Shown one piece after another: positions 1-64,000 of a DNA stretch of 64,000 bases. The first letter of the stretch is position 1; every line of letters starts with the position of its first letter. The stretch covers positions 74,334,186 to 74,398,185 of the forward strand of contig OU342630.1 in assembly GCA_910589415.1 (NCBI GenBank), in the 5' to 3' direction. The position numbers were made by a program, and so were the translations under genes. The stretch is from Malachius bipustulatus (Eukaryota > Arthropoda > Insecta > Coleoptera > Melyridae). The notes under the pieces were generated by a model. That model saw only the letters and a list, made by a program, of their open reading frames with translations, ran no database searches and was not told where the DNA came from.

Positions 1-1753
1 GCAATCGCCCTTTTTCAAAAAAAAAATTGACGCCACTGACTCTATGGCAAATTTAATAATTCTATTCAATGCCCCATGTACTCTCTAATTTTTTTCACAA
101 GGTGCACATTTTTCGATATAATTAAGATTTTCTTAGGTAATGCTAGGCTCTTCACATTACAAAACTAATTTAAATTTCACGAAGTAGACTATGACCAAGG
201 TTTGACGTTTTAACCAATTTAATATCTGCTTGTTATAATAAGTGTCACTAAACCTCTTTACAACAAACTATTGGTTTTATTTTCAAACATTACGATGCCT
301 TTCCGATTTTCTAATCAAGAATATGCTGATATGCATGTTATCTATAGATTTTGTGATGGAAATGCGGCAGAAGCAGCTCTAGAATACCGCAGACGATTTC
401 CCAACAGACGACAGCCACAACATAATGTTTTTTCAAAGGTACATAATCAATTCGTTGAGAGAGGAATAAGGCCCATCATTAGAAATCCTAATCGTCTAAA
501 TGTTGATACCGTAAGAAGAAACAACCGCATACTACATGAATTTACCAGAAACCCGAGGACAAGTCAAAGAAGAGTGAGTCGAACCACTTGAAATTCTAAA
601 AGCACAATTTTAAGAGTGTTAAAACGGGATCATCGACATCCTTTTCATCTCCAACCTGTTCATGGTTTACAACCAGGAGATGAAGAACGCAGGATGGTGT
701 TTTGTAGGTAGCTTCTGGACCAGAATAACAATTTCTTAAGAAATATTCTATGGACAGATGAATCGTATTTTACTCGACGTGGGATTGTAAATTTTCACAA
801 CCAACATGTGTGGGCTCATGACAATCCTCACGAAATTAGACCACGAAAGTTTCAACACGAATTTAGTGTCAACATTTGGATAGGAATCTACAATGGTAAC
901 CTCTTTGGCCCTTATAAACTCCCACAGCGACTGAATTCTGAAAATTTCCTTGAGTTGTTGGAGACTGAGAATGCCAATATGTGGGATGACATTCCAGTCG
1001 ATATGTGAAGACAAGGCTGGTTCCAACTAGATGGGTGTCCGGCATATTTTGGTGCAAACGTTCGTAATTGGCTATGAACACACACTTTGAAGGTCGATGG
1101 ATTGGTCGCAGTGGTCCAGTTGCATGGCCTGCACGGTCTCCAGATTTAACCCCCCTGGATTTCTATCTTTGGGGTCATCTGAAAGAAATCGTTTATGCAA
1201 CTCCGGTGCCCCATAGAGAGGAACTCTTGCTTAGGATTCGGAACGCTTGTGCAGATATTTAATCACGACGTGCTAAACAACTCCATCAGAAGACGTTGCC
1301 AGTTATGCATTCAACAGAATGGTTATTTCGAACAATTGTTACATTAGTTAGGTGTTGTTTATTCCTGTTATTTAATTACTTAAGTAAAAGTTATTTGATT
1401 AGAATTTGTCTGTTCTTAAAATGGCTACAGATATTACCTAAGAAAACCTGAATTATCTCGAAAACGGTGCGCCTTGTGAAAAAAATTATAGAGTACTATT
1501 TGTTCTAAAAAGCATGGGGCATTGAATAGAATTATTAAATATGCCATAGAGTCAGTGGCGTCAATTTTTTTTTTGAAAAGGACGATTACACACCCATATC
1601 TCCGCCACTGGTTTTTGCAATTTATCACCATAAGCCGTAAATCATGAAAGATACTTAGCTCATGCTGCGTGCCAAATTTCAATTTTTTTAAAGCAGCCGT
1701 TTTGACGATATTCTCAAAACATTATTTTTTTCCCAAAACTTTGTCACCCTGTA
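1..1753 (+). mobile_element. Decayed Tc1/mariner-superfamily transposon, left end outside the window
   Basis: Positions 1-144 and about 1429-1592 are long inverted copies of each other: both contain the box GTCAGTGGCG, a run of A/T next to it, and the segment reading ATTCTATTCAATGCCCCATG on one arm. The right side continues to a terminal CACCCTGTA at 1745-1753, the same end type as the many fold-back elements in this window. Diverged copies of its right-terminal segment recur at about 48880-49080 and 55290-55552. A broken transposase lies between the arms. The left terminus is cut off by the window start. Confidence 0.75.
292..1261 (+). pseudogene. Tc1/mariner-like (IS630 superfamily) transposase, decayed
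   Basis: The first open part (ATG at 292, stop at 589-591) encodes about 100 residues of the N-terminal helix-turn-helix domain common in insect elements of this class (DUF4817-like; starts MPFRFSNQEYADMH, later FPNRRQPQHNVFSKVH). After the in-frame stop the DDE catalytic domain continues in pieces: WTDESYF (first Asp, about 750-770), QLDGCPAYF (second Asp, about 1026-1052) and SPDLTPLDFYLWG (third acidic region, about 1141-1175). Several stops interrupt it, including one near 1006 and one near 1075, so no full protein can be made. What is seen is the motif order and spacing; the family name follows from those motifs. It probably supplied or resembled the enzyme that moved the non-autonomous fold-back elements here. 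Confidence 0.8.
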
Positions 1754-3548
1754 TCTTGAAAAAGAAGCTTTCCCGACTATAAGTGTATTAGAGAAACTGG
1801 CATTATTTTAACGTTATCTATCGTTTGGTAAAGTCCTGACGTTTTAAGTTGGACCACCCTGTATATGAGAGAAATGATGTAGCAACGATCCTGAGACTTG
1901 TATTGGCAGAAGACGAGGTTGGTCTAAACAAGTACTCTGAAAAAAATTCTAACTTTTAAGATGCAGTTTTAGCTGAGACTGTTACGCCATTCTGCCTCAA
2001 AAGAAATAATAATTGTAACTATAAAAGGCAAATAAACTTCTTGAGCAAATTTCTTGGGCCGCCGTTTATTCTCTTCTCATCTTGGGTGAGAAAAGTTATC
2101 GAAATCGAATTTTTCTCCTATTCAATCTAAGCTTGAAAGAATTGTCGTCAAACGCAATTTTTGTTTGACACAAAATCCCCTATATTTTGAAACATTGTCT
2201 TCTAGTCCTGTCTGAAGAGCAATGAAATATTTGATCTCGATCTTTCTTCTATTTATATCTTATTTACTCAGCCATAAATATAATATCACAACATGTGAAG
2301 GTCCTTTTTAGTATTAATAATTTTTTTTGGTATTATTATTGCATAAAATGTAGTACAGTTTATTATTATCTTTGTATTTTGATGAATTATCATTTAATAT
2401 TACTGTGTAATAATTACAATTACCCAACATAACACCACCTTTATCAGATTCAATGAGTGATTTATGCACAACTATTCCGAACTCTCATAAAAATTTGCAA
2501 AGATACAACGAAAGTGGCATAAACACACCTATGATTATACAGATGTTTCTATAAGCTTCGTAAATAATGATTTATTTTAATAAATATATTAATATAGCCA
2601 TTGTTTTTGTGAGTAGGTATTATTATATTACAATAAGATATATCGGATTTATTTTACAAAGCTTATCTAGTTGATATGAGGTGATTACCAGCCATTTTAA
2701 TCACAGTTTCCTATAATTGTTTCAACCTTAGAAGATTGCATCTAGAAATTGGAAAAACTACTTTTCAAAATTCAGCAAGATTTACCGTTATTTAACTTTT
2801 TATACAAGGTTGTCAACATTTTTTTATTCAACTGTCTTATTGCTACAATAATTGATATTAATTCTTCGTCATTCAGTATCTGTATAGTTGCTTCATCCTG
2901 CTGGAGCCATGTGAACTCTAATCCTTTGGAACATCGTTGCAACATTTTAACATTATTCTCGGAAATGACAGTTAAAGCATGGGTGATGTAGGTACCTACG
3001 CCAAAAGGATTGGCTTTCGTCTATAGTAATAGCAGTTCAAAAATTTCCAAGAAAAGCTGCATCGGCAACTTTTTTCAACTAGGTTGAACATAAAATCGAA
3101 ATTTACATTATTCGAAAGTTGTCGACCTCCGACCCCTTGTGCATTTTCCGCCTTGTTCATTTTGAGGGGTGATTTGTTTTATAAGTTTTCGCAACTTATT
3201 TTTGAAAAAACGATATTATGACTTGAAATAAGAATAAAAAAAGTTAGGGAAAAATGTTTTTCTACCGAATATCTGAGAAAACGCCTAGTTTCGTGAAAAT
3301 TTTTCGAAACAAACGTTCTGGTGAATCAGTTTTCACATAATAGGCGATGAAAGAAATTTTTCATATTATTTTTTAAATGGAGCCGATTAAATCAACGAGA
3401 AAATTACAGCGTCTCGTTGAAAAACTAGTCCCGAAGGTAATAATTTTCGACCTCCAACACCTTGTGCTTTTACCGTCATCGAACTTTTTGGGGGTGATTC
3501 AGTTTTCGAAGTTTCAGCTTATTTCAAATTTTCCTAACGATGTCGCTG
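1754..3548. other. Non-coding stretch, no gene recognised
   Basis: AT-rich sequence without a convincing ORF or splice pattern. A segment around 3110-3520 contains two related blocks (around 'cgacctcc...ccttgtgc' at 3122 and 3449) that reappear in diverged, mostly inverted form at about 5400-5900, so this is probably old repeat material. The 80-codon ORF at 2749-2991 has no recognisable domain. Confidence 0.5.
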
Positions 3549-3616
3549 TGGGTCCCGTGGTGTAGTGAGTTGGTCCGCCAGTCGTTAGACCTTGGTTCGA
3601 ACTTCTCAGCAGCCAA
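3549..3616 (+). repeat. tRNA-like segment, probable SINE head
   Basis: An A-box-like TGGTGTAGTGAGTTGG at 3558-3573 is followed 20 bp later by a B-box-like GGTTCGAACTT at 3594-3604, the layout of an internal RNA polymerase III promoter. The ends do not pair into a convincing acceptor stem, so a tRNA-derived SINE or tRNA pseudogene is more likely than a functional tRNA. A possible SINE body could include the GC-richer segment at 4280-4380. Confidence 0.45.
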
Positions 3617-4505
3617 CAATAGTTATTTATTATACAAGAGAAAAAAGTGATAGGGGGACAAATCTTAGACTATACATATAGTCTAAGGGACAAACACATC
3701 GAGAGCTAACATCGCATACTTTTTTCTTGTGTGTAATATACAATTTTTTTCTGCGAGAAGAAATATCAGTGTTAGAATGTCAAAAAACGTAGTTAGAATA
3801 ACTGAAAATTACGCCGGAAAAATGATTTATGTTAAACTTGGATTTTCAAACTGTCTTTTATCGTAATTGACGTTGCCTGGGTAACGAAACGATTTAATTA
3901 CATAAACGTCATAGGTATTAATGTAATTAAAATTGAAGACAGTTTTGCAAAGATTCTTGTTAGTTTTCGATGAGTGAATTTAATAATATGGATAGTGATT
4001 ATTATGAAAATTCCCTTAATAATTGCCATTTGGATAATAAGGTAACTTTCCTTTACGTATTTGATATAAATTTAATGATTATCTGAGTGTTAATAGTAGC
4101 TATACCTAAGCCGCCATTTCGGGGAAAAAAGTACTCATTTTTTTCCCTGTTAATTCATTTTTTCCCCGATAAGATGCAGCTCATATAATGAGGCATTTTT
4201 CTACCTGTCAACGGGGAAAAAAAGTCAAACTTTTAGCCCGTCGCAGAAAAAAAATTATTTTGTGCTTTTTGAACCAAGATCGGGATCCACCTTGCGGAAG
4301 GCAATGGAAAACCACCGCAGAGTACCTTGCCTAGTAAAACCTCTCAATTAGTGCAGTTCGGACTTCGGCGATAAAAAAGGAGGTACCATAAATAGGTATA
4401 TCTCTGTGTAAACTGATAGCTCGCGTACCACAGACATATGCGAAAGGTAGCCTACGCCCATTTTTGTGTATGGCACTGTATGAAGAAGAAGAACAATGTT
4501 GCTTA
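3617..4505. other. Non-coding, possible SINE body
   Basis: No gene seen. A GC-richer block at about 4280-4380 (GGCAATGGAAAACCACCGC at 4300) stands out against the AT-rich background and may be part of a retroposon. A short ORF at 3971-4042 ends in a GT donor-like site but matches nothing I recognise. Confidence 0.35.
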
Positions 4506-5245
4506 TACAGGGTGGCCCAGCGAAAAGGTACCAGGCCTAATAACTTGACAACTGAAGATGTACGCGAAAAACGCCGAAACAGGTCGATTTTGTATCGAGG
4601 GGGATATATTTTCGATTTTCGTAATAAATTTAACCACCCAAGTTCACCCCCTTGGCATGGGTGCTTTGCTTATCACCCCCTTTGCTTATCATCATAGGGA
4701 ACAGATATCGAGTGATACATTATTTGAAAGCTCCTTGAATTCTCTTTACAACGGTATCCAACATTTTGGTTTTCGCTTACATACAGGCTGGCCCAACGAA
4801 AACATTTTTTTGGGCCACCCTGTATGTAAGTGAAACCCAAAATGTTGGATATCGTTGTAAAGAGAATTTAAATAGCTTTCAAATGATGCATCACTCAATA
4901 GCTGTTAGTTCCCCATGATGATAAGCAAAGGGGGTGAATTTGGGTGATTAAATTTGTCATTTGTCGTTGGGCCACCCTGTATGTGAGCGAAACCCAAAAT
5001 TTTGGATATCGTTGTAAAGAGAATTTGAGTGGCTTTCAAATGATGTATCACCCGATATCTGTTCCCTATGATGATAAGCAAAGGGGTCGTAGCTACACCT
5101 GCCAAGGGGGCGAACTTGAGTAGTTAAATTTGTCACGAAAATATGTCCCCCTCGCTAACAAAATCGACCTGTTTCGGCGTTTTTCGCGTACATCTTCAGT
5201 TTTCAAGTTATTAGGCCCGGTACCTTTTCGCTGGGCCACCCTGTA
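4506..5245. mobile_element. Fold-back (long inverted repeat) MITE, compound
   Basis: The left arm starts TACAGGGTGGCCCAGCG and the right arm ends in its complement (CGCTGGGCCACCCTGTA). About 100 bp of each arm match as inverted copies. In the middle are further copies of a related end (TACAGGCTGGCCCAACG at about 4786 and its complement near 4810-4830 and 4965-4980), so a related element inserted into or recombined with the first. No coding capacity; TA flanks fit Tc1/mariner-class mobilisation. Confidence 0.75.
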
Positions 5246-6159
5246 TAGTTTGACAAATGAAAAAACAGTGACAGTTTCCGAGATATACGAGGGAAAAAAT
5301 TTTCCCTTACTCTTTTGTTAAAAATATTGTTTCATTTAACCACATGGGGTCTTATCGTTAGAGACCTCGCTCTATTTTCGAAAATAACCTGAGAAAACTT
5401 AAAAAACTAACTCACTCGCCAAAATAGAGACGACGAAAAACGCACAATATTTGAAGGTCGAAAACTTTTGGGAAATTTCATCCTCTAAAAGTCTTCTAAC
5501 AACCCTCAAAATTTCTTTGTTTTGATTCGGAAAATTCTTACCTTCGAGACTGATTTTTCAATTCGGTATTGTAGGGCCAAAAATTTTTTATGTAAAAACT
5601 AGTTCTCCAGATCTTTTGCTCGAAAGATTTTTCACGAAACCTTTTGTTAAAAACAATCCCCGGATTTGTTTATTTATATAATTTTTATATTGTTGTCACG
5701 CTCTACAAGAAAGCATTCCTCACTCATATGCCGCTATTTTTAACATTAGGCTAGGAAAACTTCAAAAACTAACTCACCCCCGAAATCAGGATAGCGTGGG
5801 AAATGCACAAGGAGTGATAGCTCGAAAGTTTGAGACACTTTATCCTTTATTGTTTCCTGACAACCCCCAAAATTTCAGCTTGTTCCGGAAAATTCTGATC
5901 TCTAACATTATTTAAGTCTAATAGGTACTACCGTTCTACACTTAAATTTTATTACTGCAGAGTTTATATTTGCCAACTGTTTCTGTTGTCTCTAGCATTC
6001 GAACTGTTCTTCTTGATTAATTATGCATGCATTTTGGGCAATGCTGGGATTTGTTCTTTAAAATCACACCCAAGACTAAATAACGTTTACAAAAATAGAG
6101 TGTCGACGTTGTGACTAAGGAAAATTCATAATCAAAGATCACAATACATACTTAAGTCT
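5246..6159. other. Non-coding repeat remnants
   Basis: No gene recognised. Blocks around 5400-5560 and 5750-5890 are diverged relatives of each other and of 3110-3520 in the opposite orientation, suggesting an old fold-back element split by the insertions between them. Confidence 0.4.
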
Positions 6160-6382
6160 AACAGCCAATATTATAAAGGCTCATTAGGCTAACGGGCAGA
6201 TTTCTGTGCTCGTTTTTGAAGCTAATATCGACGTCAAATGACTTTTATTCACATTTTTGTTATTACTTTCATGTCAAGAATGGATAAATTAAAAAAATTT
6301 CCACTTCGACTCGATACCTTCTTCAGAAACGGCCACAGAAATCTGCCCGTTAACTTAATGAGCCTTTATAATATTGGCTGTA
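6160..6382. mobile_element. Small fold-back MITE upstream of the SNMP exons
   Basis: The left arm (CAGCCAATATTATAAAGGCT at 6162) is repeated inverted at the right (AGCCTTTATAATATTGGCTG ending at 6380). The arms extend about 45 bp inward through a block with GGGCAGATTTCTGTG. It has no ORF. Confidence 0.75.
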
Positions 6383-6538
6383 ACTCTCATTATAGTGTAG
6401 AATTAATTCCATAAAAACTTTTAATAGGCGAATAGTTATGTCTGTCCAAAGTTATTCGTTTAACAACTCAATCAAAAACGACATCCGAAAATCAGTTACG
6501 TATCGTGAAACTAATACTATGCAATTTTTTAAATCCAG

Positions 6539-9500
6539 ATTGTCCGGCTTGATGAGGGCAACGAACAGTGGGACAGATTCCTTAATCTACCTTTTCCCTT
6601 GAGTTTTAGTGTCTATTTGTTTGAAATTGAAAATCCAGAAGAAATATCAAATGGTGCAAAGCCACAACTTCAAGAACGAGGTCCATATGTTTACAGGTAT
6701 TTATTTCTTGTCAGTTACAATAGTTATTGCTAGTTTTATTATTGTCGTTTTGACTGCTGAATTTCTTTTTTTAGACAATCGAGAAAAAAGAATCTGTATG
6801 GAATGGACGATAACGATGACACGGTATCATACAAACAAATAGAACATTTTGAATTCGACGGAGAAGCTTCCTATCCACTAAAAGACACTGATAACATAAC
6901 TATGTTAAATGTTGCTTATTGGGTAAGTTTTAATAATAGCTAACAAATAGAAACAATTAATCGTGTATCAGTTAATCAACTAGACTTATAAGAACAATAA
7001 TTAGCCGATAACTATTTTAATAATCTCACCTTCAGATCTTCAGATCCAAATTTAGCATTTTACTTGAGTTTTAAGTAAGTATATAGCATGTGATTTAATG
7101 TCTTTTTATGCTTCAGGCAATAATACAAGATAACGAAGATAATAACTTCACTCAAGGAGCTATAAGTGGATGCCTTGACAAATTGTTTCCTCGTGGCATA
7201 TTCATTACTGGACCAGTCAGAGAATTTCTCTTTGATGGAATCAATTTTTGCAAGGGTGACGCTGGCTTTGTATGCAACATTGTTTGTGGTCAAATCAGGG
7301 ACAAACATCTTAAAAATGTGGAAGATTTAGGAGATGGAGGCATGATATTCTCATATTTTAGATATGTAAGTATTAAGACAACACACAAGACGAATACAAT
7401 GTGTCCCAGATTCGCGTCTCTATACAGGGATCTCGGCTCCTATTACACTTACAGCAAAGGTTGAATGAGGAAAGTTTTAGGGGAAGCTTTGTGCATTCGA
7501 TAACCGGTTTCAGATTTACGATCGGTCAAATGGTTTTGGAAATATCGGCCAAAAACCGAAAATGGCGGATTTTGTTTTTCGCAAGTAAGTCCCAAACGGT
7601 TAATTTGACAGCTGTCAAAATGTGACATTATCCGGACACTTTTTTAAGACGCATAAGATAGCATGTATGACAGGTGTCAATCGTCTTTTGTTATTCCGCA
7701 ACCCGCCTCAATTTTCGTTTTTCTTATGACCGCCATGTTGGATTTTTCCGTTTTTGAACTCAATTTATTTTTCTGATTACTACACTACGAGTTATAATTT
7801 TTTTTAAATCCAATATGGCGTCCATAAGATGAAAAGGTAAGAACTAACGATTTTTCGCCGTCTTAAAATGCTAGAGACTCGAAAATTGCTTTTGTATGCC
7901 TTGTTGAAAAGTATTCTAATAATTAAGATGGCGAAAAATCGATAGCTATCTTTTCTTCTTATGGACGCCATATTGGATTTAAAAAAAATATTATCACTCG
8001 TAGTGTTATACATCTTAGTAATGAGAAAAATAAATTGCGTTCAAAAAAGGAAAAATCCAACATGGCGGTCATAAGAAAAACGAAAGTTGAGGCGGTTTGC
8101 GGAATAACAAAAGACGATTGACACCTGTCATACACGCTATCTTATGTGTCTTAAACAAGTGTCCGGATAATGTCACATTTTGACAGCTGTCAAATTAACC
8201 GTTTCGGACTTACTTGCGAAAAACAAAATCCGCCATTTTCGGTTTTTGGCCGATATTTCCAAAACCATTTGACCGATCGTAAATCTGAAACCGGTTATCG
8301 AATACACAAAGTTTTCCCTAAAACTTTCCCCATTTAACCTTTGCTGTAAGTGTAATAGGAGCCGAGATCCCTGTATAGAGACGCGAATCTGGGACACATT
8401 GTATAGTTTGTTATTCGTTTTCCTTTTTCTTTTTTTTTTAATAGGTAACTTCTATTATTGGTTGTGGAATTCTTGTTGCGAGAATTTTTGACCTGCATTT
8501 TCCTTTTTGTAATTTTTTTTAATCATTGAACTTTCAGTTTTGCTCTTACTCTTACTCTTAATTACTTTATTACACTTACTTTTACTCTTAAGTAGTATAT
8601 GGCGGGGTCCATTTTGACTTTACAGGAATTCAAGTTGTTGATACGATATGTAAGTACAGGGTGATTCATGTTTTACCGACTTAACTCTAGGGAACGATAG
8701 AGAATCGAAAAATAATATGAGTTTGCTTCATGAACTATATTCGTGAAATGCTTCGTTAAGAAAATGCAGGAAGTTAAAGTTTTAAGAAAAAATTCGTATT
8801 TTTGAAATGTAAAAAAATTGGCTGATTAAAATAATTTGAAATTTTGAACAGTAGTTGTGCTAATTGAAGTACCTATATGATTTGATACTTCCGATGAAAA
8901 ATTCTTCAATCCAGTGGCGGAGATCTGGGCTTATTGTTCTTACCTTTTTTAATAAAAAAATTGCACTCCACTGACTTTAATGAAAATTTGTTATTTTTGT
9001 TAGATACCTCATGTTGTTTAGAGAAGAAAAGTTATATATATAGGACGCACTATTTCCGAGATATACTTCATAATGTAGGAACCCGTACGAGGTAAAATAT
9101 CATAAAAATCAATGCTATTGAGTTTTTCCAGAAGTTATCATTTTTGTGATCGTTATTGAACCGTACTTATTGCATTACAAAAAGCTTGCATGAGTGCCAA
9201 CATTGTGGAATATTTTGAAAACAGTGTGTTCTACAACAAAAACGTAGGATGAGTTTTCTCCTCTAAACAAAACAAGGTATCTACCATAAATAACCAATTT
9301 GCATTAAAGTCAGTGGCGTAGAAATTATTTAATAAAAAAGGTAACAACACACCCAGATCTCTGCCACTAGAGTGAAGAATTTTTCATCGGAAGTATCACA
9401 TCATGTACTTCAATTAGCACAACTACTGTTCAAAATTTCAAACTATTTCAATCAGCCAATTTTTTTATATTTCAAAAATACGAATTTTTTCTTAAAACTT

Positions 9501-12500
9501 TAACACCCTGTATTTTCTTAACGAAGTATTTCACGAATATAGTTCATGAAGCAAACTCATATTATTTTTCGATTCTCTATCGTTCCCTAGAGTTAAGTAG
9601 GTAAAACCTGAATCACCCTGTATAGAGGGCACCATCTGTGCTTCCCTGTATTCTCTAGTTGAATAGGCATATTATGCATAAAATTTGGTGATTCTCTGGT
9701 ATTTTGGTGTATTGTAAACAGCAGCTTAAGGGTCATTTTTAACAGTCTTGTGAAAATGAAAAAAAAACATATAAGTTTGAGGGTGTGTTTCAAGGGCTTG
9801 AAAGAGGAAGATGTTTCATCTGTCTACAGTCATAGAAAAACGAAACGCTTTTGTGTAGTAATTGCAATCAGTACATCTGAAAAACTAACATCTTGACAAT
9901 ACATGCCAAAATTGCGAAGAAGCAGAGGTAGCAAAAGGTTTCCAGTATTTTTTTTTCTTTATACAGGGTTATTCACGGTATACGCTACGGAAGATTATGG
10001 CCGTGTCTCTTGATTTTAAGATCTTTTTATTTTTGGAGTGGATAGAGACCCGGCAGAGGTACGTTTTAAAATTATATTCATAATGTACAGGCTATCCCAA
10101 AAGCATAAAACATATCAAAGTTATGTTTTTTTAAATGGAATGCTCCTATGTTATTGCATTTTTAGATTGCCTGGGAAGAAAAAAGAAGATTGGCTTTTAC
10201 AGTTGGTTTTTAAATTCAGAAGTTTGTGAGTTTATAAACAAGTGAAAATCGTCATTTTTCAAGTTCAAGGCCCTGTACAAGGAAAACGGCTTAAGATAGA
10301 GAAAAACGGCTTACATGTCCCTATTTTAACTTTTCATGTACTATCCAATGATGTAGATAAAATATTTATACAGGGCGATAAAAAATTTGAAAATTTCTGA
10401 GATTTCTCCACGCGTCGACAAATAAAAAAATCAAAGAAAGTACAAATGTTTCTATACTATAGGATAGTACATGAAAAGTTAAAATAGGGACATGTAAGCC
10501 GTTTTTCTCTATCTTGAACCGTTTTCGTTGTACAGGGCCTTGAACTTGAAAAATGACGATTTTCACTTGTTTATAACTCAAAAACTTCTGAATTTAAACA
10601 CCAACTGTAAAAGCCAATCTTCTTTTTTCTTCCCAGGCAATCTAAAAATGCAATAACATAGGAGCATTCCATTTAAAAAAAGATAACTTTGATATGTTTC
10701 ATGCTTTTGGGACACCTGTACCTTATGAATATAATTTTAAAACGTACCTCTGCCGGGTCTCTATCCACTCCAAAAATAAAAATATCCTAAAATCAAGAGA
10801 CACGGCCATAATTTTCCGTGGCGTATACCGTGAATAACCCTGTATTTATATAAAATATGTGATTTTTTCATAGAATTTCCAAGATGGAATACCATTAAAT
10901 ACAAAATCTATACAAAAGATTAGGAGAAATGTATGTTTTCCACGAGATATTGTTGATTTCAGAAATGTCTATTTTTCACTTTTTTCTTAGTCCTATTTTA
11001 TGTTACGAATGTGTTTTTTCTGGGCTAATCTCAAAAGTGTCGTACACACTATACTATACATACATTTTTCAAGGTTGAATAACGTGTAGCAAACATTCTA
11101 TACCATGAAAAAAATGAGGGGTCAGTTTTGACCCTGTCGGAATTAAATTCGGAATTTTCAAATTTTCATTCTTGGAGGACGAAGAAATGCCTCCGAGAGA
11201 ATGCTTCAAGCAAATAAATCTCATTCGAGCTGTTATCTGTATGGAAAACATTTTTTCTCGAAAACTATTTTCGGTTTAAGATGTTGCCCTGTCTTTACCA
11301 TCGCTATATGTTCCTCTTGATTTTGTAGAAATATCTTTCAATTTTTTTATCATATTCCACTACATTTGCTTATGAGAAACTTGCAATGGAGTGGCGCAGA
11401 AAGCTGGAATTATATTAGTTTTGCTACCAAAAGTTTCATACCTCCGAGAGTGCAATCATTTTTACTGAGTGTGCCGAAGAGGACCGTTGAAACTCAAAAA
11501 AGAGGTCAATCACAATTATTATTCGATTCCTCTTTTTTGAAGTGTTTTTTTCTGTAACTAAATACGAACGCCACTGTCGTTATCCTTGATCGTAACCTGC
11601 CCGTGACTAGTCCAACAATTCAATACCTTTTACAAGGTTCAACAGTTTGTTACCCTCGGATTTTCTATCCGGCAGATCTCTGGGGTTGGTTTGCTCCATG
11701 ACTGCATGGTGGGTTCATGTCCAGCAACTAGTTCTTTCTTATTAGGTACATATTACCCAATTCACGACAATAGAATTTCAATAGTCAGCTAAGCAGACCG
11801 CCAATAGAGTCTGCACCAACCAAAAAATAATAAAAAAATCTTTATTTGAAAAAACAGAATAGATTTAGGAGTCGTTTGGAAAATATAAATCGTTTCGGTA
11901 TATTGACGTAACAAGATGATCTAGAAAAAAATACTGCGACTTTAGTTTTCTCAAAACGGGTCCTTGCAGGTGCCTGCTAGTTTTTCCATTGTCCTAATTT
12001 TTACATTATCACCCTATATTTTCAACATAAGGTCAACAATCCGGTTATCAAAGATAATAGCTTTTAATATAAAAAAACAAATTTTTGTTCCAGAAATCCT
12101 CATTATAGTTAAAAAAAATAGCCAAGTCAAGCCAAGTCAAAATAGTTTTTAGCCAATGGTCCACTTCATTATTTGCAATTTATTATTATATTATTTCTAT
12201 GCCCTTAATTTAGGAATTTTCCGTTATCATTTCATATTAGGTAAAATAGGGTTTCCCTTACTTTCCGTCAATATAAAAAACATCAAATTTTTTAGTAATG
12301 CAGTCATTGATTCGTTTATCTTTAGGGAATCGATAAGGCGACCTACATTAGGTCTCCGCCTTGTTAATGAGTATGAGAAGTATCCGACTCATACTATTTA
12401 TCCATTGTCCACTGGGGGTACGATTTTATATTTATATACAGGGCGTTAAACTTTAGAGATCACCGACTGTGTATTTCTTGGTCCCCTAAAGAATTGACTG

Positions 12501-12852
12501 CTGCCCTGCATCCTGCATATTCTTGAACTCCCGTGGTCATGTAATTTTTTCCAAAAGTAGTATTACATTCTACAAGAAACAAAAAATTACTTTTTTTAAC
12601 TATTACTTATTATGTTTTACAGAAAAACAATGTGGATGATGGTTTGTACAGGGTAAAAAGAGGTCGCGATGATATAAAGACACTAGGAAGCATAACCCGT
12701 TGGAACGATGTAACAGATACGAATTTTTGGGTTAAAAACGCGACCGATCAAATAACAGTATGTGACCACGTTAGAGGAACAGATGCAACCCTTTATCCGC
12801 CGAGGATATCTAAAGACACAGTTTTCACTATTTATGCTACAGATATTTGCAG
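6539..12852 (+). CDS. SNMP-like CD36-family receptor, partial (four internal exons)
   Basis: Four exons join in frame: 6539-6696, 6775-6922, 7117-7365 and 12623-12852, each with an AG acceptor and a GT donor, giving 261 codons. The protein matches the CD36 / sensory neuron membrane protein extracellular loop in order: LDEGNEQW, FPLSFSVYLFEIENPEEI, GAKPQLQERGPYVY, NDDTVSYK, GPVREFLFDG, LYRVKRG, RGTDATLYPPRI and ATDICR. The late motifs look SNMP2-like. Known SNMPs are antennal or support-cell membrane proteins that bind lipid ligands such as pheromones, with one transmembrane helix at each end. Both ends are missing here: no N-terminal membrane exon is seen upstream (the exon before 6539 must end in phase 0), and the final roughly 270 codons are not found after the donor at 12853. 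The 5.3-kb third intron holds three fold-back elements. Either the outer exons lie beyond large introns or the gene is broken. Confidence 0.8.
7395..8403. mobile_element. Fold-back element in the SNMP intron
   Basis: The left end TACAATGTGTCCCAGATTCG and its complement at 8384-8403 bound arms of about 480 bp that are nearly perfect inverted copies, including a block with ATGGCGGTCAT-type sequence. The apparent ORFs at 7401-7625 (+) and 8173-8397 (-) are the same arm read twice. They are therefore not evidence of a gene. Confidence 0.85.
8655..9622. mobile_element. Fold-back element in the SNMP intron, with nested CAGTGGCG arms
   Basis: It begins TACAGGGTGATTCATG and ends with the matching CATGAATCACCCTGTA-type terminus (one substitution cluster). 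The arms of several hundred bp include GGAACGATAGAGAATCG and its complement. An inner inverted pair carries CCAGTGGCGGAGATCTGGG (about 8912) and its complement (about 9350), with a second CAGTGGCG copy at about 9310. Non-coding. Confidence 0.85.
9962..10844. mobile_element. Fold-back element in the SNMP intron, third copy type
   Basis: It begins TACAGGGTTATTCACGGTAT and ends in its complement at 10825-10844. Inner inverted blocks (AGGCTATCCCAAAAGCAT near 10088 and its counterpart near 10715; the ACATGTCCCTATTTTAAC block at 10314 and its complement near 10480) continue the hairpin to its centre. The central block is related to the inverted repeat at 58640-58858. Non-coding. Confidence 0.85.
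10845..12622. other. Rest of the large SNMP intron, no further gene seen
   Basis: AT-rich intron sequence. Moderately GC-richer segments near 11570-11720 may be a retroposon remnant. The ORFs at 11366-11557 and 12156-12449 show no known domain. Confidence 0.5.
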
Positions 12853-13948
12853 GTGAGCGATATTTCTACGATAACGTGTGGGTGATGTTTCTACTATCTA
12901 TAATTTATTAGATATCATTAAGTTTGTACAAAAATGAGGACATAATTATTGACTTTTATATAGTTTCGTTTTATTCGGTAAATTACTCAAGTATATATAG
13001 GTACCTAAACTCTAAACTCTACTTTTTTCGTTTGAAGTAGGTATATCTACCCGTCATTACGGATTTTTACTTCACTTCACATACTACCTATATTCAAATA
13101 ATAAATTCTTTTGTATAGTACCTATGTGAATAAAAAGATAGCATTGTAGTGTGCTGATGAGTACAAAAATAGGAGAAACATCGATATCCGTATCTCTACA
13201 GATACGGAAAAAACAACTTGTTTCATATACCGTACAAATTAATATATTTTCAATTCAAATAATGATTTTTTTAATAATGTTAGTAGGTATACCTTATTAT
13301 CAATTATAAAGCAAAAGGTTTATAACAGATAATATCTACATTATGCTCTTATTATCTAGAATCTTGATGTCCTTTAAAATTACTAGGGGTTATAAGAAAA
13401 ATGGCGAACCTAAGATATTGATTTTTAAATTCAAAAAACAAAGAAATCAATTGAGGTTGACCAAGTGGTGGGTATATTAAAAAAAAAGTCAAAATTATAG
13501 CGTCCAGATATATACCCTTGGCAAGTATCTACTAAAGCGTTATTCTTTTTCCAAGCAATTTAATTTATTCCTTCAAAAAACACACTGTATACCTTAAAAT
13601 GTACCTACTTTCATAATCATTATTATGAGGATTTCCTGGATGCCATTAGATGTCTCCTTGTACTTTGTTTGTATTCAATACTCATCGGGCTACTTTATAC
13701 CTTTTACTCGTGCTCCATCAAGAAATTGACCTTAATAATGGTTCAGTCGATATCTAATAATGTTTTTACGGCATGTTTTCATAAATTTTTAATAAGAATA
13801 CTTAGAACCAATATGTACGCAAGGGCTAGGCGTTTTCCGACTTCAACCAACGTTTAGTAACTTAGCAGTAGTCTAGACGCTCAGAAGTGCATTAGATAAT
13901 ATATAGGTATTCTTGACCTGGCCCTGTTCGCGAAGAGATTATTCAAAT
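12853..13948. other. SNMP-to-GPx spacer
   Basis: The SNMP donor GTGAGC at 12853 opens into this region, but no exon coding the expected downstream CD36 residues can be read on the plus strand before the GPx gene. An ATATATAGG TATA-like string near 13899 lies about 50 bp before the GPx start codon and could belong to its promoter. Confidence 0.45.
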
Positions 13949-14455
13949 ATGGGGAACCCAGAAAATTATAAGGACGCAAAATCAATTTACGAATTCAGTG
14001 CGAAAGATATTAAAGGCAATTTAGTTCCGATGGAAAATTACAGAGGCCATGTATGCATAATTGTAAACGTGGCTTCAAATTGCGGTTTTACCGACTCAAA
14101 TTACGAGGAATTAAACGCATTGTATAAAGATTATGCGGAAACAAAGGGTTTGAGAATATTGGCTTTTCCTTGCAACCAGTTTGCTGGTCAAGAACCTGGA
14201 TCGAACGAGGAAATTTGCCAATTTGTCGTCGGTAGAAAAGTCGCATTTGACGTATTTGAGAAAGTCAATGTTAACGGGAGTGATAGTCATCCGTTGTATA
14301 AGTTTTTAAAATTAAAGCAAGGAGGAGTCCTGGGTGATTTCATTAAATGGAACTTCACTAAGTTTATTATCGATAAAAATGGTCAGCCTGTGGAGAGACA
14401 TGGGCCGAATGTAAGCCCCAAGGAGCTCGTCGAATTTCTTGAGAAATATTGGTAA
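13949..14455 (+). CDS. GPx: Glutathione peroxidase (Cys type, thioredoxin-dependent class), 168 aa
   Basis: A single-exon gene for a small GPx that reduces hydroperoxides. The peroxidatic residue is Cys45 in NVASNCGFT (a normal Cys codon, not selenocysteine TGA). The tetrad is completed by Gln81 after FPCNQF, and by Trp134 and Asn135 in KWNFTKF. Cys90 in SNEEICQFV is where thioredoxin-dependent insect GPx enzymes carry the resolving cysteine. Length is normal for a cytosolic monomeric PHGPx/GPx4-like protein, with no signal peptide. The frame is open upstream to an ATG at 13913, but the start at 13949 gives the family's usual N-terminus. It lies 1.1 kb after the last visible SNMP exon on the same strand. 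Lack of introns could mean an old retrocopy, but there is no poly(A) tail, and the second GPx in the window is also intronless in this domain. Confidence 0.93.
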   Translation: MGNPENYKDAKSIYEFSAKDIKGNLVPMENYRGHVCIIVNVASNCGFTDSNYEELNALYKDYAETKGLRILAFPCNQFAGQEPGSNEEICQFVVGRKVAFDVFEKVNVNGSDSHPLYKFLKLKQGGVLGDFIKWNFTKFIIDKNGQPVERHGPNVSPKELVEFLEKYW

Positions 14456-14491
14456 CAGTTTCAATTATTGTGTTAATTATGTAAAATGTTA

Positions 14492-14497
14492 AATAAA
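14492..14497 (+). terminator. Polyadenylation signal of the GPx gene
   Basis: AATAAA lies 37 bp after the GPx stop codon, followed by a T/G-rich stretch at 14508-14530. Confidence 0.6.
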
Positions 14498-15100
14498 GTA
14501 TAACTATTTCATTGTGACTTGTTTATCATTTCACTTGATTAATTATTGTACGTTTCCATATTTTGACCTAAAATTTACTTTAGTTCTGCCCTCCGTTTTC
14601 TCTACTGATTTTAAATGGGAATCGTACATCAACGCCAATTTTAAATGACAATCTTAAAATGTATATTCAGAGCTTCCTGTTTAAAAAAGTGCGTTTTTTA
14701 CAATACCTATCTCATGAACTGTTTATTCTACATTATTATGTTTCAAGAAATTATGTTCAATAATTTTTTTTTTGCATCTTGGTGACTCATAGTTTTATAC
14801 TTACAAAATAGGGCTTACAGTTGCATGTCATCATTTAAAAAGAATTTAGTTTGGATTTTAAAATTTTTTATTTTTTATGGGTTGACTTTCGCTTTCAAGA
14901 TATTTTTTTGGTTGTAAATGTGTTAAGTTCAACTAAAAGTTGAAGATAACAGTTTGTTTATTTATTAGTGTATTTTTTAACAAAAAAATACACTATTGAG
15001 GACGACATCACTTTTCGAAAATCACCCAAACTCATCAAATGTCCACCGATCATGACCCCCAGATCACGAAAAAGTGGTTTTCCAAAATTCACCTGCCCAC

Positions 15101-15150
15101 GATATATATATATATATTTATATATATATTTATATATATATTTATTTATT
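15101..15150. repeat. (TA)n/(TTTA)n microsatellite in element X copy 1
   Basis: An alternating TA tract with TTTA interruptions. It is the paralogous empty site for the 18-kb satellite inserted in the matching tract of copy 2. Confidence 0.85.
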
Positions 15151-16082
15151 TCTCCAAAATCACGATTTTTCGATTTTAAAAACGCTCCTGTAGCTTTATC
15201 TTTCAAGATTAGTGAACGAAATTTTGGATTCTTGTAAAGCTTGGGAATGACTTTAGATTTTCGTTGAAAAAAAATCCAAAAGTCACGTTACTTCTACAGG
15301 GTGTCCTTTCAAAGTTCCCCAAATCCGGTCCTTGAGGCACGGTTTCTGGCCGCAGTTTTCAATCTAGGGGGCTGAAATTTTTGTGAGAGTAAGATGTCCA
15401 CAAGGAGTGGTCTGGTATTGCACTTGAGCAAAATCGGCCGAGCCGTTTCAAAATGGCGGCCATTTGAATTTTTGGAACATTAACGGAAAATTGACAATTT
15501 TTTGAACCATTGTATGAGCAAGATGGCAAAAAAACTTTGAAATCAAATTAACAGGATTTGAAGAAAATTATTGGAAGTTTGAGTTAATGCAATAAAATTA
15601 GCATATTTTCCATTAATAAGCCAGTGTCGTGGGTAGGAAAAAGGGTGAAAATGTGTCAATTCTATAACCGTTTATGAGTCCATTTTTGAAGAAGTTGAAC
15701 CGAAATTTTCCATTTTTTTTTGCTTTAACATATAATTTGATGTCTTAGCTTCAATTCGCCCCAATTAATGTAGCACTTTAAACGAAAGATAAAAAAGTTT
15801 TTCGCTTGTGCAAAATTAGCTTACACTTATATAAAATTATTAAATCGATGAAATGGTTCGCAATTTCTTTTTTATTTTTTTTCACATTCAATTATGAATG
15901 GTTCTGAAAATTAGAAGAGCAATCGCAACGACAATTAAATCACCTACATGCAGGTGAAAAAAGTATTCAAATTGGTTTTTTAATAACTAAGATATGACCA
16001 GTTTAAAAAATAAAATGAGTAGATGTAGGTACCTGACGTACTACATATATCTACCCCATCATCACTACAAATTCGAAACGCA

Positions 16083-16150
16083 CCGTGTGGCTCAGTTTGT
16101 TACATCCTTGACTAGCTAACTGTTGGAGCGGGTTCGCATCCACGAGAGGA
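16083..16150 (+). repeat. tRNA-like segment inside element X copy 1
   Basis: A-box-like TGTGGCTCAGTTTGTTA (from about 16086) and B-box-like GGGTTCGCATCC (16130-16141) are spaced as in a tRNA or tRNA-derived SINE. I see no equivalent in copy 2 of element X, so it may be a separate insertion. The acceptor stem is poor. Confidence 0.4.
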
Positions 16151-16307
16151 TCATTCTTTTTTTTTTGTAGGTAGGTGGAGTTTTCCCAAAAAAAAATCGG
16201 ATTATTTTTCATTAAATTCATTATAAAAAAAAAATAGGAAGAAAATATTTATTATTGAATCGCATAAAAATACACTATTTCTGCGATTGATGCGCAAGAA
16301 GGTTTTT

Positions 16308-17169
16308 TCTTCTCTTGACATGTAGAAAGGGTTTATCTTCGTACAAATTAAAGCTCCAATTTTGCAGTTTAAAAAAAAAGAAAGTGTTAAAAAATTTGCC
16401 AGCTATATTTACGAAACCAGTGGAAGCTAAAACTTCCAAAAAATATGTATTAATAGGTAGCCTCGAAATTGACTTTCATCAAAAATATAATAATATTTTA
16501 TTAATTCTGTAGGTTTGCAGAAAATGTTTAAAAACGCACATTGGCCCCTTTTATTTAGGAAATTGATGAAGCTAAAATTTTGAAAAACTTGTGCTGCTGG
16601 AGAAAAATACTTTTTTCTCAAGTAGAAACATTATTATTATTTTATTCTCCTTACCTAATCTCAGAAATCATTTGAAAGCGCTTCTCTTGATTACAAAAAA
16701 ATCATATGATTTTTAGTTTTACAGCTGCTCACGCATCACATTTCGAGAAAATTTTCATTTCTATTTTATTTCCAAAACTATATTGAATCTAAATAAAAAA
16801 AAAAAACTTGAGATACGATAGAATATTTCATGAAATCTACTGAAATTTCAATTTTTTCTAAAGTTGAAAGATAGATATGAATCATTTCATTCATTGGAAA
16901 CGGTTTCTCTTATGTATGGATATCAACATCGTTTAAAAAAAAGTTTTCTACTTTCATGCAGAGATATTGCACCAGAAATTAGGTACTAGAGATTGAGGTA
17001 GATTTAATTTACAGGAAAACTATTACATGAGTCATAAAAATTTTGTTTTTAATTTAAATTTTTTAAGTACAAATATAGGTAGGTAAGTATCGCTATAATA
17101 GGTACCTAACTCAAAACAATCGAAATAAGTAAATAAACAAAGACTGGCCAAACAAATATTATAATAATA
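16308..17169. other. AT-rich spacer without recognised gene
   Basis: Mostly A/T-rich sequence with short homopolymer runs. The small ORFs on both strands carry no recognisable motif. Confidence 0.5.
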
Positions 17170-17766
17170 TACAGGTGTCCCAGTTTTTTGTCAGCAAAAT
17201 TAATATTTAGATAGTAAATTTTCTTCTGAGTAAAAAGTTTCTATAAAATTAGTATTTTTTCAACTCCTAAACATGTTACAGCTGTTCTTATACAAGGTGT
17301 TTCTAAATGGAGTACCATAAATTGGAGGACTTGTAGATAAAGTTAAAAAAATACGAAAATGTAGGAAAATTTTTTTTCGAAAAGGCTTTATTGATGAGAT
17401 ACAGGGTGTTAAAGAGTAGACCGACAGACCACTCTTTTGTTAATATTTGTTGAAACAATAACCCAACTGAGACAATTTTTTGTGTGTAACAACAAGTTAT
17501 AAAGAGCAATAATCAGACAAATTTTCGGTTTATTTCAATAAGCCAGTGGCGTAGAAACAGGGGTCGTTTGACACTTTTCACTCTTTAAAAAAGTAAGGGC
17601 TAGGTTTTTTGATGTCTCATTACTTTTTTCTGAATCAACGGTCTTTTTACAATAAAAAAGCCATACTTGTTTAATTTGCCCAGAGGCGTCCGTTTTTGAG
17701 ATATTTGCAATATTGTGTAAAAGAAAAAAAAACGCATTTGAACGATTATCAAATCAACCAAAAATA

Positions 17767-17835
17767 ATGTTTTCGTTGGAGCAGCGTTTAAATGCATGTG
17801 TACGTGCAAACGGAGGACACTTCGAGCAATATTAG
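17767..17835 (+). pseudogene. C-terminal remnant of a Tc1/mariner-like transposase
   Basis: Twenty-two codons ending at a stop read LEQRLNACVRANGGHFEQY. The pattern (R-x-x-x-C-x-x-x-GGHFE near the stop) is the usual C-terminus of insect transposases of this superfamily. Only the tail remains, placed just inside the left arm as in an intact element. Confidence 0.6.
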
Positions 17836-18059
17836 ATAATCATTAGGTAATTTTATGTTAGGTATGTTTTGTTCAATTATGTTTTGTTATGTGTTGAATA
17901 GTTTTCTTGACAATAAATATTATTAGTGTATTTTTTAACAAAAAAATACACTATCGAGGACGACATCACTTTTCGAAAATCACCCAAACTCATCAAATGT
18001 CCACCGATCATGACCCCCAGATCACGAAAAAGTGGTTTTCCAAAATTCACCTGCCCACG

Positions 18060-18085
18060 ATATATATATATATATATATATATAT
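18060..18085. repeat. (TA)n tract, left border of the satellite
   Basis: A pure TA dinucleotide run directly abutting the first satellite monomer. The matching (AT)n run is at 36080-36096. Confidence 0.9.
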
Positions 18086-21000
18086 AATGATGATGTTAAT
18101 GAGCGCAAAGAATTAAAAATTCAAAATAAAATTTAACGGGCATATCGCTCTAACCTAGGGCTTCCTGAGGCAGACCTGACACACAGAGCCATCCAGTCAT
18201 CTCGAAGCTGCAGACAACGTTGTTTCGGTCTCTTAGACCTCATCAGTACAGCACATCGAGAAATAACTAGAGGATGCATGCCAGGCCAGCACAGGAAGCC
18301 AACTATATGAATAAAGAGGTGACACGGAACTCCGTGACCTCAATAGTTGGTTGCCATCTACCGACGGAGACAAGAACTAAACGGCAGCACGCTACCAGCT
18401 TTGTGTCCATCAGGAATAGGCAGCCCACAGTTCGGGGCATTACCATCCGTCGGGCGGTGCTGGTTAGCTACCGATAGATGTCTCTCGCCAAAGCCCATGG
18501 TTATTACAATAATAATGATGATGTTAATGAGCGCAAAGAATTAAAAATTCAAAATAAAATTTAACGGGCATATCGCTCTAACCTAGGGCTTCCTGAGGCA
18601 GACCTGACACACAGAGCCATCCAGTCATCTCGAAGCTGCAGACAACGTTGTTTCGGTCTCTTAGACCTCATCAGTACAGCACATCGAGAAATAACTAGAG
18701 GATGCATGCCAGGCCAGCACAGGAAGCCAACTATATGAATAAAGAGGTGACACGGAACTCCGTGACCTCAATAGTTGGTTGCCATCTACCGACGGAGACA
18801 AGAACTAAACGGCAGCACGCTACCAGCTTTGTGTCCATCAGGAATAGGCAGCCCACAATTCGGGGCATTACCATCCGTCGGGCGGTGCTGGTTAGCTACC
18901 GATAGATGTCTCTCGCCAAAGCCCATGGTTATTACAATAATAATGATGATGTTAATGAGCGCAAAGAATTAAAAATTCAAAATAAAATTTAACGGGCATA
19001 TCGCTCTAACCTAGGGCTTCCTGAGGCAGACCTGACACACAGAGCCATCCAGTCATCTCGAAGCTGCAGACAACGTTGTTTCGGTCTCTTAGACCTCATC
19101 AGTACAGCACATCGAGAAATAACTAGAGGATGCATGCCAGGCCAGCACAGGAAGCCAACTATATGAATAAAGAGGTGACACGGAACTCCGTGACCTCAAT
19201 AGTTGGTTGCCATCTACCGACGGAGACAAGAACTAAACGGCAGCACGCTACCAGCTTTGTGTCCATCAGGAATAGGCAGCCCACAATTCGGGGCATTACC
19301 ATCCGTCGGGCGGTGCTGGTTAGCTACCGATAGATGTCTCTCGCCAAAGCCCATGGTTATTACAATAATAATGATGATGTTAATGAGCGCAAAGAATTAA
19401 AAATTCAAAATAAAATTTAACGGGCATATCGCTCTAACCTAGGGCTTCCTGAGGCAGACCTGACACACAGAGCCATCCAGTCATCTCGAAGCTGCAGACA
19501 ACGTTGTTTCGGTCTCTTAGACCTCATCAGTACAGCACATCGAGAAATAACTAGAGGATGCATGCCAGGCCAGCACAGGAAGCCAACTATATGAATAAAG
19601 AGGTGACACGGAACTCCGTGACCTCAATAGTTGGTTGCCATCTACCGACGGAGACAAGAACTAAACGGCAGCACGCTACCAGCTTTGTGTCCATCAGGAA
19701 TAGGCAGCCCACAATTCGGGGCATTACCATCCGTCGGGCGGTGCTGGTTAGCTACCGATAGATGTCTCTCGCCAAAGCCCATGGTTATTACAATAATAAT
19801 GATGATGTTAATGAGCGCAAAGAATTAAAAATTCAAAATAAAATTTAACGGGCATATCGCTCTAACCTAGGGCTTCCTGAGGCAGACCTGACACACAGAG
19901 CCATCCAGTCATCTCGAAGCTGCAGACAACGTTGTTTCGGTCTCTTAGACCTCATCAGTACAGCACATCGAGAAATAACTAGAGGATGCATGCCAGGCCA
20001 GCACAGGAAGCCAACTATATGAATAAAGAGGTGACACGGAACTCCGTGACCTCAATAGTTGGTTGCCATCTACCGACGGAGACAAGAACTAAACGGCAGC
20101 ACGCTACCAGCTTTGTGTCCATCAGGAATAGGCAGCCCACAATTCGGGGCATTACCATCCGTCGGGCGGTGCTGGTTAGCTACCGATAGATGTCTCTCGC
20201 CAAAGCCCATGGTTATTACAATAATAATGATGATGTTAATGAGCGCAAAGAATTAAAAATTCAAAATAAAATTTAACGGGCATATCGCTCTAACCTAGGG
20301 CTTCCTGAGGCAGACCTGACACACAGAGCCATCCAGTCATCTCGAAGCTGCAGACAACGTTGTTTCGGTCTCTTAGACCTCATCAGTACAGCACATCGAG
20401 AAATAACTAGAGGATGCATGCCAGGCCAGCACAGGAAGCCAACTATATGAATAAAGAGGTGACACGGAACTCCGTGACCTCAATAGTTGGTTGCCATCTA
20501 CCGACGGAGACAAGAACTAAACGGCAGCACGCTACCAGCTTTGTGTCCATCAGGAATAGGCAGCCCACAATTCGGGGCATTACCATCCGTCGGGCGGTGC
20601 TGGTTAGCTACCGATAGATGTCTCTCGCCAAAGCCCATGGTTATTACAATAATAATGATGATGTTAATGAGCGCAAAGAATTAAAAATTCAAAATAAAAT
20701 TTAACGGGCATATCGCTCTAACCTAGGGCTTCCTGAGGCAGACCTGACACACAGAGCCATCCAGTCATCTCGAAGCTGCAGACAACGTTGTTTCGGTCTC
20801 TTAGACCTCATCAGTACAGCACATCGAGAAATAACTAGAGGATGCATGCCAGGCCAGCACAGGAAGCCAACTATATGAATAAAGAGGTGACACGGAACTC
20901 CGTGACCTCAATAGTTGGTTGCCATCTACCGACGGAGACAAGAACTAAACGGCAGCACGCTACCAGCTTTGTGTCCATCAGGAATAGGCAGCCCACAATT

Positions 21001-24000
21001 CGGGGCATTACCATCCGTCGGGCGGTGCTGGTTAGCTACCGATAGATGTCTCTCGCCAAAGCCCATGGTTATTACAATAATAATGATGATGTTAATGAGC
21101 GCAAAGAATTAAAAATTCAAAATAAAATTTAACGGGCATATCGCTCTAACCTAGGGCTTCCTGAGGCAGACCTGACACACAGAGCCATCCAGTCATCTCG
21201 AAGCTGCAGACAACGTTGTTTCGGTCTCTTAGACCTCATCAGTACAGCACATCGAGAAATAACTAGAGGATGCATGCCAGGCCAGCACAGGAAGCCAACT
21301 ATATGAATAAAGAGGTGACACGGAACTCCGTGACCTCAATAGTTGGTTGCCATCTACCGACGGAGACAAGAACTAAACGGCAGCACGCTACCAGCTTTGT
21401 GTCCATCAGGAATAGGCAGCCCACAATTCGGGGCATTACCATCCGTCGGGCGGTGCTGGTTAGCTACCGATAGATGTCTCTCGCCAAAGCCCATGGTTAT
21501 TACAATAATAATGATGATGTTAATGAGCGCAAAGAATTAAAAATTCAAAATAAAATTTAACGGGCATATCGCTCTAACCTAGGGCTTCCTGAGGCAGACC
21601 TGACACACAGAGCCATCCAGTCATCTCGAAGCTGCAGACAACGTTGTTTCGGTCTCTTAGACCTCATCAGTACAGCACATCGAGAAATAACTAGAGGATG
21701 CATGCCAGGCCAGCACAGGAAGCCAACTATATGAATAAAGAGGTGACACGGAACTCCGTGACCTCAATAGTTGGTTGCCATCTACCGACGGAGACAAGAA
21801 CTAAACGGCAGCACGCTACCAGCTTTGTGTCCATCAGGAATAGGCAGCCCACAATTCGGGGCATTACCATCCGTCGGGCGGTGCTGGTTAGCTACCGATA
21901 GATGTCTCTCGCCAAAGCCCATGGTTATTACAATAATAATGATGATGTTAATGAGCGCAAAGAATTAAAAATTCAAAATAAAATTTAACGGGCATATCGC
22001 TCTAACCTAGGGCTTCCTGAGGCAGACCTGACACACAGAGCCATCCAGTCATCTCGAAGCTGCAGACAACGTTGTTTCGGTCTCTTAGACCTCATCAGTA
22101 CAGCACATCGAGAAATAACTAGAGGATGCATGCCAGGCCAGCACAGGAAGCCAACTATATGAATAAAGAGGTGACACGGAACTCCGTGACCTCAATAGTT
22201 GGTTGCCATCTACCGACGGAGACAAGAACTAAACGGCAGCACGCTACCAGCTTTGTGTCCATCAGGAATAGGCAGCCCACAATTCGGGGCATTACCATCC
22301 GTCGGGCGGTGCTGGTTAGCTACCGATAGATGTCTCTCGCCAAAGCCCATGGTTATTACAATAATAATGATGATGTTAATGAGCGCAAAGAATTAAAAAT
22401 TCAAAATAAAATTTAACGGGCATATCGCTCTAACCTAGGGCTTCCTGAGGCAGACCTGACACACAGAGCCATCCAGTCATCTCGAAGCTGCAGACAACGT
22501 TGTTTCGGTCTCTTAGACCTCATCAGTACAGCACATCGAGAAATAACTAGAGGATGCATGCCAGGCCAGCACAGGAAGCCAACTATATGAATAAAGAGGT
22601 GACACGGAACTCCGTGACCTCAATAGTTGGTTGCCATCTACCGACGGAGACAAGAACTAAACGGCAGCACGCTACCAGCTTTGTGTCCATCAGGAATAGG
22701 CAGCCCACAATTCGGGGCATTACCATCCGTCGGGCGGTGCTGGTTAGCTACCGATAGATGTCTCTCGCCAAAGCCCATGGTTATTACAATAATAATGATG
22801 ATGTTAATGAGCGCAAAGAATTAAAAATTCAAAATAAAATTTAACGGGCATATCGCTCTAACCTAGGGCTTCCTGAGGCAGACCTGACACACAGAGCCAT
22901 CCAGTCATCTCGAAGCTGCAGACAACGTTGTTTCGGTCTCTTAGACCTCATCAGTACAGCACATCGAGAAATAACTAGAGGATGCATGCCAGGCCAGCAC
23001 AGGAAGCCAACTATATGAATAAAGAGGTGACACGGAACTCCGTGACCTCAATAGTTGGTTGCCATCTACCGACGGAGACAAGAACTAAACGGCAGCACGC
23101 TACCAGCTTTGTGTCCATCAGGAATAGGCAGCCCACAATTCGGGGCATTACCATCCGTCGGGCGGTGCTGGTTAGCTACCGATAGATGTCTCTCGCCAAA
23201 GCCCATGGTTATTACAATAATAATGATGATGTTAATGAGCGCAAAGAATTAAAAATTCAAAATAAAATTTAACGGGCATATCGCTCTAACCTAGGGCTTC
23301 CTGAGGCAGACCTGACACACAGAGCCATCCAGTCATCTCGAAGCTGCAGACAACGTTGTTTCGGTCTCTTAGACCTCATCAGTACAGCACATCGAGAAAT
23401 AACTAGAGGATGCATGCCAGGCCAGCACAGGAAGCCAACTATATGAATAAAGAGGTGACACGGAACTCCGTGACCTCAATAGTTGGTTGCCATCTACCGA
23501 CGGAGACAAGAACTAAACGGCAGCACGCTACCAGCTTTGTGTCCATCAGGAATAGGCAGCCCACAATTCGGGGCATTACCATCCGTCGGGCGGTGCTGGT
23601 TAGCTACCGATAGATGTCTCTCGCCAAAGCCCATGGTTATTACAATAATAATGATGATGTTAATGAGCGCAAAGAATTAAAAATTCAAAATAAAATTTAA
23701 CGGGCATATCGCTCTAACCTAGGGCTTCCTGAGGCAGACCTGACACACAGAGCCATCCAGTCATCTCGAAGCTGCAGACAACGTTGTTTCGGTCTCTTAG
23801 ACCTCATCAGTACAGCACATCGAGAAATAACTAGAGGATGCATGCCAGGCCAGCACAGGAAGCCAACTATATGAATAAAGAGGTGACACGGAACTCCGTG
23901 ACCTCAATAGTTGGTTGCCATCTACCGACGGAGACAAGAACTAAACGGCAGCACGCTACCAGCTTTGTGTCCATCAGGAATAGGCAGCCCACAATTCGGG

Positions 24001-26858
24001 GCATTACCATCCGTCGGGCGGTGCTGGTTAGCTACCGATAGATGTCTCTCGCCAAAGCCCATGGTTATTACAATAATAATGATGATGTTAATGAGCGCAA
24101 AGAATTAAAAATTCAAAATAAAATTTAACGGGCATATCGCTCTAACCTAGGGCTTCCTGAGGCAGACCTGACACACAGAGCCATCCAGTCATCTCGAAGC
24201 TGCAGACAACGTTGTTTCGGTCTCTTAGACCTCATCAGTACAGCACATCGAGAAATAACTAGAGGATGCATGCCAGGCCAGCACAGGAAGCCAACTATAT
24301 GAATAAAGAGGTGACACGGAACTCCGTGACCTCAATAGTTGGTTGCCATCTACCGACGGAGACAAGAACTAAACGGCAGCACGCTACCAGCTTTGTGTCC
24401 ATCAGGAATAGGCAGCCCACAATTCGGGGCATTACCATCCGTCGGGCGGTGCTGGTTAGCTACCGATAGATGTCTCTCGCCAAAGCCCATGGTTATTACA
24501 ATAATAATGATGATGTTAATGAGCGCAAAGAATTAAAAATTCAAAATAAAATTTAACGGGCATATCGCTCTAACCTAGGGCTTCCTGAGGCAGACCTGAC
24601 ACACAGAGCCATCCAGTCATCTCGAAGCTGCAGACAACGTTGTTTCGGTCTCTTAGACCTCATCAGTACAGCACATCGAGAAATAACTAGAGGATGCATG
24701 CCAGGCCAGCACAGGAAGCCAACTATATGAATAAAGAGGTGACACGGAACTCCGTGACCTCAATAGTTGGTTGCCATCTACCGACGGAGACAAGAACTAA
24801 ACGGCAGCACGCTACCAGCTTTGTGTCCATCAGGAATAGGCAGCCCACAATTCGGGGCATTACCATCCGTCGGGCGGTGCTGGTTAGCTACCGATAGATG
24901 TCTCTCGCCAAAGCCCATGGTTATTACAATAATAATGATGATGTTAATGAGCGCAAAGAATTAAAAATTCAAAATAAAATTTAACGGGCATATCGCTCTA
25001 ACCTAGGGCTTCCTGAGGCAGACCTGACACACAGAGCCATCCAGTCATCTCGAAGCTGCAGACAACGTTGTTTCGGTCTCTTAGACCTCATCAGTACAGC
25101 ACATCGAGAAATAACTAGAGGATGCATGCCAGGCCAGCACAGGAAGCCAACTATATGAATAAAGAGGTGACACGGAACTCCGTGACCTCAATAGTTGGTT
25201 GCCATCTACCGACGGAGACAAGAACTAAACGGCAGCACGCTACCAGCTTTGTGTCCATCAGGAATAGGCAGCCCACAATTCGGGGCATTACCATCCGTCG
25301 GGCGGTGCTGGTTAGCTACCGATAGATGTCTCTCGCCAAAGCCCATGGTTATTACAATAATAATGATGATGTTAATGAGCGCAAAGAATTAAAAATTCAA
25401 AATAAAATTTAACGGGCATATCGCTCTAACCTAGGGCTTCCTGAGGCAGACCTGACACACAGAGCCATCCAGTCATCTCGAAGCTGCAGACAACGTTGTT
25501 TCGGTCTCTTAGACCTCATCAGTACAGCACATCGAGAAATAACTAGAGGATGCATGCCAGGCCAGCACAGGAAGCCAACTATATGAATAAAGAGGTGACA
25601 CGGAACTCCGTGACCTCAATAGTTGGTTGCCATCTACCGACGGAGACAAGAACTAAACGGCAGCACGCTACCAGCTTTGTGTCCATCAGGAATAGGCAGC
25701 CCACAATTCGGGGCATTACCATCCGTCGGGCGGTGCTGGTTAGCTACCGATAGATGTCTCTCGCCAAAGCCCATGGTTATTACAATAATAATGATGATGT
25801 TAATGAGCGCAAAGAATTAAAAATTCAAAATAAAATTTAACGGGCATATCGCTCTAACCTAGGGCTTCCTGAGGCAGACCTGACACACAGAGCCATCCAG
25901 TCATCTCGAAGCTGCAGACAACGTTGTTTCGGTCTCTTAGACCTCATCAGTACAGCACATCGAGAAATAACTAGAGGATGCATGCCAGGCCAGCACAGGA
26001 AGCCAACTATATGAATAAAGAGGTGACACGGAACTCCGTGACCTCAATAGTTGGTTGCCATCTACCGACGGAGACAAGAACTAAACGGCAGCACGCTACC
26101 AGCTTTGTGTCCATCAGGAATAGGCAGCCCACAATTCGGGGCATTACCATCCGTCGGGCGGTGCTGGTTAGCTACCGATAGATGTCTCTCGCCAAAGCCC
26201 ATGGTTATTACAATAATAATGATGATGTTAATGAGCGCAAAGAATTAAAAATTCAAAATAAAATTTAACGGGCATATCGCTCTAACCTAGGGCTTCCTGA
26301 GGCAGACCTGACACACAGAGCCATCCAGTCATCTCGAAGCTGCAGACAACGTTGTTTCGGTCTCTTAGACCTCATCAGTACAGCACATCGAGAAATAACT
26401 AGAGGATGCATGCCAGGCCAGCACAGGAAGCCAACTATATGAATAAAGAGGTGACACGGAACTCCGTGACCTCAATAGTTGGTTGCCATCTACCGACGGA
26501 GACAAGAACTAAACGGCAGCACGCTACCAGCTTTGTGTCCATCAGGAATAGGCAGCCCACAATTCGGGGCATTACCATCCGTCGGGCGGTGCTGGTTAGC
26601 TACCGATAGATGTCTCTCGCCAAAGCCCATGGTTATTACAATAATAATGATGATGTTAATGAGCGCAAAGAATTAAAAATTCAAAATAAAATTTAACGGG
26701 CATATCGCTCTAACCTAGGGCTTCCTGAGGCAGACCTGACACACAGAGCCATCCAGTCATCTCGAAGCTGCAGACAACGTTGTTTCGGTCTCTTAGACCT
26801 CATCAGTACAGCACATCGAGAAATAACTAGAGGATGCATGCCAGGCCAGCACAGGAAA
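18086..26858 (-). repeat. 428-bp hammerhead satellite, left array (about 20.5 monomers)
   Basis: Head-to-tail copies repeat exactly every 428 bp (for example, the block GGATGCATGCCAGGCCAGC recurs at 18270, 18698 and so on). Copies are almost identical: the only difference noticed is G at 18430 in the first monomer where later ones have A. The strand given is that of the ribozyme. Each monomer also contains a long imperfect hairpin (CCAACTAT ... ATAGTTGG enclosing GAGGT/ACCTC and ACGGA/TCCGT arms) and an AT-rich end. The repeating 65- and 67-codon ORFs are by-products of the repetition, not genes. Confidence 0.97.
26760..26821 (-). ncRNA. Hammerhead ribozyme (type I), representative copy of the left array
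   Basis: The exact mirror of the right-array ribozyme, read on the minus strand. Copies recur at 18200 + 428k, k = 0 to 20, giving 21 copies here and about 43 in the window. All copies I compared keep the CTGATGA and GAAA boxes and both strands of stems I-III. Confidence 0.92.
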
Positions 26859-26918
26859 CCAACTATTGAGGTCACGGAGTTCCGTGTCACCTCTTTATTC
26901 ATATAGTTGGCTTCCTGT
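26851..26918. repeat. Inversion junction between the two satellite arrays
   Basis: ACAGGAA (26851-26857) pairs with TTCCTGT (26912-26918), and CCAACTAT (26859-26866) with ATAGTTGG (26903-26910), around a 36-nt loop that itself contains CACGGA/TCCGTG. The switch of orientation falls in the CCAACTAT arm, which already occurs in both orientations inside every monomer, so the junction used an 8-bp inverted repeat of the monomer. The only new mismatch is A26858 against C26911. Confidence 0.85.
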
Positions 26919-29900
26919 GCTGGCCTGGCATGCATCCTCTAGTTATTTCTCGATGTGCTGTACTGATGAGGTCTAAGAGACCGAAACAACGTTGTCTGCA
27001 GCTTCGAGATGACTGGATGGCTCTGTGTGTCAGGTCTGCCTCAGGAAGCCCTAGGTTAGAGCGATATGCCCGTTAAATTTTATTTTGAATTTTTAATTCT
27101 TTGCGCTCATTAACATCATCATTATTATTGTAATAACCATGGGCTTTGGCGAGAGACATCTATCGGTAGCTAACCAGCACCGCCCGACGGATGGTAATGC
27201 CCCGAATTGTGGGCTGCCTATTCCTGATGGACACAAAGCTGGTAGCGTGCTGCCGTTTAGTTCTTGTCTCCGTCGGTAGATGGCAACCAACTATTGAGGT
27301 CACGGAGTTCCGTGTCACCTCTTTATTCATATAGTTGGCTTCCTGTGCTGGCCTGGCATGCATCCTCTAGTTATTTCTCGATGTGCTGTACTGATGAGGT
27401 CTAAGAGACCGAAACAACGTTGTCTGCAGCTTCGAGATGACTGGATGGCTCTGTGTGTCAGGTCTGCCTCAGGAAGCCCTAGGTTAGAGCGATATGCCCG
27501 TTAAATTTTATTTTGAATTTTTAATTCTTTGCGCTCATTAACATCATCATTATTATTGTAATAACCATGGGCTTTGGCGAGAGACATCTATCGGTAGCTA
27601 ACCAGCACCGCCCGACGGATGGTAATGCCCCGAATTGTGGGCTGCCTATTCCTGATGGACACAAAGCTGGTAGCGTGCTGCCGTTTAGTTCTTGTCTCCG
27701 TCGGTAGATGGCAACCAACTATTGAGGTCACGGAGTTCCGTGTCACCTCTTTATTCATATAGTTGGCTTCCTGTGCTGGCCTGGCATGCATCCTCTAGTT
27801 ATTTCTCGATGTGCTGTACTGATGAGGTCTAAGAGACCGAAACAACGTTGTCTGCAGCTTCGAGATGACTGGATGGCTCTGTGTGTCAGGTCTGCCTCAG
27901 GAAGCCCTAGGTTAGAGCGATATGCCCGTTAAATTTTATTTTGAATTTTTAATTCTTTGCGCTCATTAACATCATCATTATTATTGTAATAACCATGGGC
28001 TTTGGCGAGAGACATCTATCGGTAGCTAACCAGCACCGCCCGACGGATGGTAATGCCCCGAATTGTGGGCTGCCTATTCCTGATGGACACAAAGCTGGTA
28101 GCGTGCTGCCGTTTAGTTCTTGTCTCCGTCGGTAGATGGCAACCAACTATTGAGGTCACGGAGTTCCGTGTCACCTCTTTATTCATATAGTTGGCTTCCT
28201 GTGCTGGCCTGGCATGCATCCTCTAGTTATTTCTCGATGTGCTGTACTGATGAGGTCTAAGAGACCGAAACAACGTTGTCTGCAGCTTCGAGATGACTGG
28301 ATGGCTCTGTGTGTCAGGTCTGCCTCAGGAAGCCCTAGGTTAGAGCGATATGCCCGTTAAATTTTATTTTGAATTTTTAATTCTTTGCGCTCATTAACAT
28401 CATCATTATTATTGTAATAACCATGGGCTTTGGCGAGAGACATCTATCGGTAGCTAACCAGCACCGCCCGACGGATGGTAATGCCCCGAATTGTGGGCTG
28501 CCTATTCCTGATGGACACAAAGCTGGTAGCGTGCTGCCGTTTAGTTCTTGTCTCCGTCGGTAGATGGCAACCAACTATTGAGGTCACGGAGTTCCGTGTC
28601 ACCTCTTTATTCATATAGTTGGCTTCCTGTGCTGGCCTGGCATGCATCCTCTAGTTATTTCTCGATGTGCTGTACTGATGAGGTCTAAGAGACCGAAACA
28701 ACGTTGTCTGCAGCTTCGAGATGACTGGATGGCTCTGTGTGTCAGGTCTGCCTCAGGAAGCCCTAGGTTAGAGCGATATGCCCGTTAAATTTTATTTTGA
28801 ATTTTTAATTCTTTGCGCTCATTAACATCATCATTATTATTGTAATAACCATGGGCTTTGGCGAGAGACATCTATCGGTAGCTAACCAGCACCGCCCGAC
28901 GGATGGTAATGCCCCGAATTGTGGGCTGCCTATTCCTGATGGACACAAAGCTGGTAGCGTGCTGCCGTTTAGTTCTTGTCTCCGTCGGTAGATGGCAACC
29001 AACTATTGAGGTCACGGAGTTCCGTGTCACCTCTTTATTCATATAGTTGGCTTCCTGTGCTGGCCTGGCATGCATCCTCTAGTTATTTCTCGATGTGCTG
29101 TACTGATGAGGTCTAAGAGACCGAAACAACGTTGTCTGCAGCTTCGAGATGACTGGATGGCTCTGTGTGTCAGGTCTGCCTCAGGAAGCCCTAGGTTAGA
29201 GCGATATGCCCGTTAAATTTTATTTTGAATTTTTAATTCTTTGCGCTCATTAACATCATCATTATTATTGTAATAACCATGGGCTTTGGCGAGAGACATC
29301 TATCGGTAGCTAACCAGCACCGCCCGACGGATGGTAATGCCCCGAATTGTGGGCTGCCTATTCCTGATGGACACAAAGCTGGTAGCGTGCTGCCGTTTAG
29401 TTCTTGTCTCCGTCGGTAGATGGCAACCAACTATTGAGGTCACGGAGTTCCGTGTCACCTCTTTATTCATATAGTTGGCTTCCTGTGCTGGCCTGGCATG
29501 CATCCTCTAGTTATTTCTCGATGTGCTGTACTGATGAGGTCTAAGAGACCGAAACAACGTTGTCTGCAGCTTCGAGATGACTGGATGGCTCTGTGTGTCA
29601 GGTCTGCCTCAGGAAGCCCTAGGTTAGAGCGATATGCCCGTTAAATTTTATTTTGAATTTTTAATTCTTTGCGCTCATTAACATCATCATTATTATTGTA
29701 ATAACCATGGGCTTTGGCGAGAGACATCTATCGGTAGCTAACCAGCACCGCCCGACGGATGGTAATGCCCCGAATTGTGGGCTGCCTATTCCTGATGGAC
29801 ACAAAGCTGGTAGCGTGCTGCCGTTTAGTTCTTGTCTCCGTCGGTAGATGGCAACCAACTATTGAGGTCACGGAGTTCCGTGTCACCTCTTTATTCATAT

Positions 29901-32900
29901 AGTTGGCTTCCTGTGCTGGCCTGGCATGCATCCTCTAGTTATTTCTCGATGTGCTGTACTGATGAGGTCTAAGAGACCGAAACAACGTTGTCTGCAGCTT
30001 CGAGATGACTGGATGGCTCTGTGTGTCAGGTCTGCCTCAGGAAGCCCTAGGTTAGAGCGATATGCCCGTTAAATTTTATTTTGAATTTTTAATTCTTTGC
30101 GCTCATTAACATCATCATTATTATTGTAATAACCATGGGCTTTGGCGAGAGACATCTATCGGTAGCTAACCAGCACCGCCCGACGGATGGTAATGCCCCG
30201 AATTGTGGGCTGCCTATTCCTGATGGACACAAAGCTGGTAGCGTGCTGCCGTTTAGTTCTTGTCTCCGTCGGTAGATGGCAACCAACTATTGAGGTCACG
30301 GAGTTCCGTGTCACCTCTTTATTCATATAGTTGGCTTCCTGTGCTGGCCTGGCATGCATCCTCTAGTTATTTCTCGATGTGCTGTACTGATGAGGTCTAA
30401 GAGACCGAAACAACGTTGTCTGCAGCTTCGAGATGACTGGATGGCTCTGTGTGTCAGGTCTGCCTCAGGAAGCCCTAGGTTAGAGCGATATGCCCGTTAA
30501 ATTTTATTTTGAATTTTTAATTCTTTGCGCTCATTAACATCATCATTATTATTGTAATAACCATGGGCTTTGGCGAGAGACATCTATCGGTAGCTAACCA
30601 GCACCGCCCGACGGATGGTAATGCCCCGAATTGTGGGCTGCCTATTCCTGATGGACACAAAGCTGGTAGCGTGCTGCCGTTTAGTTCTTGTCTCCGTCGG
30701 TAGATGGCAACCAACTATTGAGGTCACGGAGTTCCGTGTCACCTCTTTATTCATATAGTTGGCTTCCTGTGCTGGCCTGGCATGCATCCTCTAGTTATTT
30801 CTCGATGTGCTGTACTGATGAGGTCTAAGAGACCGAAACAACGTTGTCTGCAGCTTCGAGATGACTGGATGGCTCTGTGTGTCAGGTCTGCCTCAGGAAG
30901 CCCTAGGTTAGAGCGATATGCCCGTTAAATTTTATTTTGAATTTTTAATTCTTTGCGCTCATTAACATCATCATTATTATTGTAATAACCATGGGCTTTG
31001 GCGAGAGACATCTATCGGTAGCTAACCAGCACCGCCCGACGGATGGTAATGCCCCGAATTGTGGGCTGCCTATTCCTGATGGACACAAAGCTGGTAGCGT
31101 GCTGCCGTTTAGTTCTTGTCTCCGTCGGTAGATGGCAACCAACTATTGAGGTCACGGAGTTCCGTGTCACCTCTTTATTCATATAGTTGGCTTCCTGTGC
31201 TGGCCTGGCATGCATCCTCTAGTTATTTCTCGATGTGCTGTACTGATGAGGTCTAAGAGACCGAAACAACGTTGTCTGCAGCTTCGAGATGACTGGATGG
31301 CTCTGTGTGTCAGGTCTGCCTCAGGAAGCCCTAGGTTAGAGCGATATGCCCGTTAAATTTTATTTTGAATTTTTAATTCTTTGCGCTCATTAACATCATC
31401 ATTATTATTGTAATAACCATGGGCTTTGGCGAGAGACATCTATCGGTAGCTAACCAGCACCGCCCGACGGATGGTAATGCCCCGAATTGTGGGCTGCCTA
31501 TTCCTGATGGACACAAAGCTGGTAGCGTGCTGCCGTTTAGTTCTTGTCTCCGTCGGTAGATGGCAACCAACTATTGAGGTCACGGAGTTCCGTGTCACCT
31601 CTTTATTCATATAGTTGGCTTCCTGTGCTGGCCTGGCATGCATCCTCTAGTTATTTCTCGATGTGCTGTACTGATGAGGTCTAAGAGACCGAAACAACGT
31701 TGTCTGCAGCTTCGAGATGACTGGATGGCTCTGTGTGTCAGGTCTGCCTCAGGAAGCCCTAGGTTAGAGCGATATGCCCGTTAAATTTTATTTTGAATTT
31801 TTAATTCTTTGCGCTCATTAACATCATCATTATTATTGTAATAACCATGGGCTTTGGCGAGAGACATCTATCGGTAGCTAACCAGCACCACCCGACGGAT
31901 GGTAATGCCCCGAATTGTGGGCTGCCTATTCCTGATGGACACAAAGCTGGTAGCGTGCTGCCGTTTAGTTCTTGTCTCCGTCGGTAGATGGCAACCAACT
32001 ATTGAGGTCACGGAGTTCCGTGTCACCTCTTTATTCATATAGTTGGCTTCCTGTGCTGGCCTGGCATGCATCCTCTAGTTATTTCTCGATGTGCTGTACT
32101 GATGAGGTCTAAGAGACCGAAACAACGTTGTCTGCAGCTTCGAGATGACTGGATGGCTCTGTGTGTCAGGTCTGCCTCAGGAAGCCCTAGGTTAGAGCGA
32201 TATGCCCGTTAAATTTTATTTTGAATTTTTAATTCTTTGCGCTCATTAACATCATCATTATTATTGTAATAACCATGGGCTTTGGCGAGAGACATCTATC
32301 GGTAGCTAACCAGCACCGCCCGACGGATGGTAATGCCCCGAATTGTGGGCTGCCTATTCCTGATGGACACAAAGCTGGTAGCGTGCTGCCGTTTAGTTCT
32401 TGTCTCCGTCGGTAGATGGCAACCAACTATTGAGGTCACGGAGTTCCGTGTCACCTCTTTATTCATATAGTTGGCTTCCTGTGCTGGCCTGGCATGCATC
32501 CTCTAGTTATTTCTCGATGTGCTGTACTGATGAGGTCTAAGAGACCGAAACAACGTTGTCTGCAGCTTCGAGATGACTGGATGGCTCTGTGTGTCTGGTC
32601 TGCCTCAGGAAGCCCTAGGTTAGAGCGATATGCCCGTTAAATTTTATTTTGAATTTTTAATTCTTTGCGCTCATTAACATCATCATTATTATTGTAATAA
32701 CCATGGGCTTTGGCGAGAGACATCTATCGGTAGCTAACCAGCACCGCCCGACGGATGGTAATGCCCCGAATTGTGGGCTGCCTATTCCTGATGGACACAA
32801 AGCTGGTAGCGTGCTGCCGTTTAGTTCTTGTCTCCGTCGGTAGATGGCAACCAACTATTGAGGTCACGGAGTTCCGTGTCACCTCTTTATTCATATAGTT

Positions 32901-35900
32901 GGCTTCCTGTGCTGGCCTGGCATGCATCCTCTAGTTATTTCTCGATGTGCTGTACTGATGAGGTCTAAGAGACCGAAACAACGTTGTCTGCAGCTTCGAG
33001 ATGACTGGATGGCTCTGTGTGTCAGGTCTGCCTCAGGAAGCCCTAGGTTAGAGCGATATGCCCGTTAAATTTTATTTTGAATTTTTAATTCTTTGCGCTC
33101 ATTAACATCATCATTATTATTGTAATAACCATGGGCTTTGGCGAGAGACATCTATCGGTAGCTAACCAGCACCGCCCGACGGATGGTAATGCCCCGAATT
33201 GTGGGCTGCCTATTCCTGATGGACACAAAGCTGGTAGCGTGCTGCCGTTTAGTTCTTGTCTCCGTCGGTAGATGGCAACCAACTATTGAGGTCACGGAGT
33301 TCCGTGTCACCTCTTTATTCATATAGTTGGCTTCCTGTGCTGGCCTGGCATGCATCCTCTAGTTATTTCTCGATGTGCTGTACTGATGAGGTCTAAGAGA
33401 CCGAAACAACGTTGTCTGCAGCTTCGAGATGACTGGATGGCTCTGTGTGTCAGGTCTGCCTCAGGAAGCCCTAGGTTAGAGCGATATGCCCGTTAAATTT
33501 TATTTTGAATTTTTAATTCTTTGCGCTCATTAACATCATCATTATTATTGTAATAACCATGGGCTTTGGCGAGAGACATCTATCGGTAGCTAACCAGCAC
33601 CGCCCGACGGATGGTAATGCCCCGAATTGTGGGCTGCCTATTCCTGATGGACACAAAGCTGGTAGCGTGCTGCCGTTTAGTTCTTGTCTCCGTCGGTAGA
33701 TGGCAACCAACTATTGAGGTCACGGAGTTCCGTGTCACCTCTTTATTCATATAGTTGGCTTCCTGTGCTGGCCTGGCATGCATCCTCTAGTTATTTCTCG
33801 ATGTGCTGTACTGATGAGGTCTAAGAGACCGAAACAACGTTGTCTGCAGCTTCGAGATGACTGGATGGCTCTGTGTGTCAGGTCTGCCTCAGGAAGCCCT
33901 AGGTTAGAGCGATATGCCCGTTAAATTTTATTTTGAATTTTTAATTCTTTGCGCTCATTAACATCATCATTATTATTGTAATAACCATGGGCTTTGGCGA
34001 GAGACATCTATCGGTAGCTAACCAGCACCGCCCGACGGATGGTAATGCCCCGAATTGTGGGCTGCCTATTCCTGATGGACACAAAGCTGGTAGCGTGCTG
34101 CCGTTTAGTTCTTGTCTCCGTCGGTAGATGGCAACCAACTATTGAGGTCACGGAGTTCCGTGTCACCTCTTTATTCATATAGTTGGCTTCCTGTGCTGGC
34201 CTGGCATGCATCCTCTAGTTATTTCTCGATGTGCTGTACTGATGAGGTCTAAGAGACCGAAACAACGTTGTCTGCAGCTTCGAGATGACTGGATGGCTCT
34301 GTGTGTCAGGTCTGCCTCAGGAAGCCCTAGGTTAGAGCGATATGCCCGTTAAATTTTATTTTGAATTTTTAATTCTTTGCGCTCATTAACATCATCATTA
34401 TTATTGTAATAACCATGGGCTTTGGCGAGAGACATCTATCGGTAGCTAACCAGCACCGCCCGACGGATGGTAATGCCCCGAATTGTGGGCTGCCTATTCC
34501 TGATGGACACAAAGCTGGTAGCGTGCTGCCGTTTAGTTCTTGTCTCCGTCGGTAGATGGCAACCAACTATTGAGGTCACGGAGTTCCGTGTCACCTCTTT
34601 ATTCATATAGTTGGCTTCCTGTGCTGGCCTGGCATGCATCCTCTAGTTATTTCTCGATGTGCTGTACTGATGAGGTCTAAGAGACCGAAACAACGTTGTC
34701 TGCAGCTTCGAGATGACTGGATGGCTCTGTGTGTCAGGTCTGCCTCAGGAAGCCCTAGGTTAGAGCGATATGCCCGTTAAATTTTATTTTGAATTTTTAA
34801 TTCTTTGCGCTCATTAACATCATCATTATTATTGTAATAACCATGGGCTTTGGCGAGAGACATCTATCGGTAGCTAACCAGCACCGCCCGACGGATGGTA
34901 ATGCCCCGAATTGTGGGCTGCCTATTCCTGATGGACACAAAGCTGGTAGCGTGCTGCCGTTTAGTTCTTGTCTCCGTCGGTAGATGGCAACCAACTATTG
35001 AGGTCACGGAGTTCCGTGTCACCTCTTTATTCATATAGTTGGCTTCCTGTGCTGGCCTGGCATGCATCCTCTAGTTATTTCTCGATGTGCTGTACTGATG
35101 AGGTCTAAGAGACCGAAACAACGTTGTCTGCAGCTTCGAGATGACTGGATGGCTCTGTGTGTCAGGTCTGCCTCAGGAAGCCCTAGGTTAGAGCGATATG
35201 CCCGTTAAATTTTATTTTGAATTTTTAATTCTTTGCGCTCATTAACATCATCATTATTATTGTAATAACCATGGGCTTTGGCGAGAGACATCTATCGGTA
35301 GCTAACCAGCACCGCCCGACGGATGGTAATGCCCCGAATTGTGGGCTGCCTATTCCTGATGGACACAAAGCTGGTAGCGTGCTGCCGTTTAGTTCTTGTC
35401 TCCGTCGGTAGATGGCAACCAACTATTGAGGTCACGGAGTTCCGTGTCACCTCTTTATTCATATAGTTGGCTTCCTGTGCTGGCCTGGCATGCATCCTCT
35501 AGTTATTTCTCGATGTGCTGTACTGATGAGGTCTAAGAGACCGAAACAACGTTGTCTGCAGCTTCGAGATGACTGGATGGCTCTGTGTGTCAGGTCTGCC
35601 TCAGGAAGCCCTAGGTTAGAGCGATATGCCCGTTAAATTTTATTTTGAATTTTTAATTCTTTGCGCTCATTAACATCATCATTATTATTGTAATAACCAT
35701 GGGCTTTGGCGAGAGACATCTATCGGTAGCTAACCAGCACCGCCCGACGGATGGTAATGCCCCGAATTGTGGGCTGCCTATTCCTGATGGACACAAAGCT
35801 GGTAGCGTGCTGCCGTTTAGTTCTTGTCTCCGTCGGTAGATGGCAACCAACTATTGAGGTCACGGAGTTCCGTGTCACCTCTTTATTCATATAGTTGGCT

Positions 35901-36079
35901 TCCTGTGCTGGCCTGGCATGCATCCTCTAGTTATTTCTCGATGTGCTGTACTGATGAGGTCTAAGAGACCGAAACAACGTTGTCTGCAGCTTCGAGATGA
36001 CTGGATGGCTCTGTGTGTCAGGTCTGCCTCAGGAAGCCCTAGGTTAGAGCGATATGCCCGTTAAATTTTATTTTGAATT
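26859..36079 (+). repeat. 428-bp hammerhead satellite, right array (about 21.5 monomers, inverted)
   Basis: The same monomer in the opposite orientation, again with an exact 428-bp period. Two isolated substitutions are visible: A for G at 31890 and T for A at 32596. The array ends in the AT-rich part of the monomer, against an (AT)n run at 36080-36096. Together with the left array it forms a near-perfect palindrome centred at about 26884/26885. Confidence 0.97.
26948..27009 (+). ncRNA. Hammerhead ribozyme (type I), representative copy of the right array
   Basis: All core parts are present in order. Stem I 5' strand: TCTCG (26948-26952), a 4-nt internal loop, GCTGTA (26957-26962). Conserved CTGATGA: 26963-26969. 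Stem II: GGTCT/AGACC with loop AAG (26970-26982). GAAA: 26983-26986. Stem III: ACAAC/GTTGT (26986-26995). Cleavage is expected after C26996 (GTC). Stem I 3' strand: TGCAGC (26997-27002), TT, CGAGA (27005-27009). The stem I internal loop and the stem II loop could make the tertiary contact typical of natural hammerheads. Stem III has little or no loop, as in known satellite and retrozyme ribozymes that act best as dimers. Copies recur at 26948 + 428k, k = 0 to 21. Confidence 0.92.
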
Positions 36080-36096
36080 TATATATATATATATAT
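36080..36096. repeat. (AT)n tract, right border of the satellite
   Basis: A pure AT dinucleotide run continuing into the element X sequence (CTCCAAAATCACG). Confidence 0.85.
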
Positions 36097-36097
36097 T

Positions 36098-37630
36098 TCT
36101 CCAAAATCACGATTTTTCGATTTTCAAAACGCTCCTGTAGCTTTATCTTTCAAGATTAGTGAACGAAATTTTGGATTCTTGTAAAGCTGAGGAATGACTT
36201 TAGATTTTCGTTGAAAAAATTTCCAAAAGTCACGTTACTTCTACAGGGTGTCCTTTCAAAGTTCCAAGAATCCGGTCCTTGAGGCACGGTTTCTGGCCGC
36301 AGTTTTCAATCTAGGGGGCTGAAATTTTTGTGAGAGTAAGATGTCTCCAAGGAGTGGTCTGGTATTGCACTTGAGCAAAATCGGCCGAGCCGTTTCAAAA
36401 TGGCGACCATTTGAATTTTCGGAAAATTTACTATTTTTTGAATCACTGTATGAGCAAGATGGCAAAAAAAACTTTCACATCAATTTAACAGGATTGAAAG
36501 AAAATTAATTGAAATTTGAGTTAATGCAAAAAAATTTGAATTTTTTCCATTAATAAGCCAGTGGCGTGGGTAGGAAAAGAGTGAAAATGGCTTAATTTCT
36601 ATAACAGTTTTTGAGCACATTTTTGAAGGAATTGAACTAAAATTTTTACAGTAGACAACTATACTAATACTCTTTAATCTTCAAAAATTTCAAGGATCAA
36701 ATAAAAAAAATGGCGGAGATATTTAAATTTATTTTACATGATGTAAATTTCTCTAAAATTTTAAAAACGCTCTAGTAGCTTCATCTTTCAAGATTAGTGG
36801 AAGAAATTTTTTACTCTTGTGAAACTTTGGGATGACGTTAAATTTTCGTTGAAAAATTTTTCAAAAGTCGCGTTACTTCTACAGGGTGTCCTTTAAAATT
36901 TCGAAACATCCGGTCCTGTGGCACGGTTTTCTGGTAGCAGTTTTCAATCTAGGAGGCTGAAATTTTTATGGGAGGAAGATATTATCCACAAGTAGTGGTC
37001 TGGTATTGCATTTTTGAGCAAAATCGATCGAGCCGTTTCAAAATGGCGGCTTTTTGAATTTTAGGGAAAAAGGCTATTTTTTAGTCCCTGTATAAGCAAT
37101 ATAGAAAGAAAACTTTTCACAACAAAATAATGAGGATGACAATTAAAGGCTTGTTTAATAACTTAACGATTGAATGTAATATTCAGACCCGGGACTGCTT
37201 GATTTAAAACCAGCACCAGCACCAGACCAGCGCACCGTTTTCATCGCGCTCGGCTAGGGCGGAACCACCCATGCAGATATGACTGCTCCTGCCAACCCCA
37301 ATTGCAGAAAATAAAAACTCCTAAAAACCTGTATTAACAAGATTGGATTAAAATGATTTGAAATTTGAATTAATGCAATAAAATTTTTATTATTTTCATT
37401 AGTAAGCTAGTGGCGTGGATAAGAAAATGGTAAAAATGGCTAAATTTCTTTAATTGATTATGAGCACATTTTTGAGGGAATTTACCTGAAATTTTCGGAG
37501 TAGACAACTACACTAATAGCTTGTAACTCTCCAAAATTTAAAGAAGCAAATAAGAGAAATGGCGGAGTTTTTCGAATTTTTTTACATGATTTTTATTTCT
37601 CTAAAATTTCAAATGTTCGGTTTTCAGAAC
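36098..37630. repeat. Diverged long tandem units inside element X copy 2
   Basis: Blocks with the same order (ACGCTC-TGTAGC, CAAGATTAGTG, CTACAGGGTGTCC, GGCACGGTTT, CAGTTTTCAATCTAGG, AAATGGCG, then AGTGGCGTGG) appear from about 36098, again from about 36730, and partly from about 37590. The first corresponds to 15151-15700 in copy 1. Confidence 0.6.
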
Positions 37631-38731
37631 TCGCCTGTAACTTTTTAAAGTTAGTCAGTGGCGGGTATATAGGACAAGAGACGAAATTGTTAAATTTTGC
37701 CAATTTTTTTTTGGTTTATTATGTAAAAATCTATTTTATGGCACGCTTTCAAACGAAATGAAATGAAATTTTCACATAGTAAACCACTACGCAAATTCGA
37801 CCTGACTATTGAAAAATTCAGAAAGCCAATTTAAAAGGCGGCAAAAATTTTCATAGTTGAATCGCATAAAAATACACTGTTTCTGCGATTGATGCGCAAG
37901 AAGGTTTTTAATTTTCACTTCGGATATGAAATGTCAAACTGACAAGTAAGTCCAAAAATTAGTTTATTTAAATTTCAAAGCTACCTTCACAGTTTTAATA
38001 AATGAAATTTTTTAATTGCAAAAAAAAACAATTGCAAATATCTCAAAAACGGACGCCTCTGGGCAAATTAAACAAGTATGGCTTTTTTATTGTAAAAAGA
38101 CCGTTGATTCAGAAAAAAGTAATAAGACATCAAAAAACCTAGCCCTTACTTTTTTAAAGAGTGAAAAGTGTCAAACGACCCCTGTTTCTACGCCACTGAC
38201 TTATTGAAATAAACCGAAAATTTGTCTGATTATTGCTCTTTATAACTTGTTGTTACACACAAAAAATTGTCTCAGTTGGGTTATTGTTTCAACAAATATT
38301 AACAAAAGAGTGGTCTGTCGATCGACTCTTTAACACCCTGTATCTCATCAATAAAGCCTTTTCGAAAAAAAATTTCCTACATTTTCGTATTTTTTTAACT
38401 TTATCTACAAGTCCTCCAATTTATGGTACTCCATTTAGAAACACCTTGTATAGTAAGTAAACTTTACAAAGGTACGAGTAAACATTTTAACACGATCGGT
38501 AATTTTTAACTTTTTATATCGTGTGTGTTTCCTTAGCAGTAAGTGACATTTGCTGGTGTTCAAATAGTAAGAGATTCAACAAATGGTAAGTTAAAAAAAA
38601 ATTAAATAAAACAATAAAAATAAGAATAATTTAAAAAAATTAAAAAGAAACTAAATTTATAGAAATTTTTTTTACATAGAAATAAATTTTAATAAATATA
38701 AATTTTGCGCGAAATACCGGGACATCCTGTA

Positions 38732-39052
38732 TAAAAGGAGTTGAAATAATAAAGGATATAACAAAAATAAAGAATCTCTTCCATTAAAGTAAGATTAAAT
38801 CAATGAAAAATATCAACAATATCTCATGAAATTTTATTTCAGTTGGAAAGTTGGAATAATAAACTCGCGTTTATTTAATACAATACAATACAATACAGGA
38901 ACATATGGAAGGACTTTATTTATACTTAGAATACAACTAACACACAGTAGTTAAATGAGATGTGATTTATATAATGTACTTGTTTACTGATTAATAGAGG
39001 TGTATAATACGAGCCCTACACCATATATTGGTGAATGGGTATTTTCTGATTA
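38732..39052. other. Spacer with a retrotransposon-like 3' tail
   Basis: No gene. ACAATACAATACAATACA at about 38881-38898 resembles the (TTGTA)n tail of the retrotransposon at 42586, also followed by an AAGGACTTTATTTATAC-type segment. It is probably the last piece of a related retroelement in the same orientation. Confidence 0.4.
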
Positions 39053-40809
39053 TACAGGGTGATCCCGAAATGGCGGACACGGACAGCACCACAGCATCTA
39101 TTGTGGATTAAAGATTCTAAGTTTTATTTACTGTTTTCTCCAGTATGGCCCCCTTAAGAAGAAATGACCATTTTTGTAGAAAATAAAGTCACAACACTGC
39201 ACTGGATACCATTCTTCAGGCAGAAAAATAATGTGTAGGTCTACAATACCCAGATAGATGTTACCATGGAAACATATGAAATGGAAACACAACAAAGTTT
39301 AAAACAATAATCGTTGCGCGGACACGACATATTCGATAATATTATTATCCAAAATCTCGAATTCGAACAACGATGCCACATAGAAAAATTTTGTCGACCA
39401 CAGGGAATAGGTAAACTTCGAATGCCTGTAATTCCGTTCCCGATAATATACAGGGTGTATCTAAATAACACCGAAAATTTTAAGGGGTGTTATAAAAAAG
39501 GGGTAAATTAAGGGGTGATTCTGTGATGAAAATTAAGGGGGGTATTTGGTATAGAATTTTTCGAAAAAACTCTCCCCGAAAAAGTTACACCCCTCCGAAG
39601 AATAAAAAAAAATGGTTTTTATTTTTTATTTTCCCTGTATATTGAGCTAAAGACACGAAAATTGGTAAACATTAATTGTCAATGAAACTACATATTTTGA
39701 ATTTTTTTCAACCCTGAAGTATGCTTGGAAGGGATTGAAATAGTCAACCCCTAAGATATTTTACCATACAATTTTTTTTTTTTTAGATTAAAAATTTTTT
39801 CTAAAAAAACACGGTTGAATAGCTCAATGAATCTACAAACTTTTATATCTTCACAAGTTGTTTCGAAAACTTGAGCATTTACGAGAAAAAAAAATAAATG
39901 AAATATGCATTTTCACAAAGATGAGCTAACGCGAGGATATTTTGCCTTAAGGTCTAGTGGTCTGTCTTTTGCAGTGATATTCATAAAAACAATAATACTG
40001 ATAGCATTATTATTGTATTGTTGACCTTCGACAGTTTCTTTTTTCATTCTTTGTTTACTATTGTTTTAGTTGTAATAATCTTTGCCTAATTTTTTGGTTG
40101 GCTATTATTGTTCAATAAAACACTATTTATAACATGAGCTTGCCATACATTTATTTTTTTCACTTAAGTGCGCATGGTTCAGAAAAAACTTATGGAGATA
40201 AAAAAGTTTGTAGATTAATTGAGCTATTCAGTCGTGTTTTTTTTTAAGAAAAATTTTAATCTAAAAAAATTGTAAGGTAAAATATCTTAGGGGTTGACTA
40301 TTTCAATCCCTTCTAAGCATACTTCAGGGTTGAAAAAAATTCAAAATATGTAGTTTCATTGACAATTAATATTTACCAATTTTCGTGTCTTTAGCTTGAT
40401 ATACAGGGAAAATAAAAAATAAAAACAATTTTTTTTCAAATTCTTCGGAGGGGTGTAACTTTTTCGGGGAGAGTTTTTTCGAAAAATTCTATACCAAATA
40501 CCCCCCTTAATTTTCATCACAGAATCACCCCTTAATTTTTTTCGGTGTTATTTAGATACACCCTGTATATATCGGGATAATAAAATAATAAAAAGCAAAC
40601 ACTATCGCTATAGTTATGTCAAATCATGTGTTTTGCCAGTGGAGGTTGTTTAAATTTGACCGCCATTTCGATTTAAAGTTTAGAAAAAGGACACCCTATA
40701 TCTCGGTAACGAAGCCGAGGAACACATTTTTGTTTTAAATTTACAGTCTTTCTGAACATCCTCTACAACACCCTGTATTCCGTGTCCGCCATTTCGGGAT
40801 CAGCCAGTA
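39053..40809. mobile_element. Fold-back element with a second one nested inside
   Basis: It begins TACAGGGTGATCCCGAAATG and ends with the complement (CATTTCGGGATCAGCCAGTA, terminal part mutated). The arms are interrupted by another complete fold-back element at 39449-40567. Non-coding. Confidence 0.85.
39449..40567. mobile_element. Nested fold-back element
   Basis: TACAGGGTGTATCTAAATAA at the left and its complement ending at 40567 bound arms of several hundred bp that are near-perfect inverted copies (for example AAAACTCTCCCCGAAAAAG and its complement). No coding capacity. Confidence 0.88.
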
Positions 40810-40977
40810 TATATACAGGGTGTATTGTAACGTCCGCATAATATTAGCACCACGCGATTCTACATCAAAAACAGAACCAAAAGTCCTCAACAGTTTTTTC
40901 TTGATGTACACAGATTTTAAGATATGGACAATTTAACGTTCTTAAATTTTGCAACACTGGCGCTGGTATAAAAATTA

Positions 40978-42102
40978 CGCCGGCTCCACACATTGGGGCC
41001 AATATTGGCGCCAATAACATTCACCCAATGTGTGGATCGGGAATTTAGTGTTGGCGGCAATGTTCGCGCCAACGTTGGACGGTACCCGTTTTGTGTCGGT
41101 TTTTCGAAGACACATCAAAGAGATTTCTCCCAATGTTGGCGTTGCCGGCCACACATTGGTCGTTTAAAACGCCGCTTATCTTATCTTATCTATAATATTA
41201 AGACTCGAAATTACAGAAATCAAGCGACAAGTATTTTTTTTAAGGATCCATAATAAAGAAAAATAATAATTAAGACTGCTAACTGGGGACATATGAAATA
41301 ATAATAATTACAGTCAACGTGCGTGTAAGGTTTAGAAATTATCGCGGAAATGATCTTCTAATCTAAAGTTATCTCATTTCTCAGTCGGCCTGTCTAGTGT
41401 GTACACGTAAGCATCTTGTCTTTCTATAAAATAATGGCCCGCAGGAAGTATGGTCTAATGAAACCGTTCTAGAGTTTTTGGAGCTCTATCAAGCCGAACC
41501 AGTTTTATGGAACCCAATAGCTAAACAATAACATAAAAATAGAAATGCTATTGCTGATGCATGGTAACGTATCCAGATCAGTCTGGATCTGAAACATGCA
41601 GTGGCCGATTTGAAAAAAAAAACGAGAATCTTTAATGACCACTTATAGGCTGTACAAAAAGAAAATTAAAGACTCAACTCGTTCCGGAGCATCCAGAGAC
41701 GAAATATATAAGACAACTTTGGTTTGCTTACGAATTTATGGATAGTTTTCTTGGACCAGTTTATAACAAAATGAATACCTATTCAATAAACAGAGAGGTA
41801 TAAGTAATTTTTTTTTTTTTTTTAATAATTTATTAATTATTCATTTCCTATTAGTAAACAGTTTTACATCTTCTTCTGCGCGGACGTTTTTTTTGTGTTT
41901 GCAATAAAATATTATAATAGGCAGTGCTTAGTACAGTAAACGCACCCACGGTACTTTTATGTCCGACATGTTCACGTTGGCTCTACTTGGGAGTAACTGA
42001 GTTTGGCGCCAATCACTACCAATGTGAGGATGTTCTACAAAAATATCGCTAATCACGGGCCAACATTGGTGCCAACACTGGCCCCCATGTGTGGAGCCGG
42101 CC
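40978..42102. mobile_element. PIF/Harbinger-like DNA transposon, defective
   Basis: The ends are inverted copies (GCCGGCTCCACACATTGG at the left, ATGTGTGGAGCCGGCC at the right), flanked by TTA at 40975-40977 and 42103-42105, the 3-bp target duplication of this superfamily. Subterminal repeats of CCAATGTT/AACATTGG type are abundant. It contains a broken MADF (Myb/SANT-like) gene, the second protein of Harbinger elements. No nuclease ORF is visible. Confidence 0.75.
41434..41804 (+). pseudogene. MADF-domain (Harbinger accessory) gene, frameshifted
   Basis: The ATG at 41434 starts MARRKY. After a frameshift come NETVLEFLELYQAEPVLWNP, a stop, KNRNAIADAW, another stop, then KDSTRSGASRDEIYK and, after a second frameshift, WFAYEFMDSFLGPVYN, ending at a stop near 41804. 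The series matches the MADF domain (an entry block with E-x-x-PxLW, a central NR-AW block, and a C-terminal W-x-YE-M-FL block). It is clearly non-functional. Confidence 0.72.
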
Positions 42103-42585
42103 TTAAGATAACTTATTAGACGTGAAGTCACCTCACTGGTATAGTGTGCCGTTGCTATGTAATCGAAAAAAGGTGCAACAAGACAAATGTCATGCTGCGA
42201 CGTGTCAATGTTGCAATTTTTTTAAGATTTTTTATTTTTTCAATTTTTTATTCAACAATTAAAACGCGCAGTTGCAATATTGATTGGAAGTATTGGAACT
42301 CAGGAAATCAAATAATTCCTAGTTTTGAAATGTTAATTAAAACCATTTTTACCAAAAAAAATCTAAAAGTTTGGATAATTTGGCTATTTTACTTCTTACT
42401 TAAGAATTTTTTAATAATATTAAGCAATATTTTTGAGTATTAAAAAACTTCAAATTTAAACTACAATGGTCGATAACTTCGTTATTTGAGGTCTAAGAGC
42501 TAAACGGTATTGAAACTTTATGTTCTGTTTTTGATGTAGAATCACGTGGTGCTAATATTATGCGGACGTTACAATACACCCTGTA

Positions 42586-44145
42586 TACAATACAATACAA
42601 TACAATACAAATTCCTTTATTGTACATACTTGAATTACAACATTCATTGCTTAGTACACAGCGTTATTACAGAAATCAAAAAAAAAATACAAAGACAAAA
42701 AAAAACGCACATCAAGTCAAACACATAAACACATAACACCGGCAACAATGAGAGTCGAGGCGCCATGCAGAGACACTAAAGACATCAGGTCTCAATTATT
42801 GAGGTATGGTTCCAACTATATGATAAGGATGGATCAAAGCTGAGGGTTTTAGGTATTTTAATATCAGTCTGTAGGTAGGGATGGGGGGTGGAAGGACAGT
42901 ATATCAGAGCAGGTAGTGTATGGTTCCAACTCCGTGAGACGGTTCCGGAGATATGCCCTGTACGCTGAGAACCCACCAGTTGCAAGATCTATTTTGAACT
43001 GGTCCAGGTATTTGATAGATGCGTACGTGAATGTTCTTTCTAAAGACGATAGATGGTGTGTAGGAGGTTGGAACAAATTGAACCTGGTACTGTAGTGATA
43101 GATGAATCGAAAAGGTAAAAGTTTATCCTTATTTTTGTGGATCAGTTTGAGTAGAGCGAAGAGAAGAGAAGCTGCACGGACAATCCTGCCAGGATCCTAA
43201 TCGCTCTCTTTTGAAGAAGAAAAATCCTTCGGAGAGGTCTCTCAGATCCACCCCAGACGGCCAGCCCATAGGTCACGTGGCTGATCAAATGCCCATAATA
43301 AGCATAGAGAAGATCCTCATGTGACACCGTGTGCCGAAGGCGTATGAGAAGGAAGCAGACACTAGCAAGGCGACGGCATAAATGATAAGCCTAAAAACTT
43401 TACGACACCCTTCGGCTCGATCCAGGCACCGTCGATGGGAATGGAGGGTAAAGGGGGAAGACATGAACGGCTAGATTGAAAATCAATCATCTCAGTTTTC
43501 TCCAAGTTGAGTTTTAGTTTATTGCCCCTGAGCCATAAAGATGCTGTTTTCAATGGAAATTCTACCAGACTAGGAAGAGCGCCTGGTTTTATCCTAATGA
43601 GAATTGTTGTATCATCAGCATAGTTAACACAGAGTGAATTAGGGGAGGTAATTTTGGGTCCAGGTCGTTAATGAAGATAAAGGAAAAGAAGTGGACCGAG
43701 AACAATACCCTGTGGCACCCCAGAGGAGATTTGACCAAAGGTGATCACACAGCTCGGCCATCAGACCCAGTAATCTGAACCGCCTGTGCATGTTCTTCCC
43801 TGTAGGTAGTTGGTAAACCAATAAAGGGGCTATGCACGAACTCCGACATTCTCCAGTTTCCGAAGGAGGCGCTGGTGGCACACACTGTTGAAGGCCTTGG
43901 AGAGATCCAAAAGCCACCCCACAGTGCGCATTCCCTCCTCCAAACTGATCTGTTTTTAAGAAAAACATGCTGGGAGCGGGAAAGGATCTCTGTCTTGTCT
44001 AGGAAGTCAAAAAGAGACGAGACAAGGGATTCAAGAATTTTATCAAATACCGATAGCAGACTAATAGGTCGGTAGTTTTCAGGATTTTTGACGCCACCCT
44101 TTGTTATTAAAAGGTGATCAGTGATAAGTATTTCCAATGTGGAAG
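42586..44145 (-). pseudogene. 5'-truncated non-LTR retrotransposon (jockey/CR1-like reverse transcriptase)
   Basis: On the minus strand, reverse-transcriptase motifs occur in order: NPENYRPISLLSVFDKILES (about 44100-44040), then GVPQGIVLGPLLF (about 43715-43675), YADDTTILIR (about 43625-43595), and a C-terminal thumb-like part with YGHLISHVTYGLAVWG and LQKRAIRILAG (about 43300-43190). Frames change several times. The 3' end is a (TTGTA)n tail at 42586-42611. The 5' part is missing. A shorter copy of the same segment (about 51306-51480) accompanies the second UGT duplicon, so this insertion predates the UGT duplication. Confidence 0.8.
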
Positions 44146-44155
44146 CAAGGACCTA

Positions 44156-44161
44156 TTTATT
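44156..44161 (-). terminator. Polyadenylation signal overlapping the end of UGT copy 1
   Basis: The minus strand reads GAGTAAATAAATAGG, with AATAAA immediately after or overlapping the stop codon. Copy 2 has the same arrangement at about 51659-51664. Confidence 0.5.
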
Positions 44162-46052
44162 TACTCATTCTTCTCTTTTGATCTCTTGAATCCAATTACA
44201 AAGCACTTAACCAGAAACTTAACCAGAAATTTTATAAAAAAATACAAAAGACAAAAAATAAGCATAACCATAAAAAATAGAAATGCAATGACATCTAATA
44301 AGAAAAACTGATACAGTGGAATATTTTGGCTAGGATTCTTTAGATGTTCTGCTCCTTTATTTCTGATAACATATTCAGTCCACCAGACTGCCTCGTCGAT
44401 TCCAGTCATTGGTCTATCGTGCAAAAGTTTGCCCATTTTTATAGAATTTTCCTTATATCTATAAATAATAAATTGATAGAATAGAAATTAGCTCCCTTTG
44501 AGTTTCCCTAATATAAAAAACTTCGAGGACTTACTTGGGATTATTGATGACCTCCTTAATGCCCTCCGTTAAACTTTCCTTACTTATATTATCTTTATTT
44601 AATTCAATTCCAACGCCTCGTTTAACTATCCTTTTAACATAATAATGTTGATCGCCAGAGAATGGAATTCCAAGAACTGGAACCCCGAAAGTAAGAGCTT
44701 CTTCTAAAGATTGTAGACCGCCTTGAGTTATAAAAAGTTTAATGTTGGGGTGTCCTAGAATTTCAAACCTATTATGTTATTTAATTATTATTATTAAAAA
44801 TAATTATTGTGAACTAATTGCGGCTTTTCACTCATCAGTAGACTGTGATGAAACTTACTTAAAATGTCCTGTTGGGGAAACCATTTCTTTACTTTTATAT
44901 TTGAAGGTATGTCACAATAAGACATTTCGTGGACATCACATTTCCACAAAACCTTATACGGAAGCTCTTTGAAAGTCCATAATATTTTCAATACCGTAAT
45001 ACCGCATGAAAAAGGACACTTCACATTCGTTCCTAAACTGAAGTAAATCACGCCATCCGTCGCTTCATCAAGAAAATTTTTAAGTTCCTATAAATAATAA
45101 TGGTAAGACTTTAATAACGATGAATGAGTAATTTAGGAAAGTTAAATATGTGTAATCGTACCTCAGGAAGATTCTTGGGAGGTTGTATGTGAATACCATC
45201 CCCAATTGATATCGTATTTGGATTCAGTGGTCGTATCAACGTCAAAACAGGATTTGTATTGGTAAATAGCATACTCATATTCTTATGTAAATCTCGAATT
45301 GGTGGTAATTCGGGACCAAAATATTTATGAAGTATTGTCTGAATGTCACTATAGAAATAATTAGTTTCTAAATAAACTACATAGATTGAAGTAATGACCG
45401 TTTGGATTACTCTGTCTTTGAAGGATAAATTTTCTAAATCATCATAAGGAAGAGTAATGTCGGGAAACAATACGGGATGTATTGGATTATTTAAATCATA
45501 ATGGATAGTAAATGGAGGATCTAGGGATGTTATCCCTATAGAAGGGCATTTAAAATGCCAGGCCAAAGGAACACACAAAGGAAATATATCTTCAAATATT
45601 ACGAGATCAAAATGTACACTTTCGTTGTGGATAAGATTTTGTATAGAAGGAGTCTGGTATAAAACATCAACACTTTCCTTGAATACATTCTTAAGAATTT
45701 TACTAGTTTTAAAAATATTTGTGTTTTTATTGTTAATTAGTTCAAAAACTTTAGACTTTTTGAAACCCTTTGCTGTCTCACTGATATCAATATATTTCGG
45801 ATTTTCTGATGATTTATTTACTGGGAGAGTAGTTGCAACTGTAACTTGATGGCCTCTTGAAGACAATTTTTCCCATAACGGCATAAAAGTTGCTTGATGG
45901 GCATAAAACGGAGAAGGTATAATACCAAGTATGTTAGCACTGTTTGCCTCTTCTATATAAGATGAAAAACTCGTTACCAACAAAATAACCACACAATATT
46001 TACACCTATCACACATTTTCATTAAACACGTTCTACTTCTAGATGAAAACAA
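44161..46052 (-). CDS. UGT: UDP-glycosyltransferase, copy 1 (four exons, about 535 aa)
   Basis: Exons 46052-45162 (likely start at 46022), 45087-44859, 44754-44535 and 44458-44161 join in frame with GT-AG borders. It conjugates lipophilic substrates with a sugar from UDP-sugar in the ER lumen. Seen: a signal peptide (CVVILLVTSFSSYIEEANS), a catalytic-type His42 in PSPFYAHQA, and an acidic partner in FDLVIFED. The donor-binding signature runs from WFPQQDIL through FITQGGLQS to VPVLGIPFSGDQ. A C-terminal membrane helix (LLDVIAFLFFMVMLIF) is followed by a basic tail ending KEKNE, an ER-retention-type KxKxx. The start at 46022 (MKMCD) is preferred because copy 2 starts there. Length is normal for the family. 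The upstream AT-rich region is shared with copy 2. I see no defect. Confidence 0.93.
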
Positions 46053-46674
46053 AATGTCCTTAATAAATGCCCTAATAAGTATACATACCTACGTACCTAG
46101 CTATAGTAACTATTAGATGATAAGATAATGAAAGGATAATTATTGAGTAGATGTTTTAGTCATTTCAGCTAAACATTCGCTATTTTAAACTGCACAGTGA
46201 TGAATCAGCAATCAATGATTCTCGAAGTAAGCTGCTAACATTGGACCCTATTCAACTTTGTTGTATCTATGGTTACCTAGCATATCGCGCCAGTCAAAAT
46301 CAATACCCAGGCCTGTATTCACAAAGCGTTTCTGTCCTGTAACATCTCGAAAATAATTAAATAAATGGGATGGAGATATGCAGTTTTTATGCGTTAGAGT
46401 GAAATGGGTATAATTGATTACGTAATTATTTAGGAAATTATCGTTTGTGAATACGGGTGCTACAGTATCGATAACAATACTCCAATACCTCGCGCTAATT
46501 CGACATTAAAGAATATAAATGTATATCTTCACCGCCAGATTATCAAGGGTAAGAGTCTATAATATAGGTCTATATAGGTACCTATATGATATAAAAAAAA
46601 ATTGGTTACTTAGGGTGGGATTACCAAGAGCGCAAAAAAAGGTAGACAAAACGATTCTTGTCAAAAATGGATTA

Positions 46675-47317
46675 TACAGGGTGTCCCGTATCGTTATGTT
46701 CAAAATTCTTGAGCATATAGTAGGCTTAATTTTGAGCCCAAAACACCCAAAAGTGACAGGTCTATCTTTATTCGTTACGAAGTTACAGGCCTAAGAAAAT
46801 TATGACTAGTAAATAACAAAATTCAACTTTGTAAGCCACACAAATTGCCACACATGAGTAAACGTCACCGAAATAAACATTAGTAGAGGTTCCCCTGCTC
46901 ATACGAAATGGCATTATGATTCAAATAGATACGGCACCAACATATTTCGGAATTGGTGTTTGTAACTAAATACCAGAGAGAAATTTATTATTTGATCGTA
47001 TTCGGCAAGCTGGTCAAGAGATAGGTACGCGAAAAAGACGAGAAAACTGTTACTTTTGCAATAGGCCTCCGAGCACAAGCTTGTATTCAGCAAGGAATAG
47101 GACATTTTTAACACATGATAAACTAAAGATTTGGTCAATAAAATAAGTTTTATGTGGTTTTCAAAGTTAAATCTGGCAATTACTAGACATTATTTTCTTA
47201 GGCCTGTAACTTCTTAACGATTGCCGATAGACCTGCCACTTTTAGGTTTTTTAGGCTTAGAAATAAGCCTACTATATGCTCACAAAATTTGAACATAACG
47301 ATACGGGACACCCTGTA
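46675..47317. mobile_element. Fold-back MITE (GTGTCCCGTATCG family), copy A
   Basis: It begins TACAGGGTGTCCCGTATCGT and ends in the complement, with arms of about 150 bp. It lies in unit 1 only: unit 2 reads straight through the site at about 54065-54075 (GGATTATAGAG). A second copy is at 49580-50269. Confidence 0.87.
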
Positions 47318-47389
47318 TAGAGAAACAATTTATTAAGAGTGTAGAAAACGCGGGACTACCGAGTATGCAAGATTATCGTAGAGCTATTA

Positions 47390-48011
47390 TACAGGCTGCT
47401 TCATCAGCAGACCGACATAGCAGCTTAAGGGTAGATATAGTTTTTCAAGGCGATTCGGATCTGGTTTTTAAATTTTTCTGATGTCCTTCGCTTCAATGTT
47501 ACAGGGTGATTCATGCATTTTGCAGAAATTTTTGATGAGCAGTATCTTTTGAACGAATTCATGGATTTTAATGATTCTCGATTTTATTTGATTCTCGATT
47601 CAGTTTAACGGTGTCAAGTAATTTTCTTTATAGCAATTGTAGCATTTTTCAAGTAGTTTTAGAAAATGGTACTATTGGTACTAAACTTTGAAGAAAATCC
47701 ATATAGGATGAACTTTTTAATAAAACCGATAGTACCTGAAAAATTAAGTACGGCCCTGCAGTTTTCGAATCCGCGAAAAATGCGATGTATTAAGTAAGTG
47801 TCATTGGTAGAGCATAATCTACCAAATTTCATTAACTTCCATCAATTCGTTCAAAAGATACTGCCCATAAAAAATTTCTGCAAAATTCATGAATCATCCG
47901 GTAACATTGAAACGAAGGGCATCAGAAAAATTTCAAAACCAGATCCTGACTCGCCTTGAAAAACTACACCTACCCTTAACCTATGTCGGTCTGCTGATGA
48001 AACACCCTGTA
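47390..48011. mobile_element. Fold-back element shared by both duplicons
   Basis: The left end TACAGGCTGCTTCATCAGCA and the right end TGCTGATGAAACACCCTGTA are inverted copies, and inner blocks such as AAGGCGATTCGGATCTGG match. A diverged, partly deleted version lies at about 54137-54560 in unit 2, so the insertion is older than the duplication. Confidence 0.8.
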
Positions 48012-49436
48012 TATTAGCACCATTAAATTAAACATTAGGCGCGATTACTCTTCAATATGTTTTGAAAGTAAGGGTCGATTCTCATCCACAAAAATGTAAG
48101 TGAATAGGTGCAAAAAAATTTAGGGGGCAATTCCTTGTTAAAAATTAAGCAGGGTTTTCACATGAAAAGAAATCAGTCGCCCCTGCATGTCCTGCCAAGA
48201 TACGACTCCTGAAGGAGTCAAAAATTAGTTCTAAATTTTTTTTCTTACAGCCTTACCGGCGTTCTAAAATGTATTCTAGTACTTAAAGGGGTCTCGTAAT
48301 TTTTTCGTAAATGGCATCTTCATCTGGCATCTGGGGTCTTCGAGCATAAGAAAAGTAATTAAAATTTTTCTCCAAAACTTCTACCGTACCTATATTTAAA
48401 TCCGGCTATATTAGGTAATAATTATTGATTTTTTTTATCGAAAATCAATAAATTTACTAAAAAGTTTAAGATAGCTTTCTTATCTAGAATTAATCGAGTT
48501 CGCCAAAATGCAATTTGAAAACAGCTGTAATAAAACAAATATGTACGTGCGAATTAGGTTCTAAAGGTGTTAGGCTGAAAATATTGGGAAGGTTTGAATT
48601 TTTATCAAAAACCACAAAAAGCTGTACGAACAAAAAATGTAGAGCTCCTAATTTTGCAACAATTTTTTTTACAGTCTAGAGATCAAACTCACGGTAATTC
48701 GTTCCCAAAAAGATAGAGGGCGATGAAGTTACCAAAAATTAGTTTTCTGGATTTTTACTTTGAAAAAGTAATCTTAATCTAAAAATGGATAATGCCAGAA
48801 ATCTTCTGATTCAGAAAGCACCACTTTACAGATATTTTAAGTTTTCTCTATGGACCATTGAATAACATTATTGTATTTGTAATAGTCAGTACAGCAATTT
48901 TTTTTCGAAAAGGAGTGATGGCACCCCATTACGCCGCTGGTTCTTGTAATATGATAACTGATAATGTCATTATCACCGTAAACCTTATATCATGACGGAT
49001 CCTTAGCTCATAGTGTGTGTTATTAAATATGTACAGTGTTTCTAAGCAGCCATTTTCATTCATTATTTCATTATCTTTCTACATTATAACTGTTGGTTAT
49101 TGTTGTTAAGTCATAATCAACAGAATTATTTTTATTTTTTTTACAGGATGATTTTTAAATTGAGTCATTTTCTTTAAAAACCTGAAGAATTCATGAAGGC
49201 AAAAAACTTTTTAAAGTAACTTTTCTGTATTAAGTGAAAAATAAAAGAGATACAGCCTTTATAGTATAGTTAAAAAGAATGAGAGCCAGTCCAATAAAAA
49301 ATTGCCTTATGTAAGGTTACCAAGGAAACAGACTAAAATAACGGGAAATAAGCTCAATAACTCAATAATAATAATTAATGTAGGTAGGTTTATGAAAAAA
49401 CAAAGGCTATAAAATTCAGGCAATTGAACTTAAAAT
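48012..49436. other. Non-coding part of duplicon 1
   Basis: No gene recognised. It contains a diverged copy of the right-terminal region of the 1-1753 transposon (about 48880-49080, including CCATTACGCCGCTGG). Confidence 0.5.
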
Positions 49437-49448
49437 AATGTTAATGTA

Positions 49449-50313
49449 AAATTTATGTTTTCAACCCTTACTTTGTAGAATCTCTGCATACTGATCTGCG
49501 GATGATTAATAAAACACTAATGTTTTAAAAAATTCTACTGTATAAATAAACACGTGTAACGTTTTTATTTCCATCAATAAACAGGGTGTCCCGTATCGTT
49601 ATGTACAAATTTTTTGAGCATATAAGGGCTTAATTTTGAGCCCAAAAAACCCAAAAGTGGCAGGTCTATCTTTACTCGTTACGAAGTTACAGGCCTAAGA
49701 AAATTATGACTAGTAAATAACAAAGATTCAACTTTGAAAACCACACAACCACATGTGTTGTGGTTTAGGCTAATAATTTATTGTTATGGTAGCGACATGA
49801 GTAAATGTCACCGAAAAAACATTAGAAGAGGTTCTCCTGCTCATACAAAATGGCATTTGGATTCAAATATATGGGGCACCAGCATATTTCGGAATTGGCG
49901 TTTGTAACTAAATTCCACAAAGCAATTATTATTGGATCGTATTCAGCATGCTGGTCAAGAGATCGGTCGCGAAAAAATGAGAAATTAGAACTGTTACTTC
50001 TGCAATATGCTTCCGAGCACAAGTTTGTATTCAGCAAGAAATAGGGCATTTTTAACACACGATAAACTAAAGATTTTGGTCAATAAAATAAGCTTTATGT
50101 GGTTTAAAAAGTTTAATCTGGTATTTACTAGACATCATTTTCTTAGGCCTCTAATTTCGTAACGAATGCAGATATACACGCCACTTTTGAGTTTTTTAGG
50201 CTTAGAAATAAGCCTACTACTATATGCTCACAAGATTTGAACATAACGATACGGGACATCCTGTCTGTATAGTATAATTTTTTAAAACATTAGTGTTTTA
50301 TTAATCATCCATC
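49449..50313 (-). mobile_element. Penelope-like insertion with 12-bp target duplication, copy 1
   Basis: Flanked by identical AATGTTAATGTA at 49437-49448 and 50314-50325. Unit 2 has the single undisturbed site at about 56693-56704, so the insertion is clear. Its left part (TATGTTTTCAACCCTTACTT, then AAAACACTAATGTTTTA) is the inverted relative of 57490-57554. It has lost most of the ribozyme-like region, keeping only AACACGTGTAACGTTTTT at about 49551, and a GTGTCCCGTATCG-family MITE (49580-50269) sits inside it. The class name is an inference from the ribozyme-like motif and structure. Confidence 0.6.
49580..50269. mobile_element. Fold-back MITE (GTGTCCCGTATCG family), copy B
   Basis: The same ends and inner sequence as 46675-47317, with a damaged left terminus (AAACAGGGTGTCCCG) and a small duplication at the right end (CCTGTCTGTA). 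It is nested in the 49449-50313 insertion. Confidence 0.85.
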
Positions 50314-50529
50314 AATGTTAATGTACTCAAAACCGTTTTCTCAAAACAGGAAAATTTATGAATTTACAGAAGTGTGATTTATTGAAACAGAAGTTCGTAA
50401 GAAAATCTTATGAGACTCAACTTTTGTATTAACTATCAGACTTTATTCATGTGAAATTGATTGCAGGGATGGATTTAGATTGTTAAGAACTACCAATAAA
50501 GGCTGTCTCTCTTTTATTTTTGATTTGAT

Positions 50530-51270
50530 TGGGTAAGAACTATTTAAAGGGCCACTACAGGGATATCTTAAACCATTGAAGATACGAGTTCGGTTAAATT
50601 AGAGAACAGTTGCTCTATTTTTAGAGGAGTATTTTTCGAAAATCAAATTTGAATTATCCCCAATATTTCCGGAAATATCCTGAAAAAAACTGAAAAATAG
50701 AGAAATCATATTTTTGTCATATCTTTCTTATATTTGGAAATTAATAAATAATTTTTCGTAGGCTTACATAAGTCGCCAAGAGCTACTCACCTGACGTTTC
50801 AAAAATTTTCAAAGCCGACTAGATCCCCGAGTTTTCATAGTCAACTTTAGTTTTTCTTATGGCCGCCATATTGTTTTTATGTCGCTCGATAAGAAAAAAT
50901 AATGGAAACCAAAAATTAATAAACTTAAATAATAAATCAAAAAAAAAAAAAAATTTATTCTTATTTTTTCAAAGAAAAACAGAAAATTTTTCTCTGAAAT
51001 GGGTCAATATGCAGTCATACTGCTTGCCTTATAGTTTTTTAGTTTCTCTATGATATTCGGTCTAAAAAGTTGTCTTTTTTTCTACAGAAAAAAGAAGACA
51101 AAGATTTTTGAAATTTATTTTTTGAAGTTAATTAGTTTTTGGTTTCCATTATTTTTTTTCATACTGAACGAAAAAAAAACAATATGGCGGCCATAAGAAA
51201 AACGAAAGTTGACTATGAAAACTCCAAGATCTAGTCGGCTTTGGGAATTTTTAAAACGTCAGATGGGTAG
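50530..51270. mobile_element. Fold-back element truncated at the duplication junction
   Basis: The arms contain AAGCCGACTAGATCC and its complement, and ATGGCGGCCATAAGAAAAACG at the right with its complement at the left. The corresponding complete element is at 56991-58559 in unit 2. In unit 1 its right terminal part is missing and the sequence switches near 51270-51306 to retrotransposon sequence, marking the junction of the tandem duplication. Confidence 0.75.
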
Positions 51271-51663
51271 CTATTGTGTAAGCTCCGCACAAGAGCCGTC
51301 TGGGTAGATCTGTTTTTAAGAAAACCATATAGGGAGCGGGAAAGGATCTTCTGTCTTGTCTAGGAAGTCAAAAAGATGAGACGAGACAAGGGATTCAAGA
51401 ATTTTATCAAATAGCAGACCGATAGCAGACTAATAGGTCGATAGTTTTCGGGATTTTTGATGACACCCTTTTTAAAAATGGGCTTAACTAATGCTGCCTT
51501 GAGATCTTAAGGCAGCATCTTTTATGATTTTATTCAAAACCATAAAATAGGAGTTATACCAGTCTTCGTATGGTAGATCAATATTTTATAATATTTTGAA
51601 ATTGTTATTATAAAAGGTGAGCAGTAATAAGTATTTCCAATGTGGAAGCAAGGACCTATTTAT

Positions 51664-53517
51664 TTACTCATTCTTCTCTTTTGATCTCTTGAATCCAATT
51701 ACAAAGAATACTAACTTAATCAGTAATTTTATAAAAATATACAAAAGACATAAAATAAGCATAACCATTAAAAATAGAAATGCAATGACATCTAATAAGA
51801 AAAACTGATACAGTGGAATATTTTGGCTAGGATTCTTCAGATGTTCTGCTCCTTTATTTCTGATGACATATTCAGTCCACCAGACTGCCTCGTCGATTCC
51901 AGTCATTGGTCTATCGTGCATAAGTTTACCCATTTTTATAGAATTTTCCTTATATCTATAAATAATAAATTGATAGAATTGAAATTAGCTCCCTTTGAGT
52001 TTCCCTAATATTTATAAAAAAATTCGAGGACTTACTTGGGACTATTAATGACCTCCTTAATGCCCGCCGTTAAACTTTCCTTACTTATATTATCTTTTTT
52101 TAATTCAATTCCAACGCCTCGTTTAACTATCCTTTTAACATTATAATATTGATCGCCAAAGAATGGAATTCCAAGAACTGGAACCCCGAAAGTAAGAGCT
52201 TCTTCTAAAGATTGTAGACCGCCTTGAGTTATAAAAAGTTTAATGTTGGGGTGTCCTAGAATTTCAAACCTATTATGTTATTCAATTATTATTATTATAA
52301 ATAATTATTGTGAACTAATTGCGACTTTTCACTCATCAGAAGACTACGATGAAACTTACTTAAAATATCCTGTTGGGGAAACCATTTCTTTACTTTTATA
52401 TTTGAAGGTATATAAGACATGTTGAGGATATCACATTTCCACAATACCTTATACGGAAGCTCTTCTAAAGCCCTTAATATTTCCATTACCGTATTATCAT
52501 CGCCTAGAAAAGTACTCTTCACATTCGTTCCTAAACTGAAATAAATCACGCCATCCGTCGCTTCATCAAGAAAATTTTTAAGTTCCTATAAATAATAATG
52601 GTAAGACTTTAATAAGGATAAATGAGTAATTTCGGAAAGTTAAATATGTGTAATCGTACCTCAGGAAGATTCTTGGGAGGTTGTATGTGAATACCATCCC
52701 CAATTGATATCGTATTTGGATTCAGTGGTCGTATCAACGTCAAAACAGGATTTGTATTGGTAAATAACATGCTCATGTTCTTATGTAAATCTCGAATTGG
52801 TGGTAATTCGGGACCAAAATATTTATGAAGTATTGTCTGAATGTCACTATAGAAATAAGTTTCCAAATAAACTACATAGAATGAAGTAATGACCGTTTGG
52901 ATTACTCTGTCTTTGAAGGATAAATTTTCGAAATCATCATAAGGAAGGGTATTGTCGGGAAACAATACGGGATGTGTTGGATTATTTAAATCATAATGGA
53001 TAGGAAACGGAGGATCTAGGGATGTTATCCCTATATAAGGGCATTTGAAATGCCAGGCCAAAGGAACACACAAAGGAAATATATCTTCAAATATTACGAG
53101 ATCAAAATGAACACTTTCGTTGTGGATAAGATTTTGTATAGAAGGAGTCTGGTATAAAACATCAACACTTTCCTTCAATACATTCTTAAGAATTTCACCA
53201 ATTTTAAAAAGAGATGTGTTTTTATCATTAAATAGTTCAAAAACTTTATACTTTTTGAAAACCTTTGCTGCCTCACTGATATCAATATATTTCGGATTTT
53301 CTGATGATTTATTTACTGGGAGAGTAGTTGCAACTGTAACTTGATGGCCTCTTGAAGACAATTTTTCCCATAATGGCATAAAAGTTGCTTGATGGGCATA
53401 AAACGGAGAAGGTATAATACCAAGTATGTTAGCACTGTTTGCCTCTTCTATATAAGATGAAAAACTCGTTACCAACAAAATAACCACACAATATTTACAC
53501 CTATCACACATTTTCAT
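51664..53517 (-). CDS. UGT: UDP-glycosyltransferase, copy 2 (four exons, about 531 aa)
   Basis: Exons 53517-52660, 52585-52360, 52255-52036 and 51955-51664 join in frame with the same splice phases as copy 1. All functional parts are kept: signal peptide, PSPFYAHQ histidine, WFPQQDIL, FITQGGLQS, IPFFGDQYYN, C-terminal membrane helix and the KEKNE tail. The second exon differs most in one patch: NVKSTFLGDDNTVMEILRAL here against NVKCPFSCGITVLKILWTF in copy 1, near the start of the donor-binding domain. One residue is deleted in exon 1 (ETYFYS against ETNYFYS) and two in the C-terminal helix. In this copy the frame upstream of MKMCD has no ATG, which supports that start. Substrate cannot be told from sequence. 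Confidence 0.93.
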
Positions 53518-55289
53518 TAAACACGGTCTACTTTATAGATGAAAACAAAATGTCCTTAATAAATGTCCTAATAAGTGTAAATACCTACCGACCTAGCTAT
53601 AGTAGTAGGTAACTATTAGATGATAAGATAATGAAAGAATTATTATTATTGGAGTAGATGGTTTATAAGTCATTTTAGATTGCTTACATTTTCTGCTACG
53701 CGAGATAAACGTTATTATGTAATAATAGAATTTATAAACATTCGCTATTTTAAACTAAGTACACAGTGACGAATCAGCAATCAATGATTCTCGAAATAAG
53801 CTGGTAATATTGGACGCAATTCACCTTTTTTGTATCTACGGTTGCCTAGTATATCTCGCCAGTCAAAATCAATACCTACAGTATAATCGCGCTAATCCGA
53901 CATTAAAGTATATAAATGTATACCTTCACCGCAAGATTATCAAGGGTAAGGGTCTATAATATAGGTCTATTATATAGAATATGATATATGCTATATGATA
54001 TAAAAAATTGGTTACTTAGGGTGGGATTACCAAGAGCGCAGGTAGACAAACGATTCTTGTTAAAAATAGCCGGATTATAGAGGGACAAGAGTGTAAAAAA
54101 CGCCGGACTACCGGGTATGCCAGATTATCGTACAGCTATGTATGTTTCATTAGCAGACCGACACAACTTAAGAGTAGGTGTAGTTTTTCAAGGCGATTCA
54201 GGATCTAGTTTTTAAATTTTTCTGAGGCCCTTCGTTTCAATGCATTTCGCAGAAATTGTTGATGAGCAATATCTTTGAACGAATTGCTGGATTTTAATAA
54301 AATTTGGTAGATATGCTCTACCAATGACACTTATAATACCTTGCATTTTTCTCCAATTCGAAAACTGTAGAGCCGTACTTAATTTTTCAGGTATCTATCG
54401 GTTTTGTCAAAAAGTTCACCCTGTATGCATTTTATTCAAAGTTTAGTACCATTTTCTAAAACTACATTAAAAAATGTTACAATTGCGGTAAAAAATTATC
54501 TGGCGCCATTAAAATGAATCGAGAATCAAATAAAAATTTTCAGGATTTCAATTCATGATTGTAAATAATTTTCGAAATGTGATTTTTCAAAACTTGCCTA
54601 CCTATTTGGTAGTTATTTCAAATTAATTTGTTTGATCTACAAATTTAGCCAAGATTAGGGACCGGTCTAGATATTTTCGCGCTAAAAATAAGTTTTAACA
54701 AGAAAAACAACTGAAAGAAGAAATGGTAATTTTAATGACAATACCAATCAGATAAGCGTATAAGTAACACAATTTAATACATTGACATATAAAAAAATAA
54801 GTAGATAAGCTAAACAGAATGAAAAATATCAAAAAAATATGGCGGTCTGCGTTTGAACTTTATCTGCACTGAATTGTAGTTTTTCTTTCCAACATTTTTG
54901 TGTTGATATGTTTCTTTCTGTTTTCGCTTACATAAGCGAAAATGTTACAATGTTAAAAAAAGTACTTATTTGCTTATGAATCGCCCTGAATTTTTATCAA
55001 AAACCACAAAAAGGTGTAAGAACAAAAAATGTTGAACTCCTACTTTTGCAACAATTGCTTTTAGAGTACAGAGGTCAAACTCAAGGTAGTTCGTTCCCAA
55101 AAAGATAGAAGGCGACGAAGTTACCAAAAATTAGTTTTTTTGGATTTTTACTTTGAAAAGTAATCTTAACCAAAAAATAGAATATGCTAGAAATCTTCTG
55201 AAGTAGTATTTTTAAATTTTTTTAATAGTTAATACTTTAATACTAAGCATCATTTGACAAATATTTTAAGTTATTCTCTATGGACCATT
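53518..55289. other. Non-coding part of duplicon 2
   Basis: The UGT copy 2 upstream region resembles that of copy 1 (AATGTCCTTAATAAATG, then AACTATTAGATGATAAG). A remnant of the 47390-48011 fold-back element follows at about 54137-54560. No further gene recognised. Confidence 0.5.
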
Positions 55290-55557
55290 ATTGTATTTGT
55301 AATAGTCAGTAGCGTAAGTTTTTTTTTAGAACAGGAGTGATGGCACCCGATTACTTCCGATTAACCGCTGGTTCTTGTAATGTGATAATGTTAATTATCA
55401 CCATAAACCTTATATCATGACGGATCCTTAGCTCATATTTTGTGTTATAAAATATGTACAATTTTCTAAAATATACAATTTTTCTAGGCAGCCGTTTTGT
55501 CAATATTCAAAATAATACTTTTTTCTACAATTTCAACACCCTGTACTACTATTATTA

Positions 55558-55840
55558 TACAGGATGTTTGGTAACTGCACTGCCAAAATGAAACGTCATG
55601 TATAAAATCATATTTTAAGCTGAAAACAAAGAATAACTTTTTTCAAGATCAGGCCTAGTTTAGGAAATATTTCACAAATTGTTGTTCAGTTACTTGCACC
55701 GGCCTTAGTTTTACATTTTTGGAAATTTTCCTGAACGAGGACTCTGATCTTGAGAAAAGTTGTTCTCTCTTTTAAAATTAAAATACGACTTAATACATGA
55801 CGTTCGATTTGTCTGTCCACTTACCATCAAACACCCTGTA
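55558..55840. mobile_element. Short fold-back MITE private to duplicon 2
   Basis: The left end TACAGGATGTTTGGTAACTG is matched by a right end complementary to it (CAAACACCCTGTA ending at 55840). Inner blocks AAACGTCATGTATAAA and ACATGACGTTCG pair too. It lies directly after a diverged CAACACCCTGTA terminus of the 1-1753 family (55541-55552), and no counterpart exists in unit 1. Confidence 0.75.
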
Positions 55841-56283
55841 TAAGGGAGATTTCCCGGATATAAGTGCATTTAAAAACTGATACTATTTTACCTTTATAAT
55901 TTGATGAAGAGCTACTATTTTAAACCCTGTAGGTATAAAACATGACAACTTGGACACAAAATTAAACTATTTTAAAATGTGCAAAAAATTACATTTATAA
56001 TGACCCTAAGATATTAATACTAAATTACTAATAATAAGTAAAAAATTACGAAGGGTTAGTAATAATTACATGTTGAAAAATGCTACTGCAGACATGAGAA
56101 AATAGTTTGCCTGAAAATGTTTTTATTTTTACAATAAAAAATACATGCACGTACTTGAAAACCACACATTTTTGGATGTAAATTTAAAACATGTTTAAAA
56201 AGTGCCCAGTACGCAACTATGCAAACGTTTAATTTTTTATATTTGACCCTCCCAAAATTATGATAATTATGTTAGAGAATGTA

Positions 56284-56317
56284 CCAAAAAATAAATAAAT
56301 AAATAAAATAAATAAAT
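56284..56317. repeat. (AAAT)n microsatellite
   Basis: A run of AATA/AAAT repeats of about 30 bp inside duplicon 2. Confidence 0.7.
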
Positions 56318-57056
56318 TCATTCACTATTTCATTTTTTTTCTACATTATAAGTAACTGTTGGTTATTATTGTAGTCATAATCAACAGAATTATTTTTTTT
56401 ATACAGGGTGATTTTTAAGTTGAATCATTTCTTTTAGTAACCTGCAGAATTCATGAAGGTAAAAAACTTTTTAAAGTAACTTTTCTTAAATAAGTAAAAA
56501 ATAAAAGAGATACAGTCTTTATAGTATAGTTAAAAAGAATGAGAGCCAGACCAATAAAAATTGCCTTATGTAAGGTTACCAAGGAAACAGACTAAAACAG
56601 ACGGGAAATAAGCTCAATAACTCAATAACTAATGTAGGTAGGTTAAATGAAAAAACAAAGGCTATAAAATTCAGGCCAATTGAACTTAACATAATGTTAA
56701 TGTACTCAAAACCATTTTCTCAAAACAGGAAAATTTATCAATTTACAGAGGTGTGATTTACTGAAACAGAAGTTCGTAAGAAAATCTTATGGGACTCAAC
56801 TTTTGTATTAACTATCAGACTTTATTCATGTGAAATTGATTGCAGGGATGGATTTAGATTGTTAAGAACTACCAATAAAGGCTGTCTCTCTTTTATTTTT
56901 GATTTGATTGAGAAAAGTTATTTGAAAAAGTTGTTTGCCTTAATGAATTCTACAGGGTGTAAATGAACTGATTAAAATATTAAAATATATTACAGGGTTA
57001 GAACTTATTGATTATGAATACAACACTAATATTTTATAAAATTCTACTGTATATTG

Positions 57057-57302
57057 GGATAGCGCTTATCTAAAAGGGACCAAGCACCATTTCATAGTTT
57101 CCAAAAATCAGTCGATAATTTTAACTGTACGGTCCAAACACTGTCTCAATAAAAAAAGTAACTCTATCAATAAAGGTCGCTAGGAGTTCTTTGTGGTTTG
57201 GAACTTTTTATATTAGCTAGAATACAAGTTTTTAGGGCGGTTGGCACCATTATCTCAATAAACGCGATTTGGCGCTTGGTCCCTTTTAGATAAGCGCTAT
57301 CC
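57057..57302. mobile_element. 246-bp MITE with AGCGCTTATC ends
   Basis: Terminal inverted repeats of about 28 bp: GGATAGCGCTTATCTAAAAG at the left and CTTTTAGATAAGCGCTATCC at the right, with no ORF inside. The ends are unlike the CAGGGTG elements, so it is a different family. It is nested in the Penelope-like insertion. Confidence 0.85.
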
Positions 57303-57400
57303 GAAGTTAGCTCTCTTAAAAATTCATTTAAATCTAGTTACTTGTTTTATGATCACTTAGGTAATACTGTTGCTATGTTACTGTATCAATAATTTTATTT

Positions 57401-57443
57401 ACGTCTGAAGATGCTACATGAAAAGTAGCGAAACACGTGTAAC
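57401..57443 (+). ncRNA. Hammerhead-like motif in the Penelope-like insertion
   Basis: ACGT and ACGT (57401-57404, 57441-57444) can form a short stem I around CTGAAGA (CTGANGA core with A at the variable position), a stem II GCTAC/GTAGC with an 8-nt loop, GAAAC, and a tight stem III ACAC/GTGT followed by A as cleavage residue. One extra U sits between the core and stem II, which is not ideal. The layout agrees with minimal hammerheads reported from Penelope-like elements. Confidence 0.5.
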
Positions 57444-58639
57444 GTTTCTATCATCGATCAATATACAGTAGAATTTCATAAAACATTAGTGTTTTATTCA
57501 TAATCAATAAGTATGCAGAGATTCTACGAAGTAAGGGTTGAAAACATAAATTTTAGGGTTAGAACTATTTAAAGGGCCACTACAGGGATATCTTAAACCG
57601 TTGAAGAGAAGATACGAGTTCGCATAAATTAGAGAAAAGTTGCGCTATTTTTAGATAAGTATTTTGCGAAAATGAAATTTGAATTATCTCCAGTATTTCC
57701 GGAAATATACTGAAAAAACTGAAAAATTAAGAAATCTTATTTTTGTCATATCTCTCTTATAATTATTGGAAATTAATAAATAATTTTTCGTAGGCTTACT
57801 ACATAAGTCGCCAAGAGCTACCCATCTGAAGTTTCAAAAATTTTCAAAGCCGACTAGATCCCAGAGTTTTCATAGTCAACTTTCGTTTTTCTTATGGCCA
57901 CCATATTATTTTTTTATGTCGTTCGATATGAAAAAAATAATGGAAACCAAAAATTAATTAACTCTATTATAAATTAAAAAAAATTCCAAAATTTTTATTC
58001 TTCTTTTTTCAAAGAAAAACAGAAAATTTTTCGCTGAAATAGGTCAATATGAAGTCATACTGCTTGCCTTATAGTTTGTTAATTTCTCTATGATATTCGG
58101 TCTGAAAAGTTGTTTTTTTATAAAGAAAAAAGAAAATTTTTTTTTGAAATTTATTTTTTTTTAAGTTTTTGGTTTCCATTATTTTTTTCATACCGAACGA
58201 AATAAAAAAAAACAATATGGCGGCCATCAGAAAAACGAAAGTTGACTATGAAAACTCCAAGATCTTGTCGGCTTTGAAAATTTTTAAAACGTCAGATGGG
58301 TGAGTCTTGCCGACTTATGCAAGCCTACAAAAAATTATTTATTAATTTCCAATAATAAAAAAGATATGACGAAAATAAGAAATCTCGATTTTTCAGTTTT
58401 TTTCAGGATATTTCAGGAACGGTCGCAGATATCTTGCATGTTTTGACGGATTCGAGATGGCCACAAAATTGCGCATCTTTTCTCTAATTTAACCGAACTC
58501 GTATCTTCAATGGTTTAAGATATCCCTGTAGTGGCCCTTTAAATAATTCTAACCCTGTATAATAAAAGTAGTTTATGAGTTATAAACAAATAAAAATCTA
58601 AATTTTCTAACTCCAAAGCAGTGTAGAACTATAGAACGA

Positions 58640-58858
58640 CTTAAGATATCTAAAAACAGTTTGCATGTCTCTATCCTAACTTTTCATATTTCATCCCACT
58701 ATATATGTGGAGTAAATTTTAATACAGGGTGATGAAAATCTGATGATGGCCTGTATTAAAATTTAAACCACATAGTAGGATACCAAGTGAAAAGTTAAGA
58801 TAGGGACATGTAAGCCGCAAGCCGCTTTTCGATATCTTGAGTCGTTCTCGTTCTACAG
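58640..58858. repeat. Inverted repeat related to the 9962-10844 element core
   Basis: The block ATGTCTCTATCCTAACTTTTC (about 58664) faces GAAAAGTTAAGATAGGGACAT (about 58789), with AATACAGG/CCTGTATT at the centre. The same arm sequence occurs at about 10314 and 10460. Confidence 0.65.
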
Positions 58859-59448
58859 GGTGATCAGTAACTCGCGCAATCAGAGCAAGCTGCGGTAAAC
58901 TTCACTTTTTAAAGCGTGGTAAATTTTCTTATTGCAGTGTTGTAAGTTCTTTTCTTCCAAAGATATGACCATTTTTTGTTAAAAAAAAGGTGGCAACACT
59001 GCACTGAACATGTGAATAAGTTCGGGTTAGATGGTATTGTTCTATTGTTATTATTTTTATTTCCATAGCAACGAAGGCATTTGAATATTATATAATTATT
59101 CTAAGTTGAGTTTAGGCGCTTGCCAAACTTCAAATTTCGTTCAGATTTAGGTATAGTATCAATTTCCAAGATTCTCAATTCCTCTGGAAAGAGCTCTGTA
59201 AAGAGGTTTTGTGAAAAAAAAATTGATAAATTATATGGTATCCATTCCAGACCAGACATTACAGTAACCTGAATTTTTCATTAATTTTTATCACGGTTAT
59301 TGAAAAGATTACCTTCAAACTCGGATGAGGGAAACTCTGTAACTTGAAAACCAGCCATTGGATTAAATTTTTTTTGCAGAATATCCTTAATTTTAATGGG
59401 CTCCATATCGCCCTATATTCGGAGTGCGCGATTTACTGATCACTTGTA
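58854..59448. mobile_element. Fold-back element, diverged arms
   Basis: The left end TACAGGGTGATCAGTAACTC and the right end TTTACTGATCACTTGTA match as inverted copies, followed inward by CGCGCAATC / GTGCGCGA. The inner arms are only partly similar. Non-coding. Confidence 0.6.
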
Positions 59449-60895
59449 TACAGCTTTAAAGTTGGGAAATTTCGATTTCGATGAGTTAGTGGTTTATAAC
59501 TCATAAACCACTAAATCTAAATTCCAATGGTGAAAACAATCTTTATTCGATGTCCTAAGACAATTAAAAAATATAATAATTTACAAGGTATTCCCGTTAA
59601 AATAACGAAGTATTAAATAAAGTAAAAAATAAAGTATAAAATACCTTCTGCTATTTCCGGACATGTGAATCTTGAAAATGTTTTCATTGAATTTCTCGTG
59701 GTCACTTGTCTTTTTATTTTGAGGCTCAAGGCCCGTTAGTTTACGAAATATGGCCACTTTAGGTGGCCGACCTTAAGGGACACCCGGTAAAAACAAAAAA
59801 ATAAAAAAAAAGATCAGCCTGTATATTATTGATCCCCCCCCAAATATCTTCAAATGTAATCATATTAACTACCAACACTGTAAAAACTACCAACAAAAAT
59901 GCCTTTTCAATTTCAATTAGAAGAAATTACTGCCTGAAGTTAAGTAATGTTAGCCATAACTCAAAGTAGTTTTACACAAATTTTAACAATTCTGATTGGT
60001 TTTCCCATGTACGAAGTGATGATTTCGTAAAACTACACGCATTTTACGAACCTCGTGAATACCCCTATAATATAATGTGAAAAAAACTTGTAGATTATCT
60101 GGAAAGTCCCTGGTGAAAACAGAAAATTAAAAAATTGCGTCATATTAGTTTTGCAATTCAAATATAATTTTTCTACAAGACTAGCAAGAGTGCCTGCCTG
60201 AAGCCATGTCCATTTACCTACTCATGCACAACCAGGTCATATTGTAAATCAACGAAAGCTGACTTTTTGATTATCGCGCCATCAAAATTTAATAGCAGTT
60301 TTATTATTGCCCATAATGGTCTACCAATGACCATTGTTTTCATTCAACATTAAACTTGTTAAAATAAACCCCAGGAAAGTATGTGCTAAATTAAAAGTGT
60401 TGCTGAGTCAATTTTACAAATTTTTATTTGAAAGGGTACAAACTGCATTTATCAAAACGTAATAACAATTAATTACTCATCAAACGAAACAAAACAAAAA
60501 CTCATCAACGAAAAAAATCACAATGTACTGCAATAATAATTCTACAACTACTAATTAGCCTATTATAGAAAAAGGCCATCAAACCTAACTAAAAATCATA
60601 AACAAGGAATAAAGCATTAATGACAAAGTCCCTAGACCATAAGTCTGATCCAAAATATTTTACTTAGATTATGTCATACATGCTTACAAAAACACTTGGA
60701 ATTAGAAACTCTTCAAAAAATAATCGTTCAATTTTATAAACATTGTCAATATCTAATGTTTTTAAAATACTGCAATACAAAATTAGAAATATTTTTTTGT
60801 GATCGATACTAACTTGTTGGAAGAAAATTTTATTTTTACAGTATCACTGAGCTTATATAGTGAAAAAATATAAGAAAAGGCACATATAGCATCAA
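59449..60895. other. Spacer and 3' untranslated side of the second GPx gene
   Basis: No ORF of note. Old repeat ends occur near 59450-59520 and 59770-59830. The last few hundred bases before 60896 are probably the GPx 3' UTR: an AATAAA on the minus strand lies at about 60830. Confidence 0.45.
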
Positions 60896-61876
60896 TTACC
60901 AAAGTTTTTCTAATGACTCGATCAGCTTTAATGGCTTCACAGTCGGCTGGTGTCTTTCTACTGGCTTTCCTTCACGATCTATGATAAACTTCGTGAAGTT
61001 CCATGAGATCGGTTTACCTTTGGGCCCAGCCAATTTCTCTTGAAGAAACTTCCATAAGTCATGTGCGTTTTCACCATTGACCTCAACCTTTTCAAAAACA
61101 TCAAACTTAACGTTTCGCTTCTTAACGAACTCAGCTATTTTATTAGAATCTCCTGGTTCTTGATTACTGAACTGATTACAGGGGAATGCAAGAATTTTTA
61201 AGCCCTTTTCATCAGAGTATTTATCAAAAAGTTCAACAAATTGTTCATAGTTGCTTTTTGTATGCCCACATTTAGATGCTACATTAACTATGATGCATAC
61301 GTGACCTTTATAATCGGATAAAGAAATTTCCTCACCGTCAAGATTCTTGGCTTTGAAATCATAAATTGAATCCTTAGATTTCCAAGCATTTGAATCGATG
61401 TCGTCATCGTTACCATTTTCCATCTTATCTTCTTCCCTATCAGCTACGTCAGTTTTCTTTTCAACTTTTGCCTTGCTCTTAGGACCTCTTTTCGACGGTT
61501 TGGTTTCGACTACGTCATCACCATTTTCCTCATCTTCTTCCTTCACTACTTCCACAGTGTCTTTCTTATTCTTCTTGCGTTTGGTAACAGCCTTTTCTTC
61601 CTTTTGCGGTTCAGGTTTGGCTTCCTTGTTTGGTTGAACTGCCTTGCTGCTTCGGGTAACCCTTTTTTCTCCATCATCGCTCTTTTGTGCCATTTTTTCC
61701 TTGTCAACTGCTTTGCGTTTACCACGTTTGGTAGCCGGTTCTTGGTGCACTTCTTCCGTGTCGCCATTATTTGGTGGATCCTGATCTAATTCTGGCACTG
61801 GCACTTCAGGGTCAGTCTCAGTACTTTGAGCTGCATCTTCTTTAACTGCTTTACGTTTGACTCGCTTCGGAGGCAT
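60896..61876 (-). CDS. GPx: Glutathione peroxidase with long lysine-rich N-terminal tail, 326 aa
   Basis: Residues 170-326 form a complete GPx domain closely related to the gene at 13949: peroxidatic Cys203 in NVASKCGHT, then FPCNQF, a Gln after it, and SWNFTKF. The position of the resolving cysteine is alanine (SNKIAEFV), so it looks like a one-cysteine enzyme. Residues 1-169 are low-complexity and highly charged, with lysine clusters (KRVKRKAVK, KRGKRKAV, KRKKNKK, KRGPKSKAK) alternating with acidic runs. This is typical of nuclear or chromatin-associated tails and about doubles the normal size. The start at 61876 lies 12 bp after an AG acceptor (TTTTGTGTAG on the minus strand), so a 5' UTR intron is likely. 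A nuclear, chromatin-protecting peroxidase is an inference. Confidence 0.9.
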   Translation of the reverse strand: MPPKRVKRKAVKEDAAQSTETDPEVPVPELDQDPPNNGDTEEVHQEPATKRGKRKAVDKEKMAQKSDDGEKRVTRSSKAVQPNKEAKPEPQKEEKAVTKRKKNKKDTVEVVKEEDEENGDDVVETKPSKRGPKSKAKVEKKTDVADREEDKMENGNDDDIDSNAWKSKDSIYDFKAKNLDGEEISLSDYKGHVCIIVNVASKCGHTKSNYEQFVELFDKYSDEKGLKILAFPCNQFSNQEPGDSNKIAEFVKKRNVKFDVFEKVEVNGENAHDLWKFLQEKLAGPKGKPISWNFTKFIIDREGKPVERHQPTVKPLKLIESLEKLW

Positions 61877-62784
61877 TTCGTCACCGGAATCTACACAAAA
61901 CGATTAATCGGTTACGAGCGATAAGTTTTTTTGTAAAATTTGTTAGACATGTAGGTAACTTTAACTTTATACTTACATTTTAAACAATTCCTGCACTTTT
62001 TATCTCGGCAAACCTCAGTCTTGGATTGTATTATCTTTGGCGCCTATTCTTAAACCGTATAGATTAAACTAGACTTTCAGTACTTTTAACACTATTTGAA
62101 TTATGTTTCAAGGTATACTCTAGGGATTCTTGCTTGTGAACGCTTTATAACTCTTCTATATTCTATAATAATTTTTTAATGACGTTGCTTTTTTATCTTT
62201 CACGTTCCCGCTTCCCGCCTCTAACTTCTTGGCTTGGATTGATAATAATAAAAAAATTATTTACGTACCGTTACCGAGCTTACCGAAGTCAGAGACAGAA
62301 CAGAATTCAGTTCTTATCTGTAAACTTCCTAATTTCAGCCATACTCTGTAAACTGCGCATGAATACCAGCGTTGCAACTTGCATCCAGAGCTGGCTATGT
62401 ACTCGAGTACTTTACGCGTATTTTTGTTATGATTAAAAAAAAATACACGTAATTTTTTACTCATAAGTACTTTCCATCAAAAATACTTATTACTCGTACG
62501 AGTAAGTACAATTTCAACTACTCAATTAATACTACTTGTGATCGTGAGTCGTGATCGTGAATTACGGACGGGTACTTAGTTCAGTAGTTCATAATAATAC
62601 CACTATTTATAAGATAGGTATTGGATATTGGGCTCACGCGCACTGTCATGACGTCACTGCAGTGACTATTAAAATACTAACGTCAATTTATTGTTGAATT
62701 CTTTGGTGTTCGACCTATTAATAAGTGAAAATTATATTTTGGGCAGTACTACTAGGGTATACCGGTGTCCCAGATAATAGTAAC
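61877..62784. other. Upstream region of the second GPx gene
   Basis: It probably holds the 5' UTR intron and promoter on the minus strand; no other gene is visible. A hAT-like terminus is at 62386. The segment 62460-62560 is rich in ACTCGTACGAGTA-type repeats. Confidence 0.4.
62386..62417. mobile_element. hAT-like transposon end
   Basis: CAGAGCTGGCTATGTACTCG followed by AGTACTTTACGCG resembles the CAG-x-G-x-TGG ... GTACTCGAGTAC ends of hAT elements. I could not find the opposite end, so it is a remnant or a boundary guess. Confidence 0.35.
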
Positions 62785-63747
62785 TACATGAGGATTTCGG
62801 AAACGGTAACAGATACAGGGTCGGTTAAAATAGAGAAAAGTTGCACAATTTGATGCTTAATAAGAATTTAATTTCTTTTTTTGAATATTTTCAGTAGTTG
62901 CTCAAATATCTTGAAATAACTAAAAAATCCAATAATAAAAACGATATGGATAAAATAAGAAATTTTGAAGTTAATTAATTATTTTTTGTAGGCTTACATA
63001 AGTCGTCAAAACTCAAAAGCTATCCGTTTGACATCACAAAAATTTTCAAAGCCGACTAGATCCTAAAGTTTTCATAGCCACCTTTTGTTTTTCTTATGGC
63101 CGCCATATTGTTTTTATATGTCATTCGGTACGAAAAAAATAATGGAAACCAAAAACTAATAAACTTCAAAAAATAAAATTTCAAATTTTTTTTTTTTTTT
63201 TCGAAAATATCAAAACAATTTCGCTGAAATACGTCAAAATATGAAGTCATAATGTTTGCCTCATGTTTTTTTAATTTCTCTATGATATTCTATCTAAAAA
63301 GTTGTATTTTTTAAGGAAAAAGGAAGAATAAAAATTTTTGAAATTTATTTTTTGAAGTTTATTAGTTTTTGGTTTCCATTATTTTTTTCATCCCGAATGA
63401 CACAGAAAAACAATAATATGGTGGCCATAAGAAAAACAAAAGTTGGCTATGAAAACTTTGGGATCTAGTCTCGGCTTTAAAAATTTTTGTAATGTCAAAC
63501 GGATAGCTTTTGACTTTTGACAACTTATGTAAGCCTACAAAAAATAATTAATTAATTTCCAATAATAAAAAAGATATGGGTAAAATAAGAAATTTTGATT
63601 TTTCAGTTTTTTCAGGATATTTCAACAACTACTGATACTGAAAATATTCAAAAAAAGAAATCAAATTCTTATTAAGCATAAAATTGTGCAACTTTTCTCT
63701 AATTCAACCGACCCTGTATCTGTTACCGTTTCCGAAATCCCCATGTA
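62785..63747. mobile_element. Fold-back element (GCCGACTAGATC family), copy 3
   Basis: TACATGAGGATTTCGGAAAC at the left matches TTTCCGAAATCCCCATGTA at the right. The arms run about 450 bp with CAGATACAGGGTCGGTT and its complement, AAGCCGACTAGATCC and its complement, and a central ATGGAAACCAAAAACTAAT pair. Its inner sequence is related to 50530-51270 and 57557-58559, but the outer end differs. Confidence 0.85.
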
Positions 63748-64000
63748 AAGTCTGTACACTGAGAGTTGTCTGTTGTGATAACTAAGAATACATCATCTCG
63801 TTATGTTTCTTACTCCTTCTATTGCATTGCATAGTCAATCGAGTTAAAATGGGACGTATTGTCAGAAATACGTTTGAATCGTCAGCAATTCTAAAAAGAT
63901 GAGCGAGAGTGAGACGGAAGTATCGACTCGCGTCTTGATACGCTTAGATTGATACGATAAGATTGTCGTCCAGCTCATCGGCTACTGTCAGTTGACAGTG
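63748..64000. other. Window end, nothing recognised
   Basis: Less AT-rich sequence without a recognisable ORF or repeat. Confidence 0.4.

What the first reader, a model, noticed from the sequence alone, without database searches (positions are those of the whole stretch)
18086..36079. A satellite in which every 428-bp monomer carries a complete hammerhead ribozyme (about 43 copies)
Seen: the core order CTGATGA, 5-bp stem II with AAG loop, GAAA, very short stem III, GTC, and a two-part stem I with an internal loop, repeated with an exact 428-bp period (minus strand at 18200+428k, plus strand at 26948+428k). Known: hammerheads in tandem satellites and small non-autonomous retrozymes occur in some animals and plants, where rolling-circle or tandem transcripts are cut to unit length and circularised. 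Inference: this array is a retrozyme-like system that may yield 428-nt circular RNAs. The monomer outside the ribozyme matches no family I know.
Basis: partly seen in the sequence, partly recalled or inferred. Interest (0 to 1): 0.92.

Follow-up and report, generated by a model that had tools for sequence, protein, structure and literature searches.

The report
Palindromic ribozyme arrays copied from circles
A probably beetle genome holds dozens of mirror-image blocks of a 428-base repeat that carries a predicted self-cutting RNA, and their two fixed end points suggest that a Penelope-type copying enzyme likely ran round one RNA circle again and again from both sides of a cut in the chromosome.

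Summary
In detail: 43 copies (21 minus, 22 plus) of a 428-bp unit, each with a complete type I hammerhead by descriptor; none in the flanks or in 20 Mb of simulated sequence. Rfam scores it below its cut-off. Of 34 sites read in the same 544-Mb genome, 32 have a minus arm then a plus arm; one is one-armed, one abuts an assembly gap. In 40 of 40 two-ended sites, one end lies at unit position about 84-102 (A), the other at about 128-141 (B). One Penelope-like element (PLE) family in the genome shows the same signature at 5 of 5 paired sites, at nearly the same distances from its own hammerhead; 11 further PLE ends are unpaired. A published lizard PLE extends both target strands in vitro from two adjacent internal RNA sites. 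Arm lengths agree within one unit in 23 of 30 sites, haplotypes in 25 of 26. Best reading: a PLE reverse transcriptase, primed on both cut strands, copied one hammerhead RNA circle by rolling circle from both sides. RNA, circularity and catalysis are untested.

The parts
18060..18086 (.). left remnant of the (AT)n target, inside a dispersed host repeat (CACCTGCCCACG just left of it)
   Evidence: 195 exact uninterrupted sites CCTGCCCACG-(AT)n-TTTCTCCAAAATC elsewhere in the genome
18084..26866 (-). minus arm, 20.52 units, outer end at unit position 129 (end B); 2 mismatches to the reference unit
26854..26866 (.). head-to-head junction; inner ends at unit 335 (minus arm) and 286 (plus arm) by BLAST, the two sides of an inverted repeat within the unit; about 1 bp of overlap by exact extension (26857)
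26854..36083 (+). plus arm, 21.57 units, outer end at unit position 99 (end A); 4 mismatches to the reference unit
36081..36097 (.). right remnant of the (TA)n target, followed by TTTCTCCAAAATC of the same host repeat
26949..27008 (+). first plus-strand type I hammerhead, predicted cut after 26996; repeats every 428 bp (22 copies)
18240..18246 (-). CTGATGA box of the outermost minus-strand hammerhead; repeats every 428 bp (21 copies)
26997..27424 (+). reference unit used in all scripts, numbered 1-428 from the predicted cut; reverse-transcription start sites inferred near 84-102 (A) and 128-141 (B)

Best explanation
This is a retrozyme-like family whose two-ended copies are head-to-head palindromes of 428-bp hammerhead units joined to the chromosome at two fixed points of the unit, and each was likely made when a Penelope-like reverse transcriptase, primed from both cut strands of a TA-rich target, ran rolling-circle round one ribozyme-made RNA circle. 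Steps: (1) the plus strand is predicted to be transcribed, cut by its hammerhead and closed into a 428-nt circle (untested). (2) A PLE protein is inferred to cut both strands of a (TA)n run. (3) Each freed 3' end would prime first-strand synthesis at one of two internal sites about 33 nt apart, one strand at A and the other at B; the fixed ends are shown, the priming is inferred. (4) Both polymerases would go round the same circle several times in the same direction, giving two tandem arms of equal polarity and similar length. (5) The two cDNA ends are then joined in the middle at variable points, giving minus arm, junction, plus arm.
For: Polarity: 32 of 34 sites read are minus arm then plus arm, none the reverse. 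Ends: 32 of 32 two-armed sites have one A (84-102) and one B (128-141) end; a pattern search adds 8 further sites, 28 of 28 pairs mixed, 15 B-left and 13 A-left. Target: (TA)n on both sides in 29 of 32 and a shared host repeat on at least one side in 23 of 32; 195 exact empty sites of that repeat. PLEs: 150 listed GIY-YIG hits, several frames of 823-855 aa; five pLTR pieces carry minimal hammerheads; in the 841-aa family two sites read end at reference 1132-1134 and 1176, i.e. 84-86 and 128 nt after its predicted cut, joined to TA runs, and position searches give 5 of 5 paired sites with one A and one B, left end minus, right end plus. The paper PMC11167929 (parts 1-2 of 4 read) reports for a lizard PLE: cleavage and extension of both strands, AT-rich targets, start at two adjacent internal RNA sites that account for the PLE 'tail', a predicted dimer. 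From its numbers (cut 26 bp into the ORF, start at 111-118) the distance from cut to start is 85-92 nt. One circle: arm lengths within one unit in 23 of 30 sites (shuffle mean 8.0, 0 of 20000 shuffles reach 23), one site 12026 against 12055 bp; arms share haplotype in 25 of 26 typed sites (shuffle mean discordance 16.6); the single discordant site, L037, is also the one with the largest length mismatch, +9.2 units. If A starts 33 nt ahead of B on one circle and neither can pass, A-B should lie between about -33 and +395 nt: 22 of 30 lie in -65..+450 against 9 in the mirror window; sign test 15 to 2, p 0.0023 (test devised after seeing the lengths).
Against: No RNA or protein data: circle, self-cleavage and PLE action are all inferred. 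L032 is one-armed (B end only). Six of 30 sites differ in arm length by more than 1.5 units (L020, L028, L030, L031, L036, L037) and two more (L022, L029) fall on the wrong side of the no-passing range; later unequal exchange could do this. Shared haplotypes could also come from one master locus being active at a time. 11 of 16 PLE-end places are unpaired and two PLE arrays are long and one-stranded (C2:60.8 Mb, C3:53.6 Mb), so PLEs do not always make two arms. The retrozyme and the PLE pieces share no significant sequence (best E 0.069), so which PLE serves is open. The lizard paper saw no difference of start site between strands, and there hammerhead mutants inserted as well as wild type.
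Confidence: 0.7

Rival explanations
1. Twin priming on a linear multimeric RNA: the same PLE reaction from both strands, but the template is an uncut tandem transcript, not a circle.
For: In the lizard PLE, hammerhead mutants inserted as well as wild type and unprocessed RNA was called the dominant substrate (PMC11167929). Eleven of 30 sites have inner ends within 40 nt of each other, against 5.7 expected (P 0.017), as if both arms had run off one 5' end.
Against: Arms reach 28 units (12 kb) that would have to escape every ribozyme. Run-off on one RNA predicts coinciding inner ends: 19 of 30 sites lie 45-213 nt apart and 0 of 30 within 8 nt. Only 1 of 60 inner ends lies within 10 nt of the ribozyme cut (read from the list; expected 2.9).
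Confidence: 0.17
2. Self-priming: one arm is reverse transcribed, its end folds back and copies itself, giving a palindrome. This was proposed for head-to-head PLE copies, on an antisense template (PMC3846280, passages).
For: Arms are similar in length and haplotype; some inner ends lie close together; the window's own junction sits on an inverted repeat of the unit.
Against: The B arm carries about 30-50 nt of outer sequence that the A arm lacks, so it is no copy of the A arm; the A arm is longer than the B arm in 17 of 30 sites, so there it is no copy of the B arm. The arms of L037 carry different haplotypes, 211C in 2 of 2 units against 82del in 12 of 12 and 229C in 11 of 11. Fold-back does not explain a fixed second end.
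Confidence: 0.07
3. Copying of a double-stranded DNA circle into a broken (TA)n run (break repair or a Helitron-like process), then end joining.
For: (TA)n runs break easily (recalled); tandem arms fit rolling-circle copying; junctions look like end joining (overlap in 10, blunt in 3, filler of 1-25 nt in 11 of 24 sites; six of the 30 rows dropped because exact extension failed in older copies).
Against: A DNA circle offers both strands, so both arm polarities should occur; 40 of 40 two-ended sites have the minus arm left and the plus arm right. It does not predict the A/B rule or the sharing of it with PLEs.
Confidence: 0.03
4. Ordinary satellite DNA spread by unequal exchange, with an inversion.
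For: Tandem head-to-tail units of high identity.
Against: Dozens of separate sites each with its own junction and the same two outer ends in (TA)n runs with recognisable empty sites.
Confidence: 0.01

Closest known systems
Animal non-LTR retrozymes (Cervera and de la Pena 2020, PMC7229834; passages read)
   Same: Type I hammerhead with short helix III in tandem units of a few hundred bp, GC below 50%, PLEs in the same genome; the authors name PLEs as the likely helper.
   Different: The passages seen describe tandem repeats; 'inverted', 'head-to-head' and 'microsatellite' do not occur in that text. Here every two-ended copy is palindromic with two fixed ends in TA runs, which ties it to PLE start sites.
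Penelope-like elements, PAc of Anolis carolinensis (Frangieh et al. 2024, PMC11167929; parts 1-2 of 4 read)
   Same: Two adjacent internal start sites, both strands cut and extended, AT-rich target, hammerhead upstream of the start sites at a similar distance.
   Different: PAc encodes its protein and was tested on short linear RNA; here the unit is non-coding and copied up to 28 times per arm, and the two sites are split between the arms at every two-ended site.
Head-to-head PLE copies of Adineta vaga (Arkhipova et al. 2013, PMC3846280; passages read)
   Same: Inverted pLTRs, a 31-bp tail on one of them, 8-10 bp target duplications.
   Different: Explained there by self-priming on an antisense template; the arms here argue for two primings on a sense template.
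Twin priming of LINE-1 (recalled; listings only)
   Same: Both target strands prime on one RNA, giving an inversion.
   Different: LINE-1 copies a linear poly(A) RNA; here fixed internal starts and many laps.

Membership tests
Type I hammerhead ribozyme (motif) | invariant core CUGANGA...GAAA...UH with stems I-III, open at stem I | tested here: met
   descriptor: 43 in the array, 0 in flanks, 0 in 20 Mb simulated
Type I hammerhead ribozyme (motif) | self-cleavage | not testable with these tools
   indirect only: in the 423-bp relative, 1 of 56 fixed differences lies in the 94-nt ribozyme stretch (12.3 expected); outside the search pattern 1 against 8.5 expected, P 0.0011; the one change turns an A-U pair of stem I into G-U by my reading
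Rfam Hammerhead_HH9 (RF02275) | score at or above the gathering cut-off of 52 bits | tested here: not met
   25.1 bits; not filed under HH9
Animal non-LTR retrozyme | tandem units of about 150-450 bp with a type I hammerhead, GC below 50% | tested here: met
   428 bp, GC 0.472
Animal non-LTR retrozyme | expressed as linear and circular RNA | not testable with these tools
   no RNA data; circular fold z -6.3 on the ribozyme strand
Animal non-LTR retrozyme | co-occurs with PLEs | tested here: met
   150 listed GIY-YIG hits; one read frame carries a GIY-YIG domain (E 3.4e-06) and a YVDD motif read by eye; RVT_1 itself was not called in that partial frame
Non-autonomous PLE | ends at two internal start sites 30-40 nt apart (the PLE tail), AT-rich target | tested here: met
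Non-autonomous PLE | sequence shared with a PLE of the genome | tested here: not met
   no significant blastn match to five PLE pLTR pieces; five families' pieces only. So 'works like and is probably driven by a PLE', not 'is a deleted PLE'
Satellite DNA | one or few head-to-tail arrays without defined insertion ends | tested here: not met
   dispersed palindromic insertions with fixed ends

The most novel reading that the evidence does not exclude
Two reverse transcriptases of one PLE particle share a single hammerhead RNA circle: one starts at A, the other 33 nt behind it at B, each primed by one strand of the cut target, and they lap the circle in lockstep, neither able to overtake, so that one insertion event builds a palindromic satellite of up to 24 kb. 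Genomic retrozyme arrays would then be length-resolved records of single reverse-transcription events.
Probability: 0.45. Interest if true: 0.92.

Novelty: new variant of a known kind. Interest (0 to 1): 0.8.

Why it matters
How animal retrozyme RNA circles get back into DNA, and how PLEs insert in living cells, are both open; PLEs were only proposed as the retrozymes' helper (PMC7229834). The arrays here link the two by a shared, specific signature (two fixed start sites, one per target strand, TA-rich target) and give in-genome support for the two-strand, two-site reaction seen in vitro. They also offer a simple origin for palindromic tandem arrays: one insertion rather than slow unequal exchange. 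Each point can be tested with one purified protein and one small RNA. In the searches made (listings plus the passages named) I saw no report of palindromic retrozyme arrays with fixed ends; most subscription papers are not in that library.

Tried and rejected
Rfam gathering scan: 0 hits. In the sensitive scan of a piece, the microRNA hits (mir-3622 and others) are the array's own palindromic junction, and CRISPR-DR and DnaX hits are weak; all set aside. Microhomology at the junctions: overlap of 1 nt or more in 10 of the 24 usable sites, no more than the 43% of simulated blunt joins. Six rows (L010, L013, L014, L021, L041, L044) are wrong because exact extension stopped at old mutations; inner ends are therefore taken. 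Inner ends at the ribozyme cut (run-off of cleaved linear RNA): no excess. Sequence homology between unit and PLE pieces: none significant. Single-strand fold of a 71-nt hammerhead stretch: z only -2.0, with the short stem III not formed in the minimum-energy structure. The one-stranded 423-bp array at C1:38.3 Mb (L038/L039) first looked like a counterexample; its left side is a run of N, so it is undecided. L009 and L043 were dropped from the arm-length test (insertion in an arm; 63-nt arm); L009, L013, L014, L043, L044 and L045 from the haplotype test, which was hand-coded (in L009, L013 and mostly L044 the arms also share their private variants). Junctions L010 and L015 are the same (209/268) for no reason I established.

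Full report
1. What is there. The window holds a 428-bp unit in two arrays, minus at 18084-26866 and plus at 26854-36083. A hammerhead descriptor finds 21 minus and 22 plus copies, 0 in the flanks and 0 in 20 Mb of simulated sequence. Rfam gives no hit at its cut-offs and HH9 at 25.1 bits against a cut-off of 52. As a circle the ribozyme strand folds at -149.5 kcal/mol, z -6.3 against 60 shuffles; the other strand reaches z -4.0.

2. It is one palindrome. Both arms point away from the centre near 26857. The left arm's outer end lies at unit position 129 and the right arm's at 99, each fused to a TA run. The TA run belongs to a dispersed host repeat; 195 exact uninterrupted copies of the junction CCTGCCCACG-(AT)n-TTTCTCCAAAATC exist elsewhere. 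So the whole 18 kb is an insertion into a TA run.

3. The same rule across the genome. The genome has 544,256,285 bases in 52 contigs. The ribozyme core (34 nt, up to 3 mismatches) occurs 333 times forward and 334 times reverse. I fetched 37 stretches, which with the window make 34 sites (L033/L034, L038/L039 and L040-L042 are pieces of one site each). 32 of 34 are minus arm then plus arm; L032 has only a B-ended minus arm joined straight to the TA run, and the 423-bp array L038/L039 has a run of N where its other arm would be. In 32 of 32 two-armed sites one end is A (84-102) and one B (128-141). A pattern search for ends in TA runs, listings truncated at about 100 rows and ending in contig C6, gave 79 ends: 28 pairs, all one A and one B (15 with B on the left, 13 with A), and 23 unpaired. 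Twenty of the 28 are among the fetched sites, so 40 distinct sites keep the rule, 40 of 40. The two sites L010 and L043 that lie outside TA runs show by eye short repeated target letters of about 6-11 nt.

4. The genome's PLEs do the same. The first 150 scored GIY-YIG hits fall in 78 clusters; 55 are one-stranded, mostly single hits; of 23 with both strands 21 run minus then plus, one is minus-plus-minus-plus (two element families side by side) and one plus-minus (two families by score). Five pLTR pieces carry minimal hammerheads. In the 841-aa family the left and right ends of two sites lie at reference 1176 and 1134, and 1132 and 1176; a third site gave a right end at 1174 and a left side interrupted within the piece read. 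Reading the minimal ribozyme's cut after reference 1048, the two starts are 84-86 and 126-128 nt downstream; in the retrozyme unit they are 84-102 and 128-141. Position searches gave 6 A and 15 B places for this family: 5 pairs, each one A and one B with minus left and plus right, and 11 unpaired, 10 of them B.

5. What is known of that enzyme. PMC11167929 (parts 1 and 2 of 4 read) purified a lizard PLE: it cuts and extends both strands, prefers AT-rich DNA, and starts reverse transcription at two adjacent internal sites, the stretch between them being the genomic tail. PMC3846280 (passages) explained head-to-head PLE copies by self-priming on antisense RNA. PMC7229834 (passages) and PMC7761336 (passages and section 8) propose PLEs as helper of animal retrozymes without a signature of this kind in what I read.

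6. Why two primings and not fold-back. Arms of one site differ in outer end, in length and, in L037, in haplotype. A arms are longer than B arms in 17 of 30 sites and shorter in 13; neither can be a copy of the other throughout. Inner ends lie 9-213 nt apart in unit terms, none within 8.

7. Why one circle. Arms hold up to 28 near-identical units. Their lengths agree within one unit in 23 of 30 sites (shuffle mean 8.0; 0 of 20000) and, among the 18 sites with both arms over two units, in 12 (shuffle mean 4.5; none of 20000 reached 12); Spearman 0.79 overall and 0.48 in those 18. C1:40.5 Mb has 12026 and 12055 bp. Haplotypes agree in 25 of 26. If both enzymes ride one circle with A 33 nt ahead, A-B is bounded at about -33 and +395 nt; 22 of 30 fall in -65..+450 and 9 in the mirror window. 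The excess of inner ends 9-40 nt apart (11 against 4.5 expected) could be one enzyme stopping at the other's back. This bound was worked out after the lengths were seen, later recombination can change lengths, and a single active master could also explain shared haplotypes. I hold it as the novel case, not as shown.

8. Conservation. A 423-bp relative (86% identical) has 56 fixed differences, one of them in the 94-nt ribozyme stretch; excluding the 34 nt used to find it, 1 against 8.5 expected, P 0.0011. A second, unrelated hammerhead family found through HH9 (11 matches, best 38.7 bits, below the cut-off) also stands minus then plus in L057, L058 and L059.

9. Host. A frame in the window matches UDP-glucuronosyltransferases of Exocentrus adspersus, Asbolus verrucosus and Rhamnusium bicolor (41-45% identity for the better named ones, 33% for the last), which I recall to be beetles. 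The species is not identified.

10. Verdict. A new variant of a known kind, with a sharp and testable mechanism.

Noticed in passing
window 13907-14455 (+) and 60896-61903 (-): Two glutathione peroxidase frames (GSHPx, E 7.3e-42 and 1.3e-38), the second with a long charged N-terminal extension.
   Followed up: partly
window 45111-46088 (-) and 52609-53532 (-): Two near-identical UDP-glucuronosyltransferase-like frames, a recent duplication.
   Followed up: partly
window 223-591 (+) and 43745-44152 (-): A DUF4817 frame and a weak reverse-transcriptase fragment below its cut-off: mobile-element debris.
   Followed up: no
G000 C11:3382-82839: A PLE array of 6 minus then 18 plus listed copies at about 3327 bp spacing, nearly all with an 833-aa open frame.
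   Followed up: no
L057-L063: A second hammerhead family (GCTCTAAAAAGAGC stem II, palindromic stem III), minus then plus in L057, L058 and L059.
   Followed up: partly
L033 and L034 (C6:36.12-36.13 Mb): A plus arm broken at unit 223 and resumed about 11 kb on at unit 217, as if another element had inserted with a 7-bp duplication.
   Followed up: no
L025:2187-2238: A 52-nt piece of the unit ending at B beside the main array: perhaps a very short separate insertion.
   Followed up: no
L020:7126-8190: A partial PLE frame about 1 kb from a retrozyme array.
   Followed up: partly
L010 and L015 junctions: Two unrelated sites share the same inner ends (209/268).
   Followed up: no
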